From the NCBI GenBank assembly GCA_013821455.1, contig JACDGS010000008.1, forward strand, positions 1 through 64,000: a DNA stretch of 64,000 bases, given 5' to 3'. The translations under genes and the position numbers were made by a program. Source of the stretch: Chthoniobacterales bacterium (lineage in GTDB: Bacteria; Verrucomicrobiota; Verrucomicrobiia; Chthoniobacterales; UBA10450). The notes under the pieces are model-generated. The model saw only the letters and a program-made list of their open reading frames with translations, had not been told where the DNA came from and did not search any database. Each line of letters begins with the position of its first letter. The first letter of the stretch is position 1. Positions 1 through 64,000 of this stretch are shown in pieces.

Positions 1-89
1 CCTCAACTGAGGACAATTCAGTGTGTAAGCACTTATTCATAATGTCGGGTGTAGGTTCCATACCCGCACCCGGCAACTCCCATCATGTC

Positions 90-229
90 ATCTAGGCGAT
101 GCAGTCAACCACTGGCCGGCGTACGCTCGAGATTTCCGTGACTCCAACCTCTTCTCTCGCTCTCACGCGCGTTCTCGCCAGTCGTAGACTCGCCGTGGAG
201 AGCGGTGGCTGATCTTGTTCTCGTTAGAT
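90..229 (+). repeat. attC recombination site 1 (cassette array 1)
   Basis: First of seven related integron-type attC sites on the plus strand. The R' end is GTTAGAT at 223-229. The R'' end is decayed (ATCTAGG at 90-96). The L'' arm AGTCAACCACTGGC can pair with the L' arm near 205-212 (GCGGTGGCT). The sequence matches sites 3, 4 and 7 along most of its length. Confidence 0.75.
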
Positions 230-267
230 GAATTAGCGGCGAAGCGTCACTCGAAGAAGAAGTTTTT

Positions 268-711
268 ATGCCGGATTTGGAGCTGCTTAACCTAGCGCGG
301 TCCGCCACGGAACATCAAGTGGCGTGGTTTGCGCAGATGCTCTCGGTCAACTTCGCCATGGTGGTGGCGATCTATTATTTCCTACACCGTGCAACCATCG
401 CGCTCAGGCTGTTCACCTTCTTCGCTTATACAGTGGGAATGCTGGTCTTGCTGGGCCAAATGCTGGGAGAATCAAACGTCAAGTTCGGAGTTCTCGAGGC
501 ATTGCGTGCGCTTCCCGTAACTCAACTCTCCCGACCGAGCGTTTACTATCTGGCGTTTTCGGATTCGTCGGTTGCGCTTGTAACGCGCGTTACTTTTAAT
601 CTTTCCGTCTGGTTGTTGTGGATTGGTGTTTCCTATCTTTTATTCTTCTCCCAGAGGCATTGGACATCTAACAAGGCGATGCAGCGAACCGCGGACCGTC
701 CGAACGCCTAG
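268..711 (+). CDS. cassette-encoded membrane protein of unknown function
   Basis: A 147-residue protein I do not recognise. It has about four hydrophobic segments (roughly residues 22-40, 45-65, 92-105 and 112-128), so it is probably an inner-membrane protein. The ATG at 268 follows a purine-rich GAAGAAGAAG. It fills the first cassette, between attC sites 1 and 2. Its last 15 or so residues are read from attC site 2 itself, because the stop lies inside that site. The C-terminal tail is therefore probably a by-product of cassette insertion and not a conserved domain. Any promoter would lie upstream in the array. Confidence 0.6.
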   Translation: MPDLELLNLARSATEHQVAWFAQMLSVNFAMVVAIYYFLHRATIALRLFTFFAYTVGMLVLLGQMLGESNVKFGVLEALRALPVTQLSRPSVYYLAFSDSSVALVTRVTFNLSVWLLWIGVSYLLFFSQRHWTSNKAMQRTADRPNA

Positions 712-773
712 ATTTGAGAGCATGCTAAGATCATTTCCAGTTCGCGCGGTCGCTGATCTTGGTCTCGTTAGGC
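666..773 (+). repeat. attC recombination site 2 (cassette array 1)
   Basis: R'' is ATCTAAC at 666-672 and R' is GTTAGGC at 767-773. The L'' arm AGCGAACCGCG pairs with the L' arm CGCGGTCGCT, leaving one bulged A. This arm sequence differs from sites 1, 3, 4 and 7, and both arms changed together. Array 2 site F (38183-38289) is the closest relative. Confidence 0.82.
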
Positions 774-785
774 CTCGGAGTCATA

Positions 786-1238
786 ATGAGAATTGCATTT
801 CCCACTCTGTTCGTGGCGTTCCTAATCCTCGCAACCGCCGGATGCGCGCGGAGCCATCGCTCGGCCGAGGAAGCAGAACACGAAGTCTTATCAACAGACG
901 ACGCTCGTATCCAGGCACGCACGCACGGCGACACGCAAGTTCTGGGGCGAATCTACGCTGATGACTATACGCTCATTACAGCTGAAGGCGCACTTCGGAC
1001 GAAGGAAGACCAGATCAATGAGATACGAGCGGGACAACTCCAGTTTAAGCCTGTCGAAACCTTGGAGAAATCGGTTCGTCTCTACGACAACGCGGCAATT
1101 GTCCTTGCCCGCGAGCGTTCGACTATCATCCGCAATGGGCAAGATATCGGCGGTGACTTCCGCGTTAATCGCGTGTACGTCAAACGGGATGGGCAATGGC
1201 AGTTGGTTTTAACGCATGCAACGCGAGTGGCTCCTTGA
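786..1238 (+). CDS. DUF4440/SnoaL-like lipoprotein
   Basis: A 150-residue predicted lipoprotein. The N-terminus is a lipoprotein signal (hydrophobic FVAFLILATAG followed by Cys19). The rest reads as the NTF2-like/DUF4440 fold: helical start (DARIQARTHGD), then YADDYTLITAEG and a C-terminal strand pair (VYVKRDGQWQLVLTHATR). This fold usually binds or turns over small molecules, but the substrate here is unknown. The ATG at 786 places the signal peptide at the start; in-frame codons further upstream fall in the attC region. It is the only gene in the cassette between attC 2 and 3. Confidence 0.75.
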   Translation: MRIAFPTLFVAFLILATAGCARSHRSAEEAEHEVLSTDDARIQARTHGDTQVLGRIYADDYTLITAEGALRTKEDQINEIRAGQLQFKPVETLEKSVRLYDNAAIVLARERSTIIRNGQDIGGDFRVNRVYVKRDGQWQLVLTHATRVAP

Positions 1239-1269
1239 TGAGGGAGAATCAATGGACCGTCAGCTCGCA

Positions 1270-1391
1270 ACCTAACCAAGCGATGCACCAACCACTGGCC
1301 GGCGTACGACCAAGTTTCCCATGACTCGAACCTCTTCTCCCGCCGCCACGTGCGCTCCCGCCAACGGTGGTTGATCTTGTTCTCGTTAGAT
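1270..1391 (+). repeat. attC recombination site 3 (cassette array 1)
   Basis: R'' is ACCTAAC at 1270-1276 and R' is GTTAGAT at 1385-1391. The L'' arm CCAACCACTGGC is the common type. The L' arm is CCAACGGTGGTTGATC, so the pairing is slightly degraded compared with site 7. Confidence 0.82.
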
Positions 1392-1426
1392 GTGATCCGA
1401 CGGCTCCTCGTTTCGTGAATTGCCCT

Positions 1427-1885
1427 ATGTCCGCGTCTACGCACACTCGATTATTGCGAGGCAGCGGCGTGTTGCTCCTTCTCCTCGGCCTTGTGCATCT
1501 TGTGGCGACGCCGCACATCGCGAGTCTCATTCACCATTTGGCATCTCCTGCCGCGGCCGACCTGCTTACACCTCCAATGCTTCTGAATCATGTTCTGGTT
1601 GGACTCTTACTCCTGCCTCTCGGTTACCTGACGCTTTATGCGGCACCCCATTCGGCGACTCGTGCCAGATGGGCACAGGTGATCGTGCGGGCGACTGCCG
1701 TTACGGTGGCTACGTTGCCGCTCGCGTTGCTTGTTCTGATGAGCAAACGCTACTACTTCGATGCACCGCTCTTTGTAGTCGCTGTCGCCTTAGTCGTTGC
1801 TGCAGCGGCGACGTTTTTAGTTGCTGCGTTCAGCACGCCGCGTGACGCTGCTAGCGATACCGATGCTGGCATCAGAGACATCTAA
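1427..1885 (+). CDS. cassette-encoded multi-pass membrane protein
   Basis: A 152-residue integral membrane protein of unknown function. Four hydrophobic stretches are visible: VLLLLLGLVHLVA, HVLVGLLLLPLGYLTLY, ATAVTVATLPLALLVLM and FVVAVALVVAAAATFLVAAF. I take the ATG at 1427 as the start because the reading frame upstream runs through attC site 3. The TAA stop (1883-1885) is supplied by the R'' box (ATCTAAC) of attC site 4, so gene end and recombination site overlap. The family was not recognised. Confidence 0.6.
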   Translation: MSASTHTRLLRGSGVLLLLLGLVHLVATPHIASLIHHLASPAAADLLTPPMLLNHVLVGLLLLPLGYLTLYAAPHSATRARWAQVIVRATAVTVATLPLALLVLMSKRYYFDAPLFVVAVALVVAAAATFLVAAFSTPRDAASDTDAGIRDI

Positions 1886-2022
1886 CCAAGCGATGCAGCG
1901 AAGGCCTGCCCGCCCTACGTTCAAGTTTCACATGACTCCAACCTCACATCCCCCACCACGCGTGCTCTCGCCAGTCGAAGACTCACTGTGGTGAGCGGTG
2001 GCTGATCTTGTTCTCGTTAGGT
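1880..2022 (+). repeat. attC recombination site 4 (cassette array 1)
   Basis: R'' is ATCTAAC at 1880-1886 and R' is GTTAGGT at 2016-2022. The site carries the same extra segment as site 1 (CTCGCCAGTCGAAGACTC), making it about 20 bp longer than sites 3 and 7. Confidence 0.82.
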
Positions 2023-2041
2023 GACTTCTGCATCTCCCACC

Positions 2042-2449
2042 ATGATCAAAGCTTGTCGTAGTTCGGCGCAGCTTGGCGACGTTTCTTCGGTTATTCGCGA
2101 GCGCTCAGGCGAGGCCACGGTTTCCAGAGGGGACGCGCAGCGTACGAGTGAAGTACAGGGCTTTCTGTTCCTGCGTTCACTGGCTCCGACGCGTCTGCAA
2201 CGAGAGCTTTCTCTCAGCGCGGTGTGTGGCGACGCGGCCCCCAAGCGACGCGGCGGTGTGATACGGACTTCCGCGCTGTCGGTCGCATCGAGGGTGAGTT
2301 GCAGGCATCGGCCAGCGGGAGCGCGCTGTCAGCTTTGGGGCGGGGCCAGCCGGCAGCGCACGGGCGGGGACGTTCGGACGTGTCGTGCGCCCGCCGATGC
2401 AGAAGTTGTGCTTTCCATGTTTTTTCTGTTTTGCCACGCTAACACCTAA
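2042..2449 (+). CDS. possible cassette ORF, unknown
   Basis: An open frame of 135 codons fills the cassette between attC 4 and 5 in the array orientation, and its TAA stop (2447-2449) falls exactly in the R'' box of attC 5, as in the neighbouring cassette. The predicted protein has no recognisable motif, is rich in Arg, Ser and Cys and has no clear hydrophobic core, so it may not be translated. A start at 2042 (ATG) is assumed; a GTG at 2021 also exists. The cassette could instead be non-coding. Confidence 0.3.
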   Translation: MIKACRSSAQLGDVSSVIRERSGEATVSRGDAQRTSEVQGFLFLRSLAPTRLQRELSLSAVCGDAAPKRRGGVIRTSALSVASRVSCRHRPAGARCQLWGGASRQRTGGDVRTCRAPADAEVVLSMFFLFCHANT

Positions 2450-2568
2450 CCGGGCGATGCAGCTAACGCCTACCCGCTGTACGATCCACTTTCAATGATA
2501 GCTAGAACCATTTACATGCGCGCCACGCTCGCTCCCGGTAGGCGTAGCTGATCTTGTTCTCGTTAGGC
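2444..2568 (+). repeat. attC recombination site 5 (cassette array 1)
   Basis: R'' is ACCTAAC at 2444-2450 and R' is GTTAGGC at 2562-2568. The arm type is AGCTAACGCCTACC paired with GGTAGGCGTAGCT, which differs from sites 1, 3, 4 and 7 on both arms but keeps the bulged A. Confidence 0.85.
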
Positions 2569-2573
2569 CTAAC

Positions 2574-2984
2574 ATGGTGTTCGCGATCAAAGTCGAGGTT
2601 AGCGATCCGGCGGCGGAGACGCTCGCTTTCGACGCCCAGAAGACGATGTATGGCGGCAAGCACATCGCCGAGGGCGATACGATTTTCGTCTTTGCCAGCG
2701 AGAACCAAGGCGGGCAGGGTCTAAGCTTGAGCGGCGTTGTCACGGCGGCTAACGCGATCGCAAAGAAACGCGGGATCGTTCGCCAAACGCCGCGCGTGAG
2801 CATCACCATCAGACGCACTGCACGCGCGAAGCGCCCCTTGGGGCGGAGCGAGCTCAAACCTTTTTCCGACTGGCATGACCGTCGCCCTGAGACCGAGCTC
2901 AATTTCAAGTTCTATCGTCAGGCAACAAACAAGATCGTTGGCATCTCGGATGAAGCGGCGGCGTTCCTCCGCGGATTCTTTTAG
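2574..2984 (+). CDS. conserved cassette protein, possibly PUA/EVE-like
   Basis: A 136-residue soluble protein, start ATG 2574 just after the R' box of attC 5. It has an ordered alpha/beta pattern: KVEVSDPAAETLAFDAQKTMYGGKHIAEGDTIFVFASENQGGQGLSLSG in register with RVSITIRRTARAKRPLGRSELKPFSDW and a C-terminal FYRQATNKIVGISDEAAAFLRGFF (quoted in pieces of the reading frame; only the general pattern matters). The short strands around an IFVF core and a KPFSDW turn recall PUA/EVE-like nucleic-acid or modified-base binding domains, but that is a guess. The codon pattern is convincing for a real gene. It is the sole gene of its cassette. Confidence 0.65.
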   Translation: MVFAIKVEVSDPAAETLAFDAQKTMYGGKHIAEGDTIFVFASENQGGQGLSLSGVVTAANAIAKKRGIVRQTPRVSITIRRTARAKRPLGRSELKPFSDWHDRRPETELNFKFYRQATNKIVGISDEAAAFLRGFF

Positions 2985-3013
2985 CGCATCCGCTTTCGAG
3001 ATGAAGACGATAA

Positions 3014-3138
3014 GGCCTAAACAGGCGATGCAGCCAACGCCTACCCGCTGTACGATTTACTTTTTAGATGGCTATAACCTTTTACCTGCGCGCCACGCTC
3101 GCTCCCCGCAGGCGTAGCGGATCTTGTTCTCGTTAGAT
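3014..3138 (+). repeat. attC recombination site 6 (cassette array 1)
   Basis: The R''-like end is GCCTAAA at 3014-3020 and R' is GTTAGAT at 3132-3138. The arms are of the CCAACGCCTACC / GCAGGCGTAGC type, like site 5. Confidence 0.82.
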
Positions 3139-3892
3139 GCACCGCTCTCGCCGTCTTGTGATTTGGACCGTAGGTGCGGCATCACTCTTCTACGCGTTTC
3201 TCTACATGCTGCTGCCGGAGCATTCTTCATACTACAACCCATACTTCGAACTTCATCGAAAGTTCGAATACGGGTTTGAGACTGGCGTGTTTTTGCCTGC
3301 CGGTTACGTCGAGTGCCTGCTGCTTCGCGTCTTCCCACGTTTGTACCGCGAAACAGGCGGCGAGACCGACGGTGCACAGTTTGTCGCGCTTGATTGGCGA
3401 TACCCTGCGTTCCGACTACAGGCGACGCCTTATGGGTCACGGGATGCAGTCCTCCCGGCCGACGAAGATATAGTTCAGCACGTGGCTCAAATTGGCTTTT
3501 ATGGGTCGGGCGAGAGAAAGCTGGCCGACGGTTCGACGGTGAGGTGCAAGTATATCGACTGCGACTTAGATCGAGCCGAAGAATTCTTTCGTGGATCGTA
3601 TCCGCGGCCTTGGACGATTTCCGAAACGCTCCGTCGTTACAAGGGCGCAATCGACGACGATGCCCGGATCCACTTGCTGGCGATCCTGGCAGGAAGTCAG
3701 GACCCGCGCGGCGCTCTCGTCTTAGCGGATGCGATGAAGTCGCCGAGGCTAGGTTCGCTCGCAGCTGAGAAGCTGGACACCTATTTCGTCGCCGGGTGCA
3801 GTTGGGACGGCACCGAGACGATGTTCATCGGGGCGGAAGAATGGCTGAAAGCCAACAGGAGAGGTCTGGAGGCGAAGTGCGCGCGTCTTTAA
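3137..3892 (+). CDS. membrane-anchored cassette protein of unknown function
   Basis: A 251-residue protein with an N-terminal hydrophobic anchor (about residues 8-25, LVIWTVGAASLFYAFLYMLL). The rest is soluble, probably periplasmic, with an acidic middle and a C-terminal helical half (residues 150-251) that has a HEAT-like flavour (DDARIHLLAILAGSQDPRG, VLADAMKSPRLGSLAAEKLD). The start ATG overlaps the R' box of attC 6 (GTTAGATG), and the stop is two bases before the R'' box of attC 7, so the gene fills its cassette. No family recognised. Confidence 0.65.
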   Translation: MHRSRRLVIWTVGAASLFYAFLYMLLPEHSSYYNPYFELHRKFEYGFETGVFLPAGYVECLLLRVFPRLYRETGGETDGAQFVALDWRYPAFRLQATPYGSRDAVLPADEDIVQHVAQIGFYGSGERKLADGSTVRCKYIDCDLDRAEEFFRGSYPRPWTISETLRRYKGAIDDDARIHLLAILAGSQDPRGALVLADAMKSPRLGSLAAEKLDTYFVAGCSWDGTETMFIGAEEWLKANRRGLEAKCARL

Positions 3893-3893
3893 C

Positions 3894-4016
3894 ATCTAAC
3901 TAAGCGACGCAGCCAACCACTGGCCGGCGTACGCTCAAGATTCCCATGACTCCAACCTCTTCTCCCGCCACCGCGCACGTTCTCGCCAGCGGTGGCGGAT
4001 CTTGTTCTCGTTAGAT
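3894..4016 (+). repeat. attC recombination site 7 (last of cassette array 1)
   Basis: R'' is ATCTAAC at 3894-3900 and R' is GTTAGAT at 4010-4016. The arms AGCCAACCACTGGC and GCCAGCGGTGGC pair with one bulged A. No further site of this family follows on the plus strand, so this is the 3' end of the array. Confidence 0.85.
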
Positions 4017-4314
4017 GGTGAGCGCGAGGCGGTGCGCTTCACCTAAACGAAACTGCGACGGCAGGCAGGATTGGTTCGCCTGAGTTCCGGCGACATCTAT
4101 GAGCGAGTGGGTTTCCCGAAAGCGGTCGGGACTTTTGCGGGCCAATACATTGGCGTGCCGGTCGAAAACTGGAGACTGACAGGGAAAGGGCCGCCGAGCG
4201 CAGTCGCGCCGACGGCCCCGCTCAGCTTTCTCGCGATTTATTTCGGCACTGGATCCGCGCCAAAGTTGGCGTGGACCATCGTCCATTTGCCTTCGTGGTC
4301 AGTAACGCCTGCGG

Positions 4315-4703
4315 TTGGGGCATTACCCCCTACGGAGCCAGTGGCTGGATCTTCTCAGCAACGCAGCTGTGGTGTCGCAATTCCTGACCGGGCTTAAATC
4401 AGGTAAGACCTATCAACTGAGTGTCTCCGCATCCGACGTTTTCGGGGCGAGCGGAGAACTTCTCACCCTCTCCGTCGAAGGCGGAGCCACAGGTTCGCAG
4501 ACATTTGTTCTCGACCCCAATCCTAACTACCGCGGCGCATTTCCCTATGTCGTGTACTCGGTGGCCTTACTCCGACAAGCAGGACCCCGATGAAAATCAA
4601 AATCTCGAGCACGGGGGCGAGCGACGCGATGAGCGTCGACAATGTAAAGCTCGGCCAGTTGCGCCGTGGGACCTTCTCTAGACGAGTAGAAACGAGAAAT
4701 TAA
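4315..4703 (+). pseudogene. frameshifted C-terminal fragment of a secreted carbohydrate-binding-like protein
   Basis: Two reading frames carry consecutive parts of one domain. The first frame (to 4593) reads GLKSGKTYQLSVSASDVFG, SVEGGATGSQTFVLDP and FPYVVYSV. The second frame, from about 4563 to the stop at 4703, continues LTPTSRTPMKIKISS and SDAMSVDNVKLGQL. This resembles the end of DUF642-like extracellular domains, which finish with an SVDNV strand. One base appears to be missing near 4565. The upstream part (4017-4314) has no clean frame. The fragment sits just beyond the last attC of array 1. Confidence 0.45.
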
Positions 4704-5175
4704 GAACGGCGCGACTTGGATGCTGGCCTTTTCGTTGGTCCAGCCAGGCAGGGGAATCGGGGGAACGCGCCGCGCCTTAAGACGACAAACCGTCCGAGGC
4801 GCGGCGCAATTTCCGGTGCGATAAACGCGCCGATAAAACTCACCGGGAAGGAAACGAAACCGCGCCTGCCCAGCGAAAAGCGTCCAGCGTAAAGAGCTAG
4901 CCTAACGAATCGAAAGTAGAAAGTGGGAAGTAGGTGTAACGGCTTCGAAGAAACCGCCGGGATTTCAAACACTGAAATCTGATTAGCTGCCGTAACGGAT
5001 GCGCAGCAACGGCCAGGCTTTCAAATATTGAAAGAGCGAGAGGATGAAACGCGGAAGGTTTAAGTGAAATCACCAATTACTTAGACACCCGCGCTATCCC
5101 GGGGGATGGCTAATCCCTCCTCAGAAGCGCGCGGCTTGCAAAGCCAGGAAGCTTGAGCTTCCCTCCCTTGCCTAT
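4704..5175. other. non-coding stretch with repeat remnants
   Basis: No supported gene. It holds one copy of the 9-mer GCCTAACGA (4900-4908), the short GAAAGTA-type repeat with the following 42-base segment (4911-4977) that recurs near 9.93-10.05 kb, and a decayed second copy of that segment at about 4991-5037. Confidence 0.5.
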
Positions 5176-6411
5176 ATGCCGGATCTTTTGACTGCGGAGG
5201 AGAAGGTCACAACTGCGCCCGGCCCTCGCCCCCGGAGCTGGTTTCGCCGGCTGCTCAGCGCGCGTTTTCTTTTTGTCTCGATTGTCGTCCACCTTGTCAT
5301 CGGGCTGCTCGCCGCCGTCTGGGTGGTGCAGAGTTATACCGCGACGCGCAAGCTCACCTTCAAAGCCGGCCCGCCGTCGCCTAATCACGCCACGCGCGCC
5401 GTCGAGCACAGGGTGCAGATGGCGAAAAAGCAGAGCACCCTGAGCGCTCCCGCGATGAAGCGCATCGTCAGTACCGGCCTGGGCAAGGTCACACTGCCCC
5501 GCATGCCCGCGATGCCGACCACGGCGGCGGCCGCTCCCGGGAAGATGGCGGGAGCGGGCGGCGCCAAGATCGGCACGGCCCCGAGCGCGATGGAGGCGGG
5601 GAGCTCGGGGGGCGGCGGACCGGTGACCGCCTTCGGGTTTCACGAGAAAAAGACCGGCGCACTGGCGGGGCGGTTTTACGATCTGAAGCAGACGGGTAGC
5701 AAACACGCGAGCGGGATTGGCGAGGAGCCGGGCAGTTATGAGCGCTACAACGCCGTCTTAAAGACCTTCCTGCAAAGCGGGTGGAATGAAGGCCTGCTCA
5801 CCCGCTATTATCGCGCGCCGACGGAGCTCTATGCCAGCCAGGTTTACGTGCCGATCGGGGACTCCGCTGAGGCGCCCAGAGCCTTTCGCGTGCAAAATGA
5901 AGTGAAGCCAAACTTCTGGCTCGTCCTCTACAAGGGGGAAGTGACCGCACCGCGCTCCGGGACTTTTCGTTTTGTCGGGCGAGGGGATAACACCCTGGTC
6001 GTCCGGCTGCGGGAGAAGACGGTCTTCGATGGGAGCTGGCCGGAAGCCTCGGTCCTCGATCCCTCCGCCGTGACCGAGCAGAACAAACTAGGGAACGCCG
6101 CCGTCCCTGGCTGGCAGCTTTCCGCGGGGCAATGGTTCACCATCGCGCAGGGTGAGCGGTTGCCGATGGAAATCCTGATCGGCGATGCGGGCGGCTCGTT
6201 CTCCGACTATCTCATGATCGAGGAGAAAGGGGGCAAGTACCTCAGCCGGCGCGACCGTTCCGGAGTCGCCTATCCGATATTCCAAGCGGTGAAGTCGCCG
6301 CTGCCGATCTGGGGACTGAGCAGAGTGAGCTCCGGGGTGAATCCGGAGGTGGCGCCGGCCGCCACCATCTTCGACGGCGGCAGCTCGGCGCCGCCTTCCA
6401 TCTTTAAGTAG
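5176..6411 (+). CDS. membrane-anchored protein with PA14-like region
   Basis: A 411-residue protein. Residues 1-25 are cytoplasmic, residues about 27-55 form one membrane segment (FLFVSIVVHLVIGLLAAVWVV), residues 70-175 are a low-complexity Ala/Gly/Met linker, and residues about 190-400 form a folded outer domain. The motif order there (LLTRYYRAPTELYASQVYV, FWLVLYKGEVTAPRSGTFRF, GDNTLVVRLREKTVFDGSW) resembles PA14-type modules, in which a strand-rich domain binds glycans at the cell surface. The role is unknown. It stands alone, with broken genes on both sides. Confidence 0.65.
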   Translation: MPDLLTAEEKVTTAPGPRPRSWFRRLLSARFLFVSIVVHLVIGLLAAVWVVQSYTATRKLTFKAGPPSPNHATRAVEHRVQMAKKQSTLSAPAMKRIVSTGLGKVTLPRMPAMPTTAAAAPGKMAGAGGAKIGTAPSAMEAGSSGGGGPVTAFGFHEKKTGALAGRFYDLKQTGSKHASGIGEEPGSYERYNAVLKTFLQSGWNEGLLTRYYRAPTELYASQVYVPIGDSAEAPRAFRVQNEVKPNFWLVLYKGEVTAPRSGTFRFVGRGDNTLVVRLREKTVFDGSWPEASVLDPSAVTEQNKLGNAAVPGWQLSAGQWFTIAQGERLPMEILIGDAGGSFSDYLMIEEKGGKYLSRRDRSGVAYPIFQAVKSPLPIWGLSRVSSGVNPEVAPAATIFDGGSSAPPSIFK

Positions 6412-6462
6412 CAAGCGCGGAGCGCTGGGTGTTGCCTTTTGTTTTGATGGCGGAGTAGCGCG

Positions 6463-6690
6463 GTGGTTTCCTCAGGGTTGGGAGCGGATGGAACTACCCG
6501 GGCCGCATTGAACTCCGCCACCGGCTTTGCAGCCGACTATGCGATCGCTCTTTCCCCGGCCGCCGCACAGTTTGGGTCTTTATATAACCTGAATAGTACT
6601 AGTAACTTCACGCATGGTAGCGACGGCACGAACGGAAACACCCATTTGACGCCGACAGGGACGAATAACGGAAATGGCACTTACACCTAG
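6463..6690 (+). pseudogene. remnant of a secreted beta-strand protein
   Basis: A 75-codon frame reads SATGFAADYAIALSPAAAQF, FGSLYNLNSTSNFTHGSDG and TNNGNGTYT. This composition is typical of the C-terminal parts of large secreted verrucomicrobial proteins. There is no signal peptide, no upstream part and the end is abrupt, so I read it as a truncated remnant. Confidence 0.35.
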
Positions 6691-7173
6691 ACGTTTAAAT
6701 TCCACTCTCTCTGCCAGCGTCGCACGGCGTGATTCGCCTTATAAGCCGGGTCGTTGGGGTAAGTTGGCCGCCAGCCGGGCGCTCGCAACCGCGAATTCGA
6801 ATCTTCGGCACAATGGCAGTCTTATACTCGTTAGGCACGGCAAACCCCCACCAGTAAGCCAGGATGAGGACCCTGACGGACGAGGCGCTCGCAATACGGA
6901 TCGCACCTCTGGCACGGGTTCAACCGCTGGGCACTTATGGCGCGACCGTGACTAACGTTAAGGAAAAAGGATGGGAAATATCGAGTCGAATTCGCGAGCC
7001 CTGGTTACAGCATACTTTATTGCAGATAGTTTGAGCAGCGACTGATCGCTCTTATCTCACGACCCGGCTCTCGACTCCTTATCAGGACGGCAAGGCCCGT
7101 ATCGCGGCGGCGCGGGGAGTTTTGGAGACGAAGCTTTTGACGCAGTTCGCACAGAACGTGCTTTGGCGACAGT
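6691..7173. other. intergenic region
   Basis: No supported gene. It contains the extended motif CTTATACTCGTTAGGC at 6823-6838. The rest shows no feature I can name; the promoter of the following adhesin gene should lie near its right end. Confidence 0.4.
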
Positions 7174-9603
7174 ATGCATACTGTTCCTCGAAATGGCAAA
7201 GTCGGAGCGTTTGTCTTTATTGCCTTGCTCGCAGCCTTGTCGGTCCAGGCCCAGACCTTGAGGCTGAAAACTACCCCAGATGAGCGACTTGCCCAGACCG
7301 ACTCGGTCACTCAGGCAGCCATCTTCTCAGCTTTGCCATTGGGAACTATCTTCAACGACGCATTTCACAGTGGCGACGCCGGCGTGAATCGTTCCAGTTC
7401 CCGCGCTCTTCTGGCGCGAGAGCGGGTCGCCGCCATCCTTTCGCCCACGGTTGCTATTCCACTGGGCGGCGCGATGGACGTGGCCGTTCTGGGAGCTTCC
7501 ACCATTACCAATACCGGTCCGACCGTTATCAGTGGCAATGTTGCCCTGACCCCAGGAACTTCCATTACCGGATTTCCTCCGGGCACGGTCACCGGGGGTG
7601 CCATCCACATCAATGATTCCTTCGCGATGCAGGCCAAGGCGGGGGCATTGATGGCTTACAACCTTTTGTTCGCGGAGACCTCCACGACCAACCTCTCGGG
7701 CATGAACCTAGGCGGCCTCACTCTGCTGCCGGGCATCTACCGGTTCAATAATGCGGCGCAACTCACAGGGATACTGCAGCTCAATACGCAGGGTGACCCA
7801 AATGCCGCTTTTCATTTCCTCATTGGGACCGCCCTCATGACCTCTGCCGGTTCCGCCATTACCCTTCTTAATGGCAATTCCGTGAATCTGTTCTGGCAGG
7901 TTGGCACTTCGGCGACCTTAGGCGCGGGAAGCTCCTTCACCGGCACGATTATCGCCAATCAAAGCATTACCTTTAATAACGGCGCGTCTCTCAATGGACG
8001 TGCTTTGGCGCTTAACGGCGCCGTGACTCTCGATACCAACGCCATCACCGTCCCCACGCCCACACCAACGCCAACACCGACACCGACACCAACGCCAACC
8101 CCTACCCCGACGCCAACACCGACACCGACACCAACGCCGACCCCTACCCCGACGCCAACGTCAACTCCGACACCCACAGCCACTCCGACTGCGACACCGA
8201 CCCCGACTGCGACGGCAACTATCACGCCGACGCCGACTGTGACGCCGACGCCAACCGTAACACCTACTCCAGTTGGGACTCCCGTCCCGACACCGACTCC
8301 CAGCCCAAGCGGGACACCGAGTCCAACCGCGACGCCCAGCCCTACCGGTACACCTGTAGGGACAGCGACCCCTTCTCCGACCGCGACTCCACCCGGGCCT
8401 ATTGTGATCGGAGTCCCCATTACCCCGAATCAGCTCACGCTCGCGCATGCCATTGATCGCCTGGCCGCTCTGCAGCCCGGCAACGAGCTCATCCAACAAC
8501 TCGATCAGTTGCCGGTCTCTCAGCTGCTCGCCGCGCTGGATCTTCTTTCCCCGGAAGACCTGGCCTCTATCTTCACCGGCGGCTTCGCGGTTTTGCATGT
8601 GCAGATGGATAACATCGAGAATCGGTTGTTTGATGTGCGACAGGGCGCGACAGGTTTTAGTGCCTCAGGCTTCGCCGTGACCGATACGCACGCCTACAGC
8701 CGGCCCGTCGATGCCAAAGATGCGGGCAGCCCCGACGGTAAAGAAGTCGTCTCCGCTCCATCTTCTGCGGCTTCGACGACGGCACCGGATAGGCGCTGGG
8801 GATTCTTCCTCTCCGGCACGGGAGAACTAGTGGACGTGGAAAATACGAGCGCCGCGCGCGGTTACTCATTTGCCACTGGTGGCGTGACTCTCGGCGCGGA
8901 TTACCGCCTGACCGATCATTTTGTGCTCGGCACCGCCTTTGGCTACGCCAATACGTCCACCGATCTCAATCTCGGTGGCCGTCTCCGGACGAACCAAGGT
9001 GAGATCAGCATTTACGGAACCTACTACGACAAAGGCTTCTATTTGAATGGCGTGGTCGGAGGCGGTTACAACTCACTCGAGACCAGCCGCCTCACCGCGG
9101 GCGGTTTCGCGCGTGGCGACACGAATGGCGCCGACTTTAATGCCTTGCTCGGTACCGGCTACTATTTTCACGCCGGAGCATTCACTTTTGGTCCGACCGC
9201 GTCCCTTCGTTACGGGCTGGTCGGGATCGATGGCTTTAATGAGACAGGCGCAATCGGAGCGCTCCGGATCAATTCGCAAAGCGAGGACTCACTGCTATCG
9301 ACGTTGGGCATGCAGGCGTCGTATGCGACCAGGCTGGGCCATATCCCTGTGACTCCCTTTGTCCGCGCGCAGTGGGAGCATGAACTACTCACCAGCACCG
9401 CCAGCATTGACGCCGGCTTTACCTCGGGAGATACCTTCAGTGTGAACGGGCCGCACATTGGTCGTGACGGCGCGCTCGTGAGTGTGGGCGTCTCGGCTCA
9501 ACTGACGCCGAGGATCGGCATCTTCACTTACTACACGGGCGAGCTGGGCCGCGAGAACTACAACGTGCAGAGTATCACTGCAGGCGTGCGCTTCAGCTTC
9601 TGA
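7174..9603 (+). CDS. ice-binding-like (DUF3494) autotransporter adhesin
   Basis: An 809-residue surface protein. The signal peptide is about residues 1-27 ([14 protein letters not shown]). Residues about 85-290 match the DUF3494 ice-binding-like fold ([64 protein letters not shown]). Residues about 293-408 are almost pure Pro-Thr repeats. Residues about 535-809 form an autotransporter beta-barrel ending GVRFSF, with a short helical region before it. The protein should be exported by Sec and the passenger displayed through the barrel (type V secretion). DUF3494 proteins bind ice or act as adhesins; which applies here cannot be told. No partner genes are adjacent. Confidence 0.88.
8051..8400 (+). 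repeat. Pro-Thr coding microsatellite
   Basis: Tandem six-base units of the form CCNACN encode (PT)n within the adhesin linker. The first 115 bases are the most regular and the copies degrade towards the barrel ([14 protein letters not shown]). The length is a multiple of three, so slippage by whole units would keep the frame. Confidence 0.9.
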
Positions 9604-10092
<489 letters not shown>

Positions 10093-10620
10093 TTAGCGCG
10101 CCGAGCCCGCAGTCGAAGTATTAAGGAAGCTGGTATTCCCGCCGAGCACGACTCCGTTAGTCACATAGCCGCCGAGATTGGTTACCACCACGGCATTGCC
10201 GGCGCTCGCGCTATTAGTAAATAGGACCGTGCCGGCGCCGGGCATGAAGGGAAGGGTGATGTTTTGTGTAACACCGGAGTTATTTGTAATACCCGCGCCG
10301 CTAAGAGTGAAGACGCGGTCTTCGGTCGGACCGGGTAGGATAGTATAACTGCTTGCGCCTGGATTAAAGATCATCGCGCTCACTTCCGTAGTCTCCGAGA
10401 CCGCGATGGTGGTCTTACTTGAGTTATTGAAAGTAGCGACATCGGAAAGTCCGTTAGGAATAGTCGCCGGCGTCCAGTTAGCGGCTGTGTTCCAGTCGCT
10501 ACTGGGCGGGTTCACGCTCCAGGTCGCGCTGCCGGCGTCAGCAATCTTCGGAGTGAACAAACTCGCCAGCTGGAGAAAGGTAAAGCAGGAGACAGAGAGA
10601 AGCCGGCCAGAGATTTTCAT
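10093..10620 (-). pseudogene. truncated autotransporter-associated beta-strand protein
   Basis: A 175-residue frame begins with a signal peptide (LLSVSCFTFLQLASLFTPKI) followed by ATWSVNPPSSDWNTAANWTP and VATFNNSSKTTIAVSE, the typical start of large secreted verrucomicrobial proteins made of autotransporter-associated beta-strand repeats. Such proteins are usually many hundreds of residues long and end in a barrel or sorting domain. This one stops after the first repeats (NTSTAGSAR), so it is probably a truncated gene. It could still be exported as a short protein. Confidence 0.55.
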
Positions 10621-10737
10621 CCGCTCGTTTAACTGGAGTCATCGCTGGAAGTCAAGACCGCGTTAACTCGCTTCGGGCGCAAGGAGCGTGATCTCAGAGT
10701 GGCACCGCGACCGCGCAGGCGGATCTGGAAGAAACAA

Positions 10738-10765
10738 AGCGCCGGAGGATTTCTCCTCCGGCGCT
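10738..10765 (-). terminator. rho-independent terminator for the gene at 10792-11271
   Basis: A perfect 12-bp stem (10738-10749 with 10754-10765) and a four-base loop. On the minus strand it is followed by the T-rich run TTTGTTTCTT. It lies 27 bases beyond the stop codon of the minus-strand gene. Confidence 0.85.
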
Positions 10766-10791
10766 GAGTGTTCTTAGGACACCTCTTACGA

Positions 10792-11271
10792 TTACTTTAG
10801 GGTAATCTCGCGCATGGTCTTGACCCCAACGATGTCACGGACTTCGAACCGCTTTATGGCCAGAGCTCGGCGTTGATCTTCTGAGCCCATGATTTTTTCC
10901 GTAATCGGATCCGTCTTGGCGCGCAAGCCATCGAGGGCGGCCATGTTTGCATACTCGACCATGAGCAGCATGTTGAAGTCTTGCGCTCCTGAGGCGTCGC
11001 CATCCAGAATCTTATAATCAAGAATCAAGTTCTGCTTCTTCTGTTCCTCCATGACTGGCTTGATCGTGTGGCCAAGACTTTTGATGTAGTCATCGCTCAT
11101 CCCAGCTTTGACCTTCACCATTGTGACCACCCAAACCGAACCTTCCGTATAAGGTGCCATGCTACTTTGCGCCGCGGCCGCGTTGGAGTCGCCTTGCGCA
11201 TAAGAGACTGCGGCCACGAAGAGCGAAGACGCAGCGATGACACCGAATTGGAAGCTATGAATCATTCTCAT
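10792..11271 (-). CDS. secreted alpha/beta-barrel-like protein of unknown function
   Basis: A 159-residue protein with a signal peptide (SFQFGVIAASSLFVAAVSYAQG). The mature part has the pattern of dimeric alpha-beta barrel proteins (VWVVTMVKVKAGMSDDYIKS, ILDGDASGAQDFNMLLMVEY, ITEKIMGSEDQR). These folds occur in monooxygenases and NIPSNAP-like proteins, but no catalytic residue can be assigned. I start at the ATG at 11271 because AAGGAA lies about 11 bases upstream and it gives a proper signal peptide; an ATG six bases further in is equally plausible. A good terminator follows. Confidence 0.65.
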   Translation of the reverse strand: MRMIHSFQFGVIAASSLFVAAVSYAQGDSNAAAAQSSMAPYTEGSVWVVTMVKVKAGMSDDYIKSLGHTIKPVMEEQKKQNLILDYKILDGDASGAQDFNMLLMVEYANMAALDGLRAKTDPITEKIMGSEDQRRALAIKRFEVRDIVGVKTMREITLK

Positions 11272-11551
11272 TCTATTTTGTTTCCTTTTTGGTTTACTTT
11301 CTGTGCAGCCCGAGTGTGACCACTCGCAAGCTGCTAACAAGATAATTCAACGCGCAATGGTAGAAAAGAAAACCGCGAGTGACTAAATACGGGTTGTGTG
11401 TGCGGATTACTATTTTAGCGAACGAGGCCGAGCGATTCGCTTGCTTCTGAGCGAAAGGAGAAAAATTAGTCAACGCTTACGGTGCGAAAGTTGTCTGTCT
11501 CGGCCAGAACCAATGCTACCCTGCAGATGATAGCGCAAGAGCACTAACCAT

Positions 11552-12247
11552 ATGAAAAATACTGTTAAGAGAGCGTGGCGGGAATGGCTGCGGCCCTTTG
11601 TCCTTGCCTTCCTCATCGTGGGACCTTTGAAGTCGGCCGTAGCGGATTGGAATTGGGTGCCGACCGGATCGATGAAGCCTTCTATTCTCGAGGGGGAACT
11701 GGTAGCGGTAAATAAGCTGGCCTACGACCTAAAGGTTCCTTTCACGACCGAGCACCTGGCGACCTGGGGCAATCCCGCCCGCGGCGATGTCATCGTCTTC
11801 TATTCGCCGGAAGATGGCACGCGCCTGGTCAAGCGTGTCGTCGGTTTGCCCGGCGACACGGTAGAGCTACGGAATGAAACGGTTTATCTCAATGGCGTCG
11901 CGCAGCAGTATTCGCTCAAGGATGCCGATCCCTTCCGTCACGATGTATTTGAGGACAACGAGCCAGTCGTCGCGGTCGAACACTTAGGGAAGTGCGACCA
12001 TTACGTGATGGCTCTGCCGAATCGTTCAGCGCTCCGGACATTTGGTCCTAGTGTCGTCACGCCCGATCATTACTTCGTCATGGGCGACTCACGCGATAAT
12101 AGCAAAGACTCGCGTTTCATCGGTTCGATACCACGCGGGAAAATCCTCGGCCGGGTGCCGGGTGTTGTTCTTTCCTTCGATCCCTCACGCTACTATCTAC
12201 CGAGGTGGCGCCGCATCTTTGAGCGTATGACGGTAAACGACACTTAG
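11552..12247 (+). CDS. lepB: signal peptidase I
   Basis: A 231-residue signal peptidase I (family S26), which cuts signal peptides from exported proteins at the outer face of the inner membrane. One membrane segment lies at about residues 15-30. The catalytic Ser40 is in PTGSMKPS and the general base Lys94 is in RLVKRVVGLPGD; the GDSRDNSKDSR box (residue about 176) closes the fold. It has one predicted membrane anchor. It stands alone, so the window gives no pathway context, though many neighbours encode exported substrates. Confidence 0.93.
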   Translation: MKNTVKRAWREWLRPFVLAFLIVGPLKSAVADWNWVPTGSMKPSILEGELVAVNKLAYDLKVPFTTEHLATWGNPARGDVIVFYSPEDGTRLVKRVVGLPGDTVELRNETVYLNGVAQQYSLKDADPFRHDVFEDNEPVVAVEHLGKCDHYVMALPNRSALRTFGPSVVTPDHYFVMGDSRDNSKDSRFIGSIPRGKILGRVPGVVLSFDPSRYYLPRWRRIFERMTVNDT

Positions 12248-12434
12248 AGGATAAGAGCGAGGGTCGCATGTATTTCGAGAAGTCAGTTCCATGGTAGCAA
12301 CAAACCGAGTTACCGGCCTGGTGGTAAACGCTACCTCGATTGCTAACAGCGAGAGAACTTTTCACCTCATGATAGTCTCACCTCATCGTTTTGGCGCCCC
12401 AGTATGTCCTGGGACGCCAGATCGTTCAGGGATG

Positions 12435-14702
12435 TTAGAGTCCTTCTCCGAAGAGCGAGACTGTGCCGTCGTCATCGTTGACGACATAGACGGTGCCCGA
12501 TAACTCGTCGAGGGTGGCAAAGACCGAGAATCCACCCATTCTTTTCGGCACGATCCGGACCTGGCAGTTCTTGGGATGGGCGGCGGTACAGACGCTCCCG
12601 TCCAGGGTCGCGACGTCCGAGTCGCCAATCGTAGGAATAAAGACGGCGTCGTTGCGCTGATCGACGACGATCCGTCGCCCGTTATAGTAATTCCCGTTCC
12701 CTGCCGCCGCGGGAAATTGGGCGAGGAGAATCGCCGGAGGAGTCTGGCTGCACCCCGTCGTGTTATTCGCGTTGCAAGTTGCCCCGTCAATGACCGAGAC
12801 GGTCAGGTCGTCCCGGTTACCGACAAAGACGGTGTTTTTATCGAGCACGAATCCAATCGAGCGCGGGCCCGCGCCGACGGATATGGTAGCGATTGGAGTG
12901 TTACCGCTGACTACACTTACGGTGTTATCATCGGTATTCGCGACATAGAGTGTGTTATCGGTGGGATTGAAGGCCAGGGCTTGGGGCGCGGCGCCCACGG
13001 CGATGGTCGGCCAGGACTGATTACACCCAGAAGTATCTGTGCCCTGACAATGAGTTCCATCGATGACTGAGACCGTGTTATCGGTCTGGTTAGCGACGTA
13101 AATGATGTTACTCGCTTCGTCGATTGCCACTTCCTGGGGTTGCGTGCCGACGACCGTTGCGGCCGGCGTTTGCGCGCAGCCAGAGCTATCGCTGCTGTTG
13201 CAATGAGCGCCGTCGATGACTGAGACGGTTCCGTCGTCGCGGTTAGGCACATAGATGGTGTTAGTGCTTCGATTAACTCCGAGCGAACGGGGAGATGTTC
13301 CAACCGCGACCGTCGGCCAGGTTTGTTGACAATTGTTAGGATGACTCTGGTTGCAGGCGCTGGAGTCGATCACGGAAACATTGCTATCGAATTGGTTAGA
13401 CACGTAAACGCTATGGGTGTCGGGATTGTTCGCTATCCCGGTCGGAGCGGCGCCTACGGTGGTGGTAGGAGCAAAGGGAGTACAGCCGGAAGACTTGGTG
13501 GCATTGCAGTTGGATGTATTCAAAGCCCAGACTGTCCCTGTGTCCTGGCTGGGGACGTACAAGGTGTGCGTTGCGGGATTGAAGGCGCTGTAAAACGGAT
13601 TGAAACCGGTCGCGATCTTTTTGGCCTGACTGCAACCAGACTGGTTCGTTGCGTTGCAGGTCGCGCCATTAATCACAGAGATGCTACTCGACGATTGGTT
13701 GAGCACATAGAGGCTCTCGGTTGCGGGGTCCAGCGTGATTTTCCCACTGGGACCGCTCCCTACCCGCACCATAGGCGCCGGCGTCCCGCAACCCGAGGTG
13801 TTGGTCGCGTTACAATTTAGAGTATCTATCAATTGAACATCAGCGAGAATAGCCAGCGGATCCAGGGGAAGATAATAAGTGTGGTTGGCCTCGTCGACGA
13901 TTCCGGGACCCGCAGGTGATAAGTCTTCCGAGAAGGTAATGATGGGTGGCTGATCGCAGGTCGATTGATCCATCCCATTGCAAGTCGAGCCGTCGAATAG
14001 GGAGACGGTGAGGTTTCCGAAACTAGTGACATACACGCTATGAGTCGAGTGATCGACGGCAATGGAATCGCCACTCGTGGCCGTAACTATCGGAGGGTTG
14101 GCGCAACCCGAGGTATTACTGCCATTGCAGGCCGCGGTATTAATAAGAGAGATAGGCCCATCCTCTGCGTCGCCGACATAGAGCGAGTGCGTGGTCGGGT
14201 CCAACGCAGCACTTGCAATGGCTGCGCAAAGGCCGGCGCAGATTCGGCCGGCGACGCTGGCCGTGGCTACTCGGGCCTGCGGGCAACCGGACGTGTCTTG
14301 CGCGTTGCAGCGCCGGCCATCAACCACGGCAACAGTCTTCGCATCACCACCACCAAGAAGAACGTAGATCGTATCCGTGTTTGCGTCGAAGAGAGCTTGC
14401 GTAGGAATCTTACCGACTTGGATTGAGGCAATCGGAGCACAGCCCGATGAATTCGCGGAGTTACATTTGCTGCCATCGATGACGGAGAGCGTGCTCCCAT
14501 CTGGGTAGGCGACATAAACCGTATTAGTTTGCGGATCGACCGCAGCGCCGAGGGCGTTATCACCTACACGTGCCGTCGGCACAGCCCACGGAATTTTCGG
14601 GGGGCGCAAGGCGGTGGCCGCGAGTGTGGCTGCTCCCACGAAGAGAGTGCCCGCAAGGAGGAAGCGCAAACGTGAAGGATGACGATTTGAAGTTGTTTTC
14701 AT
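12435..14702 (-). CDS. secreted YVTN-type beta-propeller protein with Cys-paired repeats
   Basis: A 755-residue secreted protein. A signal peptide (FLLAGTLFVGAATLAATAL) is followed by about 15 repeats of 40-50 residues, each with a YVTN-like strand (TNTVYVAYPDGSTLSVIDG, HSVYVTSFGNLTVSLFDG). Nearly every repeat ends in a loop of the form CN-x(4-6)-SGC, giving a Cys pair per blade, which suggests one disulfide per blade in the periplasm or outside the cell. YVTN proteins are mainly surface or extracellular propellers; the ligand is unknown. Convergent with lepB, and 117 bp upstream of it lies the stop of the kinase gene. Confidence 0.85.
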   Translation of the reverse strand: MKTTSNRHPSRLRFLLAGTLFVGAATLAATALRPPKIPWAVPTARVGDNALGAAVDPQTNTVYVAYPDGSTLSVIDGSKCNSANSSGCAPIASIQVGKIPTQALFDANTDTIYVLLGGGDAKTVAVVDGRRCNAQDTSGCPQARVATASVAGRICAGLCAAIASAALDPTTHSLYVGDAEDGPISLINTAACNGSNTSGCANPPIVTATSGDSIAVDHSTHSVYVTSFGNLTVSLFDGSTCNGMDQSTCDQPPIITFSEDLSPAGPGIVDEANHTYYLPLDPLAILADVQLIDTLNCNATNTSGCGTPAPMVRVGSGPSGKITLDPATESLYVLNQSSSSISVINGATCNATNQSGCSQAKKIATGFNPFYSAFNPATHTLYVPSQDTGTVWALNTSNCNATKSSGCTPFAPTTTVGAAPTGIANNPDTHSVYVSNQFDSNVSVIDSSACNQSHPNNCQQTWPTVAVGTSPRSLGVNRSTNTIYVPNRDDGTVSVIDGAHCNSSDSSGCAQTPAATVVGTQPQEVAIDEASNIIYVANQTDNTVSVIDGTHCQGTDTSGCNQSWPTIAVGAAPQALAFNPTDNTLYVANTDDNTVSVVSGNTPIATISVGAGPRSIGFVLDKNTVFVGNRDDLTVSVIDGATCNANNTTGCSQTPPAILLAQFPAAAGNGNYYNGRRIVVDQRNDAVFIPTIGDSDVATLDGSVCTAAHPKNCQVRIVPKRMGGFSVFATLDELSGTVYVVNDDDGTVSLFGEGL

Positions 14703-14818
14703 AAGAGTGGTTTCCTCTTTCTTCGGAAAACTTTGCGCCGCGTTGCAAAAAATCTTCGCGAAAATGAAATCGCGGGAGCGCTACTCGCAGGGGGGACCTT
14801 GATCCTGCGCTTCTACAA

Positions 14819-17584
14819 TCAGCGCGCGGCGACTTTGTCGGGGAGGCCAAACACTCGATCAGGCTGTTCCGCTAACTTTTGAAAGCGCGCATCGCCGCGT
14901 ATCGGATTCCAGGAGGGATCAAGACGCAAGTTTTGCTGACAAAGAGTGGAAGGTTCGGAAAGTAGGTGCTCGATGACAGGGATAGCCGAATCCGCGTCGC
15001 CTAACTTTGCATAGAGACGCGCGAGGTCGGTGAGCGCGAACTGCCCATTCCAGGCGTCCTTTGCTTCTGGATTACGCACGATTGCTTCCTTCCCTTCCCG
15101 GACCGCGTCGGCCTTGCGGCCCAAGCCGAGATAAAGGTCAGCCAGAAAGAAGCGCATCCCTTCCTCGTTAGGCACAGCCTCCACTCGCTCTTCCATCCAA
15201 GGCCGCGCCGCTTCGAAATTTTCTCGCGCTTTGGCTAAGTCACCTTCGCCAAGATAGGCCTGACCAAGTAGGAATGACTTAGGAAGCTGATAAAGTCCAA
15301 ACAAGTCGTTAGGATCATCGCGCAAGATTTTCTCCGCTTCAGCGAACTTGGAGAGGAACATTTTGAGCGAGAAACGCTCTTCCGTGTAAAAATCTTCCGG
15401 ACTTCTTCCAACCGGAGCGCGGACGCGCTCTAATTCCCTGATATCTCCTTTCCAAAAGACCTGGAGCCAGGCGCGGTGTAGTTCGAAGTTCCAAGAGTTG
15501 GGGGACACCGCGATGGCGCGATCAAGCGCTTCGGCAGCTGCGGGAAAATTTCTCATTAGCTCGTAACTGAAAAAGAGGCGATGCCAGGCCTCTGGCGTAT
15601 TCGGGTTGAGCGTAGCAGCCTGTCGAACGTGCGTGGCGGATAGCTCCCAATGCCCGAGGTGGCGCTCGATTTTCGCCATGGCGTTATAGATATCAGCATT
15701 GTTAGGCAAACCTCGCAACGCGATCTCGTACTCGCTCATAGCTCGGGCGTAATCGATACCCGTGCGCCATCCTTCGCCATGCCCGTAGTAACGTCCCAGG
15801 GCAATGTGCACTTCGGGCAAATCCGGTCGCAGACGCACGGCTTCTTCCACCAGCGACTTCGCGCGCTCGAGCCGCGCCGGAACCGGGTCGTACATCTCGT
15901 GCAGCAGCATTTGCACTTGCGAGAGCTGGGCCAGAGCGAGCGCGAAATGCGGATCGATTTGGATCGCTTTTTCGTATAACTGTTCCGCTCTTTCCAAGTC
16001 GGGCTTTCGCTTCTCGTAGTCGGCGAAGAGATCGTTCGCCTGGATATAAAACAGATAAGCCTCGCCGTTTTCCGTCGCATGTTCTCTGAGCCGGGCGTTT
16101 TCTCCGGGAGTTAGCTTCGCCTTTAATGCCGAAGCGATTTCGAACGCGAGATCGCTCTGAATCGTAAACGCATCGGTCATTTGCCGATCGTAATTCTGCG
16201 CCCACATCTGTTGATCGTTCGTCGTATCGATCAACTGCACGTTAATGCGCGCACGATTGCCCATGTGGCGCACACTTCCTTCCAGCACCGCATTCACGCC
16301 GAGATCCTTTCCGATCTGGCGCCGATCCCGCGCGCCATTCTTATAAGGCAGCACCGAGTCGCGCGAGATGACTTTGAGGTCGGCAATTTTGGAGAGGTTC
16401 ACTAACAAATCGTCGTGAATACCGTCGGTAAAAAACGCATTCGCCTTCTCCTCGCTCCGATCCGTGAAAGGAAGAACGGCGATACCTTTTTGCCCGCGGG
16501 GGCCGTGCCATCCTGGCGCCGGATGAGAAACAATAATAGCTGCACCCGCCGCGAGCGCGATCGCCGCCGCCGCTAACATCCATGAGAGAGGCAATTTCCT
16601 GGACGCAATCAGGCGTTCCTGACTGACTGCCAGGCGCTGCTCCAACTGAGGGATGGAAGGCCGGGCGGCCGGCTCCAAGGCGACTAACGAGACTAAGAGC
16701 GCAGTCACATTTGCCGGAACGCCCGCCGCTTTGAGCTGCTCCACCGGCGGCAAAACTCCCGCCCGATCGCCAAAAGGCATATGGCCGGTCAGCAGATACC
16801 AAAGAGTCGCGCCTAACGAGTATAGGTCTGCCCGCACATCGACCGGTGCGCCCGCTAATTGCTCGGGACTGGCAAAGGCGGGAGTACCAACAAAATCGCC
16901 CTGCGTGAGCGCCCGCGCGTCTGGTGTTTCCGCGAGCGCTTTGGCTAGGCCGAAGTCGATCACCTTGACGGTGAACTTGCCGCCTTCTTCTCCCGTGGTG
17001 AGCATCACATTCGACGGCTTGAGGTCGCGATGGACGAGGCCGCGCTTCTCCGCCGCGCCGAGGGCAGCGGTAATCTGCCGGGCGATCTCTATCACCGTCG
17101 GTAAATCCAAGGTACCGCTCCGGCGCACCCGATCCTGCAGGGTTTCGCCTTCCACCAGTTCCATGGCGTAATAGCTTTTCCCGCTCTCCTCATCGACCCC
17201 GTATTGGTAAACCGTGGCGACGTTCGGATGGCGCAGGACCGCGGTCGCGCGCGCCTCGCGCAGGAAACGCGCGCGCGCTTCCCCGCCGCTCCCGAAAATC
17301 TCCGCGTCGATGATTTTGAGCGCGACTTCGCGTTGCAGTGAGGGATCTCGCGCCAGATAAGTGACACCCATGCTGCCGCGACCCAGCTCCCAGCGCGTTC
17401 CATCCTCGCGCCGGAGCAAAGTGTAAATGCCTAACGAGTCTAAGTCTTCATGCGACGTGGCGAATTCCTCGGTCTCGGTCAGGCCGGCGGCGAGGAGGCA
17501 ACTCATGCAGCCAAATTCTCCCGAGGCCGTCCGCTCCGTGCTCGATCCGCAACTGGGACAAGAGCTGAGTATCGGCTGAGACAT
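14819..17584 (-). CDS. Ser/Thr protein kinase with TolB-like and TPR regions
   Basis: A 921-residue membrane kinase. The order is: zinc ribbon with Cys9, Cys12, Cys26, Cys29; kinase domain (glycine loop about 68-73, Lys90, HRD 185-187, DFG 210-212); one membrane segment about 333-355; a TolB/FlgO-like region starting IAVLPFTDRSEEKANAFF; then TPR-like helices to the end. The layout (cytoplasmic kinase, periplasmic protein-binding tail) suggests signalling across the membrane. It starts seven bases after the sigma factor gene, so the two form one operon; such sigma/kinase pairs are common in Verrucomicrobia and Planctomycetes. Three exact copies of the 9-mer lie in the gene; in one, CTATACTCGTTAGGC encodes the conserved YSLG of the kinase. 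Confidence 0.93.
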   Translation of the reverse strand: MSQPILSSCPSCGSSTERTASGEFGCMSCLLAAGLTETEEFATSHEDLDSLGIYTLLRREDGTRWELGRGSMGVTYLARDPSLQREVALKIIDAEIFGSGGEARARFLREARATAVLRHPNVATVYQYGVDEESGKSYYAMELVEGETLQDRVRRSGTLDLPTVIEIARQITAALGAAEKRGLVHRDLKPSNVMLTTGEEGGKFTVKVIDFGLAKALAETPDARALTQGDFVGTPAFASPEQLAGAPVDVRADLYSLGATLWYLLTGHMPFGDRAGVLPPVEQLKAAGVPANVTALLVSLVALEPAARPSIPQLEQRLAVSQERLIASRKLPLSWMLAAAAIALAAGAAIIVSHPAPGWHGPRGQKGIAVLPFTDRSEEKANAFFTDGIHDDLLVNLSKIADLKVISRDSVLPYKNGARDRRQIGKDLGVNAVLEGSVRHMGNRARINVQLIDTTNDQQMWAQNYDRQMTDAFTIQSDLAFEIASALKAKLTPGENARLREHATENGEAYLFYIQANDLFADYEKRKPDLERAEQLYEKAIQIDPHFALALAQLSQVQMLLHEMYDPVPARLERAKSLVEEAVRLRPDLPEVHIALGRYYGHGEGWRTGIDYARAMSEYEIALRGLPNNADIYNAMAKIERHLGHWELSATHVRQAATLNPNTPEAWHRLFFSYELMRNFPAAAEALDRAIAVSPNSWNFELHRAWLQVFWKGDIRELERVRAPVGRSPEDFYTEERFSLKMFLSKFAEAEKILRDDPNDLFGLYQLPKSFLLGQAYLGEGDLAKARENFEAARPWMEERVEAVPNEEGMRFFLADLYLGLGRKADAVREGKEAIVRNPEAKDAWNGQFALTDLARLYAKLGDADSAIPVIEHLLSEPSTLCQQNLRLDPSWNPIRGDARFQKLAEQPDRVFGLPDKVAAR

Positions 17585-17591
17585 AGACTCG

Positions 17592-18398
17592 TTAGGCCTG
17601 AGCGAGGATCCGGCAAAGATAACGCAGTTCGTCGTCTACTTCGGACGCATCGGTTACGGTGTCGCGCACTTCTTCGCGCAGGATCGCTCGGTAACGCGTC
17701 CGCAGGCGCGCCACATCGCTCCGCAAAGTGCCAGCGCCGCGGCGCAGGCGTTGCGAAATTTCCCCATAAGGGATGGCTTCTTCACCCGCTACCCCAAGAT
17801 AGGGACGGATCTCCTCGAAGAACGTGCTCTTACCCGAGTCGGTGCATTCCTGCGCGAGACGCTCCAGCGTCTGCCGCAGCAACGCGCCAGCCCATTCGCG
17901 TTCGTAAAAAGTGGTGGCGCTCCATTTCTCGGCCGTCGCCATCTGCGCTTCCGTTTCCGCGAGCGCGTTCTCGTCGAAAAAGACGCGCATTTGGCCGCCG
18001 CCACGTTTCAGCGCGCGATCGAAATCGCGCGCGTCGGCCAGGAAATGCTTTAGCGCGCCGAGGAGGAAATTGCGGAAGCGGCCTTTCTCCGGATCGGCCC
18101 GCGAATAGGAACGGTCGTGGATCATTTCCGCAAAAAATCCCTGCGTCATGTCCTGCGCTTCCTCGGTGCCCATACCTTCGCGGCGCAGGAAAAGATAAAG
18201 TGGCCGCCAATAAATCTGGCAGAGCTCGGAGAGCGCATCGAGCGCGCGCGCGGAAGAAACCGCGTCATTCCCCGCCAGGCGCACGACGCTCCAGCGGGTG
18301 GAAGCAAACTGTTCCTGGGGCTTCCTAGGATCGTCGAGCTGGGCGGCCACGCCTAAAGATAATACAACCGCGGAAAAAATAGCAAGAGCGCCGTGCAC
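17592..18398 (-). CDS. ECF-type RNA polymerase sigma factor
   Basis: A sigma-70 family factor of up to 268 residues. The sigma2 region contains WRPLYLFLRREGMGTEEAQD and MTQGFFAEMI with PEKGRFRNFLLGALKHFLAD; the sigma4-like region has YGEISQRLRRGAGTLRSDVARLRTRYR (read in two pieces). Its type is the one usually found next to Ser/Thr kinases, and here it shares an operon with such a kinase. The first 17 residues look unlike the family, and a GTG at 18350 is a possible start. The stop codon TAA lies in a GCCTAACGA motif (17589-17597). Confidence 0.88.
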   Translation of the reverse strand: MHGALAIFSAVVLSLGVAAQLDDPRKPQEQFASTRWSVVRLAGNDAVSSARALDALSELCQIYWRPLYLFLRREGMGTEEAQDMTQGFFAEMIHDRSYSRADPEKGRFRNFLLGALKHFLADARDFDRALKRGGGQMRVFFDENALAETEAQMATAEKWSATTFYEREWAGALLRQTLERLAQECTDSGKSTFFEEIRPYLGVAGEEAIPYGEISQRLRRGAGTLRSDVARLRTRYRAILREEVRDTVTDASEVDDELRYLCRILAQA

Positions 18399-18492
18399 GG
18401 CGGAAAGTGTCGCTTTTATTCGACAGGGAGTGTGACCTCACGGAAGGTCTCGTCGCCACTTGCCTAACGAGTATAAGCCTGCGACACCGTTT

Positions 18493-21294
18493 ATGACTGC
18501 CGAAGAAAAACGACTTACCGAAAACGATGGGCGCTCGGAGCGCTGGCATCTCTGGGGACCTTATTTGAGCGAACGCCAATGGGGGACGGTGCGCGAGGAT
18601 TACAGTGCGAACGGCGATGCCTGGAATTATTTCCCGCACGAGCACGCACGGTCGCGGACCTATCGCTGGGGCGAGGATGGGATCGGCGGCATCTCGGATT
18701 TCAAACAGCGGCTGTGTTTCGCTTTTGCTTTCTGGAATGGGCGCGATCCGTTTTTGAAGGAAAGGCTCTTTGGCCTGACGGGTCCGCAGGGAAATCACGG
18801 CGAGGATGTGAAGGAGGTTTACTTCTACGAAGACAATACGCCGTCGCATTCTTATATGCGGATGACTTATCGCTATCCGCAGGCAGCCTATCCTTATGAC
18901 GAACTCGTTAGGCAAAATGCGCAGCGTTCAAAGCTGGAAGCCGAGTATGAGCTCTGGGATACCGGAGTGCTAAATGAGAATAGGTTTTTCGACGTGACGA
19001 TTGAGTACGCCAAGGCCGACACCGACGACATACTCATTCGCGCGACAGTGACCAACCATGGCCCGGAGAAGGAGACCCTCCATTGCCTGCCGACGTTCTG
19101 GTTTCGTAATACCTGGAGCTGGGGCAGGGATGGACGACGGCCGAACCTGCGCGCCGGCCACGCGCAGGTACGCGAGTGGTCGGTGATAGAAGCGAGTCAT
19201 CATGCGCTCGGTGAGTATCAGTTGCTTTGTGAAGGTGTCCCTGACCTTCTCTTCACCGAGAATGACTCTAATCTGCAGTTACTTTACGGAGCGCCGAATG
19301 GGGCGCCATTTGTGAAGGACGCTTTTCACGAGCGTGTCGTGCGTGGTAACTCTGCCGCGGTGAATCCGGAGCGGACTGGGACCAAAGCTGCCGCGCAGTA
19401 TGCAGTGGGTTTAGAAGGTGGCGCATCCCATAGCATCCGCCTGCGGCTGCAGCGGCTTCCTCTGGGGAGCGCACGCGCCTCGCGTGCTGTTTCCGGCGCC
19501 CCCGCCGGGAACTCACCGCCGCCAGAAGTGAGAGGCGAGGCGCCGCTCACAGCACGCGAGGCGCGTGCGCTCCCCGGAGACTTTGCTTCGACTTCTCTTA
19601 GTGACTTCGACGCGATTGTAAGCCAGCGCCAGACGGAGGCGGATGAGTTTTATCATGAGCTCACGCCGCAGTGCCTGAGCCCGGAGCATTGCGCCATCCA
19701 GCGCCAGGCGCTGGCGGGGCTGCTTTGGACGAAACAATTCTATTACTATGTGGTGGAAGATTGGCTGAACGGCGATCCCGCTCCGCCGCCGCCGCCTAAC
19801 GAGCGTAAGACTGGCCGTAACTCGGAATGGACCAATCTCTATAATGAGCGTGTGATGTCGATGCCGGACAGTTGGGAATATCCCTGGTATGCGGCCTGGG
19901 ACCTCGCTTTCCATTGTATCTCGCTGGCGCTGGTTGATCCGCACTTCGCCAAGGGACAGTTAGATGTCATTGTGCGCGAGTGGTATCAGCATCCTAATGG
20001 TCAGATGCCGGCTTACGAATGGAATTTCGGCGACGTCAATCCGCCGGTCATCGGCTGGGCGGCCTGGCGCATCTATAAGATAGAACAACGCAAGACCGGG
20101 AAAGGGGATCGCGCTTTCCTGGAAACGATCTTTCACAAGTTACTCATCAATTTCACCTGGTGGGTAAATCGAAAAGACTCCGGCGGCCGCAATATCTTTG
20201 AAGGCGGTTTCCTGGGGCTGGATAACATCGGTGTCTTCGATCGGAACGCGAACTTTGCCGACGGCACGCGCCTCGAGCAGAGCGACGGCACGAGCTGGAT
20301 GGGGATGTATTGCCTAACGATGATGCGGACCGCACTCGAACTCGCGCGCGAGAACCCGGTTTACGAAAATATCGCGACGAAGTTTTTCGAGCATTTTCTC
20401 GGCATCGCGGGCGCGATGAATAATGTCGGCGGAAAAGGCATAGGTCTCTGGGATGAACCGGATGAGTTCTTCTACGATGTCCTGCATCTGCCGGGCGATC
20501 GCTATCTGCCGTTGCGAGTGCGTTCGCTAGTCGGCTTGATGCCACTGCTCGCGGTCGAGACGATCGAACCGGAACTGCTCGAGGCCATGCCGGGTTTCAA
20601 GGAACGGCTGGAATGGTACCTAACGAATCGCCCCGATCTCGCCGGCCTCATTTCGCGCTGGCAGGAGCCAGGCGCGGGCGAACGCAGACTTATCGCTCTT
20701 ACCCGCGGACATAGGATGAAATGCCTCCTCCGCCGGATGCTCGATCCAAACGAATTCCTCAGTGACTATGGTATCCGTTCGGTGAGTAAGTTTCACGAGC
20801 AGCATCCTTATGTGCTCGAGATAGAAGGCGAAAAGAAGGTCGTTAACTATGAGCCCGGTGAGTCGCAGACCAATATCTTCGGCGGTAACTCTAACTGGCG
20901 CGGTCCGGTCTGGTTCCCGATCAATTATCTTTTGATCGAGTCGTTGCAGAAGTTTCATCATTACTACGGCGACGAGTTCAAGGTCGAATGCCCGACGGGC
21001 TCGGGGCAGTTTGTCACGCTGGATGGCGTCGCGAATGAGTTATCGAACCGGCTGATAAAGATCTGGCTGCGCGATGAAAAGGGCGAGCGGCCTTTTACGC
21101 GCCGGCTGGGGGACTCGTTAGGCAGCGAAGCCGATCGCGCGCGCTATCTTTTCCACGAATATTTCCACGGCGATAGCGGCGCGGGTTTGGGCGCGAGTCA
21201 TCAGACTGGTTGGACAGCGCTGGTGGCGAAGTTGATTCAGCAGCAGGGAAGCCGGGGAACGATCTTGAAACTCGATCCGTTTACGGACTTATAG
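18493..21294 (+). CDS. GH63-type glucosidase
   Basis: A 933-residue cytoplasmic protein of the bacterial glucosidase branch related to mannosyl-oligosaccharide glucosidase (GH63). Supporting segments are [60 protein letters not shown] and [20 protein letters not shown]. These enzymes hydrolyse alpha-glucosidic bonds in oligosaccharides; I cannot place the catalytic residues with certainty. The ATG at 18493 is used; an in-frame TTG at 18460 falls in the motif GCCTAACGAGTATAAG. Residues about 324-361 ([15 protein letters not shown] and following) are encoded by a palindromic insertion and look unlike the family. Four further exact copies of the 9-mer lie in the gene. Confidence 0.88.
19464..19575. 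repeat. palindromic element inserted in frame in the glucosidase gene
   Basis: Two 27-base arms (19464-19490 and 19549-19575) are perfect inverted repeats of one another. The centre contains further small hairpins (about 19491-19510 and 19511-19531). The right arm matches the element at 41213-41260. The reading frame stays open through all 112 bases. Confidence 0.88.
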
Positions 21295-21483
21295 CTACCA
21301 ACGCCGCGCGGCGCGCGGATTTGGATGGCATTTCGAAAGAGTGATTCCGAGCCAGCGAAAGGAAAGCTTGACATTACCCGCCTGACCTCTCACGCTGAAC
21401 CGCGAAAAATAAATCAGACTTTCTGACCGCCCCAATCACGGCCGAAGCTCGTCGCAGGCAGAATTTCGAATTCTAACAACCTT

Positions 21484-22947
21484 ATGAAAAAATTAGTCCT
21501 TACTCTTAGTGCCGCCCTATCTCTCATAGTGGCCGGCGAGATCGTCGCAAGCCATCCCGTTATCACTCTGGACGGGGTGAAGCCCGGTTCCACGCCCTTT
21601 ATTAGCTTCGTCACCCTGCGACTACGGAGCACCTCTGACCTGACCATGGTTAGCTTTAGCATTAAGCCGAAACAAGGGTCCCAAACCCGGCCGATCTCGG
21701 CGACTTATAGCAGCGCCTATCTGCAGCGAACCGGGTATTATCGGCCCGGCTCGGGCAAGTTTACTGTTCCGGTTTTCGGTCTCTACCAGGGTCGGCAGAA
21801 TACGGTGACAGTGACAAGTACGTTCGCCGACGCGACGACGCAGGCAAATAGAGTCAACATCACGGCTGCGGCTTATGACGGTGGCACTTTCACCAGTCCT
21901 ACGATCGTTCAACCCCGGTTGCACAACACGACACTTAGTTATGATTTTGCTCTTTTGAAGGCTTATGCGGTCGATGATACGCCGGTTATTATCGACTCTG
22001 ATTCCGAGGTGCGCTGGGTCGGTTCGGCCGGGCGCGGCGGTCAACAATCACTTCTCTATAATAATGGCATCTATGTCCCGAGTGGAACCTCCATTGTCCG
22101 TCTCGAATTCGACGGACGGAAGCGGACGATCGCGGATTATAGCAGCATAGGTGTGACCGATTTTCATCATAACTTCGACTACGGCCGGGATGGCATCCTC
22201 ACTGAGGTGGATTATGTGGGTGAGCCGGAAGCTACCGTGATCGAAGTGGACGCGAACACAGGCGCGGTCCTGCACACCTGGAATATGCAGCCCATTATTA
22301 GTAACGCCATGATCGCGGGCGGGGATGATCCGGCGGACTTTGTCCTTCCCGGCCAGGATTGGTTTCACAATAACGCGTGTGCCTATCGGCCTTCCGATGA
22401 CTCACTCGTCATCTCCAGCCGCGAGAACTTTGTCATAACTCTCGACTACGACACCCAGGCGATTAAGTGGATTCTAGGTGACCCGACCAAGCACTGGCAT
22501 GACTTCTCGTCGCTGCGCGCTTTTTCCCTCACTCTCGGCGCCGATACGCTACCGCCGATCGGGCAGCACGCGGTCTCCATCGTGAAAGATCAACTTCTGC
22601 TCATGGATGATGGCCAGCAAAGCACCATCGAAATGCCGCTTGGGACAGAGCGCACTTACAGCGCGCCACGGAAATATTCCCTCACCAGCACGACTGCGAC
22701 CGAGATTTTCCATTATTACATCGATCCGTCGATTTTCACTCCTTTCTGCAGCAGTGCCTACGAGGATACGACCGATAACTATCTTTTCGATTACACCATC
22801 GCAGGGCCCTTTATCTCCGACGACGTGGTAGCCCTGGACGCGACCGGCAGCATCGCGTTTTATTATCGCTACGCGCTCATAGATGGCGCTTGCGGAACGG
22901 CCTTCTACGCCGATCCGATCCACCTTGAGAATCTGCTTTTCCAATAA
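21484..22947 (+). CDS. arylsulfotransferase-like secreted protein, copy 1
   Basis: A 487-residue exported protein: signal peptide about 1-22 (LVLTLSAALSLIVAGE), a beta-sandwich-like region to about 140 and a propeller with the arylsulfotransferase signatures (DFHHNFDYGRDGILTEVDYV, SSRENFVITLDYDTQAIKWI, LGDPTKHWHDF, GQHAVSIVKDQLLLMDDG). Members move sulfate between phenols, but many homologues have no known activity. His residues in HHNFD, HNN and GQH correspond to positions usually kept in the family. It is followed after 39 bases by a close paralogue on the same strand, so the two are probably co-transcribed. Confidence 0.8.
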   Translation: MKKLVLTLSAALSLIVAGEIVASHPVITLDGVKPGSTPFISFVTLRLRSTSDLTMVSFSIKPKQGSQTRPISATYSSAYLQRTGYYRPGSGKFTVPVFGLYQGRQNTVTVTSTFADATTQANRVNITAAAYDGGTFTSPTIVQPRLHNTTLSYDFALLKAYAVDDTPVIIDSDSEVRWVGSAGRGGQQSLLYNNGIYVPSGTSIVRLEFDGRKRTIADYSSIGVTDFHHNFDYGRDGILTEVDYVGEPEATVIEVDANTGAVLHTWNMQPIISNAMIAGGDDPADFVLPGQDWFHNNACAYRPSDDSLVISSRENFVITLDYDTQAIKWILGDPTKHWHDFSSLRAFSLTLGADTLPPIGQHAVSIVKDQLLLMDDGQQSTIEMPLGTERTYSAPRKYSLTSTTATEIFHYYIDPSIFTPFCSSAYEDTTDNYLFDYTIAGPFISDDVVALDATGSIAFYYRYALIDGACGTAFYADPIHLENLLFQ

Positions 22948-22986
22948 GCTAAGTCATCGAAATACCTTAACTCTACTAAATAACTT

Positions 22987-24447
22987 ATGAAAAAATTGAC
23001 CATCATCGTCAGCGCTGTTCTTGCCCTCGTCATCAGCGGCGCTTCCATCGCCATTAGCTCCACGGTTAACCTCGGGAGTGTCATCGCGGGGCCTACGCCC
23101 TTTATTAGTTTCGTGACCCTGCGGGTCGCGACTTCTTCTACCCTGAGTTCGGTAAGCTTTAGCATTAAACCGAAACAAGGATCGCGCACCCGGCCCATCG
23201 CGGCTTCCTATACCACCGGTTATCTGCAAAGGGCCGGTTATTACGTGGCCGGCAGCGGGACAGTGACTGTGCCGGTCTTTGGCCTTTACCAGAATCGCCA
23301 GAATACCGTGACCGTAACTTCCACTTTCTCCGATGGGACGACTAAGCCGACCAAGGTAAACATTACTACGGCGGCTTTTGACGGCGGCACCTTTACCAGC
23401 CCGACCGTCGTGCAACCGAGGTTACGGAACACCACCCTTAGCTATGACTTCATCCTTATGAAGGCTTCGACCATAGCTACCACTCCAGTCATCATTGATT
23501 CTGATTCGGAAGTGCGCTGGGTTGGCTCGGCCGGGATGGGTGGTCAGCAGTCGCTCCTATACAAGAACGGTATCTATGTCTCCGGCGGCACTTCCCTGAT
23601 CCGTCTGGAGTTTGACGGCCGGAGTAAGACTCTCGCCGACTACGCCAGCCTCGGAGTCACTGGTATCCATCATAATTTCGACCTCGGCCGCGATGGCATC
23701 GTCATGGAAGTGGATACTGCTGCCTGGGTGGAAACAATCGATATGGAAGTGGACGCGAATGGTAAGTTCCTGCGCAGTTGGAACCTCGCGGATATCGTCA
23801 GCGCCGCGATGGTCGCGGGGGGCGACGATCCTTCGCAGTTTGTTTATCCCGCGCCGGTCGATTGGTGGCACAATAACGCCACGTCCTATCGTCGCTCGGA
23901 TGACTCTTTCATCGTTTCCAGCCGCGAAAATTTCGTCATCTCGATTGATTACGATACGCAGGCGATCAAGTGGATCCTCGGCGATCCTACGAAACACTGG
24001 TACGAATTTCCTTCGCTGCGCGCCTTCGGTCTTACTCTCGGCACCGATACGCTGCCGCCGATTGGGCAGCATGCGACGTCGTTCTTCGACGACAAGCTCC
24101 TGCTCATGGATGATGGCACGCAGAGTTTGACTCAGATGCCGCCCGGCGATAGCCGCTCTTATACGGCCCCGCGTAAGTATTCCATTGATGGTACGACTGC
24201 GACTGAGATTTATCACTATCTCATCGATCCGCCGATCTTTAGCCCCTTCTGCAGTAGTGTGTATGAGGACGCGCCGGATAACTATCTCATCGATTATACG
24301 GTAGCTGGTCCTTACATCTCGACCGACCTCGTCGGCTTGGACAATACGGGCGCCATCGCGTTCTATTATAAATACGACGAGTTACAGACCTGCGGCACCG
24401 CCTTCTACGCCGACCCGATTCATCTGGAGAATCTCAGCTTCCGCTAA
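22987..24447 (+). CDS. arylsulfotransferase-like secreted protein, copy 2
   Basis: A 486-residue paralogue of the preceding protein, with the same layout: signal peptide (LTIIVSAVLALVISGASIA), N-terminal sandwich, then propeller with GIHHNFDLGRDGIVMEVD, SSRENFVISIDYDTQAIKWI, LGDPTKHWYEF and GQHATSFFDDKLLLMDDG. Long stretches are identical between the copies and the lengths differ by one residue, pointing to a tandem duplication. Neither copy carries an exact GCCTAACGA motif. A strong terminator follows. Confidence 0.8.
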   Translation: MKKLTIIVSAVLALVISGASIAISSTVNLGSVIAGPTPFISFVTLRVATSSTLSSVSFSIKPKQGSRTRPIAASYTTGYLQRAGYYVAGSGTVTVPVFGLYQNRQNTVTVTSTFSDGTTKPTKVNITTAAFDGGTFTSPTVVQPRLRNTTLSYDFILMKASTIATTPVIIDSDSEVRWVGSAGMGGQQSLLYKNGIYVSGGTSLIRLEFDGRSKTLADYASLGVTGIHHNFDLGRDGIVMEVDTAAWVETIDMEVDANGKFLRSWNLADIVSAAMVAGGDDPSQFVYPAPVDWWHNNATSYRRSDDSFIVSSRENFVISIDYDTQAIKWILGDPTKHWYEFPSLRAFGLTLGTDTLPPIGQHATSFFDDKLLLMDDGTQSLTQMPPGDSRSYTAPRKYSIDGTTATEIYHYLIDPPIFSPFCSSVYEDAPDNYLIDYTVAGPYISTDLVGLDNTGAIAFYYKYDELQTCGTAFYADPIHLENLSFR

Positions 24448-24483
24448 GAGGCGTGGCAAAATCGAATAGGTAGCCTTCAATAA

Positions 24484-24521
24484 GGAAACCTCGCGAGCTG
24501 TCTCGCGAGGTTTCTTATTTT
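24484..24521 (+). terminator. rho-independent terminator after the arylsulfotransferase pair
   Basis: The hairpin AAACCTCGCGAG / CTCGCGAGGTTT (24486-24497 and 24502-24513) is followed by CTTATTTTA. It is 37 bases after the stop of copy 2 and ends just before the next gene. Confidence 0.88.
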
Positions 24522-24529
24522 ACGACACC

Positions 24530-25819
24530 GTGAGTTCGTTAAATCCCACTCGCACCATTGACGAGCTGAGGGACCTGGCTCGCCTAACGAGTGATAGTGA
24601 GGGCGCGCAACGCGTCGCTTTCACACCCACATGGGCAAAAGCCCGCGCGTGGCTCGCGGAGAAAGCGCGCGCCACGGGTGCGGAGGTAGAGCGCGACGAA
24701 GCGGGCAACCTTTGGATGACGTTGCGCGGCGAATCGGAGAAAGCGCTGCTCATCGGCGGCCACATCGACTCCGTGCCAAATGGCGGCTGGCTCGATGGGT
24801 GTCTCAACACTCTTGCTGGTTTGGAAATTTTTCGGCGAATCAAAGCCGAGTTTCACGACAAACCGCCGGTCACAGTGCGCCTGGTCGATTGGGCCGATGA
24901 AGAAGGCGCGCGTTTCGGGAAGAGTCTCTTCGGTTCCTCCGCCGGCTCTGGAAATCTCGACATGACTGAGGCACGCGTCTTACGAGACAAAGATGGAATA
25001 TCGTTGCCTGAGGCGCTGCGCGAACAAGGGATAGACTTCGAAAAGGTCAAGGAAAGCGGGTCGCGCCTAACGAACGCGGCGGCTTACCTGGAGTTACACA
25101 TCGAGCAAGGACCCGTGCTGCTCGACCTTGACTTATCGTTAGGCGCGGTCCTCGGCACTTTCGGCGTGGAGCGGCATGCCATTACCTTTCGCGGGCAGGC
25201 GGCGCATTCCGGAAGCACGCCCATGAATCGCCGGCGTGATGCCTTTCTCGCCGCCGCAAAAATGAGCCCGGAAATTTATCGCATCGCCGAACGTCATGGC
25301 GGAGTTTGCACGATCGGTTCTTGCCTAACGAAACCGGGAATCGTCACTAGTGTGGTCGAAGAGTGCCGCCTCACTCTCGATCAGCGTCATCTTGCGCCGC
25401 ATGCTTTGCGCGCAATGCTGGGTGAGGCGCGTGCAGCGAGCGAACGTTTCGCGCGGGAAGGCAACGTCAACGTCGAGTGGGAACGCCTCTGGCAGATCGA
25501 GCCGATGGCTTTCGATAACCAGCTTATCGATTTTTGCGACGAAGCGATCCGCGAGACCTGCGGGAAGTCTCATCGCCTACCATCCGGGCCGCTCCACGAC
25601 GCCGCCGAAGTCGCGCGGTCCGGAGTGCCGACCGTGATGATGTTTGTGCAAAGCCTGCACGGCATTAGTCACAACAAGATCGAAGATACAAAAGAAGAAG
25701 ACTTGCAGTTAGCCGTTCGGGCCTTTGACTCGCTGGCGACGAAAGCGATGGCGTGGATTACTTCCGGGGAACGCGCGCGCCCCGGCAGCGGCGATGCGAT
25801 CGGCGGCAGAGTGGCCTAA
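24530..25819 (+). CDS. M20-family amidohydrolase (N-carbamoyl-amino acid / allantoate type)
   Basis: A 429-residue zinc hydrolase of the M20 branch that includes N-carbamoyl-L-amino acid hydrolase and allantoate amidohydrolase. Metal ligands are visible in GGHIDSVPNGGWLDG (His78, Asp80, Asp89), DWADEEGARFG and LELHIEQGP; a C-terminal SLHGISHNKIED supplies the last His. It would release ammonia and CO2 or an amine from a ureido compound. The start is GTG at 24530, eight bases after the terminator. Four exact 9-mer copies lie in the gene and a fifth overlaps the stop codon. Confidence 0.88.
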   Translation: MSSLNPTRTIDELRDLARLTSDSEGAQRVAFTPTWAKARAWLAEKARATGAEVERDEAGNLWMTLRGESEKALLIGGHIDSVPNGGWLDGCLNTLAGLEIFRRIKAEFHDKPPVTVRLVDWADEEGARFGKSLFGSSAGSGNLDMTEARVLRDKDGISLPEALREQGIDFEKVKESGSRLTNAAAYLELHIEQGPVLLDLDLSLGAVLGTFGVERHAITFRGQAAHSGSTPMNRRRDAFLAAAKMSPEIYRIAERHGGVCTIGSCLTKPGIVTSVVEECRLTLDQRHLAPHALRAMLGEARAASERFAREGNVNVEWERLWQIEPMAFDNQLIDFCDEAIRETCGKSHRLPSGPLHDAAEVARSGVPTVMMFVQSLHGISHNKIEDTKEEDLQLAVRAFDSLATKAMAWITSGERARPGSGDAIGGRVA

Positions 25820-26269
25820 CGAACAAAGGATTACATAACCTAACGAACAAAGCGTAGTCGGTGTCGGCCTGCGGTAGGATGATGTTCAAACTGCAGCCTT
25901 GTTAGCCGGCGTATCGTGCTGAGATGCGCGGATCGTTCGTTATTCTAGCAGTTCTTTTTGGGCCTTCTCGGCGCGTCCGACGCGGCGCAAAAGCCGATTC
26001 CATCGCTCCGGGCGCGTGTCGGCCTAACCGTAAGTTTGCCGATAAAGCACGGCACTTCGTTAGAGTCATCCAGCTCTAAACTCGGTCCGACAACCGGCGC
26101 ACCTTTTGCCTCGTCGATCGCACGGTAATTTACCGCGTCCCTATTCTCTTGCCGAGTCGTTACGGTATTCGACCTCTTGCTGCAAAGATGGCACGGGCTC
26201 AGTCCATCCAGCTACGGAGCACGTCGAGCGAGCATTGTGCTAGTCGCTGCCTGCCTCTACGATCAGACG
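25820..26269. other. intergenic region with a possible frameshifted small secreted ORF
   Basis: No intact gene is supported. Two motif copies lie at 25814-25822 and (8-mer) 25839-25846. An ATG at 25924 opens MRGSFVILAVLFG; if one T of the run at about 25953-25957 is removed the frame continues LLGASDAAQKPIPSLRARVG to a stop near 26130, which would give a short exported protein. This is weak evidence. Confidence 0.25.
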
Positions 26270-27637
26270 ATGGATTGGATAGCCGACTTACAGGCACTTC
26301 TTGGGCAAAACGTGGTGGCGACGGACGAGACCACCCGCAATGAACATGGCGGCGATAAGTGGTTTGCGGCGCACATGCCGGAAGTCGTGGTCTTCGCGCA
26401 GAACACGGAGCAGGTAAGCCAGCTGCTGCGTTTCGCTTCGGAAAAGAAAATACCGGTTACGCCGCGTGGAGCTGGTTACGGCTATGTCGGCGGTTGCGTG
26501 CCGATGCACGGTGGCATTTCGCTGTCGCTCGAGCGGATGAACCGGATCAAGGAAATCAGTTTCGAGGATGCTGTGGCGATCGTCGAGCCGGGAGTCATCA
26601 CGGGAGATCTGCAAGCCGCTGTGCGCGCGCAGAAATTATTCTACCCTCCGGATCCAGCCAGCCTGCAGCATTGCAGCATCGGGGGCAACGTGGCCACGAA
26701 CGCGGGCGGTCCGCGTTGTCTGAAGTATGGCGTAACGCGACACTATGTTATCGGTCTCGAAGTGGTGCTGGCAAACGGCGATGTCCTCCGTACCGGCGGG
26801 CGCGTGCACAAAAATAAAACCGGGTTCGATCTTATCGGGCTGTTTGTCGGATCGGAGGGATTGTTAGGTGTAGTCACGGAGATCACTGTGCGCCTCCTCC
26901 CGTTGCCGCCGGCGCGCGCGACTTTGTCGGCTTCATTTGGTGCCATGTCGGAAGCGGCGGCGGCGGTGCAGGCGATTTTCGCAGCCGGATTTTTGCCTTC
27001 GTCGCTGGAGATTGCGGATCAGTTCACTCTCGAGGCAGCGCGCCACGATCACGGTCACGGAGTTATCCCGGAAGGAAACGCCCACCTGCTCGTGGACGTG
27101 GATGGGCCGGAGGAAACTGTGCGAAGCGAAGCAGCCGCGCTGGGAAAATTAATCGCCAGCCGGAAGCCAAACTCTCTGACGATTGCTACCACCGAAGAGG
27201 GCTCCGAAAAACTCTGGGCTTTGCGGCGCGAGTTCAGCAATGCATTACGCGCCACCGGTCTGACGAAATTGAATCAGGATATCGTCGTGCCCCGCAGCCG
27301 CCTGGTCGATTTGGTGGAGTTTGCCGGCCGACTGCAAGCCCGCCACGGCTTCCCGGTCGCAACCTTTGGTCACGCCGGTGATGGGAACATCCACGTCAAC
27401 ATTATGGCGGCTCATTATGACGACGAGGCCGTCCGCGGCCGGGTGGAGCAGGCGCAGGACGAGCTTTTCGCTCAGGTCCTGGCGTGGGGTGGAGTGATCA
27501 CCGGCGAGCACGGAATAGGCCTCGCCAAAATGCGCTGGTGGCCGCAAGCGACCAGCGAAGTCGCGCGCACGCTACATGCCACTCTCAAGCGGGCGCTCGA
27601 TCCCGGCGATATTCTCAATCCCGGAAAATTTGTTTAA
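26270..27637 (+). CDS. FAD-linked oxidase, glycolate oxidase GlcD type
   Basis: A 455-residue flavoprotein of the GlcD / D-lactate dehydrogenase family. The N-terminal FAD domain shows VTPRGAGYGYVGGCVPMHGG and GGNVATNAGGPRCLKYGVTR; the C-terminal domain has FGHAGDGNIHVNIM and GVITGEHGIGLAKMRW, which hold the substrate and flavin in this family. It should oxidise a 2-hydroxy acid such as glycolate or lactate. No glcE or glcF gene is adjacent, so it may work alone or with distant partners. The ATG at 26270 fits the family start. Confidence 0.88.
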   Translation: MDWIADLQALLGQNVVATDETTRNEHGGDKWFAAHMPEVVVFAQNTEQVSQLLRFASEKKIPVTPRGAGYGYVGGCVPMHGGISLSLERMNRIKEISFEDAVAIVEPGVITGDLQAAVRAQKLFYPPDPASLQHCSIGGNVATNAGGPRCLKYGVTRHYVIGLEVVLANGDVLRTGGRVHKNKTGFDLIGLFVGSEGLLGVVTEITVRLLPLPPARATLSASFGAMSEAAAAVQAIFAAGFLPSSLEIADQFTLEAARHDHGHGVIPEGNAHLLVDVDGPEETVRSEAAALGKLIASRKPNSLTIATTEEGSEKLWALRREFSNALRATGLTKLNQDIVVPRSRLVDLVEFAGRLQARHGFPVATFGHAGDGNIHVNIMAAHYDDEAVRGRVEQAQDELFAQVLAWGGVITGEHGIGLAKMRWWPQATSEVARTLHATLKRALDPGDILNPGKFV

Positions 27638-28204
27638 ATCAGCGCCGCATTTTCGGCGGCGGGTTAAGGGCGAAGCGCTCGAGAACGGGGTCGCTGGCTT
27701 TGGTCGCGACGAGTTGGTGCTGGCGTTGGATGCGGTCACAATCCAGCCGATCATGTTCCCTCCGCTCTTGTAATGTTCTTTCTTCCCCCTCGTCTCGTAT
27801 CCTTCAATCGTGGCTCCTTCTGCCAAGACCGTTTGCGCTTGCCTCGGATCGGCTGTGATCATTTTGCCGCCCTCGCCAGCGCGGAACCACTTTCTGCTCC
27901 GCGCGTATCGTCCGACCCAGTACCATTGCAGAGTCACCTCCTCCGGGCTCGTCCCGATGTTGACCACGCTGATCTCAACCGTCGCCTCTTGTGTCGTCGT
28001 AATGCGCTTGGTAGACGAACTCGGAGGAATGCCTGCCTTCTGAGCGCGACCCGCGCCGACGTTGTGCGCATCCAGCGTGATGTGTGAAATGCCTGGAGGC
28101 GCGGACTCCAACGGCAACAGGTCGTCGGGATTTTTCTTCGCGCCAGAAGCAGGCGTGAGGATCAGAGCGAGAATAGGAAGGAATAAAAGAGCGATTCTAA
28201 TCAT
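27572..28204 (-). CDS. secreted protein of unknown function
   Basis: A 210-residue protein with a signal peptide (MIRIALLFLPILALILTPASG). The mature part contains an immunoglobulin-like strand pattern (TVEISVVNIGTSPEEVTLQW, YWVGRYARSRKWF, GNMIGWIVTASN). Its 3' end overlaps the convergent GlcD-type gene by 66 bases, and the last 40 residues (from about RRKCGADLN) are encoded in that overlap and look unlike a domain; the true protein may once have ended earlier. No family recognised. Confidence 0.55.
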   Translation of the reverse strand: MIRIALLFLPILALILTPASGAKKNPDDLLPLESAPPGISHITLDAHNVGAGRAQKAGIPPSSSTKRITTTQEATVEISVVNIGTSPEEVTLQWYWVGRYARSRKWFRAGEGGKMITADPRQAQTVLAEGATIEGYETRGKKEHYKSGGNMIGWIVTASNASTNSSRPKPATPFSSASPLTRRRKCGADLNKFSGIENIAGIERPLESGM

Positions 28205-28483
28205 AATGAAACGCCCCAATTGGGCTGGACGGTAATACGGCTCAACCTAATTTAGGGGATAGGTGGCGGGAAAGCTTTAGCTTGTTCTCGGAATTGATCC
28301 GCTCGCGTCCGTCCTAGAATCGCGACAAGCTGGCGGCAGAGGCGTTGCAGATTATTGCAGCGTGCGCGTTGACCTGGCCGTCTTTCGTTCTATAGTGCGG
28401 GACTTCATTACCAGCGCACCATCGGCCTTCTGGCCGAACCAATTAGGTGCATGCCCGCTTCGGCTCAGGCCGGAGCTTACTTT

Positions 28484-29344
28484 ATGAAACAAGCAACACT
28501 CTTCACCATCGCCGCGGGCCTCATTGCCGTCTCCGCTGCGGGCGTCTCTTCGGCTTCCGCGCAGACGGCGTTTAGCAAAGGACCGCTGACGAAGAAGCAA
28601 ACCCGCACTAACGGCGATCTCCTCTACCGTGTCGATCCGCTGGCCTACAAGTCGCCGAGCATCGAGATCATTCCCGGAACCAAGGGGCCGGAGCGTTACC
28701 CCTGGAAGGATCGGATTGTCACGACGGTTTTTTGGATTGGCGAGAACCCGACCGCTAACAATCCGGTGCCGAATCACGCGAGCAGTTGGGACGCCGCCTG
28801 GGCGAGAAATTACGGCGGCTACGACGATCCGAATCGCGCGAATCGGCGGGATTACATGCCCGTAAATTTCACTCCGCGCCAGAATCCTTTTTACTGCGCC
28901 CTTCCCTACAATGACAAGGCGCGCGAGGGCCACCGCTCCGAGGCGCCGAAGGTTGTTCCCTGGTTCAAGGAAGCGTATCAGGGACCGGCCGTTTCGGTTT
29001 GCAAAGATCGCTGGGTCGCGATCCGCAAGGGCAACCGCACGGTCTATGCGCAATGGGAGGATGCCGGTCCATTCCGCACCGATCACTGGGAATACGTTTT
29101 CGGAAACGAGCGGCCGAGGGCGAATCTGAACCAGGGCGCCGGCCTCGATGTTTCGCCGGCCGTGCGCGATTACCTCGGACTCCAGGAAACCGACGTGACG
29201 GATTGGAAATTTGTCGATTTCAAAGATGTCCCGCCGGGCCCGTGGGCGCGACATGGCGATAACAACACCTTCGTGCTCAACGCGCGCAAAGCTGAGCAGG
29301 AACTCGCCAGCGCGCAGAAAAAGCGGGCGGGGATTTTTCGTTAG
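28484..29344 (+). CDS. secreted protein, possibly double-psi beta-barrel
   Basis: A 286-residue exported protein: signal peptide about 1-28 (MKQATLFTIAAGLIAVSAAG), then a globular region. The segment from YCALPYND through CKDRWVAIRKGNRTVYAQWE, DAGP and NQGAGLDVSPAVRDYLGL resembles double-psi beta-barrel proteins (RlpA or expansin type), which bind or cut cell-wall glycans. This is suggestive only. The TAG stop lies inside a TCGTTAGGC motif (29338-29346). The ATG at 28484 gives the better signal peptide. Confidence 0.6.
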   Translation: MKQATLFTIAAGLIAVSAAGVSSASAQTAFSKGPLTKKQTRTNGDLLYRVDPLAYKSPSIEIIPGTKGPERYPWKDRIVTTVFWIGENPTANNPVPNHASSWDAAWARNYGGYDDPNRANRRDYMPVNFTPRQNPFYCALPYNDKAREGHRSEAPKVVPWFKEAYQGPAVSVCKDRWVAIRKGNRTVYAQWEDAGPFRTDHWEYVFGNERPRANLNQGAGLDVSPAVRDYLGLQETDVTDWKFVDFKDVPPGPWARHGDNNTFVLNARKAEQELASAQKKRAGIFR

Positions 29345-29400
29345 GCAGCGCGCGGGCTGACTCGCAAGGTTCCTCCTCCCCGGGAGGTCGATTACATCTC

Positions 29401-29491
29401 CGGGTAGCGCATGCGTCTCGCGTGCTGGCGATGGCGTTTCGCCGTCGCGAACTTTTCAAAAGGGGCGCGAGACGCAAGCGTGCCCCGCGGC
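29401..29491. repeat. REP-like palindromic element
   Basis: The 48 bases at 29401-29448 closely match the reverse complement of 41213-41260. The outer arms (about 29401-29422 and 29471-29491) form an imperfect hairpin. It lies just upstream of, and may run into, the rlmN leader. Confidence 0.75.
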
Positions 29492-29514
29492 CCTTGTGCT
29501 CGCAAAACTTTCCC

Positions 29515-30600
29515 GTGGTAAGCTTCCCAACTGTGCCGCCGCCATCGATCAAATCCAGGAGCCTCGACGAACTGTCACAGCACCTCGCCGCGCAAGGCCA
29601 GCCGGCCTATCGCGCGAAACAAGTAACCGATTGGCTTTATCGAAAGCGCGCCGATTCCTTCGCCGCGATGAGCGATCTCCCGGCCCCGCTGCGAGCGCAG
29701 CTCGCGGCGGACTTTACGTTCGTTAGGCCGGAAGTCGTCCGCGTCCTCGGCTCGAAAGATACCACGCGCAAATTTCTCTTCCGCCTCGCCGACGGCAACC
29801 TCATCGAGTCCGTTCTCATTCCCGCCTCGCCGGCGCTTTATGGCGAAACTTCCGACCGGCGCACGGCCTGCGTTTCCACTCAGGTCGGCTGCGCTTATGG
29901 CTGCAAATTTTGCGCGAGCGGGCTGGATGGATTCACCCGCAACCTCGAGCCCGACGAAATCATCGATCAGCTCCTCGCCATCGAGGGGGAAAGCGGCGAG
30001 CGCATCGATAACATCGTCTTCATGGGCATGGGCGAACCGCTCGCGAACCTCGCGAATCTTCTCCGCGCCATCCGCATCATCAACGCGCCCTGGGGGCTCG
30101 AGATCGGCGCGCGCCACATCACCATTTCTACCAGCGGCCTCGCGCCGCAGATCCGCAAACTCGCTACCGAACCGACGCAGTTCCGTCTCGCCATTTCCCT
30201 CCATGGCGCGACCGATGAGGTGCGCAGCCAGATCATGCCGATCAACCGCAAATACAACCTCGCGACCTTACTCGAAGCTTGCGACACCTACGTCGCGCAG
30301 AAGAAACGGCTCATGTTCGAATACATTCTCATCGCGGGGGTAAACGACTCCGGCGAACAGGCGCACCTACTCGCTCGCCACGCGCTCAGGTTATCTGCGA
30401 AAGTGAACCTGATTCCCTACAACACCGTCGCAGGCCTGGAGTGGTCGCGCCCGTCGCGCAACCGCCAGGAAACCTTTCTCCGCATCCTCCGCGAACATGG
30501 CGCGGTGGCCACGCTTCGCCGCGAGAAAGGTCACGACATAGCCGCCGCCTGCGGTCAGTTACGCCTGCAAACGAAGCGTGCGGAAACGCAATCTGCCTAA
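29515..30600 (+). CDS. rlmN: 23S rRNA (adenine2503-C2) methyltransferase RlmN
   Basis: A radical-SAM enzyme that methylates A2503 of 23S rRNA and A37 of some tRNAs. The CxxxCxxC motif is in GCAYGCKFCASG; the helper Cys is in GHDIAAACGQL near the end; FMGMGEPLAN is the usual SAM-binding segment. About 361 residues from the GTG at 29515; a GTG at 29533 is also possible. Upstream in-frame codons fall in the palindromic element and are unlikely to be translated. One TCGTTAGGC lies within the gene, encoding FVRPE, and the TAA stop falls in another copy of the motif (30595-30603). Confidence 0.92.
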   Translation: MVSFPTVPPPSIKSRSLDELSQHLAAQGQPAYRAKQVTDWLYRKRADSFAAMSDLPAPLRAQLAADFTFVRPEVVRVLGSKDTTRKFLFRLADGNLIESVLIPASPALYGETSDRRTACVSTQVGCAYGCKFCASGLDGFTRNLEPDEIIDQLLAIEGESGERIDNIVFMGMGEPLANLANLLRAIRIINAPWGLEIGARHITISTSGLAPQIRKLATEPTQFRLAISLHGATDEVRSQIMPINRKYNLATLLEACDTYVAQKKRLMFEYILIAGVNDSGEQAHLLARHALRLSAKVNLIPYNTVAGLEWSRPSRNRQETFLRILREHGAVATLRREKGHDIAAACGQLRLQTKRAETQSA

Positions 30601-30603
30601 CGA

Positions 30604-31207
30604 CTCGTTTCCCGCAGGCGCTGCCGTGCATAATCGAGGAATCGTTAGGGAATTAATGCCCGCGCTTCGGCGAAGCATGCCGTCCCGGCTTTTGTAGAAT
30701 CCTCACGATCGCGGCTGAGGCATTAGGAGTTGCCTAACGAGAATAGGACTCGCGCTAAGTCCTCTCGACCCGAGTCTGGGCCCTTTCCGTTTATCCAGCG
30801 TGGTGGAGTTGTTTTCTTTCAGCGAGCGAGGTCGCTATGAGTTGTTTGAGCACCTTGCGATCAATATCGTTGAGCCTTCGCACGTAGAGGCAGCCTTTGT
30901 GCCTTCATGGGACCCGAAGATGCGGCGGCACGACGGGGAGGTCAATCCACTCGCGGCGACGGGAAGAAGCACGCAGACGACTCCCTAACGAGAAAAGAGT
31001 GGGAATAACCCGGATTATCACGGCGTCGCTCGAGAGCGAAAGCTTAGCCTAACGAGTATAAGGCGACCTGCTGGAAGGAACTCGCGCGAAGTAGAGCTTC
31101 AACGAAAGGTGCGGGGCACAACTGCAACTTGGGCACGAAGACGAAAGAACTGCTGTTGGCAACACGCACAGACCGCCCCCCCGAATCCGGCCCTATTCCT
31201 TCCGATC
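30604..31207. other. intergenic region with motif copies and TA repeat R1
   Basis: No convincing gene. It has GCCTAACGAGAATAGG at 30732-30747, an 8-mer copy at 30984-30991 and repeat R1 (31047-31173). A short plus-strand frame at 30800-30988 is unsupported. Confidence 0.5.
31047..31173 (-). repeat. TA-associated repeat R1
   Basis: One of four related 110-135 bp repeats that separate toxin-antitoxin loci. Read on the minus strand, the right end is CTTATACTCGTTAGGC and the left end is GTCTGTGCGTGTTGCC. This copy is the most diverged in the middle. Confidence 0.75.
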
Positions 31208-31546
31208 CTATCTCCGCGCGAGATAGTCGGCCAAACGGTTTAGCAGGCGTTGGTGTCGCGCTGCCGAGATCGAGCCGATGTCACCCAATAACTCATCGGC
31301 CGGAAGAAGAGCGAGAAAACCAAGGCGGATGAGCGATGTGTCCTGAAGGCCGCTCTCCGCGAAGTCCGGATCGGTTGCGACGATCACCTCGTCGAAATCA
31401 TCCACCCGGTGGTGCAATTGCCGGCTCACGCCGCAGAGAAGAAAATCACCGAAAGGCCGCATCGTCCGCAGGATGATCGCGGGCCGGTTTTTGGTCTGAC
31501 CGTCGGCTTGCACGAAAGCCGTCAGCACCACATCGCCCTCCTTCAC
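31208..31546 (-). CDS. MazF/PemK-family toxin
   Basis: A 112-residue type II toxin of the MazF/PemK family, an endoribonuclease. The family start is clear: KEGDVVLTAFVQADGQTKNR, PAIILRTMRPFGDFLLCGVS. The Arg of NRPAIIL and the turn after it are the usual active-site area. The start codon overlaps the antitoxin stop by four bases (ATGA), so the pair is translated together from the minus strand. It is the most distal of three TA loci in a row and the only one with an intact toxin. Confidence 0.85.
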   Translation of the reverse strand: MKEGDVVLTAFVQADGQTKNRPAIILRTMRPFGDFLLCGVSRQLHHRVDDFDEVIVATDPDFAESGLQDTSLIRLGFLALLPADELLGDIGSISAARHQRLLNRLADYLARR

Positions 31547-31773
31547 GGCTCAGCGCGAGAGCGAAGCATGGTTGCCGGATAGTCTGGCTCGTCTTCGGCA
31601 TAAGCGCGGGCCAAGCCGGCTTTGGAGAGCCCGTACCATGCATGCGCTTCGGAATCACCGGCGCTTCCGGGAAGAACGGTGACGAGCAACCGGGCATCCC
31701 GAGGCAAGGGAAAGGGTTCATCCAACTCGATGGCATCACCATTGACGTGTGCCGTAAGCGTTACGGTCTTCAT
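31543..31773 (-). CDS. antitoxin partner of the MazF-like toxin
   Basis: A 76-residue antitoxin (MKTVTLTAHVNGDAIELDEP followed by FPLPRDARLLVTVLP). It opens with the short beta-hairpin of AbrB/SpoVT-like or DUF104-type antitoxins, then an acidic tail (YAEDEPDYPATMLRS) that would wrap the toxin. The ATG at 31773 is chosen because the frame upstream continues into repeat R2. It precedes the toxin gene in a two-gene operon 87 bases after R2. Confidence 0.75.
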   Translation of the reverse strand: MKTVTLTAHVNGDAIELDEPFPLPRDARLLVTVLPGSAGDSEAHAWYGLSKAGLARAYAEDEPDYPATMLRSRAEP

Positions 31774-31859
31774 AGGCGCACCATATCTGCCCGCGCCGCT
31801 GCAAGCAAGCGTCGCAGAACTTCCGAGATTCGCAGGCTGACACGAGGAAACGAGGACGA

Positions 31860-31977
31860 GCCTAACGAGTATAAGACAAAGGTCGCTGGAAGAACCTCTG
31901 GTGAAGCAGGGCTTCAAAGGCAAGTGAGGAAATCAGAGATGTTATTGGCAACATGCACAGATAGACCCCTAATCCCC
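31860..31977 (-). repeat. TA-associated repeat R2
   Basis: Second repeat copy. Minus strand: GGGGATTAGGGGTC at the left end, GTTCTTCCAGC in the middle, CTTATACTCGTTAGGC at the right end. Its left end cuts off the toxin gene of locus 2. Confidence 0.85.
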
Positions 31978-32060
31978 GCAAGAATAGGAACTCGCCCCTC
32001 GTAGAAGGAGGCCGCCTCAATAAGTTCCGTTTCGGCGTCCGGGTGATAAGTCAGGCGCAT
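31978..32060 (-). pseudogene. truncated RelE/ParE-family toxin
   Basis: From an ATG at 32060 the frame reads MRLTYHPDAETELIEAASFY then EGRVPIL, which is the normal beginning of RelE/ParE toxins that follow this class of antitoxin. After about 27 residues it runs into repeat R2 and the rest of the toxin (normally about 95 residues) is missing. It overlaps the antitoxin stop, as expected for an operon partner. Confidence 0.7.
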
Positions 32061-32281
32061 CCGATCGCGCGCCGCGCCGCCGTCATGACCTCCTCGTGCG
32101 TGCGTGCGATCACGGCGCCAGAGGAAAGCTCTTGGTCGCGCCGGGCGGCCTCACCCACCGCGTCGCGCTCATTTGTGTCGGCGAGACCCGCATCGATGCT
32201 CTGCCAAAGCGTCTGCGCGAGCGAGACTCGCTCGAAAAGGGGGAGGGCCATCGCCTCGGAAGTGAGCTGCTGTGTGGACAT
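32051..32281 (-). CDS. putative addiction module antitoxin (TIGR02574 type)
   Basis: A 76-residue protein of the family called addiction module component (TIGR02574), the usual partner of RelE/ParE toxins. Segments LPLFERVSLAQTLWQSID and THEEVMTAARRAIG (the end has lost some family residues) support this. The ATG at 32281 gives the normal family length. Its toxin is cut short by repeat R2, so the antitoxin is orphaned. Confidence 0.75.
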   Translation of the reverse strand: MSTQQLTSEAMALPLFERVSLAQTLWQSIDAGLADTNERDAVGEAARRDQELSSGAVIARTHEEVMTAARRAIGCA

Positions 32282-32779
32282 GGCGAAGACGTAGCGAGCA
32301 GGACACACTTGGTCAACAGAGTGCGCGAGCAAACCTGACGAGAACGAAGTGGACCAGAAAACGACGACATAGACTTAGCCCGGCAGGGTGAGCGAGTCGC
32401 GCGAACGAATGAACAAGATCACCCATTGATTCCCACTATCCAATCCGTGCTTTTAAGGCTTCTAGGTCTTCCAAAAATAGCGAGATTATGAAGCTGCCCC
32501 CTTGTCCTAGCCTCGTCCTAGATTTTCACTAGATGGTGTCGGTCGTCAATCCAAATCGTAGCCTAACGAATATAAGACCAAGGCTGCTGGAAGAACCTCG
32601 AGCGGAGCAGAATTTCAAGCCAAGTGAGGAAATAAGAGATGCACGTTGGTAACATGCACAGACCGACCCCAAATTGCCTTCCTCGACCCCGAATCCCACT
32701 GTTCTCTAAATCAGCTGGCTGCGCCGTGCCGGCTTATGCCCGTGGTTTGACTAATTTGATGATCGCATCAGAAATTTGC
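32282..32779. other. intergenic region with TA repeat R3
   Basis: No supported gene. Repeat R3 lies at 32561-32670. The C-terminal frameshifted tail of the upstream PemK-like toxin (QISDAIIKLVKPRA) runs to about 32736. Confidence 0.5.
32561..32670 (-). repeat. TA-associated repeat R3
   Basis: Third copy. Minus strand: GTCTGTGCATGTTACC at the left end and CTTATATTCGTTAGGC at the right end, with GTTCTTCCAGCAGCC between. Confidence 0.82.
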
Positions 32780-33073
32780 TTACGGGGAAGCGTCGCGTAA
32801 GACGCCAACCTCCGAAGAAATCAAAGTGTGATGCGCAGTGAATAGTTTGGTGGGGCGGGCGTAGCTTGTCACGCGCAGCGATCCGCTTTGAAAATCCGTG
32901 TCGGTCACCCGGATAGCTTGTGGGTCTGAGTAAGGATTGCTGGTGATCTGGCACAGCAGCCAATCGCCGCGATCGCAGTCGGCGACCACCACGGCCGGCC
33001 GCAATTTCGCCTCCGACAAGTCGGAAAACGGGAATCGAACAAGAACTACTGAGCCTGTTGCAAATGAGCCCAC
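32780..33073 (-). CDS. PemK/MazF-like toxin with frameshifted C-terminus
   Basis: A 97-residue PemK-like toxin (GSVVLVRFPFSDLSEAKLRP, AVVVADCDRGDWLLCQITS, LRVTSYARPTKLFTAHHTLI). The start is a GTG at 33073 inside the end of the antitoxin gene. The frame stops after VLRDASP, but a neighbouring frame continues KQISDAIIKLVKPRA, the helical end normal for this family. One extra C in the run at about 32793-32796 explains it. Whether the shortened protein is active is unknown. Confidence 0.72.
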   Translation of the reverse strand: MGSFATGSVVLVRFPFSDLSEAKLRPAVVVADCDRGDWLLCQITSNPYSDPQAIRVTDTDFQSGSLRVTSYARPTKLFTAHHTLISSEVGVLRDASP

Positions 33074-33273
33074 GCGGCATCCTCCTCGGGACGATTCCAA
33101 TCTTCGGCCAGCGCGACCTCACTGAGCAGCGCGGTTTCTGCCCGGTTGGTGCTGGGCTCGTCTTCGAGAATGGTGACGAGGGCACGGCGTGCCGAGGACA
33201 AGCGGATGCCTTCGAGCAATCGCACCGTGCCGTGCTCATCGATGACCGCTTCAAGCGTCTGGATCATGCTCAA
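33046..33273 (-). CDS. antitoxin partner of the PemK-like toxin
   Basis: A 75-residue antitoxin: TLEAVIDEHGTVRLLEGIRL is the AbrB-like start and AEDWNRPEEDAAWAHLQQAQ the acidic toxin-binding tail. The gene overlaps the toxin start by 28 bases. An alternative ATG is two codons in. It is the first operon of the TA series, 107 bases downstream of repeat R4 on the minus strand. Confidence 0.75.
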   Translation of the reverse strand: MSMIQTLEAVIDEHGTVRLLEGIRLSSARRALVTILEDEPSTNRAETALLSEVALAEDWNRPEEDAAWAHLQQAQ

Positions 33274-33379
33274 GTTTAGCGGCTTTGCTTCACGCGGGCA
33301 AGGGCGTCGAAGGTCGAACGTCTATCGAGCGCGAATCAGAATGGCTTGAAACTTCCGAGGAAAGCATAAACAACTCTTG

Positions 33380-33512
33380 GCCTAACGAGTATAAGACAAA
33401 GTTCGCTCGACGAACCTTGAGACAGAGCTTCGGCGGAAATGAGCGGCGAATTGCAACATAGACACGAGGAAGCAGGTGCTTGGCAACATGCACAGACAGA
33501 TCCCTAATCCCC
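33380..33512 (-). repeat. TA-associated repeat R4
   Basis: Fourth copy. Minus strand: GGGGATTAGGGATC at the left end and CTTATACTCGTTAGGC at the right end. It opens the TA series. Confidence 0.82.
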
Positions 33513-33720
33513 GTTATTCGCTTGATACGTTCCACTGATCGCATCGGACCAGCCGCCCGAGTATCCGAACTCATATCCCATCCGTAGCATCCAAATCAAA
33601 GAGAGAGCCGCAACCAAGGGAATATCATCCGCTGATAGCCGCGGGGATGCTTATATGCAATGAACGTGAGGCCGGAAATCATCGCTACAATCAGCGCCAC
33701 CTACGATAGTCTGAAAGATC

Positions 33721-33780
33721 GGTCTAACGTTCTTCGACAGCCACGCCTTTACGGCGTTGGCTGGACGAACTGGTTCGACC
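33721..33780 (-). repeat. short 59-be-like attC site of the peptidase E cassette
   Basis: A 60-base imperfect palindrome. Minus strand: GGTCGAAC at one end and GTTAGACC at the other, with the L'' arm AGCCAACGCC pairing with GGCGTGGCT around a GTAAA-containing loop and one bulged A. Size and layout fit the short attC (59-base element) class. The R'' box has one mismatch. Confidence 0.78.
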
Positions 33781-33826
33781 CATCTTCAGTTTCACTCTTC
33801 CTAATAGGTCAGATTTAGCCATGAGC

Positions 33827-34471
33827 TTAAGTCCCTTGCTCTCTGCATTTGACATCTACAATGAGGGATTCTCCATCATGCAAAGCGACGAAAGGAATTT
33901 TGTTTCCAATGAAGTATTCTACAGATTTTTCGATAAGGGCTGATTCAGAATGATCTGACCTGTAATGGGGCACAATACAGTAAGGCACAAAGCTTAGTCC
34001 TTTCCAAATTACTTCGGGGGAGTATCCCAAAGGCATTGCGGCTGGATCATCAGCTAGGTGGATGCCTTCCAAAGTCGGAGTGACCACACAGGCCCCTGCA
34101 CTGTAACCGGAATAGACGAAATCATCTTCCCTAAGTTTTCTCTGAAGAATTAAGTCGAGACCGCTCTCTGCAAAAGCACGACGCAGGACAAAAGTATTTC
34201 CACCGGTTACCCAAATATAGCCAAACCCTTGCAAGTGTTTTTCCAATTCACCGGCTTTTTGAAAAAAATGACGCAAGTCTAAAGATTCGGGAAACAAGCC
34301 TATTGCGCTAAGATCCGTGATTTCTCTTTCCAACCCCTTTTTTAATCTCTCCGTGTCTCGGTAAACGTCGAGCGCATTTCGCACGATGGCAACCTTCTTA
34401 TTTTTGGCGGGTAGAGTTGATAGGCGCGAGGGTTCCTTACATAAATGATATGATGAAAGGTAAAGTTTCAC
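33827..34471 (-). CDS. peptidase E-like protein (family S51)
   Basis: A 214-residue peptidase of family S51 (dipeptidase E / cyanophycinase group). Evidence: GFGYIWVTGGNTFVLRRAF and the nucleophile elbow YSGYSAGACVV with its Ser, then a His in VPHYRSDHSES. S51 enzymes cut N-terminal Asp dipeptides. The start is taken as the GTG at 34471, just after the R' box of site A. Base use is clearly more AT-rich than the neighbours, and its attC (33721-33780) is a different, short class, so this cassette probably came from another source. Confidence 0.85.
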   Translation of the reverse strand: MKLYLSSYHLCKEPSRLSTLPAKNKKVAIVRNALDVYRDTERLKKGLEREITDLSAIGLFPESLDLRHFFQKAGELEKHLQGFGYIWVTGGNTFVLRRAFAESGLDLILQRKLREDDFVYSGYSAGACVVTPTLEGIHLADDPAAMPLGYSPEVIWKGLSFVPYCIVPHYRSDHSESALIEKSVEYFIGNKIPFVALHDGESLIVDVKCREQGT

Positions 34472-34477
34472 TTCTTT

Positions 34478-34600
34478 GTCTAACGAGAACAAGATCAGCC
34501 ACCGCTGGCGAGGGCGCGCGGGGCGGCGGGAGAAAGGGTTCGAGTCATGGGAATCTTGAGCGTACGCCGGCCAGCGGTTGGCTGCATCGCATGGTTAGGC
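34478..34600 (-). repeat. attC recombination site A (cassette array 2)
   Basis: Minus strand: R'' GCCTAAC (34594-34600), L'' AGCCAACCGCTGGC, L' GCCAGCGGTGGCTGATC, R' GTTAGAC (34478-34484). One bulged A in L''. Confidence 0.88.
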
Positions 34601-34632
34601 TTTTCGGTAAGCGATCACAGGACTGAGCTTCC

Positions 34633-35136
34633 CTATCCCTTGCGCCATCCTTTGGAGGTGCGACGCCACCGTCCGAACCAACCGCGATTAGAGTAATTCC
34701 AGCTACCGTCTGAGGCACTGTGCTCAATCTCATCGGGCGCGTTCATAATGGCCCTAATCCGTTGTTTCTCGTCGCGATGGCTAATCTGGTCCTGCCACTT
34801 GAGATAAGCTTCCACGCGTCCAGCCTTTTCTTCTGCGGCTTCCTTTTCGGCTGGGACCTGGTCTTGACGTCGCGCCTCTGCGGCCCTCTGTTCGGCCGCC
34901 GCAGAGGCGCGGTTACGTACCCTCTGTTCGGCGAAGAAGCGCTGCCGGTCCTCTTCGTGGCGGACCGCTAGCGCCTCCGCCTCCCGGCGAGCGGCAGCTA
35001 GTCGCTCGCGCTCCCGTTCTTGCTCGATGCGGCTCTGCTCTGCCCGATACTGAGCCCGCCTGGAGCGGGCCTCTCGGAAATGCTGCCCAGAAACGAGGCG
35101 AACGACTACTCGGAGCAATGTTTTAGTTGAGCGCAT
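34633..35136 (-). CDS. cassette-encoded coiled-coil protein
   Basis: A 167-residue protein of unknown function. After a short N-terminal hydrophobic stretch (TLLRVVVRLVSG), residues about 25-110 are a long charged helix rich in Arg, Glu, Ala and Gln (REARSRRAQYRAEQSRIEQE, RERERLAAARREAEALAVRH), probably a coiled coil. The C-terminal 30 residues are Gly/Trp/Arg-rich (WNYSNRGWFGRWRRTSKGW). The ATG at 35136 lies just inside the cassette after the R' box of site B. Confidence 0.6.
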   Translation of the reverse strand: MRSTKTLLRVVVRLVSGQHFREARSRRAQYRAEQSRIEQERERERLAAARREAEALAVRHEEDRQRFFAEQRVRNRASAAAEQRAAEARRQDQVPAEKEAAEEKAGRVEAYLKWQDQISHRDEKQRIRAIMNAPDEIEHSASDGSWNYSNRGWFGRWRRTSKGWRKG

Positions 35137-35150
35137 GACGATCGCAAGAA

Positions 35151-35273
35151 GCCTAACGAGAACAAGATCAGCCACCGCTGGCGAAGGCGCGCGTCGCGGC
35201 GGGATGTGAGGTTTGAGTCATGGAAAACTTGAGCGTACGCCGGCCAGGGGTTGGCTGCATCGCATGGTTAGGC
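35151..35273 (-). repeat. attC recombination site B (cassette array 2)
   Basis: Minus strand: R'' GCCTAAC (35267-35273) and R' GTTAGGC (35151-35157). L'' AGCCAACCCCTGGC pairs less well than at the other sites (GCCAGCGGTGGC). Confidence 0.86.
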
Positions 35274-35399
35274 CCTAGATAATTCGTCGAGGGTCTCGTC
35301 TATCATGAGCTTCAGATGCGGGATCGCGACTGTCACATCGTCATCCATCACTTCGATACGATGACGAGCGCACGTAGGGGACGTCAAAATGCTGACCAT
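35268..35399 (-). CDS. 43-residue ORF ending in the attC R'' box
   Basis: From an ATG at 35399 it reads MVSILTSPTCARHRIEVMDD then DVTVAIPHLKLMIDETLDEL and SRA; the TAA stop is inside R'' of site B (GCCTAAC). It lies downstream of two other ORFs in the same cassette. The acidic amphipathic sequence and the exact stop position suggest a translated small protein or the tail of an older, broken gene. Function unknown. Confidence 0.4.
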   Translation of the reverse strand: MVSILTSPTCARHRIEVMDDDVTVAIPHLKLMIDETLDELSRA

Positions 35400-35413
35400 T
35401 GGGTGTTCCTTAT

Positions 35414-35647
35414 CTAGCGGTTGAAAGACAAGGGCATGTAACGCTCCTCGCCGTCGCTTTTCGCGAAGGTCGCCGACATGACTTGAGCCATGTTGTCAAG
35501 AGGGTCGTTGGCAGTGATTTGCTGAAGTTCCGGTGTTAGAAGATTGCCACCAATACTATACTGGTCGAACCGCTGATCTAGACCGTGAGCGAGATGCTGG
35601 CAGAGGGAATCGGAAAGAATTTGCCGACGGAAATAGTACCGGTTCAT
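35414..35647 (-). CDS. small cassette protein of unknown function
   Basis: A 77-residue frame from an ATG at 35647 (MNRYYFRRQILSDSLCQHLA ... FAKSDGEERYMPLSFNR). Its helical pattern and codon use look like coding sequence. It starts 26 bases after the preceding gene and is in the same direction. No family recognised; the frame upstream of this ATG overlaps the preceding gene and is ignored. Confidence 0.4.
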   Translation of the reverse strand: MNRYYFRRQILSDSLCQHLAHGLDQRFDQYSIGGNLLTPELQQITANDPLDNMAQVMSATFAKSDGEERYMPLSFNR

Positions 35648-35672
35648 CGGGCAGACCGCGACGTAAAACGCG

Positions 35673-36371
35673 TTACTTCGAGCTAAAGACGTAAATATGA
35701 TAGGTGGATTCGCCGACTTCGCGAATTCCACTACTTTTGTAAACCAAGGCATCAACCATATCACCATCGGCCAGCTTCGCTTGATCTGGATATCCCGTAA
35801 GGAATAGGAAAGGCTGTAGGTGGTCGCCCATGGAAGGGGTGTAAGCCGCCATTTCGATTCCTGCGGCGCGGTCAGTGTCTCGGTGCTCATAGAACACACT
35901 AACGTCCATAGTGTTCGGATCCACGACTATACCATCTGGCAACTTTTGAGAGACATGTCCCTCAACTCGATATTTTTTCCGGTCAGTGGCGGCCTTGGCT
36001 GCCGCCTGCTGTGTGGCGATTTCCGGTTCCCGCTGACTGGCAGCAGCTTGGTTAGTGGCGGCCTTGGCGGCAGCTTGTTGTGTGGCGATTTCCGCTTCCC
36101 GCCGACTGGCGGCAGCTTTTATAGCCGTTGCAAATTCCGCCGCTTTCTGAGGATTGTAGCCGTATTTGTGGCGCAAGTCGGGCGAAAGCTCCGAGAAAGG
36201 GATTTTGACGATTCCGTCGCTTTTGAGGACAACGATTCCATCGGGCTCAATCCGACTAACCGTAACTGCAACGAATTTCTCCCCCTTTAGCGTTGTGATA
36301 TCATCGGCGCGAGCGAGAGTTAAACTAACGAACAACAGAAAAGATGTAGCGGCTGTTTTCATAGTGCGCAT
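35673..36371 (-). CDS. secreted cassette protein with internal duplication
   Basis: A 232-residue exported protein. Signal peptide: TAATSFLLFVSLTLARA. Then a small strand-rich domain of a type common in Verrucomicrobia and Planctomycetes (DDITTLKGEKFVAVTVSRIE, PDGIVVLKSDGIVKIPFSEL). Residues about 95-150 hold two copies of REAEIATQQAAAKAAT, from a direct repeat in the DNA (about 35990-36120). A C-terminal domain follows (VFYEHRDTDRAAGIEMAAY). The gene starts shortly after the R' box of site C. Function unknown. Confidence 0.65.
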   Translation of the reverse strand: MRTMKTAATSFLLFVSLTLARADDITTLKGEKFVAVTVSRIEPDGIVVLKSDGIVKIPFSELSPDLRHKYGYNPQKAAEFATAIKAAASRREAEIATQQAAAKAATNQAAASQREPEIATQQAAAKAATDRKKYRVEGHVSQKLPDGIVVDPNTMDVSVFYEHRDTDRAAGIEMAAYTPSMGDHLQPFLFLTGYPDQAKLADGDMVDALVYKSSGIREVGESTYHIYVFSSK

Positions 36372-36379
36372 GTTTTGAA

Positions 36380-36502
36380 GCCTAACGAGAACAAGAGCAG
36401 CCACCGCGGGCGAGAGCGCGCGTGGCGGCGGGTGAAGAGGTTTGAGTCATAGGAATCTTGAGCGTGCGCCGGCCAGCGGTTGGCTGCATCGCCTGGTTAG
36501 GC
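36380..36502 (-). repeat. attC recombination site C (cassette array 2)
   Basis: Minus strand: R'' GCCTAAC (36496-36502), R' GTTAGGC (36380-36386), arms AGCCAACCGCTGGC with CCCGCGGTGGCT. Confidence 0.88.
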
Positions 36503-36985
36503 TTCATGGCGTCGAAGGGATAGTATCTGCTTGTAGCGCTTTGCGTCGACAGTGTCCATGAACTCGGCAATGACCCGATCACGAATTTCCGTCCCCCAGC
36601 GGCGACAAAGCACTGCAAGAACGAACGCATCATCATCGCCGAACTTGTGAATCGGCCACTTGACGCCAGCCTTCAGCTTGCATCCGGGCCAACGAGAAAC
36701 CCAGTAGTAATATTCGTATTCTTTGCCGCTCGGCTTGCGGATAAGCTCCGTCCGCGGATGGACACCGACAACGCCAGAACTATTGCGCGCGGTCATACGA
36801 TCCTTGGATGAGATTGGCGGCGGTAAAGTGCGGTGTTTCTGCCGAATCCACTTTTCCGCTACCTTTTCAGCGTCTTTCTACGAGCCGTGCTCTTTAACGC
36901 TGAACGTCTGCTGGTGACGAGTGCCTTGGCGCTGGACGCGAGCGAGAACGTATTTCTCGGGATAATTTCGGGTGTGATGAGTCAT
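36497..36985 (-). pseudogene. AP2-like DNA-binding protein interrupted by an amber codon
   Basis: From an ATG at 36985 one frame runs to the TAA in R'' of site C (36497) and is interrupted only by a TAG at 36878-36880 (codon 36). Before it: MTHHTRNYPEKYVLARVQRQ and TFSVKEHGS; after it: KDAEKVAEKWIRQKH, then SGVVGVHPRTELIRKPSGK and YYYWVSRWPGCKLKAG. The two halves look like AP2-type DNA-binding modules, found in plant regulators and in phage and bacterial homing enzymes. The part after the stop (36497-36796, 99 residues) could be made on its own. Confidence 0.55.
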
Positions 36986-37001
36986 GCGCTTGGAAAATGA
37001 G

Positions 37002-37124
37002 GTCTAACGAGAACAAGATCAGCCACCGCTGGCAAGAACGCGCGTGGTGGCGGGATGTGAGGTTGGAGTCATGGAAAGCTTGAGCGTACGCCGGCCAGCG
37101 GTTGGCTGCATCGCATGGTTAGAT
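37002..37124 (-). repeat. attC recombination site D (cassette array 2)
   Basis: Minus strand: R'' ATCTAAC (37118-37124), R' GTTAGAC (37002-37008), standard arms with bulged A. Confidence 0.88.
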
Positions 37125-37131
37125 GTCCGCG

Positions 37132-37587
37132 TCACGTTGGAAAGATGGGAACAGAGTCCTCGTCTCGGTAAAACTGAACTCCTCGCACCTTACTATCGAA
37201 TGTAGAGGGCGGGTCGAAATAGATGAAGATCGCACCGCCCGAAGGCAAGTCGTATCGTATGATTCCCGTGTCCGCTACCGGGCTATGGGGACCGAGCTCA
37301 CTGGTCAAAGTTTCGAGCGTGGTATTGCGCGTAATAAACTGAAACTCATGTGGCAGCTCGTCGGCGCTCCATTCTTTGGGATCGCTAAAGACCGCCGTAT
37401 CGCGACTGCGGTGCTCGCGGATGGCAAGGTTGGTCATCGCTATGACCCAAAAGAGCAAAGAGACGCAAAAGACAACGCGGGTCGCCGGGGGCCAGAACTT
37501 GCCAACAACGACCGCGAGGAAGAATGATCCCACGATGCCGGCCACAAAAACGGCGATATGTCGTTGTACATGTTCGAACGTAATCAT
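37132..37587 (-). CDS. cassette-encoded membrane protein
   Basis: A 151-residue protein with two adjacent membrane helices (HIAVFVAGIVGSFFLAVVVG and FCVSLLFWVIAMTNLAI), then a soluble domain of about 90 residues (FITRNTTLETLTSELGPHSP, GAIFIYFDPPS). The segment TTLETLTSELG recalls BamE-like start helices. The start ATG overlaps the R' box of site E (GTTAGATG). Unknown function. Confidence 0.6.
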   Translation of the reverse strand: MITFEHVQRHIAVFVAGIVGSFFLAVVVGKFWPPATRVVFCVSLLFWVIAMTNLAIREHRSRDTAVFSDPKEWSADELPHEFQFITRNTTLETLTSELGPHSPVADTGIIRYDLPSGGAIFIYFDPPSTFDSKVRGVQFYRDEDSVPIFPT

Positions 37588-37708
37588 CTAACGAGAACAA
37601 GATCAGCCACCGCTGGCGAGGGCGCGCGTGGTGGCGGGATGTGAGGTTTGAGTCATGGGAAACTTGAGCGTACGCCGGCCAGGGGTTGGCTGCATCGCAT
37701 GGTTAGAT
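37586..37708 (-). repeat. attC recombination site E (cassette array 2)
   Basis: Minus strand: R'' ATCTAAC (37702-37708), R' GTTAGAT (37586-37592). Confidence 0.88.
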
Positions 37709-37725
37709 GTTTGTTGGCTTGCACG

Positions 37726-38184
37726 CTATTTGCGCGGAAGGAGAACGGCTCCCGCAGGCAAGGGAGCCGGGCCGGATGCCATCCCGAAGCTGACTGGAAA
37801 ATCAACCTCTTGCCATTTCCCGGGCTTCCATCGCCACTGACGCAACGCGTTCAGCGCGCTTTGATCGAGCGACCTGATTCCGGTGGATTTGAGTATCATC
37901 ATGTTTGTCACCCGACCTGTTTTGAGATCGAGCACCAACCGGAATACGCCAGCGCCTTGATTGTGATTTCTTCTGTCTTGAAATGAGTATTCAAAGCCAA
38001 CCGCTTTAATCACGTCACTGTTCCAAGGCGGATTGCCGTGATATTCGTTGCCGTGATGCCGAACACCTTTGGCGTCAACCGCAGCCGGGCTGGAGTCAAC
38101 CGGTGGCGCGCATAGGAGAGTAGACGATGCCAGGCAAACGAAACCGCCCGCCAGCGCTCGCAAGTATATGAGGTGTTTTTGCAT
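37726..38184 (-). CDS. TonB-like C-terminal domain protein
   Basis: A 152-residue exported protein. Signal peptide about 1-25 (LAGGFVCLASSTLLCAPP). Residues about 60-140 match a TonB C-terminal domain: VFRLVLDLKTGRVTNMMILK followed by STGIRSLDQSALNALRQWRW. In TonB that domain contacts outer-membrane transporters, but here it is free and not attached to a membrane anchor, so it may act as a periplasmic adaptor. The start is close to the R' box of site F. Confidence 0.72.
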   Translation of the reverse strand: MQKHLIYLRALAGGFVCLASSTLLCAPPVDSSPAAVDAKGVRHHGNEYHGNPPWNSDVIKAVGFEYSFQDRRNHNQGAGVFRLVLDLKTGRVTNMMILKSTGIRSLDQSALNALRQWRWKPGKWQEVDFPVSFGMASGPAPLPAGAVLLPRK

Positions 38185-38289
38185 CTAACGAGAACAAGAT
38201 CAGCCACCGCGCGAATTACAAGTGACGTTCATAACACTGAAATCTAGGCATACGGACGGTCCGCGGTTGGCTGCATCGCCTGGTTAGAC
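38183..38289 (-). repeat. attC recombination site F (cassette array 2)
   Basis: A shorter variant. Minus strand: R'' GTCTAAC (38283-38289), L'' CAGCCAACCGCGGA, L' TTCGCGCGGTGGCTG, R' GTTAGAT (38183-38189). The closest relative is site 2 of array 1. Confidence 0.86.
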
Positions 38290-38290
38290 C

Positions 38291-38509
38291 TCACGCGTTC
38301 AATACTATGTTGCGTAGCCTCTGGTGCTCTGTCGCAGGTATAGACGAAGAAAAACGGACTGTGCCTGCGCGCGTAACAGTAATCTTTGCGTCTGTGATCC
38401 CGCCGTCGCTTAAGACGCGCTCCACAGCTCTCAACGCGCCCGTGGAAATGCTGCCTTTGACGCACTGTGCGACACCGCCAACTATGCGAATAACAGCATC
38501 TGCAAACAC
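38291..38509 (-). CDS. DUF3634-like small protein
   Basis: A frame of about 72 residues from a GTG at 38509 (VFADAVIRIVGGVAQCVKG, GITDAKITVTRAGTVRFSSS, IPATEHQRLRNIVLN). The order of strands and the final QRLRNI resemble the DUF3634 family, small membrane-associated proteins of unknown role. A membrane helix would be expected ahead of this part; an ATG frame at about 38594 (IRFFFRSAVATAVLAGA) carries a hydrophobic run but in another frame, so the N-terminus may be frameshifted. Confidence 0.42.
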   Translation of the reverse strand: MFADAVIRIVGGVAQCVKGSISTGALRAVERVLSDGGITDAKITVTRAGTVRFSSSIPATEHQRLRNIVLNA

Positions 38510-38605
38510 AGCAGGACTCCAGCGCTCCAAGCTTTGCTGGCGCCTGCGAGAACAGCGGTAGCTACTGCACTGCGAAAGAAGAATCGAATCATCGACGGCT
38601 CAGAG

Positions 38606-38729
38606 GTCTAACGAGAACAAGAGCAGCCACGCCTACCGAGAGCGAGCGTGGGACGAAGTAATAAGGTTGTAGTCATCTGAAAAGTGGGTCGTACGCCGGG
38701 TAGGCGTTGGCTGCATCGCATGGTTAGGT
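38606..38729 (-). repeat. attC recombination site G (cassette array 2)
   Basis: Minus strand: R'' ACCTAAC (38723-38729), L'' AGCCAACGCCTACC, L' GGTAGGCGTGGCTG, R' GTTAGAC (38606-38612). Same arm type as sites 5 and 6 of array 1. Confidence 0.88.
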
Positions 38730-39059
38730 GTGGACGTCGCTGCCGGACCGAGGTGGAGCAACAATCCGCCGAACCGCCTGGCTGCCGGACTGGCGTGGCA
38801 TAAAGACCGCGCGCGAAAGAAAACTCCGAGCTGGCATGACGGCACTGCACCAGATCTCTGGAAAAAGCGCGAGCACAAAAGCGATCCGGCGCGGAGAGAA
38901 TCCAAAGCGGCGCTGCCGTGCCATGACCGCGCTTGCGAACCCGAAAGACTCGGCGCTCCGTGAAACCAGCGGAGCCGAGGAGCGCTCCCGCAACCAAGAA
39001 GCAATGCGGCTAACTCTGGAACGGGGGAAGGCATCGCGATCAGAGGAATGCACCAAAGC
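38730..39059 (-). other. gene-poor cassette, paralogue 1 of 3
   Basis: A cassette of about 330 bp with no convincing gene. It is clearly related to the next two cassettes: shared segments include CAGATCTCTGGAAAAAGCGC (near 38853) and CTCGGCGCTCCGTGAAACCA (near 38949). Frames on both strands stay open by high GC content but are not conserved in phase among the three copies. Confidence 0.6.
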
Positions 39060-39182
39060 ACCTAACGAGAACAAGATCAGCCACCACTGGCGAGAGCGCG
39101 CATTGGCTGCAATGGGAGTGATGAAGTCACGGAAAACTTGTCTTCTCGCCGGCCAGGGGTTGGCTGCATCGCTTGGTTAGGT
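39060..39182 (-). repeat. attC recombination site H (cassette array 2)
   Basis: Minus strand: R'' ACCTAAC (39176-39182), R' GTTAGGT (39060-39066). Arms CCAACCCCTGGC and GCCAGTGGTGGC. Confidence 0.86.
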
Positions 39183-39539
39183 CTTTTGTTCACGACAGAC
39201 GTTGCGCAAGAATCCCCCAGAACAAGCGTGACTGCCGGACAGAGGCGGAGCGAAGAGGAGTGACACGGAAGCGAGTGCAACAGATCTCTGGAAAAGGCGC
39301 AAATCAAAATGAGTGCGGCGCGTAGAGAACCAAAGTCGGAGATGCCGTGCCAGAGCCGCGCCGGCGCACACGATCGACTCGGCGCTCGGAAGCGTCGCCA
39401 CAGTGGGAACCGCGCGAGCGACTGAAAAGCGAAGTCGCGCGCGAAGCCGACGGAGCCGAGAACGGAGCAAGCTTCCGAGAACCGATGTAGCGAACTCGGG
39501 AACGGGAGAAGACATCGCGACAGAGAAGGGCGTCCAGAG
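39183..39539 (-). other. gene-poor cassette, paralogue 2 of 3
   Basis: Related to the cassettes on either side: AACAGATCTCTGGAAAAGGC (near 39279), GAGATGCCGTGCCAGAGCCG (near 39339) and ACTCGGCGCTCGGAAGCG match in order. No gene supported. Confidence 0.6.
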
Positions 39540-39664
39540 ACCTAACGAGAACAAGATCAGCCACGCCTACCGGGAGCGTGCGTGGATCGAAGAGAGGAGG
39601 TTATAGTCATCTGGAAAAGTGGAGCGTACGCCGGGTAGGCGTTGGCTGCATCGCATGGTTAGGT
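39540..39664 (-). repeat. attC recombination site I (cassette array 2)
   Basis: Minus strand: R'' ACCTAAC (39658-39664), L'' AGCCAACGCCTACC, L' GGTAGGCGTGGCTG, R' GTTAGGT (39540-39546). Confidence 0.88.
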
Positions 39665-39982
39665 TTTGTGTTCACGAGAGACGTTGAGCAGGAATCCCCG
39701 GGAACTTGCGTGGCTGCCGGACGGAGGTGGAGCGGAAAGGAGCGAGGCGGAACCACATGGAAGCGACTGCAACAGATCTCTGGAAAAAGCGCGAGTCCGA
39801 ATTCGGTGCGGCGCGGAAAGAACCAATGGCGGCGATGCCGTGCCAAAGCCGCGAACCCAAGCACGAGAGACTCGGCGCTCTGCGAAGCCAGCTGAGCCGA
39901 GCAGGAAGCAAGCTACCCAAAACCGAGGCAGCTAACTTGCGAATGGGAAAAGACATCGCTACACGCAGCGGCACGCGCACAA
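39665..39982 (-). other. gene-poor cassette, paralogue 3 of 3
   Basis: Third member: AACAGATCTCTGGAAAAAGC (near 39769), GCGATGCCGTGCCAAAGCCG (near 39832) and GACTCGGCGCTCTGCGAAGC follow in the same order and spacing as in the other two. No gene supported. Confidence 0.6.
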
Positions 39983-40105
39983 ACCTAACGAGAACAAGAT
40001 CAGCCACCGCTGGCGGGAGCGCGCGTCGCGGCGGGAGAAGAGGGTTGAACCATGGAAAACTCGGCCGTACGCCGGCCAGCGGTTGGCTGCATCGCCTGGT
40101 TAGAC
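39983..40105 (-). repeat. attC recombination site J (cassette array 2)
   Basis: Minus strand: R'' GTCTAAC (40099-40105), R' GTTAGGT (39983-39989), arms AGCCAACCGCTGGC and GCCAGCGGTGGC. Confidence 0.88.
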
Positions 40106-40138
40106 GATTTTGTGAGGTGTGACCGGAAAGATCCATCT

Positions 40139-40540
40139 CTAATCCGTCGCGATCCGATAATGATCGAAGCGACCTTGCGCGTCGAGCCAAATAAGGAGCC
40201 ACTCCGAATCAATCTTGAAGTAGCTGCTGCGCTCGGGACCAAGAATGTAAATCAAGTCCCGCTTCGTGTCTTTGAAGTATGGCGTCACGAGAGACGGTCC
40301 AAGTAGTCGCTCGATCTCGTTGCGGGTCTTGCCGGGAAGGATACGTGTGACAACATCGCGAAGCATCTGCTGCCGAACGGTAACGTCGCCCTTGCGCGCC
40401 TCAGACGAATGGTCTGCCGTCCAATCAGCAGGCTCAAACGCTCGACGGTCTGAGCCGGCGGGTAACTCGCCCCGGCGACAACCGACCTCCACTAAACAAG
40501 CAGCGATGAAAAACAGAGTAGCTGATACTCGGAGTGACAC
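40139..40540 (-). CDS. cassette-encoded lipoprotein, BamE-like fold
   Basis: A 133-residue lipoprotein: MSLRVSATLFFIAACLVEVG then Cys21. Residues about 60-133 have the helix-helix-sheet order of BamE/SmpA-like domains (LPGKTRNEIERLLGPSLV, YILGPERSSYFKIDSEWLLI, WLDAQGRFDHYRI). In BamE this domain supports outer-membrane protein assembly; as a free cassette product its role is open. It is the first typical cassette of array 2 (read on the minus strand). Confidence 0.68.
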   Translation of the reverse strand: MSLRVSATLFFIAACLVEVGCRRGELPAGSDRRAFEPADWTADHSSEARKGDVTVRQQMLRDVVTRILPGKTRNEIERLLGPSLVTPYFKDTKRDLIYILGPERSSYFKIDSEWLLIWLDAQGRFDHYRIATD

Positions 40541-40554
40541 GGGAAGGGTGAATC

Positions 40555-40689
40555 GTCTAACGAGAATTCGATGACCTAAAGTCGTAGAAAAAGGCGACTG
40601 GAAGTCGCATATTTCCTTGGAGCCAGGCTTCGAGGCTAGGGCTGAGCATCATATGAGTGGGTCTGTATGGGTGCTCGGCTCGGTTAGAT
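40555..40689 (-). repeat. atypical attC-like site K, entry end of array 2
   Basis: Minus strand: ATCTAAC (40683-40689) and GTTAGAC (40555-40561) 135 bp apart, preceded by TTCTC like the other R' ends, but the inside is unrelated to the other sites and the L arms do not pair clearly. It could be a diverged attC or an attI remnant. Confidence 0.45.
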
Positions 40690-40691
40690 CC

Positions 40692-41067
40692 TAGCTCATG
40701 CCTTTGTCGGCGGCTAAGCCGACTCGCCGGCGCAACGCGGTGTTGTCGTGGCCCGCGGCGTCGGAGCCGTGGGGGCGCTCGGCGTGGATGGCTTGCTGGA
40801 TGCGGCGGCGACGCCGGCTGATTTGTTCGCACTGGGCTTTGAAGGCGGTGCGCGCTTCGGTGGCGTCGGCCTGGCGGCGCTTTGTATGGTTTGCACGCCG
40901 CTAAATGCGCCCACGTCGGTGCGGAGCTCGAGTAGATGCGGGGTGTCGAACATGTTGTTGAGCGTTTTCCGCAGGTTAACGATTCCGGAAACAGTGTGAA
41001 GAATAAAATGCACTTCAAATTTGTTAGGCTGGTTCTTCCGAAGATCCGGAATATTCGGCGAGGGCAA
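40692..41067 (-). pseudogene. frameshifted ORF next to site K
   Basis: Two minus-strand frames carry successive coding-like parts: HFILHTVSGIVNLRKTLNNM then FDTPHLLELRTDVGAFSGVQ, and after a shift near 40875 KRRQADATEARTAFKAQCEQ then ISRRRRRIQQAI. The second frame ends in a TAG three bases before the ATCTAAC of site K, as expected for a cassette gene. Family not recognised. Confidence 0.3.
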
Positions 41068-41212
41068 TAGTTTTTTGCCACGGATGGAACACTGATAGGG
41101 GAATAGCTCGAGCAGAGTTTAGGCGATTTAGCGTATGTGCAGTTGGATTGGGTTGCTGCGGTGGGAGGATCGCCGCGGGGAATGAGGTAAGCAGCCGATG
41201 GAGAAAAAGTTC

Positions 41213-41260
41213 GCGATGGCGAGGCGCCATCGCCAGCACGCGAGGGCGCGTGCGCTCCCC
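41213..41260. repeat. REP-like palindromic element
   Basis: The right part (41234-41260) nearly equals one arm of the glucosidase insertion (19549-19575). The whole unit closely matches the reverse complement of 29401-29448. It contains the hairpin GCGATGGCGAGGCGCCATCGC. It lies in a gene-free stretch (41068-41447). Confidence 0.8.
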
Positions 41261-41447
41261 AGCGCGGGATGCGATGCTGCGCATATTTCGGAAAGGCCGC
41301 GGCCTCGGTGTCACGGTAATTTTGTTCGTCAGCGTCCGGATTCATGAGATCGCGCAGTGTAGGAGCGAGGAGGCGCGGCGGTCAAAAACACTCGCGCGGG
41401 CTGGCAAAAATTTTTGCGCGGTCTGTGAAGCTGGCCTAGATGCAATT

Positions 41448-42089
41448 ATGGCCGAGCAGGACTCAGACCGGGCTTGGGACGAATACGAGTGGGAACGTTT
41501 TCTCCAACAGCAGGACCAGAAGACGGAGAAATACATGGAGCTGCTCGAGAAATATATCGACGATCCGAACCGCGACGAGATCGTGGCGCGCGAGATGGGT
41601 TGGTATCAGGGCGCCGAAGACGAGGCGGAGGAGTGGCAGGATGAAATGGGGATCGCCGACGAGGACAGCGCGCTGCCGGTCGATCTGGTGAACGATTCCG
41701 GCGAAAGCTTCGAGCAGCATTCGCTCTATCGCGCTTCCTTTAACCTAACGATCTGGATCGACCGGTTATTTGAGAGCGAGAGTCAACTGCAAAACGATCC
41801 GGCCGCAGTGAAGCTGGCGACGCATGCGGCGCTCGGGGCGGCGAAACTGGCGGCGGCGTTGAGTGACGAAGAGGCGGACGAGCTGGGCATGACGATCGCG
41901 TATCTCAAGCGGTCGCTGAAGGCGATCACGGTGGCGATGGATGCCGCGGCGCAGCTCTTCGCGGAGAAAACGATCACGCGCTTGCAGCAGGCGGCTCTGC
42001 AAAAACGGCTCTTCCAGGTGCGCGACGGCATCATCCTCCTCATGGGCGAATTTCGCGGCGAATGGCTGCGCCGTTACGGCAGCCTTTAG
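41448..42089 (+). CDS. helical acidic protein of unknown function
   Basis: A 213-residue soluble protein, mostly helical and acidic. The first 90 residues are rich in Asp, Glu, Gln and Trp (QDQKTEKYMELLEKYIDDPN, WQDEMGIADEDSALPVDLVN); the second half is Ala/Leu helical (VKLATHAALGAAKLAAALSD, YLKRSLKAITVAMDAAAQLF). The ATG at 41448 is chosen because the upstream frame runs through a palindromic element. It ends 34 bases before an ECF sigma gene and may belong to that operon. No family recognised. Confidence 0.65.
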   Translation: MAEQDSDRAWDEYEWERFLQQQDQKTEKYMELLEKYIDDPNRDEIVAREMGWYQGAEDEAEEWQDEMGIADEDSALPVDLVNDSGESFEQHSLYRASFNLTIWIDRLFESESQLQNDPAAVKLATHAALGAAKLAAALSDEEADELGMTIAYLKRSLKAITVAMDAAAQLFAEKTITRLQQAALQKRLFQVRDGIILLMGEFRGEWLRRYGSL

Positions 42090-42123
42090 CCGTTGAATGA
42101 ATCGGTAAGTGCCCCGTCCAACC

Positions 42124-42735
42124 ATGAATAAGGATGCGACTCTGGAGGAGGCGGAGGTCCCCGATGCAGTGCTGGTCGAGCGAGCGCAGCTTGGTGAGAC
42201 CGTGGCCTTCGACCAACTTGTCGGTCGTTATCGCAGCCGGATTTTTGGAATGATTTACAACATGGTACATAACGAGCAGGATGCCTGGGATCTTGCGCAG
42301 GACAGCTTCGTCAAAGCGTGGAAATCGATCGCGCGCTTTCGCGGGCAGTCGTCGTTTTACACCTGGATTTATCGCATCGTCATGAATGTGACGATCGACT
42401 GGCTGCGTAAGAAACAAGTAAAGGGCGGCGACGCGGAATTCGATGACGCGATTCAACTACAGCAGATCGATCCCGCTGCGCGCACAGCGCCGAAAGCCGA
42501 TGCGCTGCCGCACGAGCGGATGGTGCAGGGCGAGATTCGGGTGCGGATCGAGGCCGCGATCGCGCAGCTCTCGCCGGAGCATCGCGCGGTGATTTTAATG
42601 AAGGAAGTCGAAGGCATGCAGTACCACGAGATGGCGGAGTCGTTAGGCTGTTCCATCGGCACGGTGATGTCGCGCTTGTTTTATGCGCGCAAAAAATTGC
42701 AGACTCTGTTGCGGGATGTTTATGAAAACGTTTGA
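42124..42735 (+). CDS. ECF RNA polymerase sigma factor (RpoE-like)
   Basis: A 203-residue ECF sigma factor. Region 2: FDQLVGRYRSRIFGMIYNMV and DAWDLAQDSFVKAWKSIARF with YTWIYRIVMNVTIDWLRKK; region 4: LSPEHRAVILMKEVEGMQYH then EMAESLGCSIGTVMSRLFYA. It directs RNA polymerase to stress or envelope promoters. The gene overlaps the next gene, a likely anti-sigma factor, by 14 bases. The motif TCGTTAGGC (42640-42648) encodes the conserved SLG of region 4. A GTG at 42109 is an alternative start. Confidence 0.93.
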   Translation: MNKDATLEEAEVPDAVLVERAQLGETVAFDQLVGRYRSRIFGMIYNMVHNEQDAWDLAQDSFVKAWKSIARFRGQSSFYTWIYRIVMNVTIDWLRKKQVKGGDAEFDDAIQLQQIDPAARTAPKADALPHERMVQGEIRVRIEAAIAQLSPEHRAVILMKEVEGMQYHEMAESLGCSIGTVMSRLFYARKKLQTLLRDVYENV

Positions 42736-43243
42736 GGAAAATTGGACCGCCTGGATTGATGGCGAGCTGAGCGAGACGGAGCGGGCTGAATTTGAGGCCA
42801 CGCTCGAGGATCGTCTCGGCGCGGAAACGGAGCGGAACGACGCGCTCAAACTCGGTGCGTTTCTCAAGCGGGAGTTGCAGCCACGCGCGATGGGGAACGA
42901 GGAATTTTTCCATCACCAACTGCGCGAGCGGATCGCGCACGAGGAGGCGACGCCGGTTGAAGAAAGCCGGCCGATTCTGCGCGAGACGTGGTGGTCGATC
43001 CGGCGTTTGCTTTGGCTGGGCGCGACATCGCTCGCGATTTTCGCGGTGTGCACTTATTTCGTTAAGCGCGAACAACCCGCGCCTAACCAATCGGAATATC
43101 TCACGCAGATTTTGAATTCCCGGGTCGATCCCAGTGTGAACCCGGACGCGACTGTGTCTATTTTCCAAACCAAGGATGACAAAGTGACAGTGCTTTGGGT
43201 TGATGGATTGAAATCACTCCCGACCGACTACGCCGCGAAGTGA
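42722..43243 (+). CDS. putative anti-sigma factor
   Basis: A 173-residue protein with an N-terminal cytoplasmic domain (FEENWTAWIDGELSETERAE, FEATLEDRLG) of the kind seen in ZAS-like anti-sigma factors but without the HxxxCxxC zinc motif, then one membrane helix at about residues 98-112 (WLGATSLAIFAVCTYFV) and a short periplasmic tail. The position right after and overlapping an ECF sigma gene supports a role in holding that sigma factor at the membrane. Confidence 0.7.
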   Translation: MKTFEENWTAWIDGELSETERAEFEATLEDRLGAETERNDALKLGAFLKRELQPRAMGNEEFFHHQLRERIAHEEATPVEESRPILRETWWSIRRLLWLGATSLAIFAVCTYFVKREQPAPNQSEYLTQILNSRVDPSVNPDATVSIFQTKDDKVTVLWVDGLKSLPTDYAAK

Positions 43244-43689
43244 TGATTCGCCGGCGTTACTTCTCGGCTCTCTTCGCGCTCGCGTTTTTCCTGCTCGCGA
43301 GCGGACAGGTGCGTGCGGGACAGAACGTCTGGAGCGGGCTGGTCGTCGCGACCAACGTTGCCAAACCGCAGCCACCGCCCGCGGAGATGCATCATTTCGA
43401 GGGGACGTTGAAGCGAACCTTCGGCTACAACCAATTCGCGCTCATCGGGCAGTCGCGCAAAGCGCTGGAGACCGGCGAGGAGAATTGGCTCGCGTCGAGC
43501 AAACACTTCTCGCTCCACGTCGATGCGCGCGGAGCAACGCGTGATGGCTACCGACTGAACCTGCAGTTATTTCAGGATCGGCAGGTGCTGCTCGAAACGG
43601 ATACGACCTTGAAGAAGAGCAGCCCGCTCGTGATCAAAGGCCCGCAGATCGGCGCGGGGCAGTTGTTGTTGCTGCTCGTCGTGCAGTGA
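43243..43689 (+). CDS. secreted protein of sigma operon
   Basis: A 148-residue exported protein. Signal peptide: RRYFSALFALAFFLLASGQV. The mature part is strand-rich (HHFEGTLKRTFGYNQFALIG, LNLQLFQDRQVLLETDTTLK). Its ATG overlaps the anti-sigma stop (GTGATGA), so it is the third gene of the sigma operon and may be a target or sensor of envelope stress. Family not recognised. Confidence 0.62.
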   Translation: MIRRRYFSALFALAFFLLASGQVRAGQNVWSGLVVATNVAKPQPPPAEMHHFEGTLKRTFGYNQFALIGQSRKALETGEENWLASSKHFSLHVDARGATRDGYRLNLQLFQDRQVLLETDTTLKKSSPLVIKGPQIGAGQLLLLLVVQ

Positions 43690-43690
43690 G

Positions 43691-44009
43691 TCGTTAGGCG
43701 CGGGCGGCGCTTTGCCTGAGCTCGGGCCGCACACTGCGTGGTGGTGCTCGGGAGACTCCCGAGCACGACGGGGTAACACCCCGTCCTCCCCAGCGAAAGC
43801 GTGGTCGCTGAGAGAGAGTCGCATTCCCAAAATCCGGGGAGGACGGGGTGCCACCCCGTCGGACGAAGGGGAGCTTCCCCTTCGCCCTAACGAGTCGCGT
43901 GACGGTTTGAGGAGCAATCGGATTCATCGGCACAATTGTCACTCCCCTGGATGGCCCTCGGGCGTCGCGGCACTCATTGCGGACGTATGAGCCCAGCGTT
44001 AAATGCCCC
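43691..44009. repeat. nested hairpin region
   Basis: No gene. Four hairpins follow one another: GTGCTCGGGAGACTCCCGAG (43742-43763), GACGGGGTAACACCCCGTC (43768-43786), GACGGGGTGCCACCCCGTC (43842-43860) and CGAAGGGGAGCTTCCCCTTC (43864-43884). Motif copies flank the hairpins: TCGTTAGGC at 43691 and the 8-mer CCTAACGA at 43886. Confidence 0.85.
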
Positions 44010-46667
44010 ATGCGTTATCTCCTGACGATCGTTTTTTCCCTGCTCGCCCTGATGCAATTAAAGGCCGAAAACAAATTCGATTTCGCGAGCACGCCGGGAA
44101 AATTGCCCAAGGATGTCGTCCCTTCGCAGTACGCCATTCGCATCGAACCGGATCTCGAAAAACTGACTTTCACCGGCTCGGAAACGGTGCAACTCGATGC
44201 GCAAAAACCGGTGAGCAAACTTGTGCTCAACGCCTTGGAGCTGCACGTCACCTCCGCTTCCCTCGACGGTCAGCTATTGGCGAAGCAATCCATCGCGCTC
44301 AATGCCGGCGAGCAGACTTTAACGCTGACCTTGCCTAACGAACTCAGCGCCGGGAAACATGAACTCACCCTGAAATTTTCCGGCAAAATCAACGCGCAAG
44401 GGCAGGGGCTCTTCTACGCGCGCTATCAGGAGCGTTCCGGCGCGGAGAAGAAAATCCTCCTCGGCACGCAATTCGAAGCGACCGATGCGCGCCGCATGTT
44501 TCCGTGCTGGGATGAGCCGAGTTTCCGCGCGCGGTTCCAGCTCACCGCGGTTGTGCCTAACGAGTTCATGGCTGTCTCGAACATGCCGATCGAGAAGGAG
44601 AAAAAAACCGAAGGCGGAAGGGAAGTGCGCTTCGGGCTCACGCCGCCGATGTCGAGTTATCTCGTCGTTCTCTGTGCGGGCGAATTCGAAGCGATCGAGT
44701 CCGAGCAGGACGGCGTAAAACTGCGCGTTGTCACGACAAAAGGAAAAGCGGAGACCGGCCGTTACGCGCTAGAGACGGAGGCGAAGATTCTGCATTATTA
44801 CAACGACTACTTCGGCGTTCCGTATCCGTTGCCGAAGCTCGACCTGATTGCGCTGCCGGGCGGTTTTGGCGGCGCGATGGAGAACTGGGGCGGCATCACC
44901 TACTACGAATCGGTCTTGCTCTTCGATCCGAAAAATTCCGCCACGAGCACGAAGCAGGATGTCTTCGCCGTCATCGCGCACGAGATGGCGCACCAGTGGT
45001 TTGGCGATCTCGTCACCATGGCGTGGTGGGATAATCTTTGGCTGAACGAAGGCTTTGCCTCGTGGATGGGCGAGAAATGCACCGATCATTTCAACCCGGA
45101 GTGGAATGAGTTGTTGCGCCGTTCGGTGCCGCGGATGGCGTCGCGCCGAATCGGTTTCCCGAAAGACACCGCGATGCAGGGCGACGCGCGCTCGACCACC
45201 CATCCCGTGCAGCGGCCGATAAAAACCGAGGCCGAGGCCGGCAGCGCGTTCGACGAAATTACCTACCGCAAAGGCCAGTCCATCCTGCGCATGCTAGAGA
45301 GCTTTCTCGGGCCCGATGTTTTCCGCGACGGCATCCGCAAGTATGTCGCCGCGCACAAATATTCGAACACGACGACGGCGGATCTGTGGGACGCGTTGAC
45401 GGAAGTTTCGGGAAAGCCTGTAGGAGAAATCGCACCCGGCTGGACGGAGCAAAAAGGTTTTCCAGAGGTAAAATTCTCGCGCGACGGAAACACGTTGCAG
45501 GTCGCGCAGAAGCGTTTCGCGGTGCACTTCGAGAATCCTCCAGCGGAGCAATGGCAAATCCCGCTCACCTACGGCATCGAGGGCAACCCGACGCCGAACA
45601 GTTTTCTCCTGCGCGACGAGAAGGCGAATTTGCCTAACGACGTGCCTAACGATCGCGCGGTGAAGCTCAATGTCGGCGATTCCGGCTATTACCGCGTCGC
45701 GTACGACGACGCGTCCTGGCAGCTGTTGCTTAAAGTGGCCCCGGGTCTCGCGGAGGCCGATCGCGTCAACCTTCTCCTCGATGCCTGGGCGCAAGTCGAG
45801 GCGGACGAACAGCCGGTCGCGCATTACCTCGAGCTGGCCGAGAAGCTCATGGACAAGGACCAGCTCGCGACTTTCGATCAAGTCAGCGACACCTTCATCA
45901 TGATCGATCGGCTTCTCGTCGGCGATCCGTTGCGCCCGCGTTTCGAGAGTTACGCACGCGGTCTTTTGCGTCCGGCTTTCGACCGCGTCGGCTGGGAGCC
46001 GAAGAAAGGCGAACCGATCGCAAATTCGCTCCTGCGCGTCACGCTCATTCGCGCGCTCGGAACGCTCGATGATTCCGACATCGTCGCCGGTTGTCGCGCG
46101 CGCTTCGATAAATTCATCAACGATCCGGGTTCGCTTTCGCCCGATTTGCGCCCGGTTGTCTTGGGCGTGGTCGGTCGTTATGCCGACAGCCAGACGTGGG
46201 AGAAATTGCACAAACTCGGATTGAAAACCGCGAGCACCGAAGAGAAAGGCTACTCCTACGACGCCCTCGCGCGCGCGACCGCGCCGGCGCTCATTTCGCG
46301 CACGATCGCACTTGCGTTGACCGATGAACTGCCGACGACCCGCGCCAGTGGCCTGCTCGGTTTATCGGCCCGGCATGGCGAGCATCCCGATCTCGTTTGG
46401 GATTTCGCCCGGGCGCACATGAAGGCGCTCCTCGCGAAACAGGATGGTCTGGCGATCAACAGTTTCGCGGCCGGACTTTTCAATTTTTTCTCCGACCCGA
46501 AAGAAGCGGAGAAGCTGCAGACTTACGCCAAAACAAATCTCCCTCCCGCGGCAGCAGAAGACGTGGCGAAAGCGATCGACGAAATCGGTTTTCGTGCCGA
46601 TCTGAAACAGCGCCTCGTGCCGCAACTGACCGCGTGGATGGATAAGTCCGGCGCGGAAACGCGTTAG
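44010..46667 (+). CDS. M1-family zinc aminopeptidase
   Basis: An 885-residue exported aminopeptidase of family M1 (ERAP/PepN group). Signal peptide: YLLTIVFSLLALMQLKA. The exopeptidase motif GGAMENWGG lies near residue 288. The zinc site HEMAHQWFGDLVTMAWWDNL continues with WLNEGF: His324, His328 and the Glu about 19 residues on. The C-terminal half is the ERAP1-like helical domain. It removes N-terminal residues from peptides, probably in the periplasm. Four 9-mer copies are inside the gene, each encoding PNE or PND, and one overlaps the region just after the stop. Confidence 0.93.
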   Translation: MRYLLTIVFSLLALMQLKAENKFDFASTPGKLPKDVVPSQYAIRIEPDLEKLTFTGSETVQLDAQKPVSKLVLNALELHVTSASLDGQLLAKQSIALNAGEQTLTLTLPNELSAGKHELTLKFSGKINAQGQGLFYARYQERSGAEKKILLGTQFEATDARRMFPCWDEPSFRARFQLTAVVPNEFMAVSNMPIEKEKKTEGGREVRFGLTPPMSSYLVVLCAGEFEAIESEQDGVKLRVVTTKGKAETGRYALETEAKILHYYNDYFGVPYPLPKLDLIALPGGFGGAMENWGGITYYESVLLFDPKNSATSTKQDVFAVIAHEMAHQWFGDLVTMAWWDNLWLNEGFASWMGEKCTDHFNPEWNELLRRSVPRMASRRIGFPKDTAMQGDARSTTHPVQRPIKTEAEAGSAFDEITYRKGQSILRMLESFLGPDVFRDGIRKYVAAHKYSNTTTADLWDALTEVSGKPVGEIAPGWTEQKGFPEVKFSRDGNTLQVAQKRFAVHFENPPAEQWQIPLTYGIEGNPTPNSFLLRDEKANLPNDVPNDRAVKLNVGDSGYYRVAYDDASWQLLLKVAPGLAEADRVNLLLDAWAQVEADEQPVAHYLELAEKLMDKDQLATFDQVSDTFIMIDRLLVGDPLRPRFESYARGLLRPAFDRVGWEPKKGEPIANSLLRVTLIRALGTLDDSDIVAGCRARFDKFINDPGSLSPDLRPVVLGVVGRYADSQTWEKLHKLGLKTASTEEKGYSYDALARATAPALISRTIALALTDELPTTRASGLLGLSARHGEHPDLVWDFARAHMKALLAKQDGLAINSFAAGLFNFFSDPKEAEKLQTYAKTNLPPAAAEDVAKAIDEIGFRADLKQRLVPQLTAWMDKSGAETR

Positions 46668-46679
46668 CCTAACGAGTCC

Positions 46680-47426
46680 TCAAAGCAGCGCTTTCTTCTC
46701 CGGCAACTCTGGCGCGAGCACGCGCGTTTGCTCCGCTTCTTCCGCGCGCAAGTAACGCGCCTGTTTCCAGCCGACGATGGCGCGACTGAGAAGGAAGAAG
46801 GCCATGAACCCGATCCAAAAAGATTGGAACCAAACCGCGGCCAGCAGGAGCGCCGCACCACCCGCGAGGCCGATGGCCGTGGCGATGAAAAGGCTGCGGA
46901 TTTCTCCAAAGGGAAACCACAGAAGCGAGCGCAAAATTTGCCCGCCATCGAGCGGGTAAATCGGCAGCAGGTTAAAGATAAGCAGGCCGAGGTTTATTCT
47001 CCCGAGCCAGGTCAGAACGAGAAAGGCGTCGAGGTTGTCGTTAGGCCAACCGGCGTTCGCGGCGAGGTGTAGCGCGATCCAGAAGATGGGCACGAGCGCG
47101 ACGTTCACGAGCGGACCCGCGGCGATGCTCCAGAGCATCGCGCCCGGACGCGGCGGCGGACTAACGAACGCGATACCGCCCAGCGGCCAGAGGAAAATTT
47201 TCTCCGCGACGCCACCGGTCTGCCGGCAGGCGAGGGCGTGTCCAAATTCGTGCATCGTCACCATGGCGAAGAGCCCGAGGTATTCGAGCACCGGCCACGC
47301 CAGGGACGAGTAGCGGCTTCTCATCATCTGCACTTCGTAAACCGCGACGAGAAACCACGACCAGTGGAGGAAGACCTCGATCCCGAAGATGCGAAATAAG
47401 CGAATGGAACCTCCGCGCGTCGGCAT
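46680..47426 (-). CDS. site-2 protease family protein (M50)
   Basis: A 248-residue membrane metalloprotease. Zinc site: FAMVTMHEFGHALACRQTGG (HEFGH); the third ligand is in LLPIYPLDGGQILRSLLW. Four to six membrane helices are visible. Such proteases cut membrane-bound regulators. It is convergent with the aminopeptidase gene; the sigma/anti-sigma operon lies 3 kb away, and a link is possible but unproven. The ATG at 47426 is preferred over that at 47468. It contains a TCGTTAGGC copy. Confidence 0.85.
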   Translation of the reverse strand: MPTRGGSIRLFRIFGIEVFLHWSWFLVAVYEVQMMRSRYSSLAWPVLEYLGLFAMVTMHEFGHALACRQTGGVAEKIFLWPLGGIAFVSPPPRPGAMLWSIAAGPLVNVALVPIFWIALHLAANAGWPNDNLDAFLVLTWLGRINLGLLIFNLLPIYPLDGGQILRSLLWFPFGEIRSLFIATAIGLAGGAALLLAAVWFQSFWIGFMAFFLLSRAIVGWKQARYLRAEEAEQTRVLAPELPEKKALL

Positions 47427-47494
47427 CGGCGAACATAGAGCGGGAACCGAAACATGGAAGCCAGTCATCTGGACTGACGCGGCGGGCGCGACGC

Positions 47495-48184
47495 CTAACT
47501 TCCTATCAGCCGATTGATCGTCGCGGCGGCGTAAGCGGCGCCAAACCCGTTATCGATATTCACCACAGTGACGCCGCTGCCGCAGCTATTGAGCATGCCT
47601 AACAATGCCGCCAGTCCGCCAAAACTCGCGCCGTACCCACCGCTCGTCGGCACCGCGATGACCGGTTTGTCCACCAGACCCGCGACCACGCTCGGCAGCG
47701 CGCCTTCCATCCCCGCGACCACGATGAGCACCGCGCATTCGCGCAACCGATCGGTTTCCGCGAGCAGCCGATGCAAACCCGCCACGCCCGCGTCGTAAAC
47801 GCGTTCGACTGGATTCCCAAAAATCTCCAGCGTGACTGCGGCCTCTTCCGCCACAGGCAAATCGGAAGTGCCGGCCGCGACGACGCCGATAGAGTGCCGC
47901 AGCTTCGGCAACGGCTCGCGCTCGATCGTTAGGCAACGCGCGCGTTCGTGAAAAACAGCGGCGGGAAATTCGTTCCGCACCGCGTCGAATTGCTCGCACG
48001 TGATGCGCGTCGCGAGCAGCACCGGCTCGCGCTCGAGAATCACTGCGGCGATGCGCGCGACTTCCGCTGGCATCTTTCCCTGCCCGAAAATAACCTCCGG
48101 AAAACCGGTTCGCCGTCGCCGATCCACATCGACTCGCGCGAAACCGAGATCGACAAACGCAGGTTCCTCGGCCATGGCCGCCAT
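47495..48184 (-). CDS. larB: nickel-pincer cofactor biosynthesis protein LarB
   Basis: A 229-residue protein of the LarB family, which carboxylates and hydrolyses nicotinic acid adenine dinucleotide for the nickel-pincer cofactor of lactate racemase. Segments [36 protein letters not shown] and [20 protein letters not shown] are typical. The start ATG at 48184 has AGGGG eight bases upstream. larC and larE are not adjacent in the window. Confidence 0.88.
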
Positions 48185-48251
48185 CTTAGGCACCCCTGAA
48201 AAAGTCGCAAGATGCAGTGCGGCGCGCCCGAACGTTCGCCGCACCACGACC

Positions 48252-48375
48252 TGTCATCCTGAGCCGCGCAGACGGCGAAGGACCCCGCAAGCGTTACTGG
48301 ACTCCGAATTTGCAAGACGACATCAATTGAAAGCTTGCGGGGTCCCTCTCCGCGCTTCGCCGGATCGGGATGACA
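48252..48375. repeat. inverted-repeat element (TGTCATCCTGAG type)
   Basis: The left arm starts TGTCATCCTGAGCCGCGC and includes GGACCCCGCAAGC; the right arm has GCTTGCGGGGTCC and ends GGGATGACA. The arms can fold into a long imperfect hairpin. Similar TGTCATCCTGAG elements are common between genes in several soil phyla. Confidence 0.78.
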
Positions 48376-48429
48376 AACGGTTTGCGCGAATTCTTAACGC
48401 GCGTTTTCGGGGTGCGGTGCGCGCCGCAC

Positions 48430-48909
48430 TCAAAGCGTCGCTTCAGGCTCCGGCGGCGCGAGCAGCAGCCGCATCGGAAGCATGGGCGATTCGTAGAAGC
48501 CGTGTTTGCGGAAAAAACTTTGCGAACGCAACTCCGGCCGATCGGTCAGGAGCGTGATGCGCAGGAAATTTTTCTGCTTCGCAAATTCAATCGCATACTC
48601 GAGCAGCCTCGACCCGTAGCCGTGGCCGCGATGTTCATCATGCACGACCAAATCTTCCAGCAACAAAACAAACCCGCCCTCCGCCGTGCTGATGGTGAAA
48701 AGAAGATTGATCATTCCCACGATCACTCGATCCACGCGCAGGACGAAGACGCGCCCGCGATTCGGCTGCTCGAAAATCAGTCGCAAACCCCGGAGCTGCT
48801 TGTCCCGATTCGGACGGAAGTCGCTCTCCTCGCTGAACAACTCGCCGAGGAGCCCGGACAACTCATCGAGGTCTTCGGCGATAGCGGGCTGGATGACGAC
48901 TTCGCTCAT
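48430..48909 (-). CDS. GNAT-family N-acetyltransferase
   Basis: A 159-residue GNAT protein. The acetyl-CoA loop is in LVVHDEHRGHGYGSRLLEYA (RGxGxG/S type); strands before it (RVFVLRVDRVIVGMINLLF) fit the family. Substrate unknown. It stands alone, on the strand opposite to rpmH. Confidence 0.85.
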   Translation of the reverse strand: MSEVVIQPAIAEDLDELSGLLGELFSEESDFRPNRDKQLRGLRLIFEQPNRGRVFVLRVDRVIVGMINLLFTISTAEGGFVLLLEDLVVHDEHRGHGYGSRLLEYAIEFAKQKNFLRITLLTDRPELRSQSFFRKHGFYESPMLPMRLLLAPPEPEATL

Positions 48910-49031
48910 GCGCGTTCGTTATTCCATAATTGCCCGCCGGTGGCAATCCGCATGTCGCCACGGCGTTGACAAAGCAGAGCCGACTCTTAAGGTAGCGCTC
49001 CTCGTCCTTCCCCGGCGCGGGATTTTCACCT

Positions 49032-49205
49032 ATGAAACGCACCCTGCAACGCTCAAAGCGGACCCGGAAACAGCAACACGGTTTCCGTGCGCGCATGAGC
49101 ACGAAAGGCGGGCGCGCGACTCTGGCGCGGCGTCGTCAGCGTGGCCGCAAACGTCTTTTGCCGAAAGGCGTGGAAGTGCCTTTCGCGCGCCACACCGGTT
49201 CGTAA
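49032..49205 (+). CDS. rpmH: 50S ribosomal protein L34
   Basis: A 57-codon gene. It reads [20 protein letters not shown] then [20 protein letters not shown] and RLLPKG, the classic L34 sequence, with a ten-residue C-terminal extension ([11 protein letters not shown]). The protein sits in the large subunit. In most bacteria rpmH is followed by rnpA (RNase P protein) and yidC; here an inverted repeat and a divergent gene follow instead, so the usual cluster is broken. Confidence 0.95.
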
Positions 49206-49227
49206 ACTGTCGCCCGAGGAGGGTCGC

Positions 49228-49337
49228 ACCGCGCTGGTAGCGCCTGTAGCCGCTTCGCTGTGCGAAGCGCGGGTATCGACATTTGTTCGCCTAACGATAT
49301 CGACACCCACGCCTCCCACAGGGAGGCGGCTACAATG
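49228..49337. repeat. inverted-repeat element (GTAGCCGC type)
   Basis: TGTAGCCGCTTCGCTGTGCGAAGCG near 49240 (a local hairpin CGCTTCGCTGTGCGAAGCG) pairs at its outer end with GGCGGCTACA at 49325-49334; GGGTATCGACATTTG pairs loosely with ATATCGACACCC. One GCCTAACGA lies in the loop (49289-49297). It follows rpmH directly. Confidence 0.7.
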
Positions 49338-49351
49338 TTCGTCTCGCTAGC

Positions 49352-50440
49352 CTAACGATTGAGTTCCCGCAGCGGAGCGGCATAGCCCGTCAGCTCGAGA
49401 TAGCCGTGTCCGCCTAACGACTTCCCTGAGCGCGTGCCTGCGATGTCGTAAGCACCTTCCCAATAAGTGATCGGCGGAAGCACCAACTCCTGGTCCGACA
49501 ACACCGGCCGGATGGTGAACTCGAGTTGTTCGCGCGGGACCACGATCTTCCAACCGATCGGATAGTTCGCTTGCGTCGTCTCGCTCTTCCAAAAACCCAG
49601 CGGCGTCATTTGAAAATCCGCACTCGTTAGGCTGACGGAGCTTCCATCCGCGCGCACCAACGTCCCGCTCGAAACCGGATCGATCCTGCCATTCGTTAGG
49701 CGCATCTGGTAGAGCATGAGTTCGCTCCCGTCATCGAATTGCGCCGAGACCCAATTCCAGCCCGCCTGTCCCGGCGCGAGCTGATTCGTGGCCCATTCGT
49801 GATCGAACCAGCTCTCACCCGTCACCGCCCAGCGCTCGTCGTGCAGGTGCATCTGGCCCGTCGTGCGCAGCCGCGTGATCGAGTAGTAACAGGAAGCGTG
49901 ACCTTCGCCCGCCGCCTTTTCGCTAATGCCATTAGTGCCGTGAATCACCGGCGCTTTCAACGGCACGAGATGCAGTTGCATATCCGCGGCGCTCAAATCC
50001 GCCGCGAGATCGAACGATCCATCCGCGTTCATCGTTAGGCGCCAGGAATCGATCCAGGCCAGCCGCGCGCCTTCGCCAAATCCCCCTTCCCCAAAACTCC
50101 CCCGGCTCGTTTTCTGTTGAAACAAAAACGTCTTCCCCGCGGGATCGGTGACGGTGAAATGCGCGAACTTCAAATCATCGACCACGAAGTATGAAGTCGT
50201 GCCCCCGCGTTCGTTAGGCGGCCGAATCCCCTGCCGGAAAAACGTCAGCTCATACCCGAGCCGGCGACCGCTCCCATTCGTTAGGTTCCCGGTGAAATAC
50301 CACCACTCCGTCTTAAAATCCGAATGCAGATGGTGATCGCGCGGAAACTCGTAATGCGATCCTGGAAGAGCAATCTGCCAATCCGCCCCGAGACAAAGCA
50401 CGGCCAGCGTGGCCGCCATCCAATTGCCAATCCTCTTCAT
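49352..50440 (-). CDS. AttH-like secreted lipocalin/hydratase family protein
   Basis: A 362-residue exported protein of the AttH/CrtC family (lipocalin-like, related to carotenoid 1,2-hydratase). Signal peptide: GNWMAATLAVLCLGADW. Key segments: DHHLHSDFKTEWWYFTGNLT, GESWFDHEWATNQLAPGQAG and YWEGAYDIAGTRSGKSLGGH. In the predicted AttEFGH transport system this protein accompanies a permease. The ATG overlaps the stop of the preceding permease gene (ATGA at 50437-50440), so they are one operon. Four 9-mer copies lie in the coding region and others at the gene end. Confidence 0.85.
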   Translation of the reverse strand: MKRIGNWMAATLAVLCLGADWQIALPGSHYEFPRDHHLHSDFKTEWWYFTGNLTNGSGRRLGYELTFFRQGIRPPNERGGTTSYFVVDDLKFAHFTVTDPAGKTFLFQQKTSRGSFGEGGFGEGARLAWIDSWRLTMNADGSFDLAADLSAADMQLHLVPLKAPVIHGTNGISEKAAGEGHASCYYSITRLRTTGQMHLHDERWAVTGESWFDHEWATNQLAPGQAGWNWVSAQFDDGSELMLYQMRLTNGRIDPVSSGTLVRADGSSVSLTSADFQMTPLGFWKSETTQANYPIGWKIVVPREQLEFTIRPVLSDQELVLPPITYWEGAYDIAGTRSGKSLGGHGYLELTGYAAPLRELNR

Positions 50441-52995
50441 TCGCTCCGCACGGCCTCGGCCACATTCAATCGCCCCGCGCGCCATGCCGGAATCCAACCC
50501 GCGACCAGCGCCGCGGCCACGATCCAGAGTGGAGTCCACGCCAGCGACGCCCAGGGGAAGGCGAGCTGAATCGTCCACCCAAAAAACGCGCGATTGATCA
50601 CGCCCGTGAGAACGAGTGCGAGACAAAGCCCCGCCGCCAGGCCAAGCACGCTCGCGAGCAAACCGATCATCCCGCTTTCCCAAAGCAGCAGCCGACGCAC
50701 TTGCGCAGTCGAGGCGCCGATCGCGCGCAGCACTCCCAATTCCTGGGTGCGCTCGGCCACCAGGGTCGTTAGGCCGAGAAAAATTCCAATCACCGCTACG
50801 ACCACCGCGATCGTCCGCAGCACGTAGGTCACGGCGAAGGTCTGATCGAAAATCTCGAAAATCCGCGCGCGCAAAGTGCGGTTCGAGTAGATGGAAAATT
50901 CGCCGAGCGCGCTGAAGCGCCTCCGGAAATCCTCCATCACCGCCCGCGCATCCGATCCTTTTTTCAGATATAACGCGATGCTGTTGACGCGGTCGTCGTG
51001 CCAGAGGCGATGGAAATTTTGCGCGCTGAGGAAGACGAGGCCCTGGTCGTTCGTGTAATTATAAAACACGCCTGCGATCGGAAACGCTGCGGCGCCTGAA
51101 GGTGTCGGCAACTTCATAATGTCGCCATCAGTCACGTGATAACGTCGCGCGAAACTCTCCGAGACGAGCACGCATTGCTCGCCATAAAAACGAGGCATGA
51201 TTTGATCGGTCCGCCCATGCAGAAAACGCAGCGTGCGGCGATTGCTTCCCCTAACGACTGCAACCGAAATCGTCTCCTCGCGAAACGGCAACTCGACCGC
51301 GCGGAAAGTATCGACGGCATCGATCGCCGGATTTCTCTCGAGAAATTGCAACGCCTCCGGCGGCATGAATGACTCTGGACCGGTAATTTCATTCGCCGCC
51401 GGCCCGATGAAGAGATCGGCCACCAAAGTCTGCGCGATCCAGTCGTTCACCGTTTCGCGAAATGAAAAAACCATCACCGCGATTCCGACGGTCATGGCCA
51501 CGGCGGCGGCGAGCGACGCGATGGTGACGGAGTTGCGCAGCAGGGCGCGACCTAAATTCTGCGCGGCGAGCAGCGGCTCGATCCGCCGGTGTAAACGCGA
51601 GCGCAGAAGCGCGCTAAAGCGAGCGATCAGCTCCGGCGCGGCCAGCGAAAAACCTGCGAGGACGAAAAACGCCGCTCCGAAACCAAGCCACGCCGGCCCC
51701 GTTTTGAGCGCGAGCACGGAAAGAGCCGCCGCCAGGCCTAACGACAAGGCGCCGCCGAGGATCCACCCGCGCGACAGGCGCGCCGAACGCTCCAGACGCA
51801 AGCCGCCATGCAGCGCCTGCACGGGATCGATCGCCGCCGCGCTCTGCGCCGGTAGCCACGCCGCGATGAGAACCGAAGCCAGCCCCAGGACAAATGCGCT
51901 GATCCAAACTCCGGGCGACAACTGCAAGTGCTCCACATGCACCAGGACGTAGAGCGACGAAATCGTTTCCGCCACCGTTCCCACCAGCGCTCGCGCGAGA
52001 AAATATCCGCCGATCATACCCACGCCGATCCCGAGCAAGCCAAGCACCGCCGCTTCGCCTAAAAAAAGCCAGCGGACTTCGCCGCGCGTCGCGCCTAACG
52101 ACCGCAGGATGCCGATCTCACTCCTCCGCCTAACGACTGAGGCTTCGACCGTGTTGTAAATCAGAAACATCCCGACAAGGAGAGAGACGAGGCTCATCGC
52201 CGCGAGGTTAAGCTGGAAGCCGGCGAGCATTTTTCCCACCTCCTCGCCGCGTTGCGCGGGCGCAGCCACGGTCGCGTCGGGCGGCGCGACGCGGCGCAAA
52301 GCCGCCGCCACTTTTTTTGGATCGGCTCCATTCGTTAGGCGAACCGAGATGGAATCGAGTGTTCCGGCGCGTCCAAAAAGCTCCTGCGCCCAGCCAATGT
52401 CGATCGCCGCGAAGTGCGCGTCCGGCGGCACCGCGGCCTTCTCGCTTCGGAGAAGAAACCCGATCGTTAGGCGCCGGCTCGCGCCGTTGCTCTGCACCGT
52501 GATCTCCTCTCCCGCGCGAAGCTGATGCTCCCGCGCGAATTCCTCCGTCAGCGCAATCACCCGCGGACCACGCAGCCACTGTTCGAAATCGAAATTCTGC
52601 GCGCTGAAATCGGTCAACTCGAAAGTCCGGAATGGCTCGTCGGTAAAAACGTCGATCCCGAGCAGATCGAGGTATTCTCCCGGAAATTTCGGCAGAGTGA
52701 CGAAGCCCCTAACGATGGGCGTCGCCGCTTCGACCCCCGGCTGCCGCGCGATTTCGGGCAATAATTTATCCGGCAGATTCCCGAGCCGTCCGCGCACTTC
52801 CAGTTGCGCCTTTCCTGCCACCACATCCACGCTCGCCTCGAAGGCGTGGTTGGCGCTTTGGTTGGCAATCTGGATCGCAAGATAGAGCGCCACGCCGAGT
52901 GCAACCGTGGCGACGTTGAGGATGGCGAGCAACGGGTGCCGCGCCAGATAACGCAGCACATGCCAGCGAAAGAGAACGGAATATTGCGCGATCAA
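50437..52995 (-). CDS. FtsX-family ABC transporter permease (AttF-like)
   Basis: An 852-residue permease with the double FtsX/MacB architecture: N-terminal helix (PLLAILNVATVALGVALYLA), a periplasmic domain to about 260, three helices, then the same again in the second half, ending GWIPAWRAGRLNVAEAVRSE. ABC permeases of this kind move lipids or lipoproteins outward or couple ATPases to the cell wall. The AttE-type ATPase that normally precedes it is not present: the next gene upstream is a phospholipase D-like gene. Six exact 9-mer copies lie within it. Confidence 0.88.
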   Translation of the reverse strand: MIAQYSVLFRWHVLRYLARHPLLAILNVATVALGVALYLAIQIANQSANHAFEASVDVVAGKAQLEVRGRLGNLPDKLLPEIARQPGVEAATPIVRGFVTLPKFPGEYLDLLGIDVFTDEPFRTFELTDFSAQNFDFEQWLRGPRVIALTEEFAREHQLRAGEEITVQSNGASRRLTIGFLLRSEKAAVPPDAHFAAIDIGWAQELFGRAGTLDSISVRLTNGADPKKVAAALRRVAPPDATVAAPAQRGEEVGKMLAGFQLNLAAMSLVSLLVGMFLIYNTVEASVVRRRSEIGILRSLGATRGEVRWLFLGEAAVLGLLGIGVGMIGGYFLARALVGTVAETISSLYVLVHVEHLQLSPGVWISAFVLGLASVLIAAWLPAQSAAAIDPVQALHGGLRLERSARLSRGWILGGALSLGLAAALSVLALKTGPAWLGFGAAFFVLAGFSLAAPELIARFSALLRSRLHRRIEPLLAAQNLGRALLRNSVTIASLAAAVAMTVGIAVMVFSFRETVNDWIAQTLVADLFIGPAANEITGPESFMPPEALQFLERNPAIDAVDTFRAVELPFREETISVAVVRGSNRRTLRFLHGRTDQIMPRFYGEQCVLVSESFARRYHVTDGDIMKLPTPSGAAAFPIAGVFYNYTNDQGLVFLSAQNFHRLWHDDRVNSIALYLKKGSDARAVMEDFRRRFSALGEFSIYSNRTLRARIFEIFDQTFAVTYVLRTIAVVVAVIGIFLGLTTLVAERTQELGVLRAIGASTAQVRRLLLWESGMIGLLASVLGLAAGLCLALVLTGVINRAFFGWTIQLAFPWASLAWTPLWIVAAALVAGWIPAWRAGRLNVAEAVRSE

Positions 52996-53085
52996 TTCGG
53001 CTCAAGATGGGGAGAAGTAAGCTCGCCGCGAGCGCTTAAGCCGATCGCTTCTTTGCCGCCTTCCGCCTCTCAAACTTACAACTCG

Positions 53086-54867
53086 CTACTCAATGCCTGC
53101 AAAAATCTTGCGATCATTTTCCTTTTGCGAGCCGGCGACATAGGAGGATTCGAACCAGTTCTCGTTAGCTCCGCTGATCTTCTTCGGTTTCTGGAGCTTG
53201 AGTATGTCCAGTTGAGACGTCTCACTCTGAGCCGCGTTGGATTTCTTCGACGCGGCCTGCATGACTGAACGAAAATGCAGATGGTCGAATACTCTTAGGG
53301 CTTCGATGGCATAGGCGGTTGCTACTCTTTGGTCTTCGATCATGATCATGTGATCGCCGTTATCGTGCTCGCCCGACGGCGAAAGATTGGAAGAGCCAGT
53401 AAAGACCTTGGCCGTCGGCAGGTTAAAGTCCGTCACCACAAACTTGTCGTGAATATTGATGCCCGCGCCGCCGCTCCATTCGCTCTTGAAGGGTTCCGGC
53501 GCGTGATCAGCCAGATACTTGAAATCTACAAGCGCGACACTTCCATCAGGCTTGTTCACTTCCAGTGAGCCACCCTTATCCGAGATACCGTAGCTGAAGA
53601 CCGGTCGATTCATTAAGCGATCGAATTCGTCCTTCGTTAGGCCGGGACCCATCTGGTAGAGAAAGGCGACGGCGTAAAGGACAGATGACGATGCCTGCGC
53701 GATCGCTCCTTGCAGGGGTTGGAGCGAAAGATCCGTATTCTTGTGCGGAGCGAAGCAAAAATGCACCGGCGGTCTTCCCTCCTTTTTTGTAAGCTGCCAC
53801 TTAGAGGCTAAATCAGTAGCCGTAAACCCATCCGTATCGACAAATGCTATGTCGAAGTAATTCCCAAAGAGCGCTGCTATCTCCTTGTCATCGAAGACCA
53901 GGACATTGTTAGCTTGAATATAGAGTCCTCGGTAGGAAAAATTGGTGGAACCACAGAGCACTTTAGTTGGGATACCATTCCGGCGCGCGATAAACACCTT
54001 ATTGTGTTGCAAGCCCTTGAAGTGAGTTCGCGTGATCTTATCCGCGCCCGCTGACTCTCGCAGACGTTCTGCGGCCTTCGACTCCGGGCTGTCAGGAGTG
54101 ACATGGCCGGTGACATTCCCTTTGCTATCCTGCCCGCCGGAATCGTCAAAGATCGCCCGGAGTCTGGGGCCGAATGCCTCCAGCTTCTGCAAGATATCCG
54201 GTTCGTTGAAGTCATAGGCGAAAACATCCAGAGTTACTTTGCTATCCTGCAAGGCGTCATCGAGGAAACCGAAGATTAAATCGTAAGCCTCGAACCCCAT
54301 CCAGGAGTAGATGTCCCCGGGCGCTTTCTTAAACTCCAAGCCTGTGTCGGAAGCGGATGGGATAAGTGCGCCCCCGGCCTTATTAATGTCCTTCGGATTT
54401 CCCATCTTATCCACGAAGGCCTGAGACGAGGCGAAGTTACGAGTAAAACCTACATCCAGGAAATTGTGATAAGTCATCGGATCAAGCGAGAGATCGAGAG
54501 TTAGGGATGTTCCCTTCTTGAGTTGGTCGTCCACCGGCATGTGCATCTTAGTAGCCCGATAACTATATAGTCCTTTCTTGACCTCCCACGGAAAGTGAAT
54601 CCAACGAAATTTCTGGAAAGGCGCCGCGGTGGACGGGAAGTTACGATTGCCATCAACGTGCTCACCCGCGGCGCGATCATAGGAAAAAGCCAGGCGATTG
54701 TATAACGGGGTATAGGTGGAAGCGCCCGGAGACTTACACTCGATCGCAAAGCCAACGAAGTCCTCCTCCGGCGCTTCGACATCAAAGCCTAAAAGGCACA
54801 TGCGCTCACCGCGCCAGACTTTCATCGTAAAACCATCCTTACTCGTATGTTTTTCGTAGCGGGTCAT
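53086..54867 (-). CDS. phospholipase D-like protein
   Basis: A 593-residue protein with two PLD-type motifs: GLQHNKVFIARR ... LCGSTNFSYRG near residue 285, and NIHDKFVVTDF ... FTGSSNLSPSGEHDNGDH near residue 480. The second keeps HxKxxxxD; the first has Arg in place of the Asp. The first 200 residues form a strand-rich domain (FTMKVWRGERMCLLGFDVEA). There is no signal peptide, so it is cytoplasmic or exported otherwise. PLD enzymes cut phosphodiesters of lipids or nucleic acids. It stands alone. Confidence 0.82.
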   Translation of the reverse strand: MTRYEKHTSKDGFTMKVWRGERMCLLGFDVEAPEEDFVGFAIECKSPGASTYTPLYNRLAFSYDRAAGEHVDGNRNFPSTAAPFQKFRWIHFPWEVKKGLYSYRATKMHMPVDDQLKKGTSLTLDLSLDPMTYHNFLDVGFTRNFASSQAFVDKMGNPKDINKAGGALIPSASDTGLEFKKAPGDIYSWMGFEAYDLIFGFLDDALQDSKVTLDVFAYDFNEPDILQKLEAFGPRLRAIFDDSGGQDSKGNVTGHVTPDSPESKAAERLRESAGADKITRTHFKGLQHNKVFIARRNGIPTKVLCGSTNFSYRGLYIQANNVLVFDDKEIAALFGNYFDIAFVDTDGFTATDLASKWQLTKKEGRPPVHFCFAPHKNTDLSLQPLQGAIAQASSSVLYAVAFLYQMGPGLTKDEFDRLMNRPVFSYGISDKGGSLEVNKPDGSVALVDFKYLADHAPEPFKSEWSGGAGINIHDKFVVTDFNLPTAKVFTGSSNLSPSGEHDNGDHMIMIEDQRVATAYAIEALRVFDHLHFRSVMQAASKKSNAAQSETSQLDILKLQKPKKISGANENWFESSYVAGSQKENDRKIFAGIE

Positions 54868-55245
54868 AACCAGGTTCCTTTCCGGGTTTGCAGAGTGAAT
54901 GATAGATAATGATGATCGTAAAACAGGCTTACAGCACAGTGGACCTTACCAGGAGCACTAAATCCTTCAAGGTAGTTTGATCGAATCCGTTAGGCCCGCC
55001 TTCGATTGTCCACAAGCGCAAGGGCGAAGGCCAGAGCCGTTGATGTCATGTCAACATCCGATCGTCGTGAGCTGAAGAACGTTTAGTTCCGCTTAACGAT
55101 TTGATCTGTGGCAAGGGGAAGACGGCATCTTCGACAGGATTTCATTCCTCCGAAAGGACGAGCTGTAAATCCTTCCGAGGCAGTGCCGGAAATTCAGTCC
55201 TACGTCCTATGGCTCGCGGAGTAGGTGGAGCTGTATCTTCGTTGT
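54868..55245. other. intergenic region
   Basis: Nothing I can name. A CCGTTAGGC near-copy of the motif lies at 54990-54998. Confidence 0.4.
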
Positions 55246-55734
55246 ATGATCACATGCGATAAACCCGAAGATACCTTAAAGAGCTTTTTGCCCGGTGGCC
55301 TTACTCACCCGGCAGGCGCTCAGCGCGAGACCTCGTTCGACGTGATGACCGCGAAGGAGCGCCTCGCGAACATCGAAGAACCATTGGTGGACGGTCCTGA
55401 ACGAGCATTGGCTACGGGCGTGCTGCGCCAGGCGGCGGCCGACCTGCGGAGGTTCCGAGGCGCCCAAGATGCGATCGGGCGAGAGATGTATTCCGACGCA
55501 CAGAGTTGGTTCTTCGCAAACGACGGAGAGTGGCCCTATTCATTCACAAATGTTTGCCGAGCCCTGTGCCTGTCACCTGAGGCCATCATCGACGAGGTTT
55601 TCGCCGATGCAGAGGCGGGTTGGTATTTGTATTCTCGCCGGTTAGCTGGCCGCGTCGCAAAGTCGGTCGGAGATTCTTTTTCTAATATCTTCCTTGCTCG
55701 CCGCGATGAAGCGCTTGCTCTCGCAAAATCATGA
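55246..55734 (+). CDS. hypothetical helical protein
   Basis: A 162-residue protein with no recognised family. The sequence is soluble and helical (RALATGVLRQAAADLRRFRG, GREMYSDAQSWFFAND, VCRALCLSPEAIIDEVF). SWFFANDGEWPYSFTNVCRA followed by LCLSPEAII looks like a DNA-binding-protein-like arrangement sometimes found in small phage or accessory proteins. An in-frame GTG at 55225 is another start. It is surrounded by gene-poor DNA. Confidence 0.5.
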   Translation: MITCDKPEDTLKSFLPGGLTHPAGAQRETSFDVMTAKERLANIEEPLVDGPERALATGVLRQAAADLRRFRGAQDAIGREMYSDAQSWFFANDGEWPYSFTNVCRALCLSPEAIIDEVFADAEAGWYLYSRRLAGRVAKSVGDSFSNIFLARRDEALALAKS

Positions 55735-56615
55735 AAGCAAAACGCCACCGTAACTCATGCAGCAGATTCTGGCAGAGGTTCGTCAAAGGTCCGGCGCCTG
55801 CTCATGACCGCTTTCTCTCACTGAGTATCACGCGCTTCAATCTCTCCACGGGCTGGGAGCGTCTCTTGCAAAAGCAGCAGTTTGGCGCCTAGCGAGAGTA
55901 GGGGCGCGTGCGGCCCCCGGCGCAAAGATCCATCATGGCCGCGTTCGTTTCCTATGCCTCGCTAAAGTAGGGTTAATCATCCCACCCGAAAATTTATGCT
56001 ATTACTTCCGCGCAATTGCCACGAGCAAGACCGCGTAGCGACGAGAGTGCGAAGAGTGCGTCAAGATTGGCTAAGACTGGGTTCACCGAACGCGCCAGCG
56101 CCGCGGTGTGACGCTCTGTTACGATAGTTCGCCGCATCAACACGCGAGCAGACACGCGCACGGCTGCGGCCATGCCGTAATCGCCTCGCCGAATAAGGCG
56201 AGCGCTGGCCTTACTGCTATCCCGATGAGGCGATGGCGACTTATTAGGCGGCCAAGTTCTACCTTCCTCTATTTGCTGTGTGCGACCGACTCGTTCGCGA
56301 CAGGATGGGACGCTCTCAACTGCGAGAACATTCTTGTCGGCGTTGCGCTTACGAGCGTCGAGGTTATCGCACGCCATCATGACCTGCGCGATCACGAGCG
56401 ATAAGCGGCCGCGCGGACGGGCGCGATAGAGAGGCTCCTCCCGAGACAGCAAGGTCTATTTTGTAGCGGCTAGCCAGGCCGAAACATGATTACGGACGAC
56501 CTCTCACCCGCGTCCTCCTCCAAAAGGATGAGATGCCTCTCATTCCCACGGCCTGAAAATAATCCCGTCCAAGGTCCAGTGGTCCGAGTGCTATGACCGC
56601 TCTACCATTCTAGTC
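55735..56615. other. gene-poor region
   Basis: Overlapping open frames exist on both strands (minus 55994-56452, plus 56108-56404), but neither has recognisable sequence or a good start, so I do not call a gene. A decayed motif GCCTAGCGAGAGTAGG is at 55888-55903. Confidence 0.4.
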
Positions 56616-57458
56616 ATGAGCAAAATCATTACAAAGGACGGGACGGAAATTTACTATAAGGACTGGGGCAAGGGTCAGCCGATCGTTTTTTCACATGGCT
56701 GGCCGCTCACTGCGGATGCCTGGGAAGACCAGATGTTCTTTCTCGCATCGCGCGGCTATCGCTGCATTGCGCATGATCGTCGCGGTCACGGCCGCTCCGG
56801 TCAGTCATGGGATGGGAATGACCTAGACACCTATGCTGATGACTTAGCAGAGTTAACTGCTGCTTTGAATCTGAAAGACGCTATTCACGTGGGTCACTCT
56901 ACTGGTGGCGGCGAAGTCGCGCGCTACATCGGTCGCCACGGCACCGAGCGCGTCGCGAAGGCTGTGCTGATGAGCGCGATCCCGCCGCTCATGTTGAAGA
57001 CGCCGGCGAATTCCGGCGGATTACCGATCGAGGCGTTCGACGCAATTCGCTCCGCCGTGGTCGGGGATCGGTCGCAATTCTGGAAGGACCTGGCCCTCCA
57101 GTTCTACAGTTACAACCGGCCGGGAGCGAAGGTCTCGCAAGGCGTCATCGACTCGTTCTGGCTGCAGAGCATGATGGCTGGATTCCCGGCGTGCTACTTT
57201 TGCATCAAGGCTTTCTCGGAAACCGACACCACCGAGGACTTGAAGAAGTTCGATATCCCGACCTTGATCCTGCACGGCGACGACGACCAGATCGTGCCGA
57301 TCGGCGCCGCGGCCATGATGTCGTCGCAGATCGTGAAGAACGCGCAACTGAAAGTTTACAAGGGCGCTCCGCACGGAATGGCTACCACGCACAAGCACCA
57401 GGTCAGCGCGGAACTCCTCGCTTTCATCGAGCAGAAAACAATCGCGGCAGCCGCCTAG
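56616..57458 (+). CDS. alpha/beta hydrolase, non-heme chloroperoxidase type
   Basis: A 280-residue alpha/beta hydrolase close to non-heme chloroperoxidases and esterases. Nucleophile elbow: HVGHSTGGG (Ser95); acid in [15 protein letters not shown]; His in [13 protein letters not shown]. The oxyanion segment is SHGWPL. Cytoplasmic, no signal peptide. It opens a run of plus-strand genes with small gaps that extends to the window end. Confidence 0.88.
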
Positions 57459-57491
57459 GGCCACTTCGGCGAAAAGCAGAAAGCGAGACCT

Positions 57492-57980
57492 ATGAATACG
57501 AGTAACGACGCTCATCAACGCCCGCCGCTTCCTCCCTTCACTTTCGACACCGCGATCGAGAAGGTGCGGTTAGCCGAAAATGGCTGGAACAGCCGATATC
57601 CTGAGAAGGTTGCTCTGGCCTACACCGTTGATAGCTGGTGGCGCAATCGAGCGGAGTTCGTACAGGGACGCCGAGCGATTATAGAGTTCCTCACCCGAAA
57701 ATGGGCGGAGGAACTGGACTACCGACTCATCAAGGAACTGTGGGCCTACGATGGGAGTCGCATCGCCGTTCGTTTCGCCTACGAATCGCGCGACGCCTCC
57801 GGAAATTGGTTCCGCTCCTACGGGAACGAGAACTGGGACTTCGATGTCGACGGGCTGATGCATCACCGGCATGCCTGCATCAACGATCTGCCGATCAAGG
57901 AGTCCGAACGCAAATTTCACTGGGATTCCTCTAAGCCTCGTCCCTTGGACCATCCGGGTTTAACCGACCTCGGTTTGTAA
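57492..57980 (+). CDS. DUF1348 (NTF2-like) protein
   Basis: A 162-residue member of DUF1348, an NTF2-like family: [98 protein letters not shown] and [19 protein letters not shown]. The function of the family is unknown; small-molecule binding or isomerase-like roles are likely. 33 bases after the preceding gene. Confidence 0.9.
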
Positions 57981-57994
57981 CTCAAAGCAAAACA

Positions 57995-58963
57995 ATGAAT
58001 ACACCTGACACAAAACGGATAACCGAAGTTTCACGGAGACGGTTCCTGGCTCTGGCCGGCGTAGCCGCCGCGGGCGTCTGGCTGAACCCACGCCTGATGT
58101 TTGCCGATGACGACACCAGCCCGGTAATCATCATTCGTAAGGCCGCTAAGACTGCGACAATCAACGTAACTCGATTGCGCGGGAATGTAAGTGTGCTGGA
58201 AGGCTCTGGCGGTAACATCGCAGTGCTAACTGGCCCCGACGGCAAAGTCTTAGTCGATGCCGGCATCACCGCTTCACGTCCGCGCATCATTGGGGCATTA
58301 GCCAGCCTGAGCGACGATCCGATTAAGCATCTCATCAGCTCGCACTGGCACTTCGACCACACAGACGGCAATGAGTGGCTTCACTCGTTAGGCGCGGAAA
58401 TCACCGGCCATGAGAACGTCCCGAAGCGCATGTCGGTTAACACTAGGGTGGAAGGATGGAATTTTACTTTTCCACCGGCGCCTGCCAGCGCGTTACCAAC
58501 AGTGCTCTTTTCTGATGAGAAGAGTTTGGAGGTTAACGGGACCAAGTTACATCTTAAATACTATGGCCCTTGTCACACCGATTCGGATATCTCAGTCCAC
58601 TTCTCCGAAGCTGACATCCTTCATGTCGCCGACTCCTGGTGGAATGGCTATTACCCATTCATCGATTACTCCACCGGAGGTAGCATTGACGGACAGATCC
58701 GTGGCGCCGCCGCGAACATCGCCAGGGTAAGTGATAAGACCATTGTCATTCCCGGCCACGGTTCGATTGGTAATAAGTCTCAGCTAATCGAATTCCACGA
58801 CATGCTCGTCGCAGTGCGCGAAAAAGTAAGCGCGCTAAAGACAGCAGGCCGAACGCTAGAAGAAGCGGTCGCCGCGAAACCAACGGCTAACTACGACGCG
58901 AAGTGGGGCGGCTTCGTCATCAGTGGGGACGCCTTCACTACAAACGTTTACAAAACCCTCTAA
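57995..58963 (+). CDS. Tat-exported metallo-beta-lactamase-fold hydrolase
   Basis: A 322-residue protein. The N-terminus has a Tat signal (SRRRFLALAGVAAAGVWLN). The MBL-fold zinc site is ISSHWHFDHTDGNEWL (HxHxDH), with a further His in GPCHTDSDISVHF and GHGSIG near the end. The substrate is unknown; periplasmic hydrolases of esters, lactones or thioesters belong here. It is 14 bases after the DUF1348 gene. One TCGTTAGGC encodes HSLGAE. Confidence 0.88.
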   Translation: MNTPDTKRITEVSRRRFLALAGVAAAGVWLNPRLMFADDDTSPVIIIRKAAKTATINVTRLRGNVSVLEGSGGNIAVLTGPDGKVLVDAGITASRPRIIGALASLSDDPIKHLISSHWHFDHTDGNEWLHSLGAEITGHENVPKRMSVNTRVEGWNFTFPPAPASALPTVLFSDEKSLEVNGTKLHLKYYGPCHTDSDISVHFSEADILHVADSWWNGYYPFIDYSTGGSIDGQIRGAAANIARVSDKTIVIPGHGSIGNKSQLIEFHDMLVAVREKVSALKTAGRTLEEAVAAKPTANYDAKWGGFVISGDAFTTNVYKTL

Positions 58964-59012
58964 GTCTTCACACCCCGACATACTAATAAGCTAATCAACC
59001 ACCAAATAACAA

Positions 59013-60089
59013 ATGAACTCAAATAACCTACTGTCAGTTACTGCCTCGGGAATTCGTCTCCGAGGATTAATCGCGCGAGCAATCCTCGTGCTTCTCACAC
59101 TCGCTGCCGCTCTCATACCCTTACGAGCTGCTGAAAAGTCGAAAGCCAACACCGGGCTACCCATTACCTCCTACAAAACCGCGAAGGTGAAAAACCTCGA
59201 CATCTTCTACCGCGAAGCCGGGCCGAAAGATGCGCCGACCATCGTGCTGCTACATGGGTTCCCGACCTCGTCGCAGATGTATCGCAATCTTATCCCGGCA
59301 CTCGCCGACAAGTATCACGTCATCGCGCCCGATTACCCGGGATTCGGCCAGAGCTCGATGCCGAGTGTCAATGAGTTCGACTACAGCTTCGCGAAGATCA
59401 CGGATATCGTGGATGACCTGCTGCAGCAGCTCGGCACCGAACGTTACAGCCTGTATGTCCAGGACTACGGCGGCCCCGTGGGATTCCGGCTCGCGGTCAA
59501 GCATCCCGAGCGGGTGCAGTCGTTGATTGTGCAGAACGGAAACGCCTACGAAGAGGGACTCCGCGAATTCTGGAATCCGATCAAAGCGTACTGGAAAGAG
59601 CGGACTCCCGACAATGCCGACATTCTCCGGGGGAAGCTCTTCTCCTTCGACGCGACCAAGTGGCAATACACGAATGGGGTGCGGAACTTACAGGATCTCG
59701 ATCCGAGCACGTGGACTGCCGACCAGTTCCTGCTGGACCGGCCGGGTAACCAGGAAATCCAGCTAAAGCTCTTCTACGAATACGGATTTAATCCACCACT
59801 CTATCCGGAGTGGCAGGCTTACTTTCGGAAGTATCAGCCGCCTATGCTCATCGTCTGGGGCAAGAACGATAAGATCTTTCCTGCGGAGGGGGCTTATCCC
59901 TACAAGCGCGATCTCAAGAATGTAGAATTCCACCTCCTCGACACCGGCCATTTCGCTCTGGAAGAAGACGGACCGGAGATCGCTGCTTACATGCGCGCCT
60001 TCCTGGCCAAGAACGTCCACAACAAAGGAGCAGCGAGCAAAGCCGCTCCTTCCGGCGCGGAGGTCGCGTCCCAGGATGCGAAACGCTGA
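59013..60089 (+). CDS. exported alpha/beta hydrolase, epoxide hydrolase/dehalogenase type
   Basis: A 358-residue protein with an N-terminal signal ([20 protein letters not shown]). The nucleophile is Asp in [11 protein letters not shown], as in epoxide hydrolases, haloalkane and haloacid dehalogenases. The oxyanion segment is [15 protein letters not shown]; the catalytic His is in [17 protein letters not shown]. Which substrate it takes cannot be told. It is 49 bases after the MBL gene. Confidence 0.86.
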
Positions 60090-60132
60090 TCAGCTTGTGC
60101 CTAACGAAGCGAAACCCAACCCACAAGAACAT

Positions 60133-60945
60133 ATGCGCAAACTCAATCTTTTTTTAACTGCAGTCGCTCTCACGGGCTTCGGTGCCCTGGCACAAGCCGC
60201 TCCCGCTAACAAGGCCGAAAACGTCACCGTCGTCCTTGTTCATGGCGCCTTTGCGGAGTCGTCCAGTTGGGACGGCGTTATCCCGAAACTCGAGGCGAAA
60301 GGCTACAAGGTCATAGCCGCGGCGAATCCGCTGCGCAGCTTGAAGACCGATGCGGACTTCGTCGGCGGCGTCGTCGCGAGCATTGAGGGTCCGGTTGTTC
60401 TCGTCGGCCACTCTTATGGCGGTGCCGTCATTACGAACGCGGCGAGCGGGCATGCTAACGTCAAGGCGCTCGTTTACATCGATGGCTTCGCGCCTGAGCC
60501 AGGCGAAACTGCGGTCGCGTTGTCCGGCCAGTTCCCCGGCAGCACGCTCGCGCCCGCCCTAGCTCATCCAGTTGCGCTGCCCGGCGGCGGCAAGGACCTC
60601 TACATTGACGGACAGAAGTTTCGCGCGCAGTTCGCGGCCGACGTCGCGGAGCCGGCGGCGAAACTGATGTTCACGACGCAACGCCCGATTACCGAGGCGG
60701 CCTTGAACGAGCCCGCCGGCGAGGCCACATGGAAAACGATCCCGTCCTGGTTCATCTACGGAAGCCTCGACAAGAACATCCCGCCGGCCGCGCATGCCTT
60801 CATGGCCAAACGCGCCCACGCGAAAGAAACGGTCGAGATCAAAGGCGGGTCGCACGTTGTGATGATTTCGCATCCAGATAAAGTCGCGGACATGATCTTA
60901 CGCGCGGCGCGATCGATCGACCCCACGCACACCGCTTCGAAGTAG
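60133..60945 (+). CDS. exported alpha/beta hydrolase (Ser-type)
   Basis: A 270-residue secreted alpha/beta hydrolase. Signal peptide: LNLFLTAVALTGFGALAQAA. The nucleophile elbow is VLVGHSYGGAVI; the His is in IKGGSHVVMISHPDKVADMI; the N-terminal LVHGAFAESSSWDGVIPKLE is typical of the esterase branch. The ATG at 60133 is chosen for the signal peptide. It differs from the two previous hydrolases in class, so this is not a recent duplication. Confidence 0.86.
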   Translation: MRKLNLFLTAVALTGFGALAQAAPANKAENVTVVLVHGAFAESSSWDGVIPKLEAKGYKVIAAANPLRSLKTDADFVGGVVASIEGPVVLVGHSYGGAVITNAASGHANVKALVYIDGFAPEPGETAVALSGQFPGSTLAPALAHPVALPGGGKDLYIDGQKFRAQFAADVAEPAAKLMFTTQRPITEAALNEPAGEATWKTIPSWFIYGSLDKNIPPAAHAFMAKRAHAKETVEIKGGSHVVMISHPDKVADMILRAARSIDPTHTASK

Positions 60946-60947
60946 CC

Positions 60948-61589
60948 ATGGCCCGCAGATACCAGGAACTTATGATGACGCCGGCCGTGCAGGAAGCCCA
61001 GCGGCATTACTACGGCCGGGCGCCGCAGTTTCCCACGAGCGCGGTGAGCGAGAACACCCCGCTCGGCCCGGATGAAATCGAGTTCATCGGAGAGCGCGAC
61101 AGCTTCTACCTCGCGACCGTGACAGAGACCGGCTGGCCGTATGTGCAACATCGCGGCGGCCCGATCGGATTCTTGCGCGTGGTCAATCCGCATGCGCTCG
61201 CGTTCGACGATTTCCTCGGTAATCGCCAGCTTCTCTCCACCGGCAATCTCGCGGGCGGCAACGATCGCGTCGCGCTCTTCCTGATGGATTACCCGCAGCG
61301 CACGCGGCTGAAAATCATGGGCCACGCGCGGGTGGTCGATGCGCAAGACGAACCGGCGCTTGCCAGGGATCTCATCCCGGACAAGCAACTACTCCCAAAA
61401 GTGGAGCGCGTATTCATAGTCGATGTCGTCTCGTTCGATTGGAACTGCGCGCAGTACATCACGCCTCGCTACACGGAAGAAGAGGTCGAGAGGATCATCG
61501 CGGCGCCTTTGAAAGCCCGCATTCGCGAACTCGAGGCCGAGCTAAGCGGGCCGTCTAATCTGGATGTCGACGAAGGGCGGGAGCTATGA
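60948..61589 (+). CDS. pyridoxamine 5'-phosphate oxidase-like flavoprotein
   Basis: A 213-residue FMN-binding split-barrel protein: IEFIGERDSFYLATVTETGW, PYVQHRGGPIGFLRVVNPHA, LAFDDFLGNRQLLSTGNLAG and DYPQRTRLKIMGHARVVDA. Likely a small-molecule oxidoreductase rather than true PdxH. It starts two bases after the preceding stop and overlaps the SDR gene by four bases, so translation is probably coupled. Confidence 0.86.
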   Translation: MARRYQELMMTPAVQEAQRHYYGRAPQFPTSAVSENTPLGPDEIEFIGERDSFYLATVTETGWPYVQHRGGPIGFLRVVNPHALAFDDFLGNRQLLSTGNLAGGNDRVALFLMDYPQRTRLKIMGHARVVDAQDEPALARDLIPDKQLLPKVERVFIVDVVSFDWNCAQYITPRYTEEEVERIIAAPLKARIRELEAELSGPSNLDVDEGREL

Positions 61590-62413
61590 AGAAAACTGTT
61601 CTAATCACCGGGACATCGACTGGTCTTGGTCTCACGTCTGCCAAGTACTTCGCGCGGAATGGCTGGAACGTCATCGCCACGATGCGGCGGCCAGAAGGTC
61701 ATACCGAATTGGATCAAGCCGAAGATACGTTCGTTACTCGCCTCGATGTCCAAGATCGAGCCAGCATCAGCGCCGCGATCGACGCGGGGATCGGTCGCTT
61801 CGGCCGGATCGACGCGCTGGTGAATAATGCCGGCTTCGGCCTCTTCGGAATCTTCGAGGCGACCCCGCGCGAGAAGATCCAGGAGCAGTTCGCGGTCAAT
61901 GTCTTCGGCGTCATGGACGTCACGCGCGCGATCCTGCCGCACTTCCGAGAAAACAAGAGCGGCACCATCGTGAATGTGAGCTCTGGCGCGGGCGTGTTCA
62001 CCCTGCCGATGGTCTCCCTTTATTGCGCGAGCAAGTTCGCTCTTGAAGGATTCTCAGAAGCGCTCTCCTACGAGCTCTCTTCGTTAGGCATCATAGTAAA
62101 ACTTGTCGAGCCGGGTGGCGTCCTCACCACGAACTTCGGCAAACGCAGCGGCGCGGAAGCCGCGGCCAGCGCGCCGCCTCCAGACTATGCGCCGTTTGTC
62201 TCTCGTGCCGAGGCCGTGTTTGCGGGTCTGCGCGCGGATCGACTCGCGAGCGAAGAGGATGTCGCGAAGGTCATCTTCGAGGCGACGACCGACCGGTCTG
62301 ATAAGCTCCGCTATGTCGCGACAATCGACATTTTGCCGCTCGTGCAAGCGCGCCGCGAAACCTCCGAGGAGCAGTACATCGCGTTCATGCGCTCCCGCTT
62401 TGCCAGCAAATGA
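61586..62413 (+). CDS. short-chain dehydrogenase/reductase
   Basis: A 275-residue classical SDR. Cofactor loop: VLITGTSTGLGLTSAKYF; NNAGFGLFG; active site Ser near IVNVSSGAG and YCASKFALEG (Tyr and Lys). NADPH preference is suggested by the Arg-rich segment after the second strand (MRRPEG). The start ATG overlaps the PNPOx stop (ATGA). One TCGTTAGGC encodes SSLGII (62081-62089). Confidence 0.92.
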   Translation: MKKTVLITGTSTGLGLTSAKYFARNGWNVIATMRRPEGHTELDQAEDTFVTRLDVQDRASISAAIDAGIGRFGRIDALVNNAGFGLFGIFEATPREKIQEQFAVNVFGVMDVTRAILPHFRENKSGTIVNVSSGAGVFTLPMVSLYCASKFALEGFSEALSYELSSLGIIVKLVEPGGVLTTNFGKRSGAEAAASAPPPDYAPFVSRAEAVFAGLRADRLASEEDVAKVIFEATTDRSDKLRYVATIDILPLVQARRETSEEQYIAFMRSRFASK

Positions 62414-63117
62414 ATTCGACGCTCCTCATCTGTCTCGCGCTCGGCATGCGTCACGCCGTCGATCCCGATCATCTGACTGCGATCGATGGCATGTGCCGCA
62501 TCCGTCCGCGACGGACGAACGGCGTCTACTTCGCCGTCGGCCACGGCTTCATCGTGACAATCCTCGCCGCTGGCGTCGGACGCGCGTTCGCTGGACGCGC
62601 CGAGTTTTTCGGCCCATGGCTTCTGTTCGTAATCGGCGCCGTCACGCTCTGGAAAGTGCTGCGACCGTCCGCGCCATCTTCCGCCATCGCGCGGCCGATT
62701 ATTGCGCAACCGTTTCTATTGGGAATGTTGCTCGCCGCGGGGTTCGAGACGGCCTCGCAGTTGTCGGCGCTCGTCCTAGCGGACCAGACGAATCCCTGGC
62801 TGCTCGGGATCGCATTCTCCACCGGAATGGTGCTGGTCGATGGCCTCGACGGTTATCTCGCTACCTCGACACAGAGTCTCGCCGCGACCGGCGCGGCGAA
62901 CGCGCGCAACGCCTCGCGCTGGCTCGGCATCCTCGTGGTGGTGTTCTCGTTCGCCCTTGGGGCGACCAAGCTGACTGGCTTCGAGTTGGATGCACTCGCG
63001 CTGCCGCTTGGCGTGGTGCTGTTCATCATCGTCATCGGCTTACGTGTTTGGGCGCGGAGCGGCGGCGCGCACTTTGAAATCGATCAACCGGAGGTTAACC
63101 ATGCCAGAGCCAGCTAG
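62410..63117 (+). CDS. nickel/cobalt transporter, NiCoT-like
   Basis: A 235-residue membrane transporter with the NiCoT signature RHAVDPDHLTAIDG (HX4DH) in the first helix, and about seven hydrophobic segments (TILAAGVGRAFAGRAEFFG, FLLGMLLAAGFETASQLSAL, LGVVLFIIVIGLRVWA). It imports Ni or Co. It overlaps the SDR stop by four bases and is followed by the nitrile hydratase-like genes with a 17-base overlap. In Rhodococcus a NiCoT protein (NhlF) supplies cobalt to a nitrile hydratase, and the same role is likely here. Confidence 0.88.
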   Translation: MNSTLLICLALGMRHAVDPDHLTAIDGMCRIRPRRTNGVYFAVGHGFIVTILAAGVGRAFAGRAEFFGPWLLFVIGAVTLWKVLRPSAPSSAIARPIIAQPFLLGMLLAAGFETASQLSALVLADQTNPWLLGIAFSTGMVLVDGLDGYLATSTQSLAATGAANARNASRWLGILVVVFSFALGATKLTGFELDALALPLGVVLFIIVIGLRVWARSGGAHFEIDQPEVNHARAS

Positions 63118-63448
63118 CGGAACGGCGACGCCGTCGCTCCATACCGTGAAGTCGTTCGGCGATCAGCCGGTGTGGAAAGCGGGTGACGCGATCCGCATTT
63201 CGGTGCGCTATCCGATCGCGCACTACCGCGTGCCTCGTTATATCCGCGGTAAGCGCGGTCTCGTTGAGATGGTGATCGCTCGCGCATTGGTGAACAACGA
63301 AGAGGAAGGATTTGGCCGTAATGCCGGACAGTTGGGTTACTACTATCGCGTCGCTATCCCGCTGCAAGAGCTATGGCCCGATTACGTCGGCTCGCCTAAC
63401 GATAACCTGCGGATCGAAGTCTTTGAAACCTGGCTGGAAAAGAACTGA
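63101..63448 (+). CDS. nitrile hydratase beta-type subunit, C-terminal half only
   Basis: A 115-residue protein matching the C-terminal SH3-like half of nitrile hydratase beta: GDAIRISVRYPIAHYRVPRY, IRGKRGLVEMVIARALVNNE and QLGYYYRVAIPLQELWPDYV. Full-length beta subunits have about 220 residues; the N-terminal half is absent here. Thiocyanate hydrolase has just this split (beta = N-half, alpha = C-half, gamma = nitrile hydratase alpha). A separate N-half gene is not seen upstream, so it may lie beyond the window. One GCCTAACGA encodes SPNDN. Confidence 0.85.
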   Translation: MPEPASGTATPSLHTVKSFGDQPVWKAGDAIRISVRYPIAHYRVPRYIRGKRGLVEMVIARALVNNEEEGFGRNAGQLGYYYRVAIPLQELWPDYVGSPNDNLRIEVFETWLEKN

Positions 63449-63451
63449 CCT

Positions 63452-64000
63452 ATGGATGCACACGATCATCACCACGACCACACCGCGACCGCTGCGCCGC
63501 AGACCGAAGCCCCGCCCGGATATTACGAGACCATGGAAACTGCTCTGCGCGAGCTCCTGGTCGAAAAAAAACTCATCGGCGCGGGCGAGATTCGGAGGCA
63601 AATCGAAGTGCTTGATTCACGCACTCCGGCACTCGGTGCAAAGGTAGTGGCGCGAGCATGGGTCGACCCAGACTTCCGTCGCCGACTCCTGGCTAATGGC
63701 CGGACAGCTTGTGAGCAGGACTTCGGCATCAGCTTCTACGATGACACGGAGCTGATCGTGCTAGAGAACACGGAGAAGGTTCACAACCTCGTCGTCTGCA
63801 CACTTTGCTCCTGCTATCCGCGACCAGTGCTAGGTCTGCCACCCGATTGGTATAAGCAGAAGGCTTATCGAGCTCGGGCGGTACGGGATCCACGCGCAGT
63901 GCTAGCCGAGTTCGGCACCATCATTCCGGATGATGTCGAAATACGCGTGAGTGACTCGACCGCGGTGGTGCGCTTTCTGGTCTTACCGCGCAGACCCGAA
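63452..64000 (+). CDS. cobalt-type nitrile hydratase alpha / thiocyanate hydrolase gamma subunit, partial
   Basis: An open frame of 183 codons that continues past the window. The N-terminus is His-rich (MDAHDHHHDHT). Core segments: ETALRELLVEKKLIGAGEI, GAKVVARAWVDPDFRRRLL and the metal loop VVCTLCSCYPRPVLGLPPDW. The motif C116-T-L-C119-S-C121 with Thr is the cobalt type (the iron type has Ser), and the Cys pair is normally oxidised. It hydrates nitriles to amides, or, in thiocyanate hydrolase, hydrolyses thiocyanate. Three bases separate it from the beta-type gene. Confidence 0.92.
   Translation, partial: MDAHDHHHDHTATAAPQTEAPPGYYETMETALRELLVEKKLIGAGEIRRQIEVLDSRTPALGAKVVARAWVDPDFRRRLLANGRTACEQDFGISFYDDTELIVLENTEKVHNLVVCTLCSCYPRPVLGLPPDWYKQKAYRARAVRDPRAVLAEFGTIIPDDVEIRVSDSTAVVRFLVLPRRPE

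Follow-up and report, generated by a model that had tools for sequence, protein, structure and literature searches.

A minus-strand integron cassette array, one of many in a Chthoniobacterales genome, and a scattered 9-mer shared with the crossover consensus

The array described here, designated array 2, is a genuine integron cassette array and one of many in its genome. The genome (GCA_013821455.1; 4.3 Mb) is that of a soil Verrucomicrobium of the order Chthoniobacterales, close to Candidatus Udaeobacter, and the sequence examined, termed the window, comprises the 64,000 nt at positions 1-64,000 of the forward strand of JACDGS010000008.1. We consider it highly probable that array 2 belongs to a multi-locus chromosomal integron served by an integrase encoded on another contig, C81, and that this system is overlaid by a scattered 9-mer, TCGTTAGGC. 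Array 2 itself is of an already known kind, and it adds a well-defined verrucomicrobial integron lineage, the cassettes of which are spread across many chromosomal loci. The attC family comprises about 90 sites on about 25 contigs of this genome and is present in 44 of 58 relatives, which carry several attC loci per genome, the well-assembled ones included (G016, 20 contigs; G014, 10 contigs). Since the assembly consists of 117 contigs and often breaks inside arrays, it is uncertain how many distinct arrays there are.

attC sites of array 2

Ten attC sites of 107-126 nt, spanning 34477-40105, were recovered on the minus strand by the covariance model R1 with E values of 3e-22 to 3e-36. These are located at 34477-34600 (137 bits, E 5e-34), 35150-35273 (142 bits), 36379-36502 (137 bits), 37001-37124 (143 bits), 37585-37708 (146 bits), 38182-38289 (a site of 107 nt with a shorter loop; 93 bits, E 3e-22), 38605-38729 (127 bits), 39059-39182 (125 bits), 39539-39664 (132 bits), and 39982-40105 (138 bits). 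The sites contain R'', L'', L', and R' boxes and a conserved bottom-strand hairpin, and the chance expectation for each of their half-site patterns was 0.00 in shuffled sequences. The stems covary: among 17 sites, 19 cells were changed on both sides compared with 6.8 in shuffles, and among 83 sites, in an alignment fitted to the model, 94 compared with 29.5. A further site of another type, a short attC-like hairpin at 33721-33781 on the minus strand, closes the last cassette (fold z -4.35; none of 200 shuffles was as stable).

The orientation follows from the genes, as the cassette ORFs begin in or just past R' (GTTAGATG) and end shortly before the next R'', and most compartments contain one minus-strand ORF with its start at or near R'. 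Site recovery, covarying stems, and ORF direction thus bear out the sequence-only reading, which had described a minus-strand cassette array. Repeated, structured, and dispersed hairpins might also represent a REP- or MITE-type repeat or an RNA structure, but this is extremely improbable in view of the layout of the R and L boxes, the presence of an intI gene next to such sites, the lack of any match in an Rfam search of the window, and the fact that the hairpins alternate regularly with genes whose reading direction runs from R'. A tRNA search of the window also found none.

Cassettes

The division into eleven compartments was confirmed. All cassettes are read on the minus strand, and each is made up of a gene and a downstream attC, the bottom strand of which forms a hairpin. 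Read from the attI-like right end described below, the first cassette carries an ORF for a lipoprotein-like product (40139-40540) with weak similarity to BamE (PF04355, E 0.048, below the cut-off). It is followed by three cassettes without a clear gene, two of which are paralogous, namely 39665-39981, which contains interrupted frames (73-79 % identity to its neighbours), and 39183-39538 (72-79 %). The third, at 38730-39058, was found in an all-against-all cassette comparison to share 92.7 % identity with a cassette of the intI-linked array on C81. Two cassette ORFs have an ATG that overlaps the R' of attC: 37726-38184, which encodes a protein with a TonB C-terminal domain (PF03544, E 6e-10; TIGR01352 above the cut-off), and 37132-37587, the product of which has a hydrophobic N-terminus. 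The latter and the ORFs at 36497-36796, 35673-36404 (with a signal-peptide-like start at an internal ATG), and 34633-35175 (charged and coiled-coil-like) are without a Pfam match. The last ORF, at 33827-34492, encodes a member of peptidase family S51 (PF03575, E 5e-20).

Integrase and related arrays

The sequence-only reading had proposed a search for an integrase gene acting on the same site family, and one intact intI is indeed present in this genome, on C81. Its product matches TIGR02249 over the whole length with 479 bits (cut-off 265), and its best PDB match is the Vibrio integrase IntI4 (2a3v). Five attC sites of the family lie beside the gene on the opposite strand, in the usual divergent layout with attI in between; on C81, attI is clear from its position. 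Across the family, attI and attC have TCTCGTTAG in common. The enzyme would cut at G^TTAGRY and thereby move cassettes between attC and attI and also from array to array; such movement is suggested by the intact enzyme, the shared sites, and the one cassette shared by the two arrays. Contigs C18 and C112 each contain an attI and an intI stub (at least two further decayed platforms).

Array 1 lies at 86-4017 of the window on the plus strand and comprises seven attC sites, which are detected by the same model R1 as those of array 2, in agreement with the earlier view that both arrays use one attC family. Its first attC is fused to the end of an insertion-sequence-like repeat (1-98, plus strand), which occurs in 13 copies in the genome and forms an identical junction with eight attC. 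In the search for a transposase of this repeat, a stretch of 34 residues similar to an IS110-type start gave no Pfam hit.

Chromosomal context of array 2

Array 2 is part of a block extending from about 30600 to 41290, and hence larger than the sequence-only reading had assumed, which is inserted between an rlmN-like radical SAM methyltransferase gene (29422-30600, plus strand; Pfam) and the next conserved gene. The latter opens a conserved segment at 41407-43687 (plus strand; 67-79 % blastn identity with the corresponding loci in 11 relatives), followed by the M1 aminopeptidase gene pepN (43977-46667, plus strand; Pfam), which is likewise syntenic. In relatives, rlmN and the 41407 gene adjoin each other with no array between them and in the same order and orientation as here. 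The right edge of the block is marked by a remnant at 41287-41345 (minus strand), in which just the beginning of a thioredoxin-reductase-like gene is left (13 of 17 residues identical in tblastn); in G001 and G004 this gene is whole at the same locus. The left part of the block (30700-33560, minus strand) contains toxin-antitoxin genes, with PemK toxins at 31208-31546 and 32780-33100 and an antitoxin at 32051-32278, among four repeats of about 150 nt (31040-33530; nhmmer) ending in TATACTCGTTAGGC. These repeats were rejected as attC, as neither R'' nor an attC structure was seen, and the left part (30600-33560), which has no typical attC, may be a separate insertion.

This context bears on the relationship of the two arrays. 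They belong to the same family, lie on opposite strands, and are about 30 kb apart, and it had been suggested that they derive from one ancestral array that was split or inverted, or else represent two integrase-dependent insertions. Comparison with relatives speaks against the former: in many relatives the two flanks of array 2 are array-free neighbours, and here they have retained this ancestral arrangement and orientation; therefore no inversion breakpoint lies within array 2. In addition, the family has many other arrays, so that the proximity of two of them calls for no particular connection. We regard a split by inversion as highly improbable, a verdict limited to array 2, as array 1 is cut short on its left by the end of the contig, at the insertion-sequence-like repeat. 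Separate insertions come nearer to the observations, with many arrays rather than two.

The proximal end of array 2

The right end of array 2 is an atypical site (40555-40687) that was missed by the covariance model. Both R ends are present and the L boxes do not match, and the R' side is of the attI rather than the attC type. The attI-like stretch at 40555-40576 on the minus strand (CGAATTCTCGTTAGAC) is identical in 14 of 14 nt to the intI-adjacent attI of the relatives G003, G018, and G023, and this 14-mer was found in none of 195 attC. It is an attI-like end without an adjacent intI; tblastn with 12 family integrases revealed no intI remnant at 30001-34000 and 40001-42000. This end is probably an old attI. 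As it faces the first cassette, array 2 was probably once a full integron platform that has since lost its own intI, a loss seen halfway on C18 and C112. At present the array, with its attC and genes read one way and no integrase gene beside it, corresponds to a CALIN (an attC array without a nearby integrase), which could be served in trans by the C81 enzyme. Alternatively, the right end may be a decayed attC, because no integrase remnant was found and an R''-like TCTAACC occurs 110 nt further on.

A different origin would be seeding of array 2 by cassettes inserted at an ordinary chromosomal, attG-like site, with later growth of the array at that place, for which the roughly 4,600 copies of TCGTTAGGC might serve as landing sites. 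The 9-mer contains the cleavage sequence G^TTAGGC, and attG is a known target class, named besides attI and attC (PMC12901181). Given that the proximal end equals the attI of relatives over 14 nt, that GTTAGGC is not preferred at array ends, and that the motif copies in genes derive from substitution, we judge this unlikely and favour origin from an attI platform.

The genome-wide 9-mer

TCGTTAGGC corresponds to the end of the crossover consensus TCTCGTTAGRY of attC and attI. With 4,605 copies, about one per 0.93 kb, compared with 62 for the reversed word, it is the most over-represented 9-mer of the genome (rank one in 400 kb). The strands are used equally (2299/2306), and perfect copies outnumber those of all 27 one-mismatch neighbours together (393 vs 260). 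The motif tolerates coding sequence, being somewhat denser outside genes, and cassette bodies totalling 32 kb contain no copy. Alignments with the homologous positions of relatives are gap-free, so the copies in genes arise by substitution, and an origin as cassette insertion scars was ruled out. A replication-oriented signal of the Chi or KOPS type was likewise dismissed, as the strand bias of the 9-mer is not coupled to GC skew (r 0.12). This scatter matches the pattern of DNA uptake sequences, which suggests a role of the 9-mer in DNA uptake. The competence proteins ComEC and DprA scored above the cut-off; both are widespread and not diagnostic.

The match to the crossover site could be due to chance, the 9-mer being unrelated to the integron, and we rate this as almost an even call. 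TCTCGTTAGRY also occurs in the attC of motif-poor relatives, and thus genome motif and attC end do not vary together. The full 9-mer is present in just 26 of 83 attC of this genome and in 13 of 64 in motif-poor relatives, a difference too weak to argue for an uptake bias shaping attC ends. Moreover, relatives contain a second such motif, AAGATCGACA, without an attC match; as part of attC it was excluded in G014 and G016, where it is absent from the attC ends that were compared. Against chance stand the position of TCGTTAGGC over the cleavage point and the fact that just 0.04-0.07 % of all 9-mers are equally common in attC. The more specific proposal that TCGTTAGGC is a functional uptake sequence derived from or captured by the crossover site, so that cassettes would be uptake-tagged and transformation coupled to capture by the integrase, is rather doubtful.

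Comparison with known systems

Text searches of the literature yielded nothing relevant on Udaeobacter integrons, on CALIN or IntegronFinder in Verrucomicrobia, on uptake sequences in combination with integrons, or on the octamer, and the full-text searches found no uptake sequence for Verrucomicrobia.

Like sedentary chromosomal integrons and CALINs, of which that of Vibrio cholerae is an example, the system described here has an integrase of the TIGR02249 family, attC sites of a family typical of the taxon, cassettes that are poor in promoters and of unknown function, and toxin-antitoxin genes near by. In contrast to these, many short arrays instead of one large array are distributed over the chromosome, several platforms are decayed, and the attC of 107-126 nt have the end TCTCGTTAGRY in common with attI. 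Insertion sequences associated with attC form the IS1111-attC group, which the repeat at 1-98 resembles as a multi-copy element fused to attC at one fixed point; it differs in that a family model identified no transposase and some copies have non-attC neighbours.

In a paper from 2006, Pasteurellaceae and Neisseriaceae are the only groups with described uptake sequences (PMC1626085). TCGTTAGGC resembles the 9-bp Pasteurellaceae sequence AAGTGCGGT and the DUS dialects of Neisseriaceae in its length, its density of about one per kb, the absence of strand bias, many genic copies with a somewhat higher density outside genes, the excess of perfect over one-mismatch copies, an origin by substitution, and lineage-specific dialects (PMC1626085; PMC3630211). 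Unlike these, it is a putative uptake sequence, belongs to another phylum, and is situated in an integron crossover consensus. An abundant soil group contains a DUS-like motif with dialects, one of which matches an integron crossover site, and through TCGTTAGGC a possible origin of uptake watermarks from the site of a mobile element becomes testable.

attC sites and layout of the minus-strand array

The integron array on the minus strand at 33721-40689 (array 2) contains ten repeats of 107-126 nt each, located at 34477-40105. In a search allowing up to three mismatches, the patterns of both repeat ends matched only at these repeats and at those of 1-4.1 kb (array 1); the number of matches expected by chance is 0.00. 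When 17 sites from the two arrays were used to build a covariance model, it recovered all 17, and the covariation of the R''/R' and L''/L' pairs was well above shuffled and slid controls in two alignments, the second of which was fitted to the covariance model. On the minus strand, the sites read YCTAACC-NNGC-GATGCAGCC ... GGCTGATC-TTGTTCTC-GTTAGRY, which is the R''-L''-L'-R' layout of attC. The ten typical sites listed by the sequence-only reading are real and correctly placed, and its proposal that both arrays use one attC family is borne out by the single covariance model matching them. Several cassette open reading frames start inside or directly after R' (GTTAGATG) and stop just ahead of the next R'', which establishes the minus-strand reading direction as had been suggested. 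In both arrays, the L'' box carries an extra base (GATGCAGCC vs GATCAGCC), which would leave the recombining strand with an unpaired C where a G is usual; an unpaired C has a precedent in attCdfrA1 (PMC3053210).

The short site at 33721-33781 forms a strong hairpin and is an attC of another type than the typical ten. The array lies where it had been located, but its left boundary was misplaced, the true extent being larger to the left. Between 30700 and 33560, no typical attC was found; four copies of a ~150-nt repeat (31040-31200, 31851-32003, 32553-32696, and 33371-33530), each with TATACTCGTTAGGC or a slightly altered form of it as its end, alternate with PemK/MazF-type toxin-antitoxin genes. 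They may represent a separate island or cassettes with a different end type.

Integrase and related arrays in the genome

The assembly comprises 4.30 Mb in 117 contigs, the window being bases 1-64000 of contig C72 (117,466 bases). Its relatives place the genome in the order Chthoniobacterales (Verrucomicrobia). A search for an integrase gene (intI) revealed an intact one on another contig (C81:2854-3861), whose product scores 479 bits against the integron integrase model TIGR02249, for which the cut-off is 265. Among solved structures, Vibrio IntI4 (2a3v) is its best match, with an alignment covering the whole length, and the nearest named integrase, from a Candidatus Udaeobacter MAG, shows 77% identity. 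Five attC sites of the same family adjoin this intI on the opposite strand, with an attI-like sequence (CTACTTCTCGTTAGATG) in between. Genome-wide, the covariance model finds ~90 sites of the family on ~25 contigs; how many separate arrays these form is uncertain, because many of the sites are at the ends of contigs. Array 2 and the arrays on C78, C102, and C112 are internal to their contigs, and several separate attC loci also occur in the long-contig relatives G016, G010, and G034. Contigs C18 (locus L164:13630-13990) and C112 (20426-20720) carry decayed integron platforms, in which attI is accompanied by no more than the first 45-80 residues of intI. The leaders of C112 and C81 differ very little in sequence, which points to platforms that were duplicated and later decayed.

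Window positions 1-98 are the end of a repeated element, of which 13 copies were found in the genome. In eight arrays, most of them at a contig end (C5, C10, C19, C22, C29, C72, C87, and C91), it is joined to an attC at a point between R'' and L''. It is probably an attC-targeting insertion sequence of the IS1111 type; a family-model search identified no transposase in it.

Origin of array 2

Between rlmN (window 29422-30600) and the gene block starting at 41407, relatives have 80-350 bp, or ~1.8 kb including a thioredoxin-reductase-like gene in G001 and G004; in the window the gap is ~10.7 kb and retains a 17-residue stub of that gene (41287-41345). A search for attC at this locus in the relatives found none; the only matches were ~5 kb away, in G016. 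Array 2 is therefore a lineage-specific insertion. The sequence-only reading had considered one ancestral array split or inverted; for array 2, an inversion breaking an older array was rejected because both flanks retain the ancestral order and orientation.

At the atypical proximal (right) end of array 2 (CGAATTCTCGTTAGAC, 40555-40576), a 14-nt string is identical to attI in three relatives and is present in 0 of 195 attC examined. We infer that this is an old attI whose integrase gene would have been lost; a search for an intI remnant beside array 2 found none. The cassette at 38730-39058 shares 92.7% identity with C81:531-858 in the integrase-linked array, with different neighbours, which fits movement between arrays by a common integrase; duplication by other means is possible. 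Four paralogous cassettes of ~320-360 nt (38730-39981 and L008:531-858, the C81 copy) are without a clear open reading frame and are possibly non-coding or decayed.

A word found across the genome and in the crossover site

The 9-mer TCGTTAGGC occurs 45 times in 49 kb of the window outside the arrays (0.37 expected), on both strands of 4101-30500 and 41401-64000, and 4605 times in the genome (2299 forward, 2306 reverse; ~1 per kb), compared with 29 and 33 copies when read backwards. In a 400-kb sample drawn from the genome's other contigs it ranks first among over-represented 9-mers (393 copies observed, 2.8 expected), and these perfect copies exceed all 27 one-mismatch words combined (260). 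The flanking bases are nearly free, 71% of copies lie in genes (76% gene coverage by a crude gene caller), the copies are spread about evenly over all four stop-free phases, and the strand does not follow GC skew. In conserved genes, copies occupy gap-free homologous positions, in many cases conserved among genus members and lacking elsewhere, so they arise by substitution. Cassette bodies hold none in 32.4 kb (33 expected).

Enrichment is strong in the genus (1400-2750 copies in its other members) and also in G005 (2147) and G014 (1802); it weakens across the remainder of the family, and other families of the order lack it. In other genera of the family (G014, G016, G009, G012, G021, and G023), AAGATCGACA serves as a second genome-wide word in place of, or besides, TCGTTAGGC (4653 copies in G014, which has both, 1509 in G021, 1419 in G009, and 23 in the own genome). 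A third candidate word, CTGAGTAC, was seen in G019.

TCGTTAGGC also matches the end part of TCTCGTTAGRY, the attC/attI consensus, and spans the cleavage point. A chance match seems unlikely, as no more than ~0.04-0.07% of 9-mers reach its frequency in attC, yet this is a single coincidence. Motif-poor relatives have identical attC and attI ends, so the crossover sequence is older than, or independent of, the enrichment. The full word is present in 26 of 83 own attC ends and in 13 of 64 of motif-poor relatives, without clear bias, and array ends show no preference for GTTAGGC. These points speak against a tight link and, weighed with the unlikely chance match, make a causal connection of the word to the integron doubtful.

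Comparison with known systems

As an integron array, array 2 belongs to an already known kind; its interest is raised by the way arrays are dispersed over many loci and, most of all, by the genome-wide word common to the crossover site. The word and its behaviour in the manner of a DNA-uptake sequence are facts of the sequence, and a role in DNA uptake appears somewhat likely; ComEC and DprA are present in the genome, neither being diagnostic of uptake. TCGTTAGGC and AAGATCGACA together show the pattern, with its dialects, that has been described for uptake sequences in Pasteurellaceae and in Neisseriaceae (PMC1626085, PMC3630211).
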